From contig JARBJD010000019.1 of the NCBI GenBank assembly GCA_033064195.1, positions 372,001 to 436,000 of the forward strand: a stretch of 64,000 nt of DNA. The letters run 5' to 3'. The stretch is from Blattamonas nauphoetae (lineage: Eukaryota; Preaxostyla; Oxymonadida). The notes under the pieces are model-generated. The model was not told the origin of the DNA, did no database searches, and worked only from the letters and a program-made list of their open reading frames with translations. This document shows, piece after piece, positions 1-64,000 of the stretch; the first letter of the stretch is position 1, and each line of letters begins with the position of its first letter. A program made the position numbers and the translations under genes.

Positions 1-533
1 TCGTTCGAAAATGCATCCAATAGTTGAGCGAATTCCCAAAAACTGTATGATGACGTAAGATCAGGAAAAGTGTCGCTGACGAGTCCACAGATTTGTTCGA
101 CCGTCTCGACACGGGATTGAAAGAGATGGACGGGCAGAACATGTGCAAGAATAAAATGGGTGATCACGATTCGGATTCAAACGGGCACTTGATAATGGCT
201 GAATCATTCGAGTTCTCTGAGACACAAAGGTGAATAATTCAAGGTTGCCAGCTTCGGTCGCTGGTGTCGAGCTGATTGGAGGTGCCGAGAGAGATGAGAT
301 GGTTTGGTAACATTTGCCGGTTTGTTGATATATGAAACAGAGTTTTGGACTGATTGGCCCCAATGTTGTTCACAGGTCATGCAGAAAACTCCAGTCCCAT
401 TGTCAAGCCAGAAAATCACCTCACTGGTCTCGGGGTCGCAGAAACTTTTTCGTGAAAGATGATCACGAAGGTGTTCGCGAGTGACAGAATGGGTTGATAG
501 AGATGGAGGAGAATCTTCGGAATGGTTCGACAT
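1..533 (-). mobile_element. BED/C2H2-finger transposase N terminus (hAT-like), partial
   Basis: The minus strand from the ATG at 533 encodes a Ser-rich leader and then a finger-like segment, with Cys-x2-Cys in VFCMTCEQHW followed about 28 residues later by His-x3-His and another His in HLSRHLQSARHQ. After it comes VITHFILAHVLPVHLFQS, which resembles the segment that follows BED fingers in hAT transposases. The frame runs off the left window edge, so most of the protein, including any catalytic domain, is outside. An in-frame TGA at 206-204 interrupts the frame; it could instead lie in a very short intron (a 27-nt GT-AG segment spans it and keeps frame). Family assignment rests on architecture only. 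It could also be a host BED-finger gene derived from a transposon. Confidence 0.45.
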
Positions 534-612
534 CTGAATATCGAATCGGAAGAATGTATAACCAGTTCGAAGACTCAAAAATGAAAAAATGGAGCAAAAA
601 CGATCAGCGCGG

Positions 613-864
613 CATCTACTCAAAAACACATTTTCAACCTTCTCCGTGATTTATTTGTCATTTCTCCGGATTCTCTTGAGGTATTTTTCTTGTTTTCAAA
701 AAACATGCATCCAAAGCGTCAAAGTGACGAAAAATGAGACTCCATCGCCTCCACCCACAGGGGTTTTGGAACCGGAGGCAATTATGGGTACAATACCTCA
801 TGAGAATCCGGAGAAATGACATATAAATCACGGAGAAGGTTGAAAATGTGTTTTTGAGTAAATG
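613..864. repeat. Small inverted-repeat (MITE-like) element
   Basis: Positions 613-684 and 793-864 are inverted copies of each other: 72-bp arms with about three mismatches around a spacer of about 108 bp. The arms contain CTCAAAAACACATTTTCAAC. No long reading frame lies inside. It sits just upstream of the BED-finger open frame and within transposon-derived sequence. I did not find a clear target-site duplication, so MITE is the likely but unproven class. Confidence 0.7.
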
Positions 865-959
865 GCAGCTTTTTTTTATGATATGTCCACATGGAACCGT
901 GGCACTCCTGAGGACACCTGAGACTGTGAATTTAGGAAAAAGAGTGATTAATCTTGATT

Positions 960-2888
960 TTATGTGAGGTGAAAAATTATTTTGAGTTTTTTTTCGACGT
1001 AGATTCGGTTTTTGCCACTCGTCAAAATGTCTTGATTGTGGATGTTGAACCGAAACTTACCGAAATTGATGAAATGGAACAAGAAGTTGAAAATTCGAAA
1101 CTTGTGGAGATTGAGGTAGAACGCTTCTAGATGGGCGAAGGATTCTGGGATGCGATGGAGGATCTTAAATCGAAGGAAGTCCATAACTTCGAGGCGATTA
1201 CAAAGAAGAATTAGCCCCAATAGGGAGAGATCTACTTCTGAGTGAATGATTTCGTCGAATGATGCGCTTTATTGATTCCGAGTTGGATTTTATGAGATGG
1301 ACGGAGGGCTTTACCGAATAGTAAGCTAGTGGCGAATTAAAAGTTGAATATTCGATGGAGAATGGGATTGTGATGTATTTGTCACAGTTCACATCTAAAA
1401 CATAATAGGCTCGGAGTTGGCCACTGATAAACCGAAGGGATAGGTAATCCTTAATCCATGCAATTGAGACGGATGGAAGAATATCCGATTCTGGAATTCT
1501 AACAATATCAAAAAAGTGATTTGGTTGGAGGTGACCAAAAGCTCTTTCGAGCTTGAAGAAATTGAGGAGGTCTGTGATGTTTAAAATATCGCGTTGGTGG
1601 ATTTGGTCGCGAACTGTACGAATCAATGTCCCAAATGCTCCAGCACAGATATTCTTTCCGTGTCCCTCATGGAAATAATTGAGTGTTGTGCTTTGATGAA
1701 GTGAAGATGAGGGTTGTCGGAAGAGGCAATTGTAATTGTTCACACGATTTCTGAAGTGAGGGCCGCAATCCGACCAAAAGTGAATTGTATGGAATTGTTT
1801 GAAGAGATTTGTGTGTCTTAGTTGTTATAAACAGAATGTGGTGAAACGGGCGTCGTGTGTGGTACATTCAGAAAAGGCATGAAAATATCTTTTAGCAAGG
1901 GTCCGATCTGAGTCGACAGACAGGAGAGTAAAGCACAAATGTGATATCTGTTGATTATTTTAAAATTGATGTGAAGCTTGGTTCTGGGTAATTGAAACTT
2001 TCCAAATCTCTTTCTAGTCATCCACCACAATTCCAGTTTCTGAGTCCAGATCGGCAAATATAGAATTGAAAGTCTTCCGTTGAATAGTGGCACATGTGAC
2101 ATGCATCTCTAAGGCTTTTTGTTCTGCAAGAAGGGCTGGCGGAATTCTTTCTGCCTTCTGTACGAGTGTGATGATGTCTCTATTGATCCTCTCCAGACGT
2201 TCACAGCGATTGCACACGTCCGTTCTTCGTTTTGTTCGGGTTAGTGAGCGGCAAGTTTTTCTGAATGTAGTTAAAGATATTTGGATGTTCGGATGGTCTT
2301 TGTGAAATTGAAGAAAGAGATCTTTGAGAGACCCTCGGTACATTCGTTGCTGCCAAGTCCATTCCAAGATGAAAGCTCGTGGATTGTTTGGGTTGCGATC
2401 AGGATCGATGAAGAGTTGATCAACAACAACCGTTTCGTCAAATTCAGGTTTGATTCTTTGTTTTGGACACTACCAGTTTCTGTCGTGTGATCCCTCAGCC
2501 ATTTCCAAAGAAGAAGTCTGTCAAATACAGAAGGAAGTCGTTGTAGTCGAGGTTTGGGGCACTGTTTCTCGATGTCCATATCACGTTCTTTTTTTAAGGC
2601 GATATGGTTGTCTCAGATCGTTCTTTGAAATTTGAAATCCAACTCGAATCAACTGTGAGAATGAAAATGATGGAAGAATGTGTTCAAACCATAAAGTTCC
2701 AGTTCAAGAGTATTGCGGACTCGAAGTCCATATTTTGAGCTCAAAATTGTATCCTCAAGAAGAGCATCAGGATATCCACCAGAGATCTGGCGAGCCGCTT
2801 GAAACAGGCATTCCGCCAGTTTACACTTCTCTGAAGTCGATTTGATGTCAAATGATGATGAGGTCATGATCGGCCCAAACAGAGACAT
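960..2888 (-). mobile_element. Decayed DDE-type transposase copy
   Basis: The minus strand carries scattered open stretches in several frames that line up, in the same order, with the fuller copy at 41692-43715. Matching blocks are RRTDVCNRCERLERI (about 2175-2230), a DD.KE.WKVSIT block (about 1990-2020), SDCGPHFRNR (about 1740-1775) and HEGHGKNICAGAFG (about 1640-1680). The SDCGPHF and HGK..C...FG blocks look like the acidic core of a DDE transposase. The copy has several frame changes and stops, so it is presumably inactive. I recognise the conserved blocks as transposase-like but cannot name the superfamily with certainty. A continuous stretch after the HGK block (down to about 1200) remains open. 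Confidence 0.6.
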
Positions 2889-3008
2889 TTGTCAAATTTT
2901 TGCCCAAATGCCACCCCTATACTGACAGCCTCATTCTGGAATTAGATGAAGAAAATGATGAGATAGTCGTGAAGTGAAAAAGAAGATAGATGAAATAAAA
3001 TCAACATA

Positions 3009-6000
3009 TTATTCGTCGGCGTCACAATCGTCCCATAATTCTGTGAATAGTTTTTCAGAAACATCCTCAACAATCGAGTCGAACCATGGGCCTTCAAAGG
3101 CAATATCCGTGCGAAGAAGAGCCCATGTATCCTCCATACTTTGTAGATCTCTGTCAAGCTGCCGAAAAACAGAATTCATCTCCTTTTCTGTGTCAAACCC
3201 GGAAAAGCCCGTTCCTCTCCCACATTTGGCTCTCATGATCAGACTGTTGGCACGCTCGCCATTCCAATCATCGAAATTGCATCCATCCAAACCATCCTGT
3301 CCAGCCACCATTTCCACAATATCGGTTAATTGCTCTTTTGGGATGTGGGTTGCCTGCGAGATTGGAAGAGGCAGCTTCCGAAACTTCTGTTGTCCCATCC
3401 TCACAAGACGAAACGGTGTCCCCTCCACCTGATTGTGGAGAGGAGTTGAGAGTGTGTGAATCATTCCATTCGGTTGGATGTGTCGTCCACTGTCCATCGG
3501 CGTGTATGACCCGATTTGGGCAACCGTCGAAGAGAAAGTCAATCCAAGCGCCGGCGCAGGTGAGAATGGATCGGCCAGTCTTCGAGAAGCAGGAGATCGG
3601 AAGGCTGTCAATGTTTGACCAAATATTTGAGGAGTGGTAATGTTGATTTTTGTTTGGTTGTCGTTTTGATATGGGTCGAGTGATTTCCCGCTTGCGATGG
3701 CGATGTGTGTGACGATCTGATGAATGAAGCGAGAGGAGTCGATAATGAAAGGAAGGAAGGAAGACGAAAGAGCAGAGACATCATCTGGTCTCAGACGCTC
3801 TTCTTCCTTCTTCATCTCTCCCAATGTCGTCCAGACGAGCTCGGGGAATGGTTGGATGGAGAGGCAATCGAGCGGAGAGAAGAGTGGGCCGATTGTGTAT
3901 GTGTCGATAATCTTGACGCTCTTCTCGTTCAGCTGGATTGGTTCTGTGTCGACTGGGGATGCCTGATCGATGAGATTGGTCCGCTCGTTCAGCATTTCAA
4001 CAAGTTTCCTTCTTTTCAAATCTGAAATCAACCATGTCCTGTCCTCTGCTGTCCGTTCCCGAATCTTCTTCATCCTCTCTTCAATCCGATCGATCCACTC
4101 CACAAACCAATCTCTGATCGCAGTCAGAATCGCTCGCTCGTTCCCGTTGAGCTGCAGGCCTTGTTGTTCCTGCTGTTCATCATCCTCCATTCCGATGAAG
4201 AGATCGCTTGTGACCTCCTTGCTCGTCCACTCAATCGACATCCGACCAGTTTCCAATGCTGTGTTGATGATCGACATGAACAGCGTTGAGAAGAGCGGAA
4301 ACGGAACCAACCCAACACGTTTAGCCTCGTCAGCAATCCCTTCAAGGGATGACAACTCATTTTCCATTCTCTGTCTTCGTGGAGTGTCCTTTGTGGGTGT
4401 GTTGTTCATCTGTCGTTTCAGTTTGAGCGTACTATCCAATTCGATTGAGATTCCGTCCTGCGATTTCCGAGTGAATCGAGCGATGACTGCTGGTGACAAC
4501 GTGTTGCTGATGTTGACTCGGAGCGACGAGGACTGTGGGGTGGACAGTGACATGGAGAGAGGGAGGGAGTTCCTGCCGAGTGTCGGTGAAGGTTGAGTGG
4601 CGGCGAGGAAGATGGGAGACGAGAGGACAGAGTGTCTGTTGATGAGCGGAGTCGACACATTCAACAAGTTCATCTCATCCTGCTCCTTATCCCCTTTCCA
4701 AGGCCCTGTATCATCAGATCGTGCTGATTCTTGTTCTTCTCGAATATCTTCCAGGCCAAGTCGAGAGATCTTTTCGGTGTGGAGGTGGTCGGCGAGGATG
4801 AGAAAGTTGTCCACATTCTGTCTCTTCCAAGCAACAATTCCATCCCAAATCGTGTCCACACAATGAGCACTGATCTGTCCGATGTCGATCAAGTCCCAAA
4901 GAATCGATTTTCTGACATGGGCCTCGTTGGAGACAAAGCTACGATTGTCATCTGAAGGGAAATGAAGAGAAGGAAAAACACACCCAATCCGATGAGTTGA
5001 TCGGGATCGAAACTTGAAGTTCGGCGAACGAGGAGGGGAATGTCGGAGATGTCGCTATCGTCTTCGAGGAAGGCTTGCTCTCCGTCATCATCCAGCGGCG
5101 AAGAACGCCCATCGTTTGGTGAGAGTTGGAGTTGTTCTGAGGTCTCTGCGTTTGATGCTCGGGAGTTGACTTCTTCACTTTCGGAAGGCACGTGCTCATC
5201 TTCCTCCCCCTTCTCTCTTTCTTCCCCTTCATTTTGGAGCTTTTCTTCCTCTTGTCTCACTCGCTCTTCCTCTTCCTTCCTGAGTCGTTCTTCCTCCTCT
5301 GCCTTTTCACGTTCAATCTGTTCCTCTTCTTCTTTCTGTCGGTGTTCTTCTTCCTCGCTCAGTTGATCCTCTTCCTCCTGTTTCAATCGTGCCTCTTCTT
5401 CTGCTTTTTCCTGTGCCATTCTTTCGTCCTCTTGTCTCTGCTGTTCCTCTCGTTCCTTTTGAAGTCGTTCCTCTTCTTCTTCTCTTGCTCGATCTTCTTC
5501 CTCCTTTCTTCTTCTCTCCTCTTCCTCTCTCAATCTCTCCTCCTTCTGAACTCGTGACATCCTGTCAATTTCGAGTGAGTTGATTGTTTCAACAATTCTG
5601 TTTCTGAGGAGTGTCAGTTCCTTCTCGCTTCCAACCAGAATCATGTTGTGTTGTGTGCCGACCAGCTCGTCCTGGTTCCGAACTTGCATGACACCCAAGT
5701 CTCGTCGGAAGAGGGTCTGCTTCAGACGAGGGATGGTGCGGAAGGTGGGGTGGGATGGGGTGAAGATGGCGTCGTGTTTGGTGTTCACTGAAAACAGAAG
5801 AGGGAAGGTTGTTGTGTTTGTTTTTGAGAGTGTGAGATGAGCAGTTTTGTGTGGCAGGCTCTGCATCATCGCCAACACGACATCCGAAAACGAAGAGACA
5901 AATGAATGTGAGGTTGTGTAAAGAAGAGGGAAGAAACAATGAAGAATGAGGAGTGGCTCAGTCTGCTGTTTGATGAACTTTGAAAAGTGTTTGTGCTGGT

Positions 6001-9000
6001 TGATCACCTCTTCCGACACAACAGCAAACGAATCGTTGAAGAAGTAGAGCATCAGCTTGAAGTCCTTCTTCACGGCGATCGGGCTCTTCATCACTTGTGC
6101 CAGCACGCCCTTCATTTTGTTCTCGTCTGCGCTGTCTTTCGACTCGTCGTCGGCCTTCGCCGGAATCGAGACGTATCCAATCAGCGGCATCTTGCCAATC
6201 AGACGGCGAGTGGGAGTGATGATCAGATCCGCCTCGATCAGCTCTTTCTCGTCCACACCCTGCTTCAGCTGCCACTTCTTCATCCCCTCGAAGAAGTTCA
6301 GCACGCCCATCCTCTCCGCACTCTCAAAGCACGTCGAGTTCACACTCTCCGCCAGCTCCCCAATCGACGCGAGTGCCTTCTCGATCTCAGCGTATTGCGT
6401 GTCCTCGCGGTCGGTGTACTTGAGAAGCTGCTCCAACAGCATCTTGTACCGCGGCAGGCGCTGGACGGGAAGGATCAGGAACGACTCAATCGGGAAGTTC
6501 TCGCTTTTCGGGTTGTTCGAACACGTTTTGAAGAAGGTGCACAGCTTCTTGCTCTTCTTCTTCGCCTGTTCGAGCGTGGCCATCGCGCGGGGGTAGTTGT
6601 TGACGTACGGTTTGTAGCAGTTCAGATACGCCGCCATCTGCGTGATCACCGGCCCGATCGTGTCGCCGCCCTTCTTCTCGACGCACTCGGTCAGCTCCGA
6701 CAGCAGCACTGTGTTTGTGTTGAGGATTGTTGAGATGGGTCCGAAGATCGATTTGAGTTGGTCGTCGCTGATTCCGAGCTCGTCTTTCTGTTTTCGACAC
6801 GGCTCAACGAAGACAGACACAAACACAGACAGCTGCGAGACGTAAGTTCGCTCCGTCGACAGAATCTCGTTCAGCACGTTCAGTCGGAGCGAGGGCGGCT
6901 GGCGGTGGGAGGCGGGCGAGGCGTGTGAGGAGATGTCTGGCGACGGGACGGGCTCGGTGGAGGTTTCGAGAGGAAGGGAGGAGTCGGAGGGGACGACTGA
7001 GGCTGACTCGAGTTGGTCGGTTGATGGTTCATGTGATTGGTCTTCGGCAGCTCTCCTGAGTCGTTCATCCTCTCCTTCCTTTCGGATCCTCTCTTCCTCT
7101 TCTCTTTGTTGCCGTTCTTCTTCTGCTTGTTCTCGAGTGACTCTTTCTTCTTCATCCTTCTTCAGTCTCTCCTCTTCCTCTGCTTTCATTCGAGACAGCA
7201 CTTCTTCCTCTTCTTTTAGTTTCAGCCTCTCTTCTTCTCTTCTCAATCTCTCCTCTTCCTCCTTTCTCAGTCTCTCGTCTTCTTCAGCTTTTTTTCGAGC
7301 AATGCGTTCTTCTTCCATCTTCACTCTTTCCTCATCTTCCTTCCGAAGTCTCTCCTCCTCCTTTTGGATTCGTTCCTCTTCCTTTTTTCGCACCCTCTCT
7401 TCTTCCTCTTGCTGCACTCGCTCTTCCTCTTCTTTCCTGATTCGTTCCTCTTCTTCTGCTTTCTCTTGAGCAAGTCTGTCTTCCGCTTCCCGACGCTTCC
7501 TTTCTTCTTCATCCTTGCTGTGTCGTTCTTCCTCCTCTGCCTTTTCGCGTGCAATTCGTTCTTCTTCTTCCCTTTGCAGGCGCTCTTGTTCTTCTTGTCG
7601 CATTCGCTCTTCCTCCTGTTTCAAACGTGCCTCTTCTTCTGCCTTTTCCTTTTCCATTCTTACGTCCTCTTGTCTTTGCTGTTCCTCTCGTTCTTTTCTC
7701 AGGCGTTCCTCTTCTTCCTCTCTTGCTCGCTCCTCCTCCTTCTTCCTTCTTCTCTTCTCTTCTTGTTTCAGTCTCTCTTCCTCCTCTCGTCTCAATCTTA
7801 CCTCTTCTTCTGCCTTCCTGGCTTGTTCTTCTTGTTCCGCTTTCTCCCGTGCGAGCCTCTCTTCCTCCTCCTTCCTCAGCCTTTCCTCTTCCTCCGCTTT
7901 CGATCGAGCCAGTTGCTCTTCTTCCTTTCGGAGTCTTTCTTCTTCTGCTTCTTTTTCTTGGGCAGGTCGCTCTTCTTCTTCTTCTTTTCTGAGTCTTTCT
8001 TCTTCCTTCCGCTTTCTTTCTTCCTCCTTCGCTTTCTTCCTGAGCACTTTCTTTTGCTCTTTGCTGCTTCTCTCCTGTTCTTTCTGCTGTCTTTTTTCTT
8101 CTTCCTTGCGCTTCTTCTTTTCTTCTTCATCTGCCTTCATTCGGGAATACCTCTCCTCCCGCTGTGTCTGCAGTTCCTCTGCTTGCTTCAGTTTTTCCAC
8201 TTCCTGTTTTAGTCGTTCTTTCTCTTCATTCATCTTCCTCTTTTCTTCTTCCATTTTGGCTCCTTCTTCCGTCCAAATCTTCAATCTCTCCTCTTCCTCA
8301 CTCTGAATGCGTTCAATCTCCTTTCTCAACCGATCTGTCTCGTCCTTCCATCTTCTTTCTTCTTCCTCCCTCCTTTTCTCCTCTCGTTGACAATGCTCTT
8401 CCATTTTCTTCCGAAACGTCTCGTCCAGTCGATCTCGCTCAGCTTCCAGATGTCTGTTCAGCTGGTCGGTCATCTCCTTCTCCTTCGCAACGAACTCTTC
8501 CCCGAGTCGACGTCGTTCTTCTTCAAATTGCCTCGACTGCTTCTCGAGGAGCGCTCTGGCTTCCTGTTTCTCTGCTTCATCATTCTTCTTTCGACTCTCC
8601 CATTCCTCTTCAGTTTTTGCGAGTCTTTCCATTTGTTTCCTCATCCGCTCCATTTCGAGTGCCATTTGTTCATGTTCCTTTTCCTTCCGCGCACTCTCTT
8701 CCGATCGGAGTCGCTGATCTTCATCCAACTTCCGTTCCCATTCCAATTGTGTCTTCCGCACTTTCTCCATCTCTTTCAGAAGCTGGTCTCTGTCCGCTTG
8801 GAGTTGTCTCTTCTCTTCCTCCAGGAGATCACGAGCAGTGGCAAGCTCGAGTTCGATCCGATGCTTTGTGTCGGATTCTGCTCTTCGTGCTTCTTCCTCT
8901 TGTCTCATTCTCTCCTGCTGTTCGATAAGATGTGTGTCGCTTTCTTTCTTTCGAAGTCGCTCCTCTGTCTCTTTCCTGGTTCGTTCATCCTCTTCATCTT

Positions 9001-10390
9001 TCTCTCGTGTGAGTCGGTCAGCTTCATCTTTCTCCTTCTGTTTCGCTTCTTCTTCTGCCAGCTTTCTTCTGACTTCTTCCTCTTGTTTTGAACTTCGGCC
9101 ATCATCTTCCGTTTTCTGAGTTTGTCTTTCTTCCTCCACTTTCCTCCTTTCTTTTTCTTTAAGCCTCCTGGTTTCTTCATTCCTTTTCTCAGAATCTTCC
9201 TCTTTCTCAAAACTGGCTTTTTGTGGTTCCCGTTTGGACACGTCGAACAGTGACGAGGCACCAGGCTCAGTTTCAACATGAGGAACATCGTTTTTTCGAA
9301 CATCTTTTTGTTCAGTCGCCACTCCCTTCTGATCGTCTGAAAGGCGACATGGAACAGTTGAAGACGTGTTTGAAAGTTGATATGATGCATCGTTGAACGA
9401 AACGATTGGACGTTGGCGCTGCTGATGTGTTTTTCGTTTGGATTGAGATTCGTTCATTTCAGGATGGCGATTGTAAACAGAAGGCAGAGAAACAATTTGT
9501 TTGATGTGATTATCCATGCTGATTGATTCATGAGGTTCAATTTCAAGCGACAAAGAAACTTGTTTCGAAGGAAGTTCGCCAGATTGTTTGTTGAATCTGG
9601 GCGTGTCTGTGAAGCCAATTTCATTCGATATAGACGTCGAAGTGTCTCTATGAACATGTTTTTGGTTGGATTTCATGGGAGAATTGTGGTCTTTTCCCTT
9701 CTTTGGCGAGTGAGATCGTGAGACATTTCTCGGCTTTGATTTGGAAGAAGATGAACGTGAAAATGTCTGTCGTCTCGAAAAACCACCTAAACGTGTGTTT
9801 TTCTTTGATGAGATATGCTTTGGTGGGCTTTCACGGGCAGAAGATTCCATACGGATAGAGTTTTCGTAGGAGTCGTCAATTACTCTGGAATTTTCATGAT
9901 TAGCCTGAGAAGATGGTGAACTATCACATGGAGGGATTCTTTCTTCTGATGTTCGTGGTCTCTTGTGTTTTTCTTTCGTCTTCGGAGAGTTTTGATCGTG
10001 TTGTTTTGATGGACTGGCCTTTCTGGTCTTTGGGGGAGTATTGACCATAAATGTTTCAGGATCTGATAATATAGCACTCCTTTTCCTGGGCGGTGTGGAA
10101 GTTGATGTCGGAATCGCTTCAACATTTGAAGTTGACTCAAATTGCGACAGTTGAGTTTCATTCAATGGATCACTTTTCTTTGGAGGCATCAGTGGACTTT
10201 TTCGGCAGTTTTGTCGGAGTACATCGCTGTATGCTGCTAGGAGCTGCAGTGATGTTTCCCGCTTCTTTCTTTGGGCAGCTTTTTCCTTTTTGTCTTTGTT
10301 AAGGTCTTGATATGCTTTTCTTGCGCGGATTCGTTGTTGTTTCTCCTTTTCCTTAGCAGATAGTTCAGGAGGCGGCGGTCTAACATTCAT
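3009..10390 (-). CDS. RhoGEF (DH-PH) protein within very long coiled coil
   Basis: Two exons (10390-4984 and 4951-3009) joined over a 32-nt GT-AG intron (4983-4952) give 2449 residues. The start is the ATG at 10390. Residues 1-380 are basic and Ser-rich, and about 390-1115 are dense E/K/R coiled coil. About 1165-1345 is a Dbl-homology domain: LNEILSTERTYVSQL matches its first conserved helix and LPVQRLPRYKMLLEQL is the signature of its third. A PH-like region follows (about 1365-1605), then a second coiled coil (about 1610-1760) and a 650-residue C-terminal part without a recognised domain. DH-PH proteins load GTP onto Rho-family GTPases at membranes or the cortex. The GEF role is a family inference; the coiled coil suggests a scaffold or cytoskeletal site. 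Part of the coil is shared at DNA level with the gene at 52970-58179. The PH part contains a loop rich in Ser/Thr that could hide another small intron. Confidence 0.85.
7533..7716 (-). repeat. 184-bp tract identical to 55806-55989
   Basis: By reading the two stretches side by side I find no difference over 184 bp, in the same orientation, between this part of the RhoGEF coiled coil and the coiled-coil gene 48,273 bp away. The shared peptide includes QRQEDVRMEKEKAEEEARLK. Flanking sequence to about 7840 remains similar but carries substitutions. Synonymous sites are also identical, so this is copied DNA and not merely a similar charged peptide. Confidence 0.85.
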
Positions 10391-10662
10391 AATGTTCAAT
10401 TCGCACCGAAAAGAGAAAAATGAATTCTTTTGGCAAAAGTGATCCTAATTAAGGATAATTCCTTCTAGGGACCACACAATGTGAAGTACGGTTGAATCTG
10501 TCAGGAAAGGCAGCCTGTGATGAAATTCCTCCTTTTGAGTGTGGATTGAGATCTAACCCACAACAAAATGGGAATCTTTGAAAAGAATCAAAAAGAACTG
10601 ATCAAAATGTGTGAAATGCTTCAAGAATGTGTCCACATGTAGACGGCTATAAATAAAAAATA

Positions 10663-13600
10663 TCAGTATCGAGATCTCTGAGACGGATCATTCACGTATG
10701 ATGAACTTGTAGGAACAGAAGAGCGTTGAAGGGATGATGAAGAAGTTGAAGAAAGAGCGGGTTTCATATGTCCGTACCCATACATCCCAGACGCATTCGA
10801 GGCTTGATAGGGATATGTGGGCACGACGTTGTAAGGGTCAGAAGGCATCCGAGGTACAGACGACGACGATGCTGAGAATGCACTGCGTGTGATGAAGGGG
10901 TCGATGTGCATCGCAGGGGAGTATGTTTGGTTGTAGCGATTGTGGTTGTATGTGCTGTAGTCGGGGAGAAGTCGTTCGGATGGTCGTTCTGTTTCGTAGT
11001 CTCTGTCCCGTATTCGCGGTCTGTCCTTCTCGCGATCGCGCGAGCTGTCCACATCTCTTTCTCTCTCTCTCTCCCTTTCCCGCTCTCGTTCTCTTTCCTT
11101 TTCACGTTCTCTCTCTCGTTCCTTTTCCCTCGTTCTTTCCGAATATCCATCCCATTCTGAATTGTACGAACCATAAGCGTGCGAAGAGCGTCTCCCACTT
11201 TCGTAGTATCCTTGCTCCCTGTCGTCCCACACAGGCTCTGACACTCTCGACGATGAACTTCTGACTTCCTCGTGTGACGAGCTGTGTTTGTGTTGAACAG
11301 AATCTCTGTCGCGATCGCGATCTCGACTGGAGTGTCTTCTTCGTCTGTCGTCGTCTCGGCCGTGCGAGTGTCGACTGGTGTGGGTGAGAGAATCATCGCT
11401 TTTGAAAGAGCGAGGATACTCGTCGTACTCTCGACCAGAATCAGTCCGACGCCGGGAATGCATCAAGTCTTCGTCAGTTCTCGTTTTTCGATCATAGTCC
11501 GAACTTCTCTCTCGATCCAGACGGCGTGATGACGAAAAGCCGTCGTCATCTCTTCTTGAAAGCGAGTCGTGACGACCAGAGAGTTTCAAATCGGTTGAAG
11601 AGTTACTCTCCTCGTGCGTGGGATACACTCGGACTGTTGAAGTGGATTTGACGGTTGGGAAGATCGGGTCTTTCTTGGATGGGACAGGCGAGAGTTCTGC
11701 TTTCGTTGGGACTGAGAGTTTCTCTTCAATTGTTGGGACGATGTCAGTTCGACTGATTGAGATGGATTTGTCCTTCGCAGATGGTTCTGGCTCAGTCGAC
11801 ACAGTTGGAATGACGAACGGGACAGGATTGTCATCGTAATCCACAATTTCCATGTTTTCTGCTTCCATTGATTCGATATGGTCACCTCTCTTCTGCTTCA
11901 CGATGGGCTCAATTGGAGCAACATTCTCTTCCTGTTTGTTGTCGACAGACACATCTTTCTTCTCCTCCGACAGTAGCTGCTGTGACAAAGGAGAAGGAAG
12001 TGGCTGCTGCGATGTGGGGGAGGCTTGCAAACGCGTGACCGAATACAAAACAGAAGGCAGAAGAGCCAGAACGAGATTTGACACAAGTCCAGCGAATGAT
12101 CCGTCCATTGGTGGTGTGAGTTCAGTCTGTTCTGATGTCGTTTCTCGCTGTGATCTCGAAAATGTCGCAAACAACTTGTCGAACTCGGAAGAGAGAGTTG
12201 AATGGTCGGGAAATGTTTGTGGGAGGCGAGTGGGATCCACTCCCTCGATCGGAGCCAGCAGTGTTGAGAGTGTTCTGTAGATCTCATTCTGTTGCGATGC
12301 AGTGCCCGGTTTGCTGGTGATGGATGGAATAGAGATGTGATGAATCGCTGGTTTGGGTGACTCATCTCGTTGAAGAGCCTTCTCCATCAACTTTGTGCTT
12401 GTCTCCGCATTCACTCGACTGCGTGCTCGCTCGTCTTTCTCCTTCACCAGTCGCTCCTTCCACGTTCGGATCTCACTCCCATGCAATCGAGACACAGCAA
12501 CAAGCGAGTCACCAACTTTTGAGCCCTGGAACCGGTCCTGGAATTCTTTGGCAAAGTCCTCAGAGAAGAACTCGACCAGACTCTGCTTCTCTCCGGGAAG
12601 GAAGGAGACGACAGTTGGAAGAGAAGAGAAGAAGTTGAAGACTCGTTTCAGTTTGGAGAATGAATGAACTGAATCGGTGTAGGACATGAGAAGGAAGATT
12701 CCGGAATCTGGCTTGTCCTCCTCACTCGACGACTCATTCTGTTCCTTTCTTTCGCTTTTGGGTCTGTCGTGATGAGATGAGGATGCGGACGATGACGACG
12801 ATTCCGAGTTGCTGTCGGAAGACGACGCCACTCTGCCGTCAGACGGAGGTGTGATCGTCACATCTTCTTTCTCTTTCTCTCTCGCCTTCCTTGCCAGTGT
12901 CAACATCCTTGTCCTCTGCCTTCTCTCATTCGCGTCCTGTTTCTTCAATCTCCTCATTTCTCGCATCGACAACTTCTTCTCCAGCCGTTTTGCATCTTCT
13001 TTCTTTCGGAGAACGTTCTCTCGGCGAGCTGCTCTCGCTTTCTCTGTCAGCTTCAGACGAAGAGCAAGCTGCTCTTCGGACATCTGTGCCCGTTCTCGCA
13101 TCTTCTCCTCTTTCGTCTTCTTTCCCACTTTCTTCCGCACATAGATTCCTCGCACGAGAGTCTCCTCTTTTTCCGTTTCCTTCTTCTCCGCCTTCTCCTT
13201 CTTCTTCTTTTCCTTCTCTTCCTTCTTCTGTTTCTCCTCTTTTTCTTCTTTTTTCGACTGTTTTTTTGTGTTGGGCATCGGCGAAGGCGATTTATCGTCC
13301 GCGTTTCGTGTCTTCCTCGGCGTCATGTCATGCATCCCCACATCCTTCAGAAGCGCAAACACTTCCTTCGCTCCTGGCTTCACTGGCGGTGCGAAGCCTG
13401 AATTCGGGGTGGGAGGTTGGTCCGAGAGTGAGTTTTCCTTCAGTCTTTGTCTCCAGTGCTTTGATTTCTCTTTTTGGACTGGTGATGGTTCCGACGCTTC
13501 CTTCTCCTCTGTTTTCGTTGATTGAACTTCAATTGTCTGTGGCTCTTCTTTCACAACGACAAATCCATCGTCATTGACCTGCGACGGCGAAATCGCTCGG

Positions 13601-16600
13601 GCTGGTGTCATCTTCCGCGTGCCTTTCTGAACCTTTCGTTTGAGGACCAAGACAGTCGATGGTTCCACCTTCCCGTGCTCCGTTTCTTGTGTGTTCACCA
13701 CCAACGGTTCGTCTGGAGAGAGAAGATTCTCAAGATTGTTGATGGAGGGAATTGTGGACGGTGATTGGAGATCAAACAGCAGCGGATATTCAACATTCGA
13801 TGAAGGATCGGACATGGGCTGGCCCGACCAGCGAGTTGGAATGGGTGCGGAGGATTCTTTTGGCTTCGCCTTCCTTCTCTTCTTCTTCCCAAACGTCCAC
13901 TTCGGCTTTGGCTTCACTTTCTGTTGATTAGCCTCGTCTTTCTCCAATTGAAGGAGGTCCGCCACTGCCTTCTCCTCCAACTCCAACATCTTCTTCTGGT
14001 CTGCCGTCGGTTGCTCACCCGGATGAACGAAATACACCATTTTGATCTGAACAACAGGAGCGACAGCAGGAGGGTTTTTGGGCTCGAGAGGAAAGGGCCG
14101 TTTGATGTCTTTTCCGAGTGTCATGAAGAAGGAGCAGAAGATGGTGAGAGGGCGGAAGAGGTGGGAGACTGTGTGGAAGGAGGGGTGGGAATGGAGAGCG
14201 TGTTGGATTGTGGTGAGGATGGACGATGCTTGGTACGTGAACTGATCCACTGAGTTGATCACGGTGTGTGGTTTGTTCATCTTTTTGATGTGCTGCAGTC
14301 GCGTGTTGCAGTGCAGATTGATCGCAATCTGATTGAGAATTGATGGAAATGACATGTCTGTTGGTTGTTGTGGCGAAGGAGGCGACGTCAGAATATTCAG
14401 AATTCTGTTGACAATCCCATCTTTATCTGTCGATTCGAAGAAAGTGCGAAGAAGATTGGTGAGAGGAACGAACGACTGTGGAAGACGAGGAGCCTGATGA
14501 CCGATCGCCACTCTCCCCGCATCCGGATCACTCTCCGCCTTCTTCGACGACCTCATCGCTTTCCATCGCAACACAGATCCCTCCATCATGCACCCCTTCC
14601 ACGGCTCTTCTTCCGTCGCGTATGTTTGGTTCTTTAATGTGGGTCCGAGAGCGAGGTAGAGAGGAGAGACGGGTTTGGTGAAGACGGAGTATGTGTTCTT
14701 TGTGGGATGATCGATTCGTTCAATACATTCACTCTGATGTTCAATCGCACGAAGGATGTAAAGAGTTGTGTCTATCAATCTGAGACAAATGAAGAAAAGA
14801 GAAAGACAAACAATTGTGAGTTGCTCTCAAAATACTTCAAAACCACATCAGACCCAATCTGAGCTGCAGCGGGTAAGAGTATGCCTGAAACCTTCACGTA
14901 CAAAGCCATTCCACGATAAATCGGAGTGTGGGTATGAATGCTCTCTTCGTCGTGATTTTTGAACAAGTTGGGACGAGAGATGTCGGAGAAGAGGGAGATA
15001 ATGTCGGGAAGAAGAGTCGCTCGCTCGGCAGTTGGGATGCAGTTCCAGACGAGCGGGATCAGTCGGGTGACATCGTCAGAGAGTTGGGAATGGAGCATGT
15101 GATAAGAGTAATGGTTTGGTGTTGCTGTTTCCTCGCCGAAGCTTGTTCGAATGAGAGCGAAGAGGGTGGTCATGATTGGGCAGAATGGAAAACGCTCCAT
15201 TTCGGCAGCAATCGGCGACGGATGGCACAGAAGGACAGAAATGAAGTTGAAGAAGTATGAAATGAGGAGATGATACGATGAGACATCGAATGGAGGGGCA
15301 GGAAAACTGTCTTCTATCATTTCTGGAACTGTGCTGTCAATCAGCATCCCTTCCGATTGAGGTTCAGCCGGATCCTTCATCCCAACTCGATTGTAGATCG
15401 TCTTTTTGAGACGTTCAGCGAGAATACTGATTGTGGACACGTTTGTGTCGGATGAATCGATGAATGGGGCGGATTTGTCAAAAATGAATGAAATGAGCAG
15501 TTTCCGGCAGCGGTCGACGTTGGGGGCGCGTTTGGCAACTTTGATAAGAAAATAAAGAACAGCAGAAACAAGTAATTGTTTATCTGCGGATTGACAATAA
15601 TTTGATGGTTGGGGAGGATCTGAACACAGATCGAAGAAAATGAGTGACGAATGACGGAGTTGGAGAAAATATGAGAAATAATACGAATCATAAATCAAAA
15701 AGAATCATTAAAATCGAGAAAAGTGGTCAGAAACGAATCGACAGGACTGGGAAGGGCATACTTTGTGAAGTGTTAGGAGTATCTGAATAATCGAAAAGAT
15801 CGTTATCCCACGACAGTGTGAGGGATGCTTGAACAAAAGAGAGGAACTGAAGACTTGCTAACGGAGGAGGGAGAGCGAAGACGTTCGTAGTGGTTTGGGC
15901 AGGGTAAGTGAAAGGGAGAGCTGAGAAGAGGAATATCTGCGTGAGGAACAATATAAGCTGAGTATTGGCATGGCGGAAAGGATTGTCATGGGAGGAATTA
16001 CTAAATGGGAAATAGGGAACTGAGGGAAAAATTGTAATCAGGAGAAAATGGAGATTCAAAATCAGAAAAAGTGATGATGAAATTGAGGATAAAACAAATA
16101 TATGAAGGAAAAGATTAAAAAGGAATGAAATAAATTCAAATATAAAGAGAATAGAGTCAATAAATATCAATAAGTTTGGTGATATCAAACGTTGCTGCGA
16201 CGAGATTTGTGATCCCAAATATGGAGGAAAAGTGAGTCTTGTTAGAAGAGCTCCAATTTCAGTACCAAGAGTACCATTCCATTGATCGAGAATTAGCGTA
16301 GGCTTGTTCACAATTCGGGTGAAAGTGACAAAAAGTTGAGTTGCCACTGTGAAGATCATGGACAATCTTTTGGATATTGTTGCTAATTCTGGGGACTATA
16401 ACGAAGAAAAAGATGAATAATATAGAGAGGGATAACAAGACAAAATGAATAGATAAAATAAGTAGAATTTGAGATATATGAGGAAAAATGAGAAAAAAAG
16501 TTTGTAAATCGAGAAAAAAATTGTATGCAAACAGAAGTTGCGAAATCCACGTTGGTATTTTGATCTTCCATTGCTTCCGGTGCTTTTGCGAGAGTGGCGG

Positions 16601-17837
16601 CTCGATCATATTCGTCGATAGCGGTCTGGAGAAGGACGATCAGAAGGGACGTCAGCAGAGGAAGTGCTGAGCGAGAACTGCTCGGATCCCACGCAGCAAC
16701 GCACTTTTCCTCGCAGACTGGCGAGAGGATGGCCAAATTGCTTGAAATGATGATAGGGAAGTTGTCAGTGATCAGGTTCAAAGATGAGAAGATTGCGATT
16801 GATCCACGTGTGCGTGTCGATGGCTGAGCAGCTCGCTCAAAAGCATTCAGAAGGGAGTGTACGTTGAGAGAGAGAAGTGAGGCGATCGCTGGATGAATCG
16901 AGAGAATTAGAGGAAGAGGAATGTTGAAATTTGAAATCAGAGATGGAATGATTGGACGAGGGGATTTCTTCTCGTCAGGGAAATGAGCCCAGCGAAGCTG
17001 GAGAAGACGAATGAGAGAGATGAGGAAGAAATAGCGTGGATGGAGGTCAAGGATTGGGAGTGATGTGTTCGTAAAACCGGAGATCGAGAACATCGCACTC
17101 AAATATGCGCAGAGAGACGCCACAGACGTGGAATTGCGCTGTGTGGCCACGAGTTCCACATGGTTGATCAAGTGCGGGAGAAAGTTAGGTATTTCTGGGA
17201 CGACAGAACTATTTGGGATCACGGTTTGTTCAAGGCCGGTAAGAACATCAACCAAACGATGTCTCGGGATTAATAATTTCTCCGAAAGACCGTATTGGGA
17301 GAGAACCGATGATATCACACGTTTTGGCTGAGATCCTGTTGGTCGAGCGAGTGAGCACAGAACGCAGGACGACGAAATTGGGGCAAGTGGGGGTTCTTGG
17401 ATAGGATATGGTTTCGACACAAGTTCTTTTAAAATCGACATTGGAGTTGTGAATGAAACGTGTCCCATAATTTTCCGTGCCAAAATATTCCCGAAATCCT
17501 TGTCATTCCCAAGACTGCACAAAGAGAGGATGATAAATGGGACTACAGCCAATAAGTATTTCTCATCTTCGGGGATTTCTTTAAAATCAGACGATCCAAA
17601 AAGAGTAGCAGGTCGACAGAGCACATCAACCATTAGACTGGCAAGATGATGACGTTCTTCCTGTGTTGTAAATCCGGTGATTTCAGGATCGCGGTCAGAG
17701 GATACGAAAGGAAGAAAAACGTTCAAAAGTTGACCATAAATTTTAGCATTGTCAATAAAGGATCTTGGCGTCGGAGAAACGAGGTTCAACAATGATTCAA
17801 TTTCCGCTGAGGAGGCGTTTGATGACGGGAACTGCAT
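10663..17837 (-). CDS. Large unrecognised protein with RS/RE-rich tail, five exons
   Basis: Exons 17837-16533, 16395-16191, 16019-15762, 15619-14836 and 14779-10663 join in frame (introns of 137, 171, 142 and 56 nt, all GT-AG) into 2222 residues from the ATG at 17837. Residues 1 to about 1000 are Leu/Ile-rich and predicted helical, in the style of HEAT/ARM solenoids, though I see no diagnostic repeat. After that come Lys-rich stretches (for example WTFGKKKRRKAKPK), a KEKEEKQKKEEKEKKKK block, and from about residue 1850 an Arg/Ser/Asp/Glu-rich tail with a run of alternating RE. Such tails are typical of nuclear RNA-processing or transcription-export proteins (THOC2 and SR-related proteins have them), but I do not recognise the N-terminal domain and do not assign a family. 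The 171-nt segment 16190-16020 stays open when read through, so that intron is less certain than the others. Confidence 0.7.
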
Positions 17838-18021
17838 TTTTACCAGAAAGGGTATCGACTATATATGTCAGGAAGGGACGACCGATACCACAGATGATGC
17901 GTACGATTCTGGTGAGAAGATGACGTCTCGCTGCAGAGAGTTTTCGAAACGCTTATTTTGGATACCTGCAACAACTATCTATGAAAAGGACTATCCAGAA
18001 TCTGATTTGCATTTATCGATT

Positions 18022-18860
18022 CTATGATGACTGTGAATGATATTCATTAACCTTGTGATCACAGAATATCAATTTTGAGATGAAAGACTTGAGATCCGCC
18101 TCCAATCGACTTTGCATGACGTCTTGCACAGATCCTGAATCTTCCCACTTAACTGAGTTCCCCACGTACTGTTCAGGTTGACATATGTCTTGATGAATTA
18201 AAATCAAGTGAGGGTAGTTCACAATCTTGATAGGAGCAGGTTCACATTCTGTAAAATGCGAACACATAGCGATTATGAAGGAGGAAAGTTCATGATGAAA
18301 GAGATAAAGAGACTATTTGAACGAAGAAAGCAAAAACTAATGGTATAACAACGCCCAACAATCCAAAATCGTTCATTATGTCATTGACATGGATAAATCT
18401 CCTTCCCGGCTTAATGGATCGTACCCTGAGTACCGAAGACTGTAATCAGCCCTGATTTATCTGCTGAATACATAAAAAAAGAATCGAGTCGGTAGGAGAG
18501 TTTTTAACTTTCTTTTCATGAAATGAGCGTGAAACACGATTAAACACATCTAGAACTGACTTGAAATAGGGTGACATTGAAGGATGTTCTGTCAGTAAGT
18601 CGCCCATTCTGTCATCAGAGTGAGTCTGTTTGTGTTGATGTTCTTTCAAGAGTCGCTTCTTGAGTGGACGTTCAGACGTCGAGAAAAGCTGATGGACGTC
18701 ATTCTTTGTTTCTGATGGTCGTGTCGTGTTTACGCAAGAACGACGAAGTCGATACTGCGATCACGACACGATTCAAGAGACCCTCCTTCAAACTAGCAGA
18801 CGAATTCACGATAAAACTCGAAGTCAGCAGTGTCCAGTGTTGGAAAAGAGAATCTAAGAC
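18022..18860 (-). other. Exon-like pieces of an unrecognised minus-strand gene
   Basis: Between the two large minus-strand genes there are coding-like segments. One runs from about 18767 to 18526 and contains RLRRSCVNTTRPSE and MSPYFKSVLDVFNRVSRSF. A GT-AG intron (about 18525-18447) would join it in frame to SSVLRVRSIKPGRRFIHVND (about 18446-18345). A third segment (18267-18022) contains KIVNYPHLILIHQDICQPEQ and ends at a TAG. I could not find a splice pair that keeps frame between the second and third pieces, nor a convincing start codon upstream (a candidate exon with FQHWTLLTSSFI lies at about 18855-18820). It may be one small multi-exon gene or two. No family recognised. Confidence 0.4.
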
Positions 18861-19049
18861 GATGAAATGAGTGAACAGAATACAAACAGTTGATTCTCAA
18901 TGAGGAACTATACGTTATCGTGTCCAACTATTTTAGAATTGAAACTTGATGAATGAAGGGACTATCGTGCATGAAGTTCTGCAGCGAGATCTCATTCAAG
19001 TTATATTGCATCATTCACATCTCATTTTGGAGCATCATTACTCTTGTGC

Positions 19050-22000
19050 TCAATATGGCCAACGATCGAGAAGGGATTTGCCTTCGTTGTCTTTCATTTG
19101 GTGGATGTTTAAATGGTCGTTCCGCATATGGCCGAGGAGCGCCGTGGATAGGAGTTGTTTGAAACAGAACGGGCATTTCTTATTGAACGGACGTGTTTGA
19201 TACATTGAGACAAATCTGCATCCACACAAATGTTCCATCATGTCTTTTACTGCATAATTGCGATCGCAGAATGGACATTTCACTGTCATTTCCAGATAAA
19301 GCTGTTTATGGCGTTCACTCACATGTTGAAAAACCTCGTCCTGAGTTCTGAGAATGACTAAACAGTGCGTACAGAACAAGTCTGGTTGTCCGTTTTCGAG
19401 ATGACGTCGTAGATGATATAAACTGTCTGGTACTCCCGTTACTCGACAGAGAAAACATTGCTGTTTATTGTCAATGCTTAGTTGTGTGCTATTGAGGTCA
19501 GACTTATGGCATTGTTTCAGATGGTCAAGGAGCAGATTCTGAGAAGTATAAGTGCGGATTTGCAGACGGTTGAGTGACGACTGAGAACAGAGGGGACAAT
19601 AGAACGGGTCTGGCTGAGCTTTCGGTCGACATTCATTCACGAAATGATAGAGGAACGTTTCTGGAGAAGTTCGTTGGACACAGAAAGGACATGATTCGCT
19701 TTTCTGACTATTTTGATCTCTCTTCAAATCCACTTCACTCGATTTCGCATTTGGGCGATCTCTCCATGCTTCTGACAAGAGTTGTTCTGCTCTCTTTCTC
19801 TCTTTCGTCAGTCCGTGATGGCCTACCAGCCGTCGCATTTCATTCCAATCTCGGCGGAGATTGGGATGTTGGTTATCCTCAAAGCGGTGGAGAGCGGCCT
19901 CCTCTTTCTCAATGTGATCCAGAAGCTCGATAAAAGTCATTTCCTTTTGGCAGAAAGGGCATTTCACGGATTGTGATTGAGACGGAAGGGGAGTTTCTGG
20001 TCGGGAGTAGCAACGATACATGTGAGAAACCATTCGAGATAATTGACGGTCACTGTTACAAAGTGGGCACGCAGCGGAGAGTAAGAGAAGTGTGGTGTGA
20101 TGGCTGGACCGGAGATGCGACGTAAAGTCGCGTTTTGAGAGACGTGCCTCACAGACTGGGCAGGCAATCTGTGTGTTTGAATACCGCGTTGTCATGTGTT
20201 GCTGGTGGAAGTGAGTGATGAATGCCAATCGTTGCATTGAGGCGTCGCAGAACGGGCAGATAATTTCAGTGTGTCTGTGTTTTCTCTGTCTGTCCAATTC
20301 TTCTCGTTCTCTTTTCTCCTTCGCTTCTCGTTCTCTTCTTTCCTTCTCTTCTCGTTCCCATCTCCAAACTTCTTCCATTTTCTTCTGTTCCTCCATCGCC
20401 ATTTTCTCGGCCTCCACATCGCCCCCATGCATCTTCTGAACATGCTCCTCCATCTGATCAATCTCCACAGCCACCCCACAATACTGACATGTCATTTTCA
20501 CTTTCTCCTCCTTTTTTGCTGCCTTCCGTCGAAAACGGTTCTGAGCTGGCTGTTGTTGGAGAGGTGATGGTTCTGTGACGAGTTCTAACGATGGAGAGGA
20601 TGTTTGTGGAAGTGGTTCTGGAGCAGGGTCAGATAGAGGTGGAAGGTCGATGTTAACCCTTGATGGGAGGGGTTGCGTTGGTTCGAGTCCCTCTTCTGTC
20701 GGGTTTTCCTGACGCGTGTTTGAATTCGGCCAGGGATGAGCAGTCGGAGTGGACAGACGTGGGGCTTCTTGCGTATTGACTTGAATCTGATCACGATCTG
20801 TCCATCTCTGATTGTCATCCACCGTATGTTCACCTGTCCCGTGTCCATTTTCGTCTTTTCCTGTTGTGCCCCGCTCTTGCTGGCGTTTGTTAAATCGATT
20901 AATTTGATTGGGTTGTTGAACTGGTGTTGGTACCCCCATCGGTCTCGTATTCTGGCGATTTGTGGTCCCTACGGACGGCATAATTGGCTCTGGACCTTTT
21001 GTTGTTTGGCGAAGAAGGGTGTTGTTCGTGGAAGTTGGTGTCGTCGGTGACGGGGCAGCTTTCCAGCCTGTCCCAGCTCCATGATCGTCCACGACCATCT
21101 CAACGGTAGTTGGAGCCTGGTTGATCTTTTTAGTCTCCACACCACCCTGTGGCACTGTTTGATGACTTTGAGGATTGTAATCTCCTGTTTTGAGTTGGAT
21201 GAACTCCATCCACGGAAGTTGGAGGGCGTTGGGGTTGATTTGTGGGTAGTCAGCAGTGAAGTATGGATGGTTCAGGAGGTGATGTCCAAGGGTGTCGATG
21301 CGATCAGCTGGATTTTGTGCGAACATTCTGTGGAGGAGGTCGCTGAGATGTTGGGAATTGCCGAAGTGTGTTGTAAGATTGGGATGATAGAAATTAGGGC
21401 CTGCTTTGATTTTTCTGAATTGAAGAAATATGGGGAGGAAAATGAAACCTATGCAGTTCGAGCATGGACGCTGTCTTGAAAGGGTGTCTACAAACGCATG
21501 AATTGGACGGTAAATGAAGAAACAAACTCTCCTGTCAACATCTCGTAGAATATGCACCCTGCAGCCCAAATATCCAGTTTTTGGTCGTAAGGTTCTTCAT
21601 TTATGGCTTCAGGTGACTATTTGTGTAGGAACACGTGGTTAAGCACCAGATGTGGGAGGAGAAAGAAATGATAGGAGAAATGGAGTGAATAAGGAGACTA
21701 TCGAACGTCATACCATGTAGAGAGGTGTTCTAATTAAATTGAAAGAGGGAGATCACGAAAAATATGGTTTACACACCCACAGACTGTGTTATTTGTCCTG
21801 TCGATGGACCCTTGCTCCCCAATTCTTTTTAGGAGACCAAAATCCGAAATAACAAGCCGAACACTTTGACTTTGTGGATTATAAGCCAACAGAAGATTGT
21901 CTGGTTTGATATCCCTTCAAATGAGTAAATGGGACAGCGAGAAAAAAAGTGAGGCGAAGTCCGAATGGAATACCGATGGATGAATCCATTTTGATGAAGA

Positions 22001-22751
22001 TCTGTCAGTCCAGACACTTGTTGAAGCCAGAAAATTAAAAATAAGCAGGGTGGATATTGTTTGGACGAGAGATGAACGAATGAATGAACTGGCAGACGGA
22101 GCATGTAAAGAACTCGCTTCGCAAGATATTCGGGAACTCCTCCGTTCTCATTCGCTTTGATAATGTCAGAGAGGTTCTGTGGATTCATGGGTAGATTGGG
22201 AAATAGTGAAATCGATGATGAGAACTGACAAACTCCTTGATCGGCATATTCAAGAAACAAAACATGTTGGTCTCCTTGACTATTCACCATACAAGAATGA
22301 ACTTCAAGGATGAACGGGTTTGTGATACTAACATCGGGAGGAGAAGACAGGGAGGAGCGCCAGATAATGGTTGAGGCAGAGAACAGAGTATAGAAGAACA
22401 TAAACAACCAATTATATAAACAGATGGCTTTGGAGAACAAACTTGCAGGCCTTTATTTTCGATGCGGTGTGATACTCGGCGAGGGCGACCGCAGAATTGT
22501 TTATCACTTTAGCTGCCAGGTATCTCCCTTGAAGAACAACAATGTACACTCTACAGCAAAGGTGAGAAGAGGAGAGAGACATACCGTCCATATTGTCCTT
22601 GGCCTTTCAAAAGAAGGATTAGAGTATTTGAGAAATGAAAGTGGTGAAAAACACGACAAACCCAAGGCAGCATATTCCTACATGACTGTAAAAAGAAAGA
22701 AAGGCAACACACTGTGCATCCACAAGCCATAAGAAGGTCAACGTCCGTCAT
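19050..22751 (-). CDS. Ser/Thr protein kinase fused to ~11 C2H2-type zinc fingers
   Basis: Nine exons join in frame into 1072 residues from the ATG at 22751: introns 22584-22551, 22442-22328, 22233-22177, 21973-21915, 21776-21730, 21713-21617, 21527-21488 and 21448-21415, including a 16-nt exon (21729-21714). Kinase landmarks appear in order across the junctions: glycine loop GQGQYGRV, catalytic Lys in AAKVI, HRDIKPDN, DFG, GTPLYMSPEA with both halves of the activation segment supplied by separate exons, DIWAAGC, and the HPYF end of the C-lobe (to about residue 340). All catalytic residues are present. A Pro/Thr/Gln-rich linker follows. From about 590 to 1065 there are about 11 CPFC- or CPLC-type fingers (C-x2-C, then H and H or C). 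The kinase is closest in style to NEK/CAMK-like kinases. Fingers of this short type bind zinc and often act in ubiquitin, RNA or protein binding; their role here is unknown. A further intron near 22105 in the helix before HRD is possible. Confidence 0.85.
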
Positions 22752-22885
22752 CAGATGAGAAAGAAAAGCCTGATCGAACCACCATCTTTTATGGAAGCAT
22801 GATGAGAATGCTGATCATGAAATTAAACCAAAATAAATGATATGAAACCAGTGAAACAAATGAAAACTGCTTGAAAACGATCTTA

Positions 22886-24311
22886 TTACTGGTGATTTCG
22901 AGTCGTTGGAGCATTAAAATGATCGGGATCAAGACAGGCCGCGATCACATTTCGAACTGGAAGAGGAAGTGAAAAAGAAAAGAGACCTTCTTCATCTGAC
23001 AGATCAACTCCAGATAAATCTGCATCCAGCTCCATCGATTCCTCATTACGAAGCATTCCCTCGTCCATTGTGTCTGTCGTCGTCACAATTCCAACTGACG
23101 GATGACATGTCGATGGTGGAAGCGTCGTCACTGAGTCCGAGCGGATAAGACCTGTCGATGTGTTGAACTCCGCTGCGAAGAGTGAAGACGATGAACAAGC
23201 GATCGATGAATTACGAGGAATGGTGGAACGATTGGCGTCCCCGGAGTGACATTGGCTGGAAAGTGATGAAGATGTTCCTTCCCTCCGACTGACACAGGCG
23301 ACCGATATTGATCGGCTGGTCGTGAGTCGAAAGGAAGGAGGCGAGAGAAGTGTTGAGACACGTCGATGATCTGTTTGAGAGACGAAGGATGTGAGAAGCG
23401 AGAACAACAGATGATGGCAAAAGATGGGATGGAGAAGAAAGGACGACGATGAACACACTTTTTTGACGATCTCTTCTTCGTTGATCTCAGACATGATCTT
23501 CCGCTTCTTTTCTTTCTTCTTTTCTTCACTCACTTTTTCTTTCATCATTTCTTCGGCTATCAATCCATTGTACGCCTTCTCAAAGTAGCATCGGCTGGAT
23601 ACCTCCTTTTCGAGTTTATGGGCGATGACGAACACAGATTGAGTGGCTGTGGAGGCTTTAATTGAAAGATGATGAAAAAAGATCAAACTATTCAAACTTT
23701 TGGTTCCACGGAGTCGTTCAGATAAGGCAACTTCGATGAGAAGAAAAACTCCCGACGAGTACAGTTAAACGAGCAAGTCGAAAGGTTCTTTGTGCATGGC
23801 AAGTTTTGAGATGTTGAAGGTTGGATGGAACACATACTTCACACGGTGACTGGATCGATGCATGACGAAGAAATGATGACACATTCTGGATGCCGCGTGG
23901 AGGGATTATTTGAAGTTGGATGTTGTACCATCCAGTTTGTCTTATTTTCACACCCTCCAAAGTCGGCTCTCAGGAGATAGCGATGTTTCAGACGGTCCAG
24001 ATTGGTTGGAAGAATGCGTCATTCTTTGTTGTGGAAGAGTTTGGGGAGATGGATGATATGAATGTTTGACTACAGTTGAAACATGAGAGATGGTTGAAGT
24101 GCAGCCATTGGAGGAAGCACAGTGTGTGGAAGGAGTGGTCACACGGCAAGAATACGAATTCTGACTCGTATTCCAGTTGATATATGCTACAAAACGATGA
24201 ACAGATTCGACGTGGAAAAGGAAGTGGGAAGGGGTGGGCTTCTTTCTCAGTCCTTGTCAGTTGGATGAGGGTGGGAAGAGATGTGGATTCGGTGGATGTG
24301 TTGTGTGTCAT
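22886..24311 (-). CDS. RING-H2-like protein, multi-exon, model incomplete
   Basis: The first exon from the ATG at 24311 holds a RING-H2-like block: C-S-I-Y-Q-L-E-Y, then LPCDHSFHTLCFLQWL, then C-F-N-C, with the Cys-x-His-x2-His-x2-Cys and final Cys pair in the right places. The position that should be the second Cys is Tyr. Downstream pieces in the same direction include QTGWYNIQLQIIPPRGIQNV (about 23945-23880) and an acidic Ser-rich C terminus (23670-22886) with KKEKKRKIMSEINEEEIVKK. At least two introns are needed to link them and I could not settle the junctions. RING-H2 proteins are usually E3 ubiquitin ligases; with the substituted Cys this one may bind zinc poorly or use the nearby Cys of ICSSFC. 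The three pieces might belong to two genes. Confidence 0.45.
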
Positions 24312-24607
24312 CAGAGGCTATTTATAATTAAACGAAAGTTCAGGGTTGATTTGAGACATGAAATAGTCACAGGAAAGGAAGGGTGATCCTGTGGGAATTC
24401 ATTTTGTTCCGCAGGAATCACTCTCGATCTTGTCCAAAATATCAGTTGAAAAAAGGAATAATTCCTCAATTAATTGTGTTTGAAATGAATATGTTACAAC
24501 AATGATACAAACAAAGTGGAACAATAATTTCTTTAAAAACCATGAAAAATGCCAATCTTGAAAACAATAATTTTAACAAAACGTCCAGATGCGTTCCAGC
24601 TCATGCA

Positions 24608-27021
24608 TTACGACGGCAGAACGATCACAGGACTCATCTTTCCCTCATCCTCGCTCTCCTCCCCCGCCAGTTTCTTCTCCACAGGAAGACGTGGCGGAAC
24701 ATCAAGTGATTCAGCTGATGACAGAAACGACGCTTGCGGAGGAACACTGGAACCATTTCGAGAATGTGTCTGTGAAAGCGGAGGGAAGAAGCCAGCCCCA
24801 TCTTCCTCCTCGTCAATCAGCGCATTGCACGCCGACAGTGCCGAGCCAGGTCGGTCAGCGAGGAAGTGTCGCAAGTTGGGTGAGATCGGGAGGGTGAGTT
24901 GTGTCGGACTAAAAGATGACGGGCCGGGGCTTCGAAGGTTTCCTTCGTCTCCCGATTCATCATCGGAGCTGTCTGTTACCAGTCCCTGGATGACGTTTGG
25001 AGGAAGGGAGGTGGGGAGGACAGGAACGGTGTGGAAGGACGCGTGGAGATGCGAACTTGTTCGGTGTAGGATCAAGTCAGTATGGGACGGGACAGCAATG
25101 AGATGGGCAGAAGGGGATTTAATGAGGGACGGGTTGACGAATGAGGAGTTGCGGGGAAGAAGTGTGGGCTGTGTGGTGGAAGGGACGATGTGAGATGAGG
25201 ATGGAATTTTAGATAGCGATTGTTCTGCTTCGTTTTGACGTTTGAACAGTGAAAATGCGGATGAGATGCGGTTCATCTGGCTTGGCGAGGTGGATATGGG
25301 TGGATTATCGACTTTGATGGATTGAACTTCTTTTGGAGAAGTTGGCCTGGTTTTGGCGTTTCTTTCGGAGGTGCAGGAGTCAGAATCACTTTCGCTTACA
25401 ACGTCGGTATATGCACTCTCGACAGTTCGGTGTGACGGCACAGTTTTAATCAGATTGTTGGTTGAACTAGATGATGGGAAGATCTCCGATGAGTGTGAAT
25501 GTGGAGAAGAAGGAGTGTTGGCTCCCAATGGAATCAGTCCAAATCCGTAGGAACCATTCTTTGGTGTCACAACTTGTTCAGATCGGGGAATGGTTGGCGA
25601 TGATTCCCTGCTTGTCTGATTCTGCCGCTTCGGTCCGATACGTGGGCGAGGAACCTCATGAAAACTCTCTGTTCGTACAAACAGAACCGACGACGAGACA
25701 TTTCTTTGTGATGGGCTCTCGAAAGTAAGCTGGAGGTTGGGTTGATCTCGTGAAGCGTGGGGCCTCGTCTGCTCATCGGAACTGTCGGGCTCAACAGAAT
25801 AATGAGCGAGAATGACATCGCTATTCATCAACACGGGAATAGTATCCAGATGGATCTCCTGGCGCGTGTCAGGCGGCCGATTCGGGTCGGCAGAGTCTGG
25901 ACGGACGAGAACCTTCTGTGATCCTCGGAATGCACTTGACAGGACAAGAGGCTGTTGACTGGTGTATTTGGTTGAGAGGTCACCATCGTTTGGTGTTGTG
26001 GGAGCCTTGCCCGTCGAAGTGTTTTCCTGTCCGAGTCTAATTCTGGATTTCTTTGGTGTGGTATGATCTGGCTCTGGATAAGTTGTGCTTCTTTCATTGT
26101 GAGTGTATGGAACGATTGGGAGAGGATTTACTGGGAGTGCATCAGAAATAATGAGGGGAGGATCAGAATCGATTTCGTTTATTGGTTGTGTCGAATCCTG
26201 TGAGAGATGAGGCATTTGGAATGTTGGCTGTTGGAAAATTGGACTCTGGTTCGTTAAGAGTGGTTGATTTCCCGCAAAACTCGAATCACTGTGAAGATCA
26301 TTTGATTCTGGAAGTTGAGATGGATCCAAATGTTGTGGGAGTGCGTTTATATCGCTTCCCGTGGAAGAAACGGATATAGGAGGAAGAATGGCCTCATTTA
26401 TCATCTCATTCGGTGATGGCTCGCGATATGTCGGAAAGTGGCGAAGAATTTTTTGGTTTTCGACATCCTGCTTTTTCCTGTCCTCCTCCTCCTGTTTTCG
26501 TTTGCGTTGATTAAGAAGATGATGGATGAGTTGGACTACGTGAACAATGAGAAGGATATAGCCCACGCAGGAGAGGAGGAACGCTGAGATGGACAAAGAC
26601 AGATAAGGAATGAATAATGTCCGCGATAGAATGCTGCCAACCAACGAAATGATGCAGGAAGCCAATAGAATCAAGGTCGCGATGAGTGGAGCCCTATAAA
26701 GTATAAAAATGAGACATGAAAGTGTGGGAGACATTTGTAATCATTAAGTTCATCAAGAAAAGATTAAAAAATCGAAGACAATGGAATAACAAACCTGGGG
26801 CAGGAATTCATTGAATATTTGAGTGTTGGGTAGAAACAGCCCATGAGAATGAGGAGTTGTAGAACCAAAACAGCAAAGAGAGGCCAGAGGATCAGAAAAA
26901 CGCCAATAATGAACCCAATAAGAGTTGTGGACATCATTCCGATCACTAGGCCAAACATGAGTCTGAGACTCGCGAGTGAGAATGTGTGACGCTGAGAGTT
27001 CGGAAGGAGGGATGGCCTCAT
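24608..27021 (-). CDS. Four-TM membrane protein with long Ser/Pro-rich tail
   Basis: Two exons (27021-26795 and 26693-24608) around a 101-nt intron (26794-26694) give 770 residues from the ATG at 27021. Splicing restores CPRAPLIATLILLAS, placing a transmembrane helix across the junction. About four hydrophobic helices occupy residues 20-150 (for example LIGFIIGVFLILWPLFAVLV and LSLSISAFLLSCVGYILLIV), followed by a basic/acidic stretch QRKRKQEEEDRKKQ and then about 580 residues of Ser/Thr/Pro/Asn-rich, presumably cytosolic and phosphorylated, sequence. The tail holds several SDSSDDESGDEG-like acidic patches. No domain family recognised. It faces the kinase-like gene at 27350 across a divergent 328-bp spacer. 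Confidence 0.75.
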
Positions 27022-27349
27022 ATCATGGAGAACTAAAAAGAGCTTGAAACAGGATATGGAGCATACAAAATCAAAAGGAAGACAAAATGAATGGTTGTGA
27101 AGGTGAGATTCGCGGATCTAGCCAGAATTACGTCCAGGAGCTTTTTTTATTAGAAGGAGGCAAGTATACTCTGGGATTTCGAACTCTTTGGGCGGGCTTT
27201 ATCCGTGGGGTAAGCAGGAGACGAGGATTGACTCGGTTGGTGGTTTTGTCGAATAATGGGAAACCCTTTATTTGGATTGTCACTCATTTCGGGTATAAAC
27301 ATTCACACCGCCACTTTTTGTTGTTGATGTGAAACCATCTTGATTTCAC
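27022..27349. promoter_or_regulatory. Divergent intergenic spacer
   Basis: This 328-bp stretch lies between two head-to-head starts (27021 minus, 27350 plus) and so must hold both promoters. I see no clear consensus element. A short plus-strand open frame at 27087-27332 has no coding character I can support. Confidence 0.4.
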
Positions 27350-28036
27350 ATGATTATTCTCTGCCTTGAAGGTTGTCATGGTTTGGACTTGCTTAATTGT
27401 TCTCAACATCCCTTTTTCTCGCTTTTTTTAGGTGTTGGCAAAACTGAACTTTTAGCTCAATTTCAAAAGGCTGGGTTCACAGTTCTCGATGAAGCGTTCA
27501 TGGAAATGCCTGAATATGCTCTCCATCCGCAAACACTCTTGATGGAAACTGTGTGGTTGTCAAACTGGTTCATGCGACTCCTCCAAATGACACACACAGT
27601 TCAAGAACATGACCACACTATCTTTGTTGCAGATCGTTCCCCATACAGTGCAGAATTCTACGGTGCAAATGGGCATCTTCTTGGACCCGTCATCCGCGAG
27701 CAAATCAACGAACTTCGGACAAAGAACATTTTCGTCTACACCGTCCTTATCAAAGTGGACAAAGAGCTTCTTTGGGAAAGAATCAACAAGAGATTGATCG
27801 CTGAACCACATCGTGTCAAATATAATGAACACAGTCGCGAATGGATGGAGAAGACGTATCAGTGGTACAATACGCACGAATGGGACTTCCTCATCTTGAA
27901 CAATCAGTGGGACATTACAGAAACAATGAATAATTTGATGACACTCCTTTCGGCTTTTGCAGAGCAGAATGATCGAACGTGTTGGGAACAGCATGGATTG
28001 TTTGATTTTTCCTCCCCGACTCTCCCATCTACGTGA
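27350..28036 (+). CDS. P-loop deoxynucleoside/thymidylate-kinase-like protein
   Basis: Two exons (27350-27380 and 27432-28036) separated by a 51-nt intron give 211 residues. The junction falls inside the Walker A loop: splicing makes MIILCLEGCHGVGKTELLA, an N-terminal beta strand followed by G-x4-G-K-T, so the start and the intron are both well fixed. Further on, VADRSPYSAEFYG resembles the (E/D)RS motif of deoxynucleoside kinases that contacts the phosphate and base, and INKRLIAEPHR lies where the Arg-rich lid would be. The length matches the dNK/thymidylate kinase family (200-250 residues). It probably phosphorylates a nucleoside or nucleotide in a salvage pathway. Substrate cannot be read from sequence, and a non-metabolic P-loop kinase is possible. 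The 3' end is 141 bp before the next gene on the same strand. Confidence 0.8.
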   Translation: MIILCLEGCHGLDLLNCSQHPFFSLFLGVGKTELLAQFQKAGFTVLDEAFMEMPEYALHPQTLLMETVWLSNWFMRLLQMTHTVQEHDHTIFVADRSPYSAEFYGANGHLLGPVIREQINELRTKNIFVYTVLIKVDKELLWERINKRLIAEPHRVKYNEHSREWMEKTYQWYNTHEWDFLILNNQWDITETMNNLMTLLSAFAEQNDRTCWEQHGLFDFSSPTLPST

Positions 28037-28177
28037 TCTGATTGCTTGCACCGGAAATATTCTTCCTTTTTATCACTTCACTGAAGTCTTTTTTCAAGTC
28101 ATATCTAGATCAATCATCGGCATTTCGGTTGACACTAAACTGTGGGGTGATCTTCATTCAATCTTCCGTTTCTCTTC

Positions 28178-31100
28178 ATGGAAATCCCACCTCGTGTCGA
28201 TGAGGAGCGATCCGTTGCGATGTCGCAGAGCTCTCAATTCTCCACAATGCAAGCACTATCTGTTGCACGGTTTAAACCGATGGAACAAATGTCTGAATTC
28301 GCTCTTATCACTTATTCTTCTTTTTGCAGGCTCTTTTTCTATGCATATCCCCTCTCTCGTGTATGTACTACCGATATCTTCCGCGTTTCATCTCTTTTTG
28401 ATCATTTATCTTGAATTTTTTCACTCGTCTCCTCGTTTTCAAAGCTTTTAATATTATTCTTATCCTAATCACCTTTCCACACCTTCGCACAGCATCTGCA
28501 ACTGCCTCCAACAGCAGGATTTGTGTTCTTAGCGTTTATGCTTATGCAATGGATCGGCCTCACCTCAAAATTCCACAATTGGCCCGTATCTGGAAAATTT
28601 GGCGAACTTTTCTTCGGCGTTTTCCAGTATGTTCAATTTCCTTCGAAATATATCCTTCATTTCATGGACATAACTCATAATTCTCGTTCCCCCGATTCAA
28701 CCGTCCATCATCTCCTTTTCCTGTCTCCTCTTCCAGCTATCTTGATTTTACGATTTCCTGGAGTAAAAATTCCGTTCTTCTGGTCTTTCAAATAGTCTTT
28801 CTCTGTATCGTCATCATGTTCACCGTATTTTCAACACTTTGCGGTCTCATGGCCCGATTCGAGAAACCTCTCCCCAAAAAGCAGGTACGTCCAACCGCAG
28901 TGCTTGGCCGAGTCCTCTTCACAATGTTTGCTCTCCCTGCAATCAATGTCTCAACTGGTTCCATGCAATGTCTGACGAATATGGGCCACCTCCCCTTTGA
29001 ACTGACCTGCTCGTCGTCCAAACCGTTTTTCATTGCTGCCGGAATCGCAATCTTCTTTCTGATGATCACAGCGGGGTTTGTGTATCACATGTTCGTGTAC
29101 GAGCAAAACATGGTTTCTAAAGACCCGTTTGCCGCTCAGACTAACATCCTGCCGACACTCCTCTACGTCGTTGTTGGTATTCTAGCATTCATTTCTCCAC
29201 TATTTTCGAACAATGTGTTGATCTTTGGGATCCTCTGCGCCATCACATTCCTCTTCTTCTGCCTGCTTTTCTGCTTTTATCAACCATTCTATTCTATCAT
29301 GGGACAAGCTTTGTATTCCTCAACCCTCGCTATAGCATTTGTCTCCTCATTAATCACCATTTTGTCCTGTTTTATCAACCCACCAGACAAGCCACTTTCT
29401 GTCGGTTTCTCGATTATGTTTATGCTGCTAATGCTTCTTCTTGCGTGTGGAGTTGCATTTGGCGCCTTTATCTTGACAAAGAAAATCGCACAGTCCAGGT
29501 TTGCAGTTAGACCAGGAGAGGCCATCCCTTATCTCCCCCAAAGCAAAAGCTTCTCCTCAAAGTCCCAAACCACGCTCTTCTCACTTTCTTCTGGCACACC
29601 CCGCCAGGTCCAGGTTCAGGAATTCACTCCTTCGAACTCCCCTTCGGTTCGATCAAGACCAGTCGCCGTGCTCGACCTAAGCGAGTCATCGGCGTATAAC
29701 GAAAGCATTTATGTCACAGAAAACCAAATTTCGTCAGCTTCAGGTCCTCAAACCACTGTTCCTCTCTCCGCGTTATCAACAAACATGTCCACACAAGAAT
29801 GTGTGTCGGAGTGTGCCGGAGACTTCCTTCTGAGTGAACAGAAGCCGATTGCAAAGACACATTCCAATCATGTTGTGGTTATTGAAGAAAAAACAGTCAA
29901 AACAAACGAAATCAGTCCGCGATGTCTCGATGAGGAAATGGAGGAAGGAAACATCACACCAGACCCAGAACCGATGCCGGAAAACATGCCCACAATCAAG
30001 CTCCAACCGCCAGTCGAAGTGTCCACCCCGACATTCATCGCCTCGTCTCGCCTTCCCATCATCACACAACCAATCCCTCCTGCCCAGCCGACCTCGACTC
30101 GCCATCCACTCGCTGAGCCTTCAACCACCCTCCCTCGTCTTCTCTCTGAACAGATCAACCCCCCGCGCACTCTCCCGAAGTTCAAGTCAGTCAAAGAGAT
30201 CCAGCGCGCGATTCGCTTCGTTGTTGACCCAGAAATGCTGAAATCTGAAGCCCATCTTTCGCTCGTCGAGCGGATTCTTGATTGGGGGATTCGACGCTTC
30301 CCTCAATCGTCGTCGCTTTGGACAACGAACGCGCTCTTCAATCAGAACGTTCGGAACAACACTCTCCGCACTGCAGACGCCTTCCAACACGCGAAACAAT
30401 CAGTTCCACACATCATCGAGCGCTGGACGCAATTCGCATTCATTCGAGATGTGGAAGCGAAAGAGACTTCGGAAGGCGAGCAGAGTGCATCAGCCTTGTT
30501 TCGGTCTCGAATGGATCGAGGTCAGAGGCAGCACGAAGCAGCCAAGGCCTATCTACGACAAGTCTACACACAACTCTCCAAATCCAGTTTTGATGTTCAA
30601 AGAGTGCATGCAATGCTCATTTCCGCCATCGAAGCCCTTCGCTCTTCCCGCAAGCATTATTCGAGACTTCTCCAGCAATATCCATCCAACCCACAGGTCC
30701 TCCGTGGATATGGCTCGCTTATTCGGGACATCGAGAGAGATGACGACACGGCACGGATGCTTCTGAACAAGGCGACGCAATTTGAGGAGAATACCGATCA
30801 GCTGGAAACGATGGATTTGAGCCAAGAAGGGGATATGATGTCACGTGTGGATGGACGAGATCAGCAACGAGCACCGCAGAAGAGACAGAGACGGAACAAA
30901 AAGAAGAAGAAGAACTCACAGCATGTCATGGATGGGTTCTCTTTCCCTGACGACACGCCGCCCGTCACCACCGTTCTGACTGTCCTCACCATCGCTCTGC
31001 CGATTGTCATCGTCATCGTCCAGTCGATTGCGTATCTATTCACTTCGAACTTCTTCCGACTCACCATTGCACAGACTGAGGTGGTTTTCAAAATGTCCAA

Positions 31101-33888
31101 CCTCCAACTTAACATGGCTCGCATGCTGCATCACGTGGAACTCTGGAAGATCGTTCATTCCGACGCTGTTGTCACGAATCCGTCCCTTCTCACCGAATGC
31201 AAGTATCTGTTGGCTGTGGAAGAGATGGATGAGAAAGTTTCCGAATCGGCGGAAGAAATTGAAGAAGGGCTGTACGACTCGTATAACACGATTCCTGAAG
31301 AATCGCGCTCACTCTTCGAAGTTGTGAACAACACGATTTACTTCGCGCAGGTGAACAACGCAGATGAGATGAGCAACATTTGGGGAACACAGATGAACAT
31401 GCTCGACTTCGCGCTGAACATCCAAAACTCGCTCAATCACATTCGAGAGTATGGCAATCCAAAGGAGCGTCTCACACAGAAGGAGATCTACTGGCTGTTT
31501 CTGAACGCGCCAGTGATTGGGATGGAGATGATCAAAGGCACGTGTGTCAACTTGTCTGACCAAGTGCACACCCTGGCCAGTTCAACCGGACTTACGAATA
31601 TTGTGTTTGCCATCATCGTCATCGCAATCACGATTTATCCGACGATGTATTGTTTCGTTCGCAAGTCGTTCGATTTCAGAAAGAACAGACGAAAGGCCTT
31701 CTTCAAGTTCGTCACTGCTCCAAAGAAGAGAATCCTGGAGCTGAAGAAGAGACTGGACGATTTGGAGAAGGACGATGACTCGACTGTTGAGATGACAGTC
31801 AACACGAAAAGCGGAGATGAAGAAGAAAACATTTCAGACGCTTCTCTGAGCGAGACAGACGAAGTGATGGAACTCTCAGTTCTCTCAACCAAACCGCCCA
31901 CACCAAACAAACGACTCTCCAACCAACCACAGCTGCTTCGGAGTCCAAGCGAACTGCTCCGCGAATTGAATCTCCCGTCAGCGTCGCCCATAAACTCAGT
32001 TTATCAGACACCCGTCCTCACCTACTCCAACGGCGAGCCTCCCACACTCCCGTTCGAGCCAGAACCAAACGAGAAGAGAAGCAGTCTGCTTCGATCGATG
32101 CAGAACACGCAAAGTATGCCTCATCTCCAGCAGCATCATGGCCACGTCCTCAACCCACAACTCAGTTCAATGTCCGAGCTTCCACGTTACATGCCCCATC
32201 CACCAAACGCCACTCGCAACACGTCCAGTCTCGCACAGTCGATTCCAGTGATGTCTTCCTTCCCTCTGCAGGACAGGAACCCGTCTCCCATCCAACAGAA
32301 CGTGGTCGAACCCACGCAAGCTCAGCCAGAGCCAGAAAAGGAAGAAGAGGGGACAAATGCAAAGACAGACAAGGAGGAGCAGGAGATGGAAGAATTGCAG
32401 TTCAAGATCGACAAAATGCCAGGCGTCCTTCCACGCTCTGTCTGCTTTGCGTTGGTCTTCTTCCTCGTTGTCTCGTGGGGGTCGCTTGCTGGCTTCTTCT
32501 TGACTTCCATCACAACAGTGTATCAAAGTGATGCTCAGCGAAACGCTGTCTTCCTTTCGAACTATCGCTCGTCTCTTCTCGATCTGATGACATTCCTCGC
32601 GCTTCAGATCGTCTTCGAGCCAACCGCTGACCCACCAAAGGAATTCTCTCTCAACTCGTCCACTCGGCCTGGTTGGAACGACTTCTCTCATCTGAAAATT
32701 GACGACGAGGAGCACCAGAAGAACATTGCCACTCTTCTGTCATACCTCCTCACCATCCATCGCAAAGTCAAAGAAGGGTCAGCTGACCACGCAAGCTACC
32801 TCACCGGCGACGAGATGATCGATCGATTGGACACTGTGCGAACGTTGGAGAAGGGGACGCAGTTGTATGCCATCACAATGGATGCGAGGGAGTGTTTCTG
32901 GAAGGCTGGGATTCGTGGTAGTCCTGAACCTGATGAATGTCAGGACGGAAGGATGGTTGGGATTGCTGACTCGTTCATGGGATTGGAAGGACTGATGACT
33001 GCGTTTGCTTCAGCAGCTGGGAATGTTGTCTCGATGAAAGATCCTCGGACGAACCTCCTTCCGCAAGACCAGAGCATTCAGTCCATACTGACCATCCAAG
33101 AATATGACCTCTTTAATGGTCTCGAGTGGTTCACGTCTGTCATGCTTGAAGAACTCACTACCGAACTCACAACACTCGACCAGACTGTGATGCTTGTGTC
33201 GCTTTCCACCATCGTCACCCTTTTTCTCTGCTCGCTGATCTGTCTGAGACAGGCTGGCAAGAGAATCTCCAACGTCGAACACAACACACTTCTCATCCAA
33301 AAGATGGATCCAGCCAACGACAACACTTTGCAGGGGTTAGAATGGTCTGATCAATACATGTGTGAGATCGAGCTGTTGGATGAGGGCCACGCTTCAATCT
33401 GCAAAGCGGCAGTGTCGCTGATGCGGAAGATGGGTGAGGACGGATGGGAGAAGGCACGCCGAGCTGAATTGAAGAAGTTCTATGTCGTTCTGTTGAGTGT
33501 GCTCGAGGAAGAGGAGGTACTGATGCAGCGGCATTCAGTCGGACGTGTTCTCATCCGCTCGCACCAGCGACAGCACGTCCACATTCTGAAGAAAGTGAAC
33601 AAGAGCATCTGGCAGCTCTATCAGAACACCCCGCAAAGCCAGCATTTCTTCGTTTCCACTATCAGCGCATGGTTGACAGAACACGTTGCGAAGAGCGATC
33701 GAGATTTGGGGGCTCGGCTTGAGGAGAAGATGACGGAGAGTGAGAAAGAGGAATGTGTCAACAAAACCGATTTTGTGATTCCACGCTCGTTCCGACAGTT
33801 CCTTCAATCCGATCATTGCAGTATGAAGGACAAGAAGTCATTTGAGAAACTCTTGCAGCTCCTGCGGCTGCATGCCAGCGATCTCTGA
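28178..33888 (+). CDS. TmcB-like large multipass membrane protein
   Basis: Four exons (28178-28290, 28330-28360, 28493-28626, 28737-33888; introns of 39, 132 and 110 nt) join in frame into 1809 residues. The N-terminal third has about ten hydrophobic helices (for example TILPTLLYVVVGILAFISPL-like and ITFLFFCLLFCFY). Residues about 590-780 contain a helical half-a-TPR-type region, with HYSRLLQQYPSNPQVLRGYG and RDDDTARMLLNKATQFEEN, which is the hallmark of the TmcB/TmcC family of protists. Further TM helices occur near residues 840, 1050, 1330 and 1580, framing large loops rich in Pro/Ser. The family is named from Dictyostelium macrocyst genes; biochemical function is unknown, membrane sensing or cyclase-linked signalling has been suggested for relatives. 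No cyclase domain is present here. The exact first exon is inferred from splice signals. Confidence 0.75.
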
Positions 33889-35178
33889 TGCGAATCACCA
33901 TCACATCTCTCACCATATAGTTTCTTATTTCCACTTTAATGATTCCGTTTGTTCGCGCTTTCTTGAAAGTTACTTCTGACTCTCTCAATCACCCTCCTTT
34001 GATGGGTGTCACAAGCTTTTGTTGCATTTTTGTCTCATCTTGCAGGGGAGTGCAAGGCTGACGGAAGCATCCGTTTTAACTATTTTCTCCATTTCACGGT
34101 TTTTATGTATCTGAACTTTTCCAATATAGACGCTGAGAAACGAGGTCAATGATGTGACGAGAAAAAGCAACATCATGGTTTGATCTTCCTCTCCTCATCC
34201 TCTCACCGCGCCCAAACGCCTTCACCTCTCGCAACACGCAGTATTCGCACACTCAAATTAGAAATAGCGTTTCTTCCACCATCAAACATGAACTCCCACC
34301 AGATTCGACTGAAGTTCCATTTCCGCTCTACAACGGTGTGCATTGGATTTAAGTTCAGTTTTATTTTAACGATTATCCCAATATTCATCATTTTTCAGAA
34401 ATGCTCTTCCGAATGACGAGAGTTGGAGTCAAACTGAACAGAAACCTACGCTCGTTGACAGATCGCAACAAGATGCAATTCCACGTTAAGAACATAAACA
34501 ATCCATGATTTCATCGGGTATCATCCCTTTTTCTTCATTATTTCAGACCTTACGATGTTATCTCGCCGTTATTGTTCCATGGTTTCCAACTCTCTTCCCA
34601 TCGAAGCCGAAATTGTGCATTCTTCGATAAATTTCTGGAATCATTCTGTCGAACACCGACGCACTGCTGAATACCAAGATTTGGAGTGTTGAACATTGCG
34701 AAACGGAAGGAATGTCTCTGAGGAAAGGACAGGATCAGATATTTCGACCCTTCAGCCGTTTGTCCTTCCAGCTCTAATTTCTGTTTTGATCAGATGTTTT
34801 CTGAGATTTCTCAGACTGAATAAGCTCAACCCTCAATACACATGTCGGAACTTCAAGTCAAAAATCAAAGCGACTGTCTCTCACTCTTCCACTCGAATGA
34901 AGACAACACATGACGAGATAAGTGATGAAGAGACCAATTTACATTTGTTTGATCTCATATTTTCAATCGATTCGAAACTACGAAGTCGTCGTGACATCTC
35001 ACTTTTCTAATAACAATCTTTTCTCTGTATAGCTCTCCATTTCAACAATGATTTGATTTTTCTCTGTTTTTCTGCCGAAATTGATGCTGAAAACCAAATT
35101 GAACAATTCCAATGATTGTTCTTGACAGAGATCGGATCCGTCCCCCAACTGAACATTTCACCTCTAAACTGACCAATA
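33889..35178. other. Intergenic, no supported gene
   Basis: About 1.3 kb of AT-rich sequence with only short open frames (34180-34416 and 34696-35010 on plus). Neither shows a recognisable domain or a splice partner. I see no repeat shared with the rest of the window until the inverted terminal repeat at 35179. Confidence 0.5.
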
Positions 35179-35379
35179 CAGGGTGATCAGTGAAAACTTG
35201 GTATGGGTTTATCTCGGTCAACTTAACGAATTGTTTGACGTGGTTTGAGCTAGTCTCCTATTTCACTGAAAGCTTCCAAAAATGTCCAAATTGTGGGTTT
35301 GACCCAGTTGAAGGATCGTCTCCATATTTTGATGTCCAACAAACAAGCAAGATTTCGAGATCGTGTTCTAAGGATGAGC

Positions 35380-35730
35380 AACGGACGGACAAAAAGACGT
35401 TCAACTCGGACAACGGACAGCGGACAGGTCCAAGTGAAAAAGAAGTGCTTCATGTGGCCTAAATCAATGTGATTGACACTCAATTCGTTAATAAATAAGT
35501 GAATAGTGGTGATTAAATTCAGATTTTGTCTTTCATCAAAATGATAAACGAGTACTAGAGAATTTGGACAAAAAGACCCATTAATTGCAGAAATGTCCGA
35601 GCTTGTCCGATCTTGGACATTCACTCAATTGTTGAAAAAACGAATCATCTGAATTTCTTCACAATCCAATTGTGATCAGATCAAAATGGACAAAACTGTC
35701 CTGTCCTGGACATGTCCGGATCGTCCTCCC
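35380..35730. repeat. Cluster of GGACA/TGTCC motifs
   Basis: Within 350 bp just inside the left terminal repeat there are many copies of GGACA or its complement, for example ACGGACGGACAAAAAG, CGGACAACGGACAGCGGACA, TTGTCCGATCTTGGACA and CTGGACATGTCCGG. The same motif recurs in front of the mariner transposase at 38882-38925. No gene overlaps the cluster convincingly. Subterminal transposase-binding repeats are one reading. Confidence 0.5.
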
Positions 35731-36726
35731 CATCTCAAGTTAATTTCGTCGTCCCATTTCTTTCAGGGTCACTTAAATCGGTTTTCACTTCGAAATTCCA
35801 TTCTTCACATCATTTTCTAGCAACCACTCATTCTGCGATACTTTTATAAACTCATTCCGGGAATTCAGTTCATTTCCGATTTGACACATTATTTCTCTTT
35901 CAATGATGTTACACGTCAGAATTCAGTCAATGATAGTAGTATCTTATTTCAAACATGATCGAATCAATTTGCCTTCAAAATTCGCCGCTCTGTTGCACAC
36001 TTTGTTGGTTTGTTGATGATCTTGACTGGTATCTCGTTCCTTTTGGTTCAAGATGTTTTCTTATAAAGAAATTTCTCATTTTGAATCCAGATACGATGCT
36101 TTCTCGCCCTTATCCAAATGAGATGGTCGTTACACTCTCATTTGTCGCCCTAAATGAACGGATCGTTTTCTACCTCGAAATAGTCTGTATTACACTTTTT
36201 CCGAATCAAAATGATTCATATTCATATTATTGATCGCTTTTTTCACATTTATTATTGTTGATCTTCCCTCCAGAAGGCAGATTGACCTGTCGATCCTGTG
36301 AAGACGGAATAGATGAGGCCAAAGGAGGACAAACCGAGCTGATTCGTAAACAATGAACTGGGAGTTGGGACGAAGAGACAAAACAGAGTGAGAGGAGAGG
36401 ACGATCTTCATAATCGAGGGTCCGAGCTCGTGAACAATGGAGTTGGAGAAAAAGAACGAAACGGAAACATCAAACGAAACCAATTTGAAAAGTATGCTTC
36501 TCCCTACTCTGACTTACAGATATTTCTTCATTTTATGACAATAAGTGTCCTGACTATACAGAAATTTAAAGTGGAACAGTTAATCGATAAAACATGAGAC
36601 AGACATCTCAGAAAGATGCAGAACGTATGTAATCATTCGTAAAGTGAATGAGGTTTTTCAGTCCATCCCTTCCTTCTCACAGCCACTCACATCTATTCAT
36701 CTCCTCCTCCACCCTCATGAGATCGA
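35731..36726. other. AT-rich stretch without a supported gene
   Basis: About 1 kb inside the left part of the bounded block. Only short open frames occur (35955-36233 plus is the longest) and none has a recognisable feature. It leads into the broken coiled-coil gene. Confidence 0.45.
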
Positions 36727-38650
36727 ATGACAGAATGGGAAAGGAAACAGGTGACTGAGAGAGAAGAGCGAGAGAAAGAGGAAGAGAAGCGGAGAGAAGA
36801 TGAGAGAAAGCAGATTGAAGAAAGGGTGATGAAGGAATTGGAGGAAGAACGAAGAAAGGAAGATGAGGAAAAAGCGAGGCGAGAAGAAGATAGGAAGAGG
36901 AGAGAAGAAGAGGAAAGAATTGAACGAGAAGCGAAGCGAAGATGGGAAGATGAAGAAAGACGAAGCAAAGAAGATGCGAAACGATGGGAAGAGGAAGAGC
37001 GAAAGAAAATTGAAGAAAGAGTGCGGAAAGAACTCACTGAAGAGAAGCAATGAGAAGAGGAGAGAAAGGAGGAACTTCGAAAGGAAGAAGAACGGAAGAT
37101 GAAGGAAGAAGCAAAAAGGAAGGAAGAAGAAGCGAGAAGGAAGGAGGAAGAAGAGAAAAAGCGAATTCAGGAACGAGGTGAGGCGTGAAATCGCAGAAGA
37201 GAAGAAAGGAAGAGGAGAGGCGAAGGGAGGAAGAGAAGAAAGCGAATATTCCCCCAAAGAAGTCAGAATGGGAAAGGAAGCAAGAAGCTGAACGAGAAGC
37301 AGCGGGAGAGAAACAACGAAAGATCAGAGAGGATTTGGAGCGAGAGAGACAACGAGCAGCTCAGAAAGACTCAGCGACGATCGAGACAGGATCGAGTGTG
37401 TCAAGTGCGTTTGCTCGCTGGGGCATTGGGAAGATGATCGACACTGGAGTTGGATCTCGTCCAGTCGGTCCCCAACTGACATCATCGTCATCTCGAGGCA
37501 ACTTCTCTCAGAAACGAGAAGAAGACGAACGAAAGAAAAAGGAAGAAGAAGAACAAAGAAAGAAGGAAGAAGCAAAACGTCAAAAGAGGAAGCAGACCGG
37601 AGACAAAAGAGATCGATGAGGAGCGCATGCGAGCCGACATGCTCAATCGGGAAAGAGAGGCTGAAGAGGAAAGAAGAATCCCACAGGAGAAGGACGATCA
37701 AGACCGCGAAGAGAAGGAGCGTTTGAGACGGAAAGAGGATGAGAATCGGCGAGAACAGGAAAGACGGGAGGAGAGAGAGCGGAATGAGAGGATGGAAGAG
37801 GAAAGGAGGAAAGAGGAGAAGAGGAGGGAAGATGAGGAGAGAGAGAAAAAGGAGAGAATCAAACGAGAAGTTCAGGAGACGCTTCGGAAGGAGAAGGAAG
37901 CGGAAGAACGAAGGAAGAAAGAGGAACAACAAAAGGAGGAGGAGAGAGAAAGGGAGGCCGAACGAAAACGTCAAGCTGAAAGTCAGAAAAAGTCAGAGTG
38001 GGAGAGGAAGCAAAATGCTGAGAGAGAAGCAGCGGAAGAGAAGCAGCGAAAGATCAGAGAGGATTTGGAGCGAGAGAGGCAACGAGCAGCTCAGAAAGAC
38101 TCAGCGACGATCGAGACCGGATCGAGTGTGTCCAGTGCATTTGCTCGCTGGGGCATTGGGAAGATGATCGACACGTCCAGTTCTCCAGCTCGCCCAGTTG
38201 GCCCGTCAACTTCAACTGGTGCGAGTTCACGCGGCAGCTTCTCTCAGAAACGAGAAGAAGACGAACGAAAGAAGAAAGAGGAAGAGGAACAACGAAGGAA
38301 GGAGGAAGAAGGAAAGCGGCACTTCGACAATGTGAACTAAACCTCCTGGGAAACACCCACACCCTCACAAGATGATACTGAACCATCCCGAGACTCCACT
38401 GACCCCCTTTCCATTTTCATCGATGAATGTCGGACCAGCCAGCGGGCGTGTGTGGCAGATCTGACAAGAATGACAAGACAGGAAGCAGCGAAAATGAAGA
38501 GGAGAGAAGAGGAGATGAATCGGAGAATGAGGAACAACGAAGTTGATACGAGACGAAGGGAGAGAAACGAAATGATGAGAGGAGACACTCCGAAAGGAAC
38601 TTCCTCACAATCAGTCCATCAAAAACCACATAAAGGCCATACCGACTCGA
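36727..38650 (+). pseudogene. Broken E/K/R coiled-coil protein gene
   Basis: The plus strand encodes nearly continuous Glu/Lys/Arg-rich coiled coil from the ATG at 36727, but the frame is cut by a TGA at 37051-37053, by frame changes around 37190-37230 and 37600-37630, and by a TAA at 38338-38340 after which the same frame stays open to about 38650 (TRMTRQEAAKMKRREEEMNR). A non-coiled block GSSVSSAFARWGIGKMID occurs twice. None of the interruptions is removed by an obvious GT-AG intron. I read it as a recently inactivated copy of a coiled-coil gene; short frames could still be expressed. The first residues MTEWERKQVTERE resemble the repeated KKSEWERKQ motif, so the whole may have grown by internal duplication. 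Confidence 0.6.
37257..38316 (+). repeat. Internal duplication in the coiled-coil pseudogene
   Basis: A unit of about 320 bp at 37257-37580 recurs in the same orientation at 37987-38316, spaced 730 bp apart. Both encode KSEWERKQ, then RKIREDLERERQRAAQKDSA, then GSSVSSAFARWGIGKMID, then SFSQKREEDERKKKEEEEQ (first copy has N for S at the start). DNA identity over the first 190 bp is roughly 90% by eye. Confidence 0.8.
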
Positions 38651-38877
38651 TCATTCGTTCTCGTCCTTCCCTTCCACACCTATTTCTATCCATCCTCTTT
38701 CTCTTCTCCATCCAACTCTTTCTCTTCATCTTCTCTGTTCTCCATCACATCTCTCTTCATCTTTTCCTCCTCTCCTATTTCTTAAAAATGATTCAATTCT
38801 CCAAGTTAGTCAATAAATTTCAGAAAAAGTTGATCAAACCCTTTTTGAAAAGTTACGAGCAATGACATCCTAATTAG

Positions 38878-38901
38878 GCGCTGTCCGAGGACGGACAGCG
38901 C
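38878..38901. repeat. GC-rich perfect hairpin
   Basis: GCGCTGTCCG and CGGACAGCGC form a perfect 10-bp stem around an AGGA loop. A second palindrome, TTGTCCGGACAA, follows about 10 bp later. Both lie at the start of the reading frame homologous to the mariner transposase N terminus. Confidence 0.7.
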
Positions 38902-39982
38902 CTCACCTTGTCCGGACAATTGCTCCTCCCTATCGTGTTCTTATTGAACATTGTAAACGTCAAGAAATGACGTACACTCAAACTCATCGTCACTTAAGTT
39001 TCTACTGGCCAGAAGACGCCCCATGTCTCGAAACCTGCCGAACTGTTTTCAAAGAACTCGATGCCGGAACCTTCACGTACACAGGGAAGAAACCAAATCA
39101 CCATCGCGAAAACCAGCGTCTCATTGAAGCGCTTCAACGCATTCTGGACGAAAATACCCATTATTCCCTTCGACATATGTCGAAGATCACAGGAGCTCAT
39201 GTTTCAACAATTAAAGGATGCTTATTCTGTCATTTCCACCTCGTAAAACGTAGTCTGCGGTGGGTCCCTCACACTCTGAATGACCAACAGAAGCAAGCAA
39301 GGGTTCAAGAGGCCACCAGACTGATTGCAACTCTCGACTTTCATTCCAATTTTAACTATCAAATGCTCTTCACTGGCGATGAGTCATGGATTAAATATGA
39401 CTCTCCTTACGATTTTGAGTGGATGAGAAAAGAAGATGAGAGACCAACGCGTGAAAGGCAAAATATCGGAGCGAAGAAAGTTATGTTGACCCTTTTCTTT
39501 TCTCCCAAGTTGTTTTTCACCCGTCTCCTTCCAGCTAATCAAACAATCAATACGGACTATTTCCAAAATCAAATATTATCGCCGTTACGAAATCAATTTG
39601 ATGCCGAAATGGGAGAATTCTATCACAACATGCCGATCGCTCTGCACATGGACAACGCACCGTCCCACAATGCTGTTTCAACACAGCATCACCTCACACG
39701 ACTCAACATGACACGAATTCAACATCCAGCGTATTCCCCAGACATCTCTCCTTGTGATTTTTGGATTTTCGGTTCACTGAAGGCAAGTTTAAAAGGAAAT
39801 CACTGTCAGACCGCAGAAGAGCTCCAGATTTTAATCAACAACTTCCTTCTCACTCAAACAGAAGAAATGCGTCTCCGCGTGTTCCGCAATTGAGAGCAAG
39901 ATGTGAAGAGGTGGTTCTCCGCCAAGGAGACTACTTATAACGTTTTTCTTTGATTCAACTCATTTTTTCAGGATACTCTGTA
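38878..39982 (+). mobile_element. Mariner-type (DD34D) transposase gene
   Basis: An open frame from the ATG at 38967 to 39893 gives 308 residues with the mariner order: a helix-turn-helix part (SLRHMSKITGAHVSTIKG), the linker LRWVPHTLN, catalytic Asp in TGDESWI, second Asp in HMDNAPSHN, and third Asp in YSPDISPCDFW, with 34 residues between the second and third Asp. Homologous sequence (YRVLIEHCKRQE) extends upstream of this ATG in frame to about 38880, so the true start is lost or lies in an upstream exon. At the 3' end the frame meets TGA directly after VFRN, where the family has Trp, and continues EQDVKRWFSAKET. The protein is thus cut about 15 residues short. TACAGAGTATCCTG on the minus strand at 39982 resembles the terminal repeats at 35179 and 44135. 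Confidence 0.85.
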
Positions 39983-40319
39983 TCTATTCTCATTCAATCA
40001 CTTTTATCACCCAGGTTTGCTCATAATTTCATCGTTTTCCTGGAAGTCATGTTTTCAAGCTACTATTCGGAAATCAGATCGAATTAGGATGGATTTGATT
40101 GGAGGAAGGACTGTTGAGTGCTACCATTGCTTTGTACCATGTATCGTTCACTCACTCAAACGATAATTCTCATTGAATCCATTCCACGCCTCTCCGACCT
40201 GCTCTATTTGTTGACGCCTGAAAAGTCATTGCGTATTACATCGTGCTGATCACTACTTACGAAAGAACCATTTCTGCACCCGTCTCATTGCAGGAGACCC
40301 ACATCCAGTTCTCAGCCAC
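39983..40319. other. Short spacer with nothing recognised
   Basis: About 340 bp between the mariner copy and the hairpin element. No open frame, repeat or motif that I can support. Confidence 0.4.
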
Positions 40320-40320
40320 A

Positions 40321-41536
40321 CCTCTCTTTTCCTTCCCATACAATATTAACTGTTTTTCTTGAATGTTGCAACAACAACATGATGAGTATGACGCTGTCCT
40401 TCCGTTCTGTCTTTTCTCTTCTCTGTTTTAGAAAGTTAGAACCGAACAAAACAAGACGTCAAGAAATGGAAATGTCAGACTATTCATGAATAAGGAAATG
40501 ATCTCAAGCCTAGATAAAACAAAAAGGCATTGTCCTCCATTTTCAAGTCTCTCAGTTTTAATCCCGTCGCGAAAAGTCTCCTCGCAACATTCACCTTCAG
40601 ACCGTCTCCATCCTCGTAGACTTCTCTTATTTCAATCGTCGCATCTTTGAAAGCTTCCTTTTCCCCATGTGATCTGAAAATTCTGAACCCATGATCTCAA
40701 CAGTCAACCAGAACGCCAACTTATCACTCCACATCTCTTTCTCCGTTGGAATCAACATATCCGTCCTTTCCCTTATCCATCAGATGGAATAAGCAGAAAA
40801 TCAACTCTTCTCCACTTATCCATTTTACTATAGCGTCATTGGGTGTTCTTCAACCTTTTATTCAAAAGATTCACTACAATCGGAAAGACCAGTCTATTAA
40901 GCGGAATAATGATCATATATTGTTTGGTAGTGCATTTTTCAAAGAAGTATCATTGATCGACCATCATGAAGTGAATAAGTGGGGAACCACATTGAACATC
41001 GATTTATCCAAGACTCAAAGGATTTCATCCCCTAATCCAAGTTCAAATGAGAGTCGAAGTTGGTGAATGGGGATAGCCTTTGTTGTCAGCCTTGAGTTTG
41101 ACGACATCGATCCTTGGAGCTTTGAGAACGATCGCAATGGCAGAGAAAGATGGCGACACTTGCGAGATCATGACGGACACGGAAGAGCATTTAGCGATTC
41201 TGGGAATGAGGTCGAAGGTGTACTGAAGAGTGGTAGTACGAAGATGGAGACGGTCTGAAGGTGAATGTTGCGAGGAGACTTTTCGCGACGGGATTAAAAC
41301 TGAGAGACTTGAAAATGGAGGACAATGCCTTTTTTGTTTTATCTAGGCTTGAGATCATTTCCTTATTCATGAATAGCCTGACATTTCCATTTCTTGACGT
41401 CTTGTTTTGTTCGGTTCTAACTTTCTAAAACAGAGAAGAGAAAAGACAGAACGGAAGGACAGCGTCAGACTCATCATGTTGTTGTTGCAACATTCAAGAA
41501 AAACAGTTAATGTTGTATTGGAAGGAAAAGAGAGGT
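40321..41536. repeat. 1.2-kb foldback element with ~300-bp inverted arms
   Basis: The left arm 40321-40618 (298 bp) and right arm 41237-41536 (300 bp) are inverted copies with about six differences. The spacer of about 618 bp holds only short open frames (40746-41066 and 41067-41258) of no recognisable kind. The arms share no sequence with the other inverted-repeat elements of the window. The size and long arms fit a foldback transposon or a non-autonomous relative of a longer element. A single transcript through it would make a long perfect double strand. Confidence 0.85.
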
Positions 41537-41691
41537 TCGACCCATTGTGATCGCATTTCAACGTCACTTTTTGTTGTTCTCTTTGACATTGTTCGAAACT
41601 CGAGATGGGTGATTCTAAATGAATTGTTACCCGCGTATTTTTTCATTCAATTTGACATTTCATTTTCCTTAACTCCAAATACAAACATTTC

Positions 41692-43715
41692 TCAGAGTTG
41701 TCCACCATTAATCATTGAAATGTAATCCAATTTGTCGATCGTTGTCCTTTTCTTACATGACGGTTCTTCTGGCAGCCTTTTCATCTTTTTGTCCCACTCA
41801 TCTTCTTCACTTAGTGACAAATCATCCTCTCCCAGATAATCATCATCCTTTCTCCGGCCTCGGACCGTCCGTGACTTCCGTTGCGGAGGCAAAAGAGCCT
41901 CATCATCAACGCCATGTGGGTGCTCTCCTTCTCGCTTGATTTTGATAATAGTGTCTGTTTCCTGCAATAAAATAGTAAGAACATCGATAAGGGCACACAG
42001 TTGTGACGATAGTATCATCCGGTGAATCGATGCATGACTGTTGATCGATCATCCTTCTTCGCTCTGCAAATTTCCATTGTTTCTCAAGTGAGGTTGCGAC
42101 ACGGGAAGAAACGATGACTTGATGCCATCTCTTGACCTCGAAATCATGGATGACTCTTTTAAACCGAAATGGGAGATGTTGCCAGGAATTCGTCGGGATC
42201 GACGTTGATGGGCTCACTTTCAATTTTGAGTGCTGAATTGTGAAGCATAGATACTTTGATATGCCGTTGAAATCGATTTCCGGCGATTCTCCTGGGAAAT
42301 TGGGTGAAAATTGGACAAATTTTACGATTCGTCCCTTCAATGCCGCTTCCAAGTCTGTGAAGTATTCGATAAACTGTGAGCAAGTGTTGATTGTACTTTG
42401 AGGCGGGTGAGATCGCAAATTCCGTGTCATGATCCCGAACTCAGCATCGCAATCATTTTTCCCATGATGTTCAACGAAGAAAAGAGCATACGTGGACAAC
42501 GTGTTATCAAGGGTTGTTAAATCTGAGAGTAGGTAGCAGAGAAGTTGTTTATTGCGAAAGTGTGGCCCACAGTCTGATACGAAAAAAGAGTCTGGGCCCG
42601 ATCAAACAACTCCTCTTCGAGCAATGATTCCAAAGCTTCTACAACAAAAGAAGCATTATGGTTCAGGACCTCACTAATATAATGGTAGGTTCTTTTGTCC
42701 AATGATCCTTTTCATTTCTGTAGTAGACCACGAAGCCAAGATCGGTCAGCTGTTGTTTGTTGAAGAAGTCTTTCTGCGATTCTTCCGTTGATATCGGTAT
42801 TTTCCAATTTTCTTTAAAGTCAGCAATGATCATATACTGATTTTGTTTCAACGTGTTTCTAATTTCCTTGATTCCTTTTCGTTGATCTTCTGCTTCCAAA
42901 AATATGATCATCCAAGGCTTGTATTTCTTTCTCTAGTGCTTCGATCTTCGTTCGTTCAGTTTCTGGAAGGACTGCAAGTTCGCGAGAAGCTTCCTTCCGG
43001 CGGATACAGTCTGGGCAGACATCTGTTCGCCTTTGAGATTCATGGAGATCTCTCGTCATGAGACAAAATGTACTATATCCCAGATGTATGCCTGTTTCTT
43101 TTGATAATTCTTGCCATATTTGATATTTTGTCTGACATATCATTCTTTCTTTCATCCATTTTGAAGGGTCGTGGCGCAACATGAGTTGGGATCTGGATGT
43201 CTCCGACGAATGGTCCATAATGAATTCTCGAAACAACCTCTGCTCCTGATGATTGAGAGGTGAACGAGATGGCGGGGGGTGCGTTAGTTTGTTTCTTTTG
43301 TAACGTCCTGTTTTGAAGTGGTGCCGAGCCGAATTATAGCGGCTCTTCGAATTCGGAAAGCCAGCAGTCACAAGGAAAGATAATGCGAAATGCCCAGCCA
43401 GCACAGATTCTACATCGAGTGGCACGATTTTCGACTTTTGACAGATCAGGAGACAATCTTTCACGAGGTCTGTACTCTTGTCTGAATTTTTTGAAGGAGA
43501 ATCAGATAAAAATTTCAGAATGACAAACCTGAGTGGTCCTTCTCAAACGTTGACAATACAGATGGACACCTCTTACTCTTTTTTAGAAGGTGCAATATTA
43601 GCTCAGCTGGATCGGAGGGCCAAATGGTTGAAATTGCTTCCCAAGCCAGACGTGTCTTTTTGGCTCGTTCATTTCGCGAAAGCGAGGCGAAAGAGGGAAC
43701 AGACTCCGTAGTCAT
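41692..43715 (-). mobile_element. DDE-type transposase (SDCGPHF / HGK family), fuller copy
   Basis: From the ATG at 43715 a first exon ends at GAGAAGGACCACTCAG and an intron starting GTTTGTCATTC joins it in frame to KSTDLVKDCLLICQKSKIVP. Then come RRTDVCPDCIRRKEASRE with a Cys pair, ADFKENWKIPIS (a likely first catalytic Asp), SDCGPHFRNKQLLCYLL, FFVEHHGKNDCDAEFG, and a long C-terminal part ending in an acidic/basic tail (KSRTVRGRRKDDDYLGEDD) at about 41750. Between the Cys-pair block and the HGK block the frame changes at least twice without obvious introns, so the copy is probably inactive. The copy at 960-2888 shares the same blocks. I know this block pattern from poorly characterised eukaryotic DNA transposons but cannot name the superfamily firmly. 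Confidence 0.65.
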
Positions 43716-44345
43716 TGATAAAATCTACTTGTCCCAGAATCAGTCACGAAACAGCAGGGTTGTTCACGGATCATGAAAAGGGGCCACCAGGCTCACAAAC
43801 TCGCACTATTGGATCACAATCTTTTCCAATTCATATTGATCTCACCATTTCACTAGGGTGTGTCACGACGAAGCTTTTTGAAGAAAAATGGACCAATCTT
43901 GACTGATGAAGTGCGATCATCATCAAGAGCATCATAAATCAAGTCCTCATGCTCCTATAAAAATTCACTCCAACTTCAAAAGTTTTTTTCTGTGGTGTGA
44001 CGCACCTTAGTTTCGGGTAACAATTGATTTAGAATCACCCAGATAAGGTCATTGTAAGAGGAAAACCAATGGCAAATAACTAATTGAGAAGTGGTGATGA
44101 AAAAAAACCGGGCCCAAGTTTTCGCTGATCACCCTGTAAGGCTGGTTTGGTTGTTGGCGTCAAAAATATCCTCACAGAACTCTGCTGTGAAGAGAATAAA
44201 ACATAGGTCAGAATTATTTCTTGTTTTTCATTTCCAAACCGAGGTTCTGTCCAGTTTTAAGATAATATCAGGATCGGATGATGTTGATTCACTCTCTGGG
44301 TGAGTTCCCGATGTACTAATTCTGGGTCAGATCTATCTTTCCACA

Positions 44346-45368
44346 ATGATTTTCAACACAACGATTCTCAACCAGTTTTGGGAAAAATTTCTCTCACATA
44401 ATGTTCCTGCTCTGCATTCATTTTTCACAAAATTCGACTCATGTTCTCCTGTTTCGAACGAAGTTCTCGATGAGGCCGTAACTTGCTGGTCAAACGCAAA
44501 CACTGCATGTAATAATGCGTTTCGCCATGGAAAGATAGTCATTGATGCAATTTTTGAAAGTCCCGAGGATTTCTCAAGTCGAATGGTCCAATTTTGCTCA
44601 ACGAGAAATGAACGTCTTACTGAGTCAATATTACGATTTCTCAAACGAACTATTCAATTGGATTCTTCCCTCTCTTTCAATTATTTTTTCAAAGAAGGGT
44701 ATTTCACTCAGCTGTGTTCTCATTTTCAACCACAACTCTCAAAACCCTTCATCCCTCCAGGATTCATGCCAAGCAATCCACCCATTCTTGAATGTTGCGG
44801 TCATGATACTTATCATGAATTCATTATATCTTTCATCAATCACACATTGTTCTCTTGCCAATTCGATGAAGGACTTGTTGCATACCGCCTCGCTCACGGA
44901 ACCCTCGACGATGACACGGTCCAAATTGTGCTTGGTTCAACACGGGACTACATTTCAAACCTCTGCACCTGGTCAATCACCCTCCCAATCTTTGCATCGT
45001 CTGACCTCCTTCCTCGCCTGTTTGGCCAGCTTATTCTGAGTGCCCCACAACATTCTTCTGTGATGGAGCTTGTTGAGAGCCTGAAGATTGTGAATGTTGG
45101 TATTTTATGGTTCGAAAAGTGGAGAGAGGACATCCACTCTCTAATCTTCATTCGAAAGCTCAAAACTCTCTTTGTCTCGTCTTCGGATCTTTTTCACAAA
45201 CACAAGGAAGAGGCAAGGAGTGTTCGGAGATCTGTGTTGAGTGAGGGGTGGGAGGATCGGATTGAAACGGAACAATTCGTTCCACGTGAACACTTCCGAA
45301 ATGACTTGCATCTCGACACTCTACGCTCATTTGTCTCTCACATTGGTTGGAATTTCTCTTATTTTTGA
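44346..45368 (+). CDS. Unrecognised 340-residue protein
   Basis: A single open frame from the ATG at 44346. The protein is mixed helical, rich in Phe, Ser and His, with no signal peptide or transmembrane helix. Features include IFESPEDFSSRMVQF and LESLKIVNVGILWFEKW-like hydrophobic helices, and ILECCGHDTYHEF with a Cys-Cys-x2-His arrangement. I recognise no domain. The gene begins 210 bp outside the right terminal repeat of the 9-kb block and converges on the membrane-protein gene at 45526. The length and even composition argue for a real host gene. Confidence 0.6.
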   Translation: MIFNTTILNQFWEKFLSHNVPALHSFFTKFDSCSPVSNEVLDEAVTCWSNANTACNNAFRHGKIVIDAIFESPEDFSSRMVQFCSTRNERLTESILRFLKRTIQLDSSLSFNYFFKEGYFTQLCSHFQPQLSKPFIPPGFMPSNPPILECCGHDTYHEFIISFINHTLFSCQFDEGLVAYRLAHGTLDDDTVQIVLGSTRDYISNLCTWSITLPIFASSDLLPRLFGQLILSAPQHSSVMELVESLKIVNVGILWFEKWREDIHSLIFIRKLKTLFVSSSDLFHKHKEEARSVRRSVLSEGWEDRIETEQFVPREHFRNDLHLDTLRSFVSHIGWNFSYF

Positions 45369-45525
45369 TGATTCAAACCGTTTTACATCATTTCTCATGT
45401 TTTCTGCCTCTTTCAAGGTTTTCTATCAACACGTGATTTCTGCGAAAATAAAGAATACAACTTGAAGGAAAGAAAACATGTCAGGATCAATAATTCACAG
45501 AATCAGAAGACGATTGGACGTTGTT

Positions 45526-46850
45526 TTAGAAGAGGTGATGTCTGTCTGGATTCTTTTTGTTCCAGGCGACCCTATAAGCGTTAAATCGAGTGGAAATGGC
45601 ATCTTGCACCTTTTTCCGTCGAGTCCTTTGTATTCTCTCGTTGAGAGCGACAATATCTGATTCTGTTGTGACAATGAAAGATTTTAGAGAAGTATGTGTT
45701 TCATTCAACCCGGGAATGAAGAAAGCAACAACACAGATACTTGCGGGGATGTTACAGACATAATATGGGAGATTGATGATCCCATCGGCTTTCAGAGACG
45801 GAGCCAGAGTGAAGGACGAGATTGCGATGACGAGAAGAACACCAATATAATCAACGGGCATAGAAGAATTGCCCTTGCAAGGATAGCAATCTGAGAGGAG
45901 TGAAACCAAAAAAATAAAAAATAAACAAAAACACACGAAGACCGGTGAGTGGTACCATAATCGGTTCCAGGATGACGAAGAGTGAGGCTGTTCGATCAAG
46001 ACAAACATTGGTGAGAGTACTATACTTGGAGGACATCGTTTCAGATAGCATAACTTCGCACAAAAGGAGAGTTATGGAGCACATAAACTTTACAGGGACG
46101 TCGGCTCTTCTCGGCGGAGGAATGGCCGGGTTTTGGGAAAGCTTGTTGAGGTGAATTGAATTTGCCACTAATTCCATTATAAGAATGGAGCAAAAGGACA
46201 GAGCAACAATAACCAGCTTGTTCGTTGATGTGGGGCTATTTGATTTCCATTGTGGGAGTGAATGGACGGCAATAAAGAGAAGGACGATGAAGCACAGGAG
46301 ACAATCTGGAATGAACCAAACGAATGGATTTGATATTGGGGATTTCTTGTCTGTCTTCTCCATTGATTCAGAAACGAGGATATGGGTCACAATCATCAAA
46401 GGGATCATCAGAATGGATAGAATCAGCAGAGATCGCAGTAGAAGGCGAGCATGGCGTAATTTTTTCTGTAATCGAATTAGTGGAGGCTCTGATGGATTAG
46501 TTGAATCGATAACTGCTTGACGATAAAACCTGAGATAGCAATGAGTGGAAAAACAGAAGACACACTTGATAGTATCGAAGAACCCTTCCGCAATCAAACC
46601 AGACTCCACCATTTCACGAGACGTCTAAACAGAAATCAGCGGCATTGAGAATAAAGATTCATACGACACCAGCATCGAGATTCAAGTTTGTGAGTGGATG
46701 GTCTGGTGGGTTCGAAAGCATAAACTGTTCTCGGACCTCAGAAACATAGGCGACACATGGATGTGCCCACACACTGAAGATTTCATCAGACAACCAAGCA
46801 GGAGAGATGGGAGAGTTGATTGAGAAAGAGGAGACTAATCTGCTTTTAAT
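45526..46850 (-). CDS. Multipass membrane protein, 5' end uncertain
   Basis: Introns 46664-46625 (40 nt), 46565-46530 (36 nt) and 45942-45891 (52 nt) join four segments in frame. The N-terminal part is soluble (AWLSDEIFSVWAHPCVAYVS, then SREMVESGLIAEGFFDTIKF across a junction) and is followed by about seven hydrophobic helices, for example LLLRSLLILSILMIPLMIVT, PDCLLCFIVLLFIAVHSLP and YIGVLLVIAISSFTL. The protein ends with the basic stretch RIQRTRRKKVQDAIS and a TAA at 45526. The frame is open upstream to about 46890 (SQQALSQTIKSRLVS); a possible first exon with a signal-like start (MSLSALVLL) lies near 47040 but I could not fix the junction. No family recognised; a seven-TM receptor-like fold is possible. 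Confidence 0.6.
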
Positions 46851-47137
46851 AGTCTGTGAAAGCGCTTGTTGACTATCATCAGATTGGATAGTGTGTCAAT
46901 ATCACAATATTTGAAGATTCTACGATGGTACGCAAGATATCAGGAAGGAAAATGAATGCACACTCTGGGAGGACTAAATCATTCATATCATCTTAAAAGG
47001 TTCACCAAAAGAACAAGTGCACTTAGAGACATCTTTGATTTACGATTCATTTGAAACATTGAATGATCGACGGGTTTTTCGAGATGGAATAATGGCTAGA
47101 TCACTTTTCATCATTTTTTTTATAATTCTGTCGCGGC
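46851..47137. promoter_or_regulatory. Head-to-head spacer between two genes
   Basis: This stretch holds the unresolved 5' exon(s) of the minus-strand membrane protein and the upstream region of the plus-strand RRM gene at 47138. A T-rich run (CATTTTTTTTATAATTCTG) lies 20-40 bp before the plus-strand ATG. Confidence 0.35.
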
Positions 47138-48211
47138 ATGCTTGACTGGCTTTCGATTCCTGGACCTGTACCTACCCGTTCATCATCAGTGAATACATCG
47201 ACACCTCGTTCTCTGACGGATGCGCCTAATTGTGATCAGCAAATCCAACAACCCAACGTTGTGTCACCCCCAATATCTGAAAAGCCATGGTTGACTTGCG
47301 TGACCTTGAAGAATATTCCAACCAATGTGACGTTCGAAAAGATCTCCCGGCTTCTCTCGCACTTGGGTACAGTTTCAGCAGTTTATCTTCTGTCGCAGCA
47401 AATGTCCAACACTATGCTTTCCCCTCAATCACCAGCTATTCCGTACCAACCGCCTTGTCAGTGGAAAGCGTCAGCTTCAACTGATATCTGCACGGCCGTT
47501 GTTTCATTCGTTGATTCAACAATCACAGAAAACGTGAATATCACGTCTAAATGCCTCCACATTAAAAGGAGGAAGGTGCTGCTGTATCACACGAATGAAT
47601 CGACGTACCTGGCTGCCATTCATGACCCAGCGACGACTCTCCTCCTTCCGCCGCCCCAGACGCGACCCTCTTCTGTTCCGTCCTTCTCACCCATTATCCA
47701 GCAGAAGGATGCTCTGTCTCTTGTTTTGGATGGGATTCCGCGATTCGAAACGCTCCTGTCGGTCCTGTCTCATTTTCCAAGTTTCTCCATCACATCAATC
47801 AAGATCCTTCCAAATACGGAGCGTCAGTGTGATTTTCAGTCGTGTATTTTGGAATTCCCTTCGAAAAACGAACTTGAACGTTGCCATAGACATGTTACTC
47901 GATTTCCACCTTATCCGACAGTGGCAGTCATAAATCCTCCTATTCCTGCGTTTAACCTGGATTTGGTGCCTTCTCCTCCAAGGCTTTCTTTCTTCCCCAC
48001 GCTGGGCCCGCTTTCACAGTCTCAATATTCATCTTCTATTTTTCCGCGCTTTTCATCGGCAGACTCGCTCGAACTTCCGTTCGATGGATTGCGGAGCCAG
48101 TTTGAATTGGCTCTGACACCTCTCCATCTCTCGAGTGGTTTAAACTCATCTCTGTCTGGATCATATTTTCAAACAAGTCCAGATCCATATTTCTCTTTAA
48201 GTTTGTGGTGA
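47138..48211 (+). CDS. RRM-like RNA-binding protein
   Basis: One exon from the ATG at 47138 gives 357 residues. After a Ser/Pro-rich leader, residues about 52-85 read LTCVTLKNIPTNVTFEKISR and LLSHLGTVSAVYLL, the beta1-alpha1-beta2 pattern of an RNA recognition motif with VTLKNIP as RNP2. TAVVSFVDSTITENV may be the RNP1 strand region after an insertion. A second, weaker copy starts at about 192 with LVLDGIPRFETLLSVLSHFP and continues QSCILEFPSKNELERC. The C-terminal part is Ser/Pro/Leu-rich. Aromatic RNP1 residues are mostly missing, so RNA binding may be non-canonical. The fold call is from pattern only. Confidence 0.6.
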   Translation: MLDWLSIPGPVPTRSSSVNTSTPRSLTDAPNCDQQIQQPNVVSPPISEKPWLTCVTLKNIPTNVTFEKISRLLSHLGTVSAVYLLSQQMSNTMLSPQSPAIPYQPPCQWKASASTDICTAVVSFVDSTITENVNITSKCLHIKRRKVLLYHTNESTYLAAIHDPATTLLLPPPQTRPSSVPSFSPIIQQKDALSLVLDGIPRFETLLSVLSHFPSFSITSIKILPNTERQCDFQSCILEFPSKNELERCHRHVTRFPPYPTVAVINPPIPAFNLDLVPSPPRLSFFPTLGPLSQSQYSSSIFPRFSSADSLELPFDGLRSQFELALTPLHLSSGLNSSLSGSYFQTSPDPYFSLSLW

Positions 48212-48290
48212 TTCCTCTTGTATATTATTCATAACAGTCTTTTCCACTTGTTCAACCTGTTTTAGCAATTCATACAATTGTTGGTGTACT

Positions 48291-49024
48291 CAGCCACGGA
48301 CAAAAGTTTGCGGGCACCAAGGTCTGCATTTATGAACAGGTGATTTTTTCTCATTTTTTCTTAAACACTTCACCCCTTTGAAAGACAGCAATTTTTCAAA
48401 TATAAAACTAAAATAGTGTGGTGAAGTGAAAATCGAGCTGCTCGACTGATCTGCCCTGGGAGGCACATCCGATCGCGGCCATCAAGAAATGTCTCCTCTT
48501 CCGAGGAGAGGAGATGTGATGTGTATAGTCTGTTCCTCCAGTGAGAACCGATTGGTTCCTCTCCTTACTGAGATCCTGGAGGATCTGTGATGAAAAAGTG
48601 CATTTCCTTTCTTCCTCATCTCTCTTCAGCTCACGGTGTAACTCTACCAAACGATCTGTCTGACTCAAATAAAGATATTTCTTTCTTCATCTCACGAACA
48701 CTGACATGCCGTAGAGATTTCGAGATCCGATGAAGTTCGTATGTATTCAAATCTTCCACATTTGTCAGCACCGCGCCGGATAGGGGCATAATCAGCATTC
48801 TCACGACAAGTTAGAGGTAGGTAAGAGAGTTGCACTTTCATCAGGATCTCCAGGAAGAAAGGAAATACTCCCTATCTATACATCATCTCCTCGGAAGACT
48901 ATTTTAGTTTTATATTTGAAAAATTGCTGTCTTTCAAAGGGGTGAAGTGTTTAAGAAAAAATGAGAAAAAATCACCTGTTCATAAATGCAGACCTTGGTG
49001 CCCGTAAACTTTTGTCCGTGGCTG
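48291..49024. mobile_element. Tc1-like MITE, young copy
   Basis: Two 127-bp inverted arms (48291-48417 and 48898-49024) differ at a single base. The end sequence CAGCCACGGACAAAAGTTT resembles the common Tc1 terminus CAG-x5-GG-C-CAAAAGTTT. ACT occurs on both sides (48288-48290 and 49025-49027) and may be a target duplication, although Tc1 elements normally duplicate TA. The 480-bp interior encodes no transposase; a minus-strand frame at 48668-48408 is short and unrecognised. The near-identity of the arms implies recent insertion or amplification. Confidence 0.85.
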
Positions 49025-49475
49025 ACTCTCCACAAGGTCTCACTGTTTCAGACTCTTGGAACGCTGTCGTGGATCACTTGGTTCTTATAGTTCTTTCGAG
49101 ATCGGTCTGAGATGTGGCTTCATGTAATCAACCATCGAAGAAGCTGAAAAAAAAGTGGCACGACGATTGATATCGTTTTGTTGTGTTGGATCACTGATTC
49201 TGACACATAGTCAAGAGAAAAGTCCAAAATTTCACCTCAAAACGTAGATAATCGTGTCAAAAACAGTCCATATCCAAGACAGGACACAAAACGATGAAAA
49301 AAAGATCACAATTCGGTCAGTGACTCACATTCATTCCAGTATCTCGTTCATCATCGTTCACAAACACCATTTCATTAATCCCTTCAAGATATCTTGCACG
49401 GATGAGAAAGGGAGACAAAGAACGACCTCAGAACTAAATTATCATGGCTTGATCACTCACAACAGTTACGCTCTC

Positions 49476-50396
49476 ATGACATCAACACCTCGTTCGAGCC
49501 CTCCCCCACGAAAGAAAAAACGCATTTCTCATGATGATTATTCCAGCGACAGCGATTCAGACCTGGTTGGATTCATTGACGATGATCCTCAATCACAAAG
49601 CCATCATCACAGAACACACAGAAGACCCGACAAAAACCCCGGAAATCTTTGGCTTTCTCGACGTGATGCGTCATCTGATGACGAGAAACCAAAGAAGAAG
49701 AAGAAAAAGTCAACCGACGTAAATGCCAGTGACTCGTCGTCAAGTCCTCGAGAAATTGATGAAAGTGATGATTCTTTCGTTGGTTCATATTCTTCTTCTG
49801 GATTTGGATCGTCGTCCAGTTCATCTGAACATCTCTCAGATCTGGGAACGCACACACTTCCACGTGATCGCTCACGACATCATCGCTCGTTAAACTCTCT
49901 TCAACGGAAGAAAGATCGGCGGAATCATGTTTCTGGACAACGTGCAACTGTCTTCCACACCGATGGAAGACAAATATGTTGGTATGACGAAAGATGCTAC
50001 CGTAACAATCCACAGCACTTTATCGATTTTGCACACCCAAAAAGAGATGAAGCCAAAGCTCTGCAACTCCAGTTGGACGCCCAGTCAGCTCAACTGAGGG
50101 CACATCAAATTCAAACACCTCCTCAATCTCATCCACTCATCCATCCCCAATCGGGAACTACAACTCCTCCTCGTTCTCCAACTCCTGTTGAATCGGAACA
50201 AAATGATTTATTATCCGCCATAGATCACGTCGCTCCCAAAACACCACCACAGCTCCATTCCAAACTGAACGATCAAACCTCTAATTCTGAACAAACTGTG
50301 TCTTTACAACCCTCGACACTACGCAGCTACTTTTCATCATCCAATCAAACCAAAAAGAATGACTCTGAGAGGGTTTCCTTTCTCTCGGATTCTTGA
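49476..50396 (+). CDS. PBZ (poly-ADP-ribose-binding) zinc-finger protein
   Basis: From the ATG at 49476 the frame gives 306 residues. The frame is open further upstream to 49254 but that part lacks coding character, and MTSTPRSSPPPRKKKR is a plausible N terminus. The first 150 residues are Ser/Asp/Lys-rich and disordered with SDSDSDLVGFIDDD. Residues about 165-192 hold ICWYDERCYRNNPQHFIDFA and HP, which fits the PBZ consensus C-x-Y-x3-C-Y-R-x-N-P-x-H-x4-(F)-x-H exactly. PBZ fingers bind poly(ADP-ribose) in DNA-damage and checkpoint proteins such as APLF and CHFR. The remaining 115 residues are Gln/Pro/Thr-rich; near the C terminus PSTLRSYF looks like a Gln-less PCNA-binding box, which is inference. 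No FHA domain is present, unlike APLF. Confidence 0.85.
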   Translation: MTSTPRSSPPPRKKKRISHDDYSSDSDSDLVGFIDDDPQSQSHHHRTHRRPDKNPGNLWLSRRDASSDDEKPKKKKKKSTDVNASDSSSSPREIDESDDSFVGSYSSSGFGSSSSSSEHLSDLGTHTLPRDRSRHHRSLNSLQRKKDRRNHVSGQRATVFHTDGRQICWYDERCYRNNPQHFIDFAHPKRDEAKALQLQLDAQSAQLRAHQIQTPPQSHPLIHPQSGTTTPPRSPTPVESEQNDLLSAIDHVAPKTPPQLHSKLNDQTSNSEQTVSLQPSTLRSYFSSSNQTKKNDSERVSFLSDS

Positions 50397-50832
50397 ATCC
50401 CTCTGGACGCGATATCTCGTGTTTGCCCGAAACCAATTTTTTTGAGCTCGTGATTGAATAATGCTTTCTTCATGATTTTCATTATTTGTGCTTCGTGTCA
50501 CCCCAATAGTCCGTTCAGACAATTCCACAAAATTCTCGGATCCACTTCGAGATTGTCATGATTCTTCATCCCAAACTCTGCATTTTGGAATTGACATATC
50601 GAACAGATCGAATTCAAGAGTTCAATCGTTGTTCTCACTTGAATCACGGCATTTGGGGTGTGTTTCGTTGAACGCCTCCTTTCCTCATTCTGTGCACTCA
50701 AAAGTGAGAATTCCGATCCCTCATGTTCATTCTAAGTGTCAATTAATATTTGAGCTTTCAAGTTAAGAAAAGTTCAGGGGGGTTAATTTGTGGCAATATG
50801 GTTGCTTTTTTATGAAGGTTTGATCAAAGAAC
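50397..50832. other. Intergenic spacer, nothing supported
   Basis: About 436 bp between two plus-strand genes. A 92-codon open frame at 50488-50766 has no recognisable feature; I treat it as chance. Confidence 0.4.
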
Positions 50833-52151
50833 ATGGACTATGAACCCTTTGATCCATCAAAAATAGACCCTCGTGTCATTCTATTTATTGCGTCTTGCCC
50901 TAGTATCCATTTCTTTTTTCGTACCTCTCACTCTAGATGTGTATGGACGAACTTTCTTTCCGTACAGAATTATCGCTGGATGCGACTTTGCATGCTTGCT
51001 TCTTGTGACACGAGACATTTTCACCTCATTCTCTCGTCATTCTCATGCCCTTCGCACAAAGAAACTTGTTTTCTGCTCGTTTCTCTCCCTCTTCCTCTTC
51101 ATCCGAACGATCTGCTACCTTGTCCCATTTCCATTCAACGGGTTCACATGCGAACTGTTCACCCAACAACTTCCTCATTTTATTCTATGTTTGTCGTGGA
51201 TCGCGATGTCTCTTTGGCTCTCGTCTGCTCTCTTCACTGTTGAGGAGGCACCTTCGTCCAAACGAAAGCATTTGGCCTTTATCCTACTTGCTGTCCTCAT
51301 TGCTATCGAATTTGTTGTCACGTTGACTTTTACCATACTTGCTTCGGTCTGAATTCTTCTCGTTTTGATCTGTCCTGCTTTTGGGGAATATTTTATCCGC
51401 AGGCAGATATAACCTGGGCCAAAAGCGGTATTCCACCGACTGTCATAACAAATTGCGTTCTTTATTGCACAATCCTAATTTCAATCTCAATTTTTACCTT
51501 CCAGGTTTGTTTCTTTTATCTGTCCATTGATTGCATTTTCTTTCTATTTTTTTCATCGGTTTTCATCGTCTTCTGTATTCTTTTGTACTCTTATCTTCAT
51601 TCTCTAGCTTCTTCGTCTCTCGTGCTCGGTTCTTCTTCCACATGGTCTTCTGATCCAAATCCGTGTTCTGGCGATTCTCTGCGTTGTGATGTTCATCGTC
51701 TATTTTCTCCGAACACTCTATTCGATCTTAAGGTCTGCTCTTTCTCCAAATCCATCTCTCCACAATCAGGATCTCACAGACAAACCCTTTCCAGACTCAT
51801 TTTGTATCCTCCGTCGTCAGTTGCATCGAAACTGGAGATTGGTATCCGCTGATTGTTTATTCACTCATTCTGGAACTCTTCCGAACCATCAACCACAGCC
51901 AGAAACACACAACTATGTACGTGTCTTTCCAGGCAATTTGGGAGTTCTTGCCGACTGTTCTGCTCATCGTGATGTTGTTCATTCTCCGATGTTCGCCTAA
52001 ACGCCGGAAAAATAAGAAGAAAATCACGATCAAAGCAATTCCTCAAGAATACGAAGAAATCTCCGACACTGAACCTCCTAAACCCAAAAGGAGGAAGAAA
52101 CCAAAACGCAGCCACGATGCGACCGTTTACGAGCAGTTTCCACTGAACTGA
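50833..52151 (+). CDS. Seven-TM-like membrane protein, five exons
   Basis: Exons 50833-50872, 50904-51346, 51403-51504, 51608-51732 and 51770-52151 (introns of 31, 56, 103 and 37 nt) join in frame into 363 residues. About seven hydrophobic helices are seen: near LSISFFVPLTLDV, GCDFACLLLVTRDIF, FCSFLSLFLFIRTICYLVPF, ILCLSWIAMSLWLSSALF, FILLAVLIAIEFVVTL, YCTILISISIFTFQLLRL with RVLAILCVVMFIVYFLRTL, and FLPTVLLIVMLFIL. The C terminus is a basic tail (SPKRRKNKKK) followed by an acidic patch and KPKRRKKPKR. Topology and the Arg in the third helix are reminiscent of the GPR137/TOM1 group, but identity is too low to claim this from reading. It probably sits in an internal membrane. Confidence 0.8.
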
Positions 52152-52574
52152 CAGCAGGCAACGCTCAAGACGAATCCATCCTATCAATATCTATTCTCTG
52201 CCTCGATTATCTTGTTTCTCGCGATGTTTTCTGTGTGTAGTTTTATCTGTCAACTATTCTTCTGTTCTTCGAAACATTTCAAAATGTCTTTTTCTGACCG
52301 TGTTTGTCTTGCTATCAGAAGAGAATCTGGTCTGAATTTTCTCAATACTGCATTAAAGGCCAGTAAAGCCATGTAAACATTGATTCTGTGAACGGACATG
52401 CATGGCTTGCATGTGGAGAGACTCTTCGTGGGATCAATGTGTTGTGAACACACTGTCCCACATACAGTCGGAAAAATCTTCATAGATTGGAGAAAAAAGA
52501 TCATTGAATATATGAAATTCTTTGAACGAAGAACAGATATTGCCAGAAAGAGTGAAGATCTTGGAAAAAAATCT

Positions 52575-52795
52575 TCATCCAGTTGTTTGTTCTTCGGTCT
52601 TGTCGACATGAACGTACAGACTAGAATCTCCCTCTGTTGGAACAGCTGGCTTTTCTTTGTTCAGTGTCTAAAGTGAGACGAACGATGAGCTCAGAGGGTG
52701 AACAAGACCGAGAGGAGAGATTTACAGAGATCTTCAAGGACAGGGTCAATGGGAAGTTCATCGGACGGAGCTGAAGCATGACTTGGTTGAGACAT
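52575..52795 (-). CDS. Possible 59-residue acidic protein, two exons
   Basis: From the ATG at 52795, exon 52795-52709 and exon 52667-52575 join over a 41-nt GT-AG intron into 59 residues: an N-terminal Ser/Pro part, then ELPIDPVLEDLCKSLLS, then TLNKEKPAVPTEGDSSLYVH and an acidic end. It is too short for any family call. The alternative reading is a 119-codon frame starting at 52609 (MSTRPKNKQLDEDFF), which overlaps it. Either could be chance. Confidence 0.35.
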
Positions 52796-52969
52796 TTTGT
52801 GGATATAACACGACACAATTGTTTTGAAAATGATCAAACCAGAACTGGATTTGTCTATCGATGAGAATAAATAGGACACAACGAAGTCGAATATAAAAAT
52901 AATCAAAAATCGTCCAAAATCAAAACAACAAAGATAATGAACAGAAGGACAGTGATAGAAAGAAAAAAA

Positions 52970-55900
52970 TCAAGATTTGTGGTTCTTGGCTTTTCTTCGT
53001 GAAGTCGCATCTGAATCGCTTTCAGATTGAGAATCAGACGAAGCAGATCCATACGAAGATGAATCAGAGCCGCTTTCGCTCCCATAGTCGCTGTCAGAAT
53101 ATTCCGACCCATAATACGATCCCGACGACGAGGTGTAGTACGAAGACGACGAATCCGAGTCCGAGTTCTCGCTGTCACACGACTCAGACCCTGTCTCCTC
53201 TTGGATCGACGGTGTGTTCGAGAATGCCCCTCGAATTGGTCCATTTTGCCTCCAACCACCCATCTGGTACGATTGCATCATCCGCTGGTGCATCAGCAGC
53301 TGTGACATCGGTTGTCTGGACACCATTGGGAAAGAGGGCTGTGCCAGAAGTGGCTGGGATGGCCTGCCAGCGAACATTGAGTTCGCACCTGTGATGGTCG
53401 GGCGAGACGAGCGCTGACTGCTGGCGGGGTTGATGGGACGAGGGGGAAGGAAGTATGAGTTTGGTGGGAACATGGATGGGTCGATCTGCCGCTGCTGCGC
53501 CATTTGGAGGTTCCTGCTCTCCTCGTGCTTGCGAAGGCGTTCGGCAAGCTCCATCACTGATCGTTTCTCAATCTCCTTCCATTTCCGTTCTTCCTCTTCC
53601 TTCTTCTTGACGTCGTCATTCGACGCATTCAGCACAGAACGTGTTTCCTTGTCTGTTTCAGAGCGAAACGTGTCTTTCCGGCGATGGCTGCGTCGAGAGG
53701 TGTTCCCATCCTTCTTCCGAGACGATCGCTTGGTTCGTTTGGAGTGCTTCTTCCCAAAATCATGGGTGGTCTCTTCAGTGACTGGGGTGGTGAGCGGGTT
53801 GAGAGGAGGGATGGATGGCTGAAGTCCTCGTTCTTTTGGTGTTTTGGGGTCGGTGCTGTCCTGCTGTCTGTCTCGTTCTTCCTCGTTCGGTTTGATGTCT
53901 GGGTCGTGTTTGTCTGGTTGTTTCGAATCTTTGGTTCTGCTTCCTTTGCTCGGTGGACGCTTTTTAGCATCCTCGGATTGAATAATGATGACTTGTTTCT
54001 CCTCCCTTTCCAATCCCTCTGCCTTGTCGAGTGAGTTCGTCGGGGTGATGTCTGCATCCCTCCCTTTCTCCACACTCTCCTGTGCCTCTTCTGTCTTTTC
54101 TTGGAAGCGTTTTTCATCCTCTTCCATTTGTTGTCGTCTTTTTGCATATTTCCGCTTCCGCTCGTCGTTCTTCATCCGCTCCTTCTCTTCGTACTCCCGC
54201 GTCTGTCTATCCCCTTCTTCTTTCCGTTTGCGCTCATCTTCCTCTTTCTTGTTTCTCTCCTCTTCCTCCTTTCTTCGATGTTCCTTCTCCGCTTCTTCGT
54301 TTTGTTTTTCCTCCTCCTGCTGCCTTTTCTGTTTCTCTTCTTTTTCTTCTTCATCTTTTTCAACTCGCCTTTCCTCTTCCATCTTCTTTTGCTTTGGTTC
54401 AGACTTTTCCTTTATCTTCCTCTCCTCTTCCTCTGCCTGCCGTTTCTGTTCGTCCTCCTTTTCTTCTTTCCTTTTTCGCTTTTCTTCTTCCTTCCTGAGA
54501 GTTTCAGCCTCTTCTTCTTTCTTTCTCTTCTCCTCTTCTTCTTGCCTCTTTTTCTCTTCTTTTTCTCTCTTCTTTCTTAAATCTTTCTCTTCTTTCCGTC
54601 TTTTCTCGTCTTCCTTCTGTTTCTTTTCTTCCTCTTCTTTTGCTTTCTTCTCTTCCTCTTCTTTTGTTTTCTTCTCTTCTTCTTGCTTCCTTTTCTCTCT
54701 CAGTTCTTCTTCTTTTGCTTTCTTCTCTTCTTCTTCTTTCTTTCTCTTCTCCTCTTCTTCTTGCCTCTTTTTCTCTTCTTTTTCTTTATTCTCTCTCAGT
54801 TCTTCTTCTTCTCTTGTTCGCTCTTCTTCTTTCTTTCTTTTCTCTTCCTCTTCTTTTGTTTTCTTCTCTTCTTCTTTCCGTCTATTCTCCTCTTCTTTCT
54901 GCTTCTTCTTTTCTTCTTCTCTCTGTTTCTTTTCTTCCTCTTCTTTTGCTTTCTTCTCTGCCTCTTCTTTCGCTTTCTTCTCTTCTTCTTGCTTCCTTTT
55001 CTCTCTCAGTTCTTCTTCTTTTGCTTTCTGTTGTTCTTCTTTCCTTCTCTTCCTCACTTCTTGTAACCTCTCTTCCTCTTCTTCTTTCTTTCTTTTCTCG
55101 TCTGCTCTCTTTCTTTTCTCCTCTTCTTCTTGTCTCTTTTTCTCTTCTTTTTCTCTCAGTTCTTCCTCTTCTTTTGCTTTCTTCTCTTCTTCTTTGTGTC
55201 GTCTCTCTTCTTTTTCATCTTCTTCTTTCTTTCTCTTCTCCTCTTCTTCCTCAACTTTTCTTCGTTTCTTCTCTTCCCTGCTTTTCTCACGTATGATCCT
55301 TTCTTCCTCCTTCTCTCTTTCTGCTTCTTCCTCCCTTCTGTTGCGAACCGTCTGGTCATTTTGTTCTTTTTCTTTTTCTTCATCCATTGTTGCCTCCTCC
55401 CCTTCTCTCACTGATTTTTCAACTTCAAAATCTTTCTGTTTGCTAAGTATCCCCTCTTCCTCTCTTTTGCCTTCATTCTCCTTCCACTGTTCTTCACCGC
55501 TTGTGTCTCCTGTCTCGGTCTGCTCCAAGCTTGTTCCATCCTTCAGTTCATCCCGGGCAACGTTCTCTTTATCTTCTTCTCCTTCCTCTTCGCTCTGTCG
55601 ATCAACTAAACCATCCACCTTGTTCTCCATTTCAGCTTTGTTGTCATCGTTGTCTGTGATTGCCTCTCTCATGACCACTCCACTCCCGTCTGCTTCGCTG
55701 AGCGAGTCAATCAGAGGTGATGTTTGATCTGGTTGGTTCTTTTGAGCAAGTTGGTCTTCCTCTTCCTGACGCTTCTTTTCTTCTTCATCCTTCCTGAGTC
55801 GTTTTTCCTCTGCCTTTTCGCGTGCAATTCGTTCTTCTTCTTCCCTTTGCAGGCGCTCTTGTTCTTCTTGTCGCATTCGCTCTTCCTCCTGTTTCAAACG

Positions 55901-58179
55901 TGCCTCTTCTTCTGCCTTTTCCTTTTCCATTCTTACGTCCTCTTGTCTTTGCTGTTCCTCTCGTTCTTTTCTCAGGCGTTCCTCTTCTTTCTTTCGGAGG
56001 CGTTCTCCTTCCTCCTCCTTCCTTCTTCTCTCCTCTTCTTCCTGTTTCAGTCTCTCTTCCTCCTCTCGTCTCAATCTTGCCTCTTCTTCTGCTTTCCTGG
56101 CTTGTAGTTCTTGTTCCGCTTTCTCTCGAGCACGTTTCTCTTCCTCCTCTTTCTTCTCCTTCGCTTCTTTCTTCCTCTCTTTCTCACGTTCCTTCTTTTC
56201 CTTCTCTTCTCTCTCTTTCGTCTTCCTGTCCTGTTCCTTTTTCACCCTTTCTTCTTCTTCTTCCATCTTCTCTCGTTCTATCCTTTCTTCTTCTTCCACC
56301 TTCTCTCGTTCCATCCTCTCTTCCTCTTCCTTCTGCCGTTTAGCTTGTTCCTTTCGGAGTCGATTCTCTTCCTTCATCCTTTCTTCCTCTTTCTTCTTCC
56401 GTTCAGCTTGTTCCTTTCGTCGATCTTCTTCCTTCAGTTTCTCTTCCTCCTCCTCTTTCTTCTGTTTCTCCTCTTTCTCTCTTTTGATTCGTGCCTTGTT
56501 CCTCTCCCTCTCCTTCCTTTCTTCTTCCTCCTTTCTCTGTTTGTCTTCTCTGGCAACACGTTCCTTCTCCTCTTTCTCTTTCTGCTTCGCCTCCTCTTCC
56601 CTTTTGATTCGGTCTGCTTCTTTCTTCGCATTCTCCTCTTTCCTCTTCCTTTTCTGTTCTTCTTCCTTTTTTTGTTGTTTTCCTCTTTCTTCATCCAGCA
56701 TTCTTGCTTTGTCATCATCTTCTCGTGTTTTCTTTTCCACTTCGTCTGTCCTTTTCTTCTTGTCTGTGTTTATATTTTGATCTTGTTTCTGAGGAGACTT
56801 CGTGTGAGATTCGGCCTTCTTAACACGATCTTTCCCTGTGCTGTTGCTTCTTGTTTTATTTTTTGGTTTTGAGGGAGTGTCTTTCACGCCGCATTTCTCA
56901 GATTGTTTGGTTTTAGTCTGAACTGGCACGCTTGTCCTCAAAAGTGTACTACTCAAACTGTCCACGTCGTCTCGTTTAAATGACGTGTCTAAATCATCGC
57001 TCTTTCCTTCGCTGTGCGACGATAAAGATCCTTTCCGAGATTGTGGATTTCTACTTACTTTTCTTTTATTTTGCTTGGAAGATGACGTCAGATTGGCATG
57101 TGGAAGTTTAATCGGAGATTTTCGGGGAATAATAGAGACATTTTCAGATGTTTTGGGCCGGTTTATCGAACCCTTCGGTGTGGATGAACTGTCTCCCGGA
57201 GAGGGATTCTGAGGAGATGAGGGAGATGTTGGTGGTCGATTTGGCCCTTTTCCGTCAACTTTCTTCGGAGTTATGTGTGAATCCTGTGATTTCGGTGAAT
57301 CGCTTTCGGGATTCTCGTCCCGTTGCGAGTTGGAAGAACGGTTCTTGTTTTTATTGGGAGGCGATATTTGTTGTGATTGTCTGGAAATAGTCCTTGATTT
57401 CTGAGGGGATTCTTTGGACCATACTGGGATTGAGTGGATGGGGGAGATCGACTTCCCTTGACGAGGTTTCGGATTAAGATGTCCAGTGCGTGCGTGGTCA
57501 ATGATAAAATCATCTTGGAGAAGTCGTTCTATCATCTTATTTTTGAGATGAGCACGCGATTCGTCAGTGTCTGGTCGGTCATTTCGACTCGGCGGCCGTA
57601 CGAGAAGACGTGCCATCGAACTGTTGTGAGACATGCTGAGACGATACTGGGGAAGAAGATACGGCGATTTTTCGGCATCTATCTTTGATGGTGATTTGCT
57701 GTTGGCATGTGAGCGCGAAACAGCTTGGCCGCCCGGTGACCGCGTAATTGAGCCTCGATGTTTGTCTGAGACGCTGACAGGAAGTGCTACCATCGACTTT
57801 GAGTGAAAAGACTGTTCTGTAACAGAAAATGACCTTATCTTTGTCAAGGTGGGCTCACGATAAGTTGGGTTGTCCGATTGTTCGAGAAAGGGAACGTTAT
57901 CACGTGATTTCGGTGTTTCCGTATGGGTGTAGAGTGGATGACTGATTGTGGAATTGAGATTAAATGAGTCAATTTGACGTGAGTGACTTGGAGAAAATGG
58001 TTGTCTGGTAATTGACGAATGGGATTGGCTACGGCATCTGGTTCCCCCAGATGCGTCTTCAGGTGATGAATACAGACTTGGGAGATCTTGAAGGACATAT
58101 AAAAGTTAGAAGATGAGAAAACATGAGGTTTCAAACAAGACGATGAGGTCTGGTGAAATGACGGTTGGGAGTCGTGCAT
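52970..58179 (-). CDS. Giant E/K/R-rich coiled-coil protein
   Basis: Exon 58179-58137 and exon 58086-52970 join over a 50-nt intron (58136-58087) into 1719 residues, starting MHDSQPSFHQTSSS. Residues 1-460 are basic, Ser/Pro-rich and disordered. About 460-1390 are almost pure Glu, Lys, Arg and Gln with heptad-compatible spacing, interrupted once near 780-860 by an acidic Asp/Glu/Ser/Thr segment (SLSEADGSGVVMREAITDND). The last 200 residues are Pro/Gln/Met-rich (MFPPNSYFLPPRPINP) and end in a Ser/Tyr/Asp/Glu tail (SSSSYYTSSSGSYYGSEYSD). No catalytic domain is present. Such proteins usually form long rods or phase-separated scaffolds. Part of the coil (55806-55989) is identical in DNA to the RhoGEF gene at 3009-10390. 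It is transcribed away from the RABL6-like gene. Confidence 0.75.
55806..55989 (-). repeat. 184-bp tract identical to 7533-7716
   Basis: Partner of the tract in the RhoGEF gene, same orientation, offset 48,273 bp. Similarity continues on one side to about 56130 (QEEEERLKQEEE region) at lower identity, so the identical core sits inside an older duplicated segment. Confidence 0.85.
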
Positions 58180-58452
58180 TTGCGGAAAACAAAAACTGAA
58201 ACGATGTATTCACAGCTGCCTTGAACAGGCAAGCTGATAAATTCTAAAACGAAAGAAAGTTAATTTGATCCTGCCATGATTTCACATTCGCTTGTGAACC
58301 TCTTGAGTCTACAAAAATACTGTGAAAACGAGATTCTGCATTGAAGAAATGATGTATATCCAATAAAATTGAATCAATCAATCCTCCGAATGTTAGTTAC
58401 TCAGAAGAATCTTGATCAACCCGCAACAAACACTTTTTCTTTATTCTCCCTC
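58180..58452. promoter_or_regulatory. Shared upstream region of two coiled-coil genes
   Basis: About 273 bp separate the ATG at 58179 (minus) and the preferred ATG at 58453 (plus). Both 5' untranslated regions and promoters must lie here. Another in-frame ATG for the plus gene is at 58390. No consensus element stands out. Confidence 0.4.
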
Positions 58453-61400
58453 ATGTCGGGGAGATTCTCTTTCTTTTCACGTCACAAGCCTGACCCAGAA
58501 CCATCTCGTCCATCTGGTAGTAACTCTTCAATTCTGCAGCGTTCAGTTTCTTCCACAGATGAAACGTTCTCAGTTCGTCTGCTGATCCGTGGTCCAAGAG
58601 GTATTGGGAAGACTCAATTGGCAAATTCTCTAAAAAAGACCCTCTTCTCTCCAACATACTCTCCCACAGCTCAATTAACCTGCTCTGCTGTCGATCTCGG
58701 GATCCAAGGTTTGTTCATCGTCAGATTCATTCTTCTGTTTCTAATTTTCCGTGCTTCCTCTCAAATAGCATCAGGAGAATCTCATATACTTGAAGTATCT
58801 TTCTCTTCCTCCAATATTTGATCTTTTTTACAGATTTGGGATGTCGTTGATCATGCCGTCCCTCCAAAAAACGCGAAAGCAAACGCTCGTATCTCCTTTA
58901 TTTACTCCCCTCATCTCTATTTTGTGTCATAGCCCCCCTTATCGATGCTGATACCCTTGATGTGTACCACAACGCTCACGCAGTCTTGTTTCTTTGCAGC
59001 CCCGATGGACAATCAAGCTGGGAGTACCTATTCACCAAACTCGCCAGTGTTCCCCACAGAATCAGTGTGGGGGTTGTAGTGAACTTCTGTGATTTGATTG
59101 ACTCTCATTCTATGGCCCACACATACGTCACCAAACTTCGATCCGACTATCCGGGGATATCGGTCTTTAAAACGTCTGCTAAGACGGGATTCGGTGTAGA
59201 CCTCATCTGGGCTTTTGTTGATCTCGTTCTTGTTCGATGGAAACAGGAATTACTCCAACGAAAGCTTGATTCACTTCGACTGGAGGAAAAGCGAAAAGGA
59301 GACGATTTAGAGAGATTAATCAAGAAGCAGGACGAACATCCGCATCATGAGAAGATAGATTCCAAAAATGTTTCTCCAAAACCAGCTCCGGCCGACAAAC
59401 CAGAGGAGTCAGAACCCACTTCCCCACAAAACGTCAGCCCTGCTCCGATCACGATTCAGATTCTTCCCCATCGAGCTCCACCAACAGCTGAAGTTGATCA
59501 AATGGAGCAGGAAGAGGTGGGATTGGACCAACCCATGAAAACAGAGGAATACACCGCGATTGACGATGATGACAATGTTCCGGAGGACCACAATCAGAAT
59601 TCTCCAATGTTGGTCGAGAATCAAGTTTATGGGGAAGATCAGAACGATAGAGAAAATGGTGATGACAAAGAACATTCTCAATCGCCATCAATTCATGAAA
59701 CCAAACCTCACTCCACCAAAAAGTCAAAAAAACACAAAAAGAACCACAACTCAACTCGTTCAAGGGAAATGCCCGAATCTGAAAAGGAAGATGATGCGCA
59801 AGACATGTCAGAAAGTCTCTCATCAATCGATTTTGGGCGAAGTTCGGATGATCTGTCGGGATCGGATGACACGTCGGATGAGGACGAACGAATGAGACTA
59901 TTCGAAATGAAGATGAGATTGAAAATGATGAAACAGGAGGAGAAACGAAGAGCGAGAATGGAGTCGACGGAACATGAGTCAAAGAAACGGAAGAAAACGA
60001 GAGAGGAGCGCAGGGAAGAGGAACACAAAGAGACTGAGAGGAGAGAAGAACAGAAGAGGTTCCTTGAGGCAGAAGAGAAGGAAGAAGAGAAGAATCGATC
60101 AAAACGAGGAGAAGTGAAGGGAGAAGAACTCGAAGACAGGGAAGAGGATGTCGTGATCTCTCCGCAGCTGGCTGACCATCGAAGCGTGTCTTCTTTTGAT
60201 GAGCACGACATATTGGACCAACTGTTGAGTGACGACAGCGAGACTGAGAAGAATCAGGCTCAACTTGGGATGGATGAGAAGGATGAACAGACAGAACACG
60301 AGAAACAAGAACCAAAAAAGAAAGGAAAGAAGAACAAAAGAGATGAGAGCGATGGGAGCGGAAGTGATCTTTTGTCGATTGGCGGATCTCAGTCAGAGAA
60401 CAGAGATGATTCAGAGACAAGAGAAAGGAAACATAAAACGAAGAAAAATAGAAAAAGTGAAAAACAATCTCGTCAGTCCGAGAATTCCGAAGAAATATCA
60501 CCGAAGCTGGATTCAGAAGAAGTTTCCATATCATCACACGAAAAGCACAGGGCGAGCAAGAAGAAGGAAGAGACAAGTGCTGACGACAACGATCTACTTC
60601 TCGTGCTCGATCAGTGGACAGTGACGAAAGAATCCGAAAGCGAAGACGCTGAAGCCAAGAAGGACGAAGACTCAGAAAATGAGAAGACATTGATGAGGGC
60701 AAAGTTGGAGGAAGATGAAAAGAGTGTGAATGCACAAGTGGAGAAAGATGAAAGGAAGAGGGAGGAAATGAGTGAAGAGGAATTGATGCTGATGGAGGAC
60801 AAAAATGTTCTCGTTTTGAGAGAAATGAGAGTAAGAAGAGAAGAAGAAGAAACAAAAATGAAGGAAGAGATGGAAAGGAAAGAACAGGAAGAGTTTCAGA
60901 GAAGAGAAGAAGAGAAAAGGAGGGAAGAGGAAAGAAAGAATGAATTGAAACGAGAAGCTCTCCTTCGAGCGGAAGAAGAAGAGAAACAGCGAAAGATCGA
61001 ACAAGCAAGAGCGAAGAAAGCAGAACAAGAGCGGAAAAGAAAGAAGGAAGAGGCGAGGATTCGAAAGGAGATTGAAGAGCGCCTACGTCAAGAAGAAGAA
61101 ATGAAGCGAAGGAAAGAAGAGGAGAAGCGAAGGGAAGCACAGCTTCTGAAAGAAGAAGAAGATCGATTGAAAAGAGAAGAGGAAGAACGAAGGAGAGAGG
61201 AGATGGAAGAGAAGAAGAAGGCGGAGAGGCGGAAACGAGCGGAAGAAAAGAAGAGAAAGGAGAAGGAGATTGCAGACCGCATCAAACAAGAATTCGAAGC
61301 CAAATGGAAAGAAGAGGAGGAGCGGAATCGACACAACGAGAAGAAGAAAGAGGACAAGACGAAGAACCTGGAGGCAAAGCGAAGGAAGGATGAGAAAAGA

Positions 61401-62600
61401 AGGCAGGACGAGGAGAGAAGACGCGAAGATGAGTTTGGCAATGCAATGTCACTCCCATCCACTGACCTCAATTCTCCCATCGACAATGGAGACGACGAGG
61501 ATCAACTGGAAAGGCAGCGAGCAGAGGAAGAGAGGCGACGAGAAGAGAAGATACTGAAGGCGAAGATGAAGGAAGAGAAACGAGCGGAGAGGGAGAAGAG
61601 GAGAGAAGACAAAGCGAAACGGAGACAGCAGAAGAGAGAGAACTCCGCACTCCAACAACCCTCTGAATTCCCACCATCATTTCAACACCAGCCATCCCCA
61701 TTTCAATCCACTCCCTCCTTCCAGAACGACATCCCATCCTTCCAATCCCACACACCCTCCATTCAGACCCAATCTGGCATGCTCACAACAAACACACGCA
61801 ATCCACTCATCACACCCATCACTGTCGTCACAATTGAGAAGAAAAAACCTGTCCCTGTCGTCCTCGTTGGCGATGAAGACAAACAGGACACACGGCATGT
61901 TGAAGAGAGACGACGTGTGGATGACGAGATGGCTGCAGACAGCGAAGAAAGGTGGGGAGAGAAAGAGCGGAGGAAGATGAAGGAGTTTTTGGAAGATCCG
62001 GCTGATGTCGAAGTCGATGAGTTGGTCATTCCGGACATTCGAAGGAAGACTCGCCACACAAACACGAAACGAGATGGGATGAGACCGAGGACTCTCCAAA
62101 CTCACTCACGGAGGGAGGAATCGTCGTCGAGTTCGGGTCTGCTGGATACGGATTCGAGTGATTCGGAATCGACACACACGCGTCCCACACTCCACTCATC
62201 GAAAACGAGCAAATCACGAAAATCACAAGAAACATCACGAAGGAAACATTCAGAGAATCCGAAACGGAACCAGAAGGAGCTTGCGAAGGAGGTGGAGAGA
62301 CAGTTAAGAGAGGAGCAGGCTCGGAGAGGCCATACAGCGATGCGGAAGAGGAACGAGTCAGATTCAGCGTCTCTTTTAAGTTTGTCCGAATCGAGGGGGA
62401 GGCAAGAGGTCTCGTCAAAGACACGACAGAACACGAAAAGGAAGACATATCGCTATCCGACTCCCTCGTCGGACAGTTCCTCTTTTTCTTCACAGGACAC
62501 TTCGAGGAGGGAGCCCATAAAATCAAAGAAAAGGAAGAGGCAGTCCTCTGAAGATAGTTTTGATTCTGATAATCTTCTTGCTCAACTCGGCTTGAAGTGA
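58453..62600 (+). CDS. RABL6-like GTPase with long charged tail
   Basis: Four exons (58453-58708, 58769-58794, 58834-58888, 58933-62600; introns of 60, 39 and 44 nt) join in frame into 1334 residues. The G domain shows RLLIRGPRGIGKTQLANSL (P-loop G-x4-GKT), LEIWDVVDHAVPPKNAK assembled from the 26-nt second exon and the third exon, LDVYHNAHAVLFLCSPDG, VVVNFCDLIDS in the NKxD place, and VFKTSAKTGFGVDLI in the SAK place. WDVVD in place of WDTAG, the LDVY block and the trailing QELLQRKLDSLRLEEKR helix are characteristic of RABL6 (RBEL1/PARF). The canonical Gln of switch II and the NKxD Lys are absent, as is common in RABL6. After about residue 260 comes over 1000 residues of Glu/Lys/Arg coiled coil with Ser/Asp-rich patches, far longer than the tail of animal RABL6. 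Nucleotide binding is inferred. The ATG at 58453 (MSGRFSFFSRHK) fits family N termini best. Confidence 0.85.
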
Positions 62601-62693
62601 CATTTCACGATGAATTTCTTCTTGTTTATACATGTACATTATTTTTTCACAAGTTGTTTCGATCATGCCCACAGTGGATATGTCTGTTTGAAA

Positions 62694-64000
62694 ATGTCGT
62701 CAAAGCCGACAACTGGATACACCTACTCTACTTCAGGCTATCGGTCAGCATATGCAAAGAGATTAGCATCGACCAAACCTCAATCTAACCAGTCGACATT
62801 CGAAAGATTGACCTCAAAGCCAAAAGTCAATCCCAAGACGACTACTGCCCAACAATCAAGTATATTTGTAACTAATTAACTTTTTTCTCGATAATGATCT
62901 TATTTTTCGTCTGTAGAACCTGCCCGTTCAGCGACAACATTTGATCGAGAAACTCATTCTCCTCTCCACCCTCCACAGAGGAAAGCCCCAGCCACGTCAC
63001 CCAGCGATAATCAACAACAAAAGATGCTACGTCTTCAAAATCAATTGAATCAGAAATATCCACAACCAGGACGAAACACTCAAGTTCGAACCACAAAAGA
63101 ACCATCATTCGTATACGAGTCGAAATCACCAGATAAGACCCCTGGTGGATATGATCGAAGCGAAGATGAATCTTCAGAATATGAATACGAAATTCTCGAG
63201 TCAGAACAAGAGAAAACACTCGATTCCACAACAAATGTTCACAGTCGGGAGAATGTTTCACCAAATACTGTTACTCCCTCTCCCTCTGGCAAGAACACAC
63301 GCATGCACACGGACGCAGTTCGATTGACACCAGATTCCGAAGTCGAGCGCTCGTCGTTCTTGTCTGATTCGCTCCTTTCGGAACAGCCCACTTTTGGTGA
63401 CAGATCGCCTCGCACACAATTAATTCTACAGAAATTACTCTCATCAGGGTCATCTTCTGCCCAATCATCAGTGATGAGCAGTACATTCTCCTCAACCGCG
63501 CCAATTGTCTCGCCACTCGACACTCCAATCCAGGATGAAAGAGAAAGAAGGATCCAACAATCAAACTATCGAAATCGACTTGAAAGATATGGTCATGAAG
63601 ATTCTGATGATGATGGCCTCGAATCTCCAGAAAATGAGAAAGGGACTGGAATCGATTCTGATCAGGAAGAATCCGACGATAATGACAGGAAGCCCCCAAA
63701 TATCCAAACAAAACCTCACCCAAAGCCGAAAGGATACTCATCATATGCCGCATTATATCGACAACAGCGTAATAATCCTCGACGAGACGTGCATTCAGAA
63801 TCGGACGAAGAACAGGAAGAACAAAGCGATTCGGAGGAAAATCGCCGAAATATGTCATTTCAGCAGCGATATAGGCAGAATGAAAGCATAGATAGTGACG
63901 AAGAAGCGTTCGATGAGGATGAAGGCATATTCGAAGAAGATGAGAACCTCAAACTTCAAATTGAAGAGAAACTTCGGACTATTTCACTCGAACGCGAAAA
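62694..64000 (+). CDS. Disordered acidic protein, partial at right edge
   Basis: Exon 62694-62859 and a second exon from 62917, separated by a 57-nt intron (62860-62916), are in frame, and the second exon stays open to the window end, giving 416 complete codons so far. The start MSSKPTTGYTYSTSGYR is preceded by a stop-rich region. The protein is Ser/Gln/Pro-rich at first (STFERLTSKPKVN) and then strongly acidic with spaced basic and Tyr residues (KGYSSYAALYRQQRNNP, DSDEEAFDEDEGIFEEDEN). No folded domain is visible yet; the last 15 residues look like the start of a helix or coiled coil (LKLQIEEKLRTISLERE). It follows the RABL6-like gene by only 93 bp on the same strand. Confidence 0.7.

Follow-up and report, generated by a model that had tools for sequence, protein, structure and literature searches.

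The Blattamonas nauphoetae gene at 22751 to 19050 on the minus strand of the window (the whole 64,000-nucleotide stretch of DNA that was analysed) is read here, with somewhat better than even confidence, as belonging to a Ser/Thr kinase family whose members carry, C-terminally, a Di19-like zinc-finger array that would dock protein partners; the family has so far been found only in B. nauphoetae. As part of this best explanation, and held at the same strength, the locus is taken to be a real single gene with predicted exons. B. nauphoetae is an oxymonad, and oxymonads are gut endobionts (available text of PMC10703272). The features of the gene are:

19050 to 22751, minus strand: whole gene, coding part; 12 exons, 1014 amino acids, hand-spliced at GT..AG sites
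21449 to 22751, minus strand: exons 1–11 with introns; N-terminus and most of the kinase
21246 to 22677, minus strand: protein kinase domain, exon 2 through residue 283 (with introns); G-loop, Lys39, HRD, DFG, SPE
19050 to 21414, minus strand: last exon, 2365 nt; end of the kinase C-lobe, linker, first finger, charged stretch, array and stop
20505 to 21245, minus strand: linker rich in P, T and Q (by eye), residues 284–530
20427 to 20489, minus strand: finger 1, residues 536–556, CQYCG...H....H, preceded by NRFRRK
20277 to 20417, minus strand: charged E/R/K stretch, residues 560–606, by reading of the sequence
19800 to 20258, minus strand: finger module A, fingers 2–5; CxxC at 613, 645, 676 and 712; LRRDWNEM near its end
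19059 to 19691, minus strand: finger module B, fingers 6–11; CxxC at 802, 833, 880, 908, 940 and 974; C-terminal end HQMKDNEGKSLLDRW

In the spliced reading the start ATG lies at 22751 and the stop codon ends at 19050, with introns 1–11 measuring 34–115 nt. The reconstruction thus gave 12 exons and 1014 residues, where the first-pass annotation had counted nine exons and 1072 residues. Its placing of the kinase/finger junction within one exon was confirmed, and the same holds in paralogues. The last exon carries the end of the kinase and all of the fingers in one open frame (a single 848-aa ORF), so the join is no product of mis-splicing. The N-terminus, MTDVDLLMACGCTEYAALGQGQYGRV, is similar to the N-termini of the deposited paralogues P0006, P0007 and P0008, and paralogue alignments tend to break at exon borders (residues about 60, 92, 118, 132, 179, 184, 214 and 227).

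The kinase had been described as intact, and every catalytic landmark was indeed found by motif in the spliced protein: the G-loop GQGQYGRV (residue 19), LAAKV with Lys39, HRDIK (132), DFG (157), MSPE (184), DIW (199) and HPF (215). Pfam Pkinase (PF00069) matched residues 15–279 with E = 2.9e-50 (171.6 bits against a cut-off of 31.7). From the motifs the kinase is predicted to be active. The top PDB rows for this domain were an entry labelled arginine kinase (6vvg), PKA-type kinases, CaMKII and ULK1; Nek7 and Aurora C trailed by no more than about 10 bits, and scores were flat across several groups. A first impression by eye of an IRE1-like kinase was rejected, the PDB matches being spread over several other groups. 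A partial copy of the kinase was seen outside the window on the same contig, ~35 kb off and in the opposite orientation (C101:355941-356695, plus strand). It matches residues 25–172, with 79–91% identity by exon, and was probably deposited as BLNAU_4094 (P0014), in which the kinase part is followed by other sequence.

Between kinase and fingers, no Pfam family scored above its cut-off in linker residues 284–530. About 11 short C2H2/C2HC fingers had been proposed, and the count stood: there are 11 CxxC starts (residues 536, 613, 645, 676, 712, 802, 833, 880, 908, 940 and 974), each with plausible candidates for the third and fourth ligands downstream (by eye), and fingers 4, 6 and 10 are C2HC by reading. 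The zf-Di19 family (PF05605) matched six stretches of the protein with E = 5.1e-24 (84.7 bits against a cut-off of 27.5). A finger pattern found 10 non-overlapping matches in the 848-aa ORF, whereas 200 composition shuffles of that ORF averaged 0.155 and never exceeded 2. AlphaFold2 modelled module A as beta-beta-alpha units (pLDDT in 10-residue blocks about 78–90 for fingers 2–4 and 74–83 for finger 5); module B modelled alone (225 aa) was of low confidence (pLDDT 48.7). The first-finger region also matches paralogues in which the array was not found. By reading of the sequence, the charged stretch at 560–606 is likely a coiled coil. At two other loci, charged stretches are expanded as 24-base tandem repeats (L040, about 1990–3000; L045, about 2600–3300); both show 24-base match steps, and the L040 repeats are REREEKER-like. 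These repeats suggest that the length of the charged stretch varies freely.

The B. nauphoetae genome (88.3 Mb, 837 contigs) was searched and gave many relatives, from which 26 loci were fetched by their matches, the window's own included. The family kinase was found by tblastn in 22 of the 26 (the exceptions being L040, L044, L053 and L061), a proportion biased by the choice of loci partly with a query containing the kinase end. Arrays of at least five pattern matches, summed over ORFs, were present at 15 of the 26 loci, and in 12 of these 15 the family kinase lies upstream on the same strand. The exceptions are L040 and L053, where it is absent from the DNA fetched, and L061, where the sequence shows just a degenerate C-lobe (by eye). 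At L039, L045, L047–L049 and L056–L060 the fetched DNA has the kinase but hardly any fingers or none. A genome search with zf-Di19 only had 17 matches, spread over 15 loci, a set overlapping but different from that of the fetched arrays, and the family kinase is again present at 12 of those 15. Kinase end (by eye) and array share an open frame in L038, L042, L046, L050, L052, L054 and L055. Among deposited proteins, P0003, P0006, P0007, P0010 and P0011 have Pkinase and zf-Di19 together; P0005 has both too, but with another type of kinase. At L043 (C157:212000-219500, about 3534–2900, minus strand), this second kinase, unrelated to the family kinase and belonging to another large Blattamonas family, separates the first finger of a family member from its array; the locus may be a double-kinase gene or hold an inserted gene.

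The array was built partly through duplication of a multi-finger module, as comparison of the protein with itself shows. Residues 606–790 match residues 791–1014 (E = 1.7e-11), and the score of 47.4 bits was reached by none of 200 shuffles that left C and H at their positions (shuffle maximum 30.0). The paralogue P0006, the other of the two proteins covered by this test, has the same internal duplication in a longer form (E = 5.4e-16). Between the arrays of the window and of L042, the locus of the P0006 gene, Cys and His were kept at 41 of 50 positions, compared with 81 of 352 other residues. In all nine array pairs C/H were kept more (0.77–0.96) than the rest (0.23–0.78), with a small gap in some pairs (lowest 0.77 vs 0.65). 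Array dN/dS was 0.43–0.64 in eight of the nine pairs, the ninth being saturated, which indicates moderate purifying selection. The window protein and P0006 are 65% identical in the kinase and 30% in the array; in this pair, therefore, the array has changed more, with most zinc ligands kept.

The gene has been deposited as BLNAU_4099 (P0002, 725 aa), the nearest database protein (99% identical). P0002 starts only in the kinase C-lobe, so that the larger part of the kinase is missing; it departs from the frame within finger 9, losing the rest of that finger and fingers 10–11, and has a different tail, which maps to 18907–18796. Because L038 has similar coding sequence in frame across the supposed intron of P0002, the ends of P0002 are read as probable prediction errors. 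A shorter transcript may also exist, since the B. nauphoetae gene models were built with RNA-seq hints (PMC10703272, available text). As deposited, the public annotation hides the kinase of the BLNAU_4099 gene. The paralogues P0003, P0008 and P0009 also look mis-joined (by eye).

Elsewhere in the window, an open transposase-like ORF of 339 aa lies at 38874–39893 on the plus strand (Pfam Transposase_1, 6.8e-09; DDE_3, 1.3e-07). An 1851-aa ORF at 4889–10444 (minus strand) combines a RhoGEF domain (1.8e-47) with a long charged stretch that looks like coiled coil by eye, and a 1735-aa ORF at 28681–33888 (plus strand) has a TmcB-type TPR match (1.2e-13) and hydrophobic, membrane-like segments (by eye). 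A very long E/K/R-rich ORF at 52970–58105 (minus strand) lies in extreme strand skew (AT skew of -0.799 at 54001–56000).

Could the fusion exist only in the reading, with two adjacent genes, or a kinase relic beside a finger gene, taken as one? The deposited P0002, without most of the kinase, speaks for such an arrangement, as do the unrelated second kinase beside the array at L043 and the kinase-only partial copy ~35 kb away. We nevertheless consider it very improbable: one exon is common to the kinase end and the fingers, order and strand recur in the 12 of 15 array loci, and the deposited P0006 and P0010 run continuously from kinase through fingers.

What the array binds is a separate question. 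Long arrays of zinc fingers are commonly taken to bind DNA, and the protein could be a kinase that binds specific DNA or RNA sequences with a classical C2H2 array. The sole Foldseek match at E ≤ 0.001 was CTCF, a DNA-binding array; CTCF and TFIIIA arrays were ranked first by fold, and CTCF came second in the profile search of PDB sequences. However, the best fold match extends over only a small part (TM 0.08 by query length and 0.13 by target length) and might be found by any beta-beta-alpha array. Furthermore, TGEKP-type linkers are absent by eye, the linkers being long and irregular, three of the fingers read as C2HC, and at E ≤ 0.01 zf-Di19 matched all 16 array pieces of the family while the classical-type zf-C2H2_4 matched 2 of 16. 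We regard a nucleic-acid-binding kinase as unlikely. Nearly the same low probability is given to a kinase of the ubiquitin pathway, whose array would recognise ubiquitin, degrons or partners that carry modifications, after the manner of RNF114/125/166 or KCMF1. Here the best PDB profile match is RNF125 (4.7e-07), with KCMF1 (0.0016), RAD18 (0.008), DI19 and CEP104 further down the list; zf-TRAF and RNF220 each matched 1 of the 16 pieces, and KCMF1 led the VIA-align matches with Z = 5.3 over 58 residues, the fold matches being weak. For protein docking, CEP104_ZnF (PF21039) matched 10 of the 16 at E ≤ 0.01, beside the 16 of 16 for zf-Di19. The first-pass annotation had suggested that the fingers may read ubiquitin, RNA or a partner array; the resemblance to Di19, KCMF1, RNF125 and CEP104 favours protein over DNA as the predicted target.

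In the preferred reading, the array and the first finger would hold partner proteins. The charged stretch may serve to dimerise the protein or bring molecules together, and the kinase would then phosphorylate the docked partner. Where paralogues differ in the array more than in the kinase, each would have its own set of partners.

Relatives of the fused form had been proposed as a check. Paralogues in the same genome have it, but no orthologue elsewhere appeared among the matches. A protein search with the kinase region (proteins of about 558–1774 aa) had 12 Blattamonas proteins among the best 120 of 1416, six of them with PF05605; the family was absent from the Pfam lists shown, some of them partial, for the 108 non-Blattamonas proteins among that best 120. 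The array-region search gave four proteins, all from Blattamonas. These limited searches thus gave no fused relative outside Blattamonas, in a database that may not include other oxymonads. An alignment search of the protein database returned nothing; it is no evidence of absence, since it also missed P0002 and P0003, whose lengths were probably in range.

In the literature searched, which covered few subscription journals, there was no paper on a family of kinases with Di19-like arrays. One paper mentions both Pkinase and zf-Di19, but its available text names the two in different genes. In the available text of PMC10703272, 'zinc finger' does not occur and 'kinase' occurs twice, neither time for a kinase-finger family. 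Neither the Giardia nor the Phytophthora kinome paper uses 'zinc finger' or 'C2H2' in its main text; in the parts available, the former mentions RING domains and the latter FYVE and ZF-B. Pkinase + zf-Di19 proteins of B. nauphoetae are already in databases as separate entries.

The first-pass annotation knew of no family joining a kinase to a long finger array. This is to be narrowed to the length of the array: trypanosomatid kinases bearing zf-C2H2 appear in a published table (2, 1 and 1 genes), as do zf-C2H2-bearing, Aurora-classed kinases of other kinomes (PMC1266030, available part). Like the Blattamonas protein, the trypanosomatid kinases have kinase and C2H2 finger on one polypeptide; unlike it, they number one or two genes per species, and the available part of that source neither states how many fingers they have nor mentions an expanded family (PMC1266030). 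Since kinases with zf-C2H2 are already tabled, the unusual feature is the long array.

The Di19/KCMF1/RNF125 class shares the finger type (PF05605), with sequence matches and weak fold matches. These proteins are not known to have more than a few fingers of this type or a kinase domain. The link between DI19 and KCMF1 rests not on the fingers but on a pin region at the C-terminus, through which the UBR4 complex is joined (PMC7618180, available text). Membership of CEP104 was rejected, as Pfam listed neither a tubulin-binding TOG domain nor CEP104_ZnF for the window protein at E ≤ 1. CEP104 is not known to be a kinase. It resembles the family in its array of C2HC-type fingers and in the PF21039 matches to the family's array pieces, and differs in having four fingers and a TOG domain; its array binds CP110 and Nek1, the latter through the coiled coil of Nek1 and not the Nek1 kinase domain (PMC5222566, available text).

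The closest parallel in working mode, a kinase with a C-terminal docking array, is that of the Giardia Neks, of which 133 of 198 have ankyrin arrays of 1–26 repeats (PMC3218828, available text). As in Blattamonas, an N-terminal kinase precedes a variable repeat array, some members have coiled coils, the metamonad family is large and dynamic, and related proteins without a kinase domain exist (PMC3218828, available text). The repeat is ankyrin there and a zinc finger here, and the Blattamonas kinase was not placed in Nek. If the docking reading is true, arrays behind a kinase at a dozen such loci in one protist would show a use other than DNA binding, and would be a second metamonad case of kinases multiplying while fused to repeat arrays. 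More tentatively, and with rather less than even confidence, we propose that the oxymonads gave rise to a large docking-kinase family of their own, in which long, self-duplicating Di19/CEP104-like arrays turn over and re-aim a more conserved kinase, a zinc-based counterpart, of separate origin, to the ankyrin-array Neks of Giardia.
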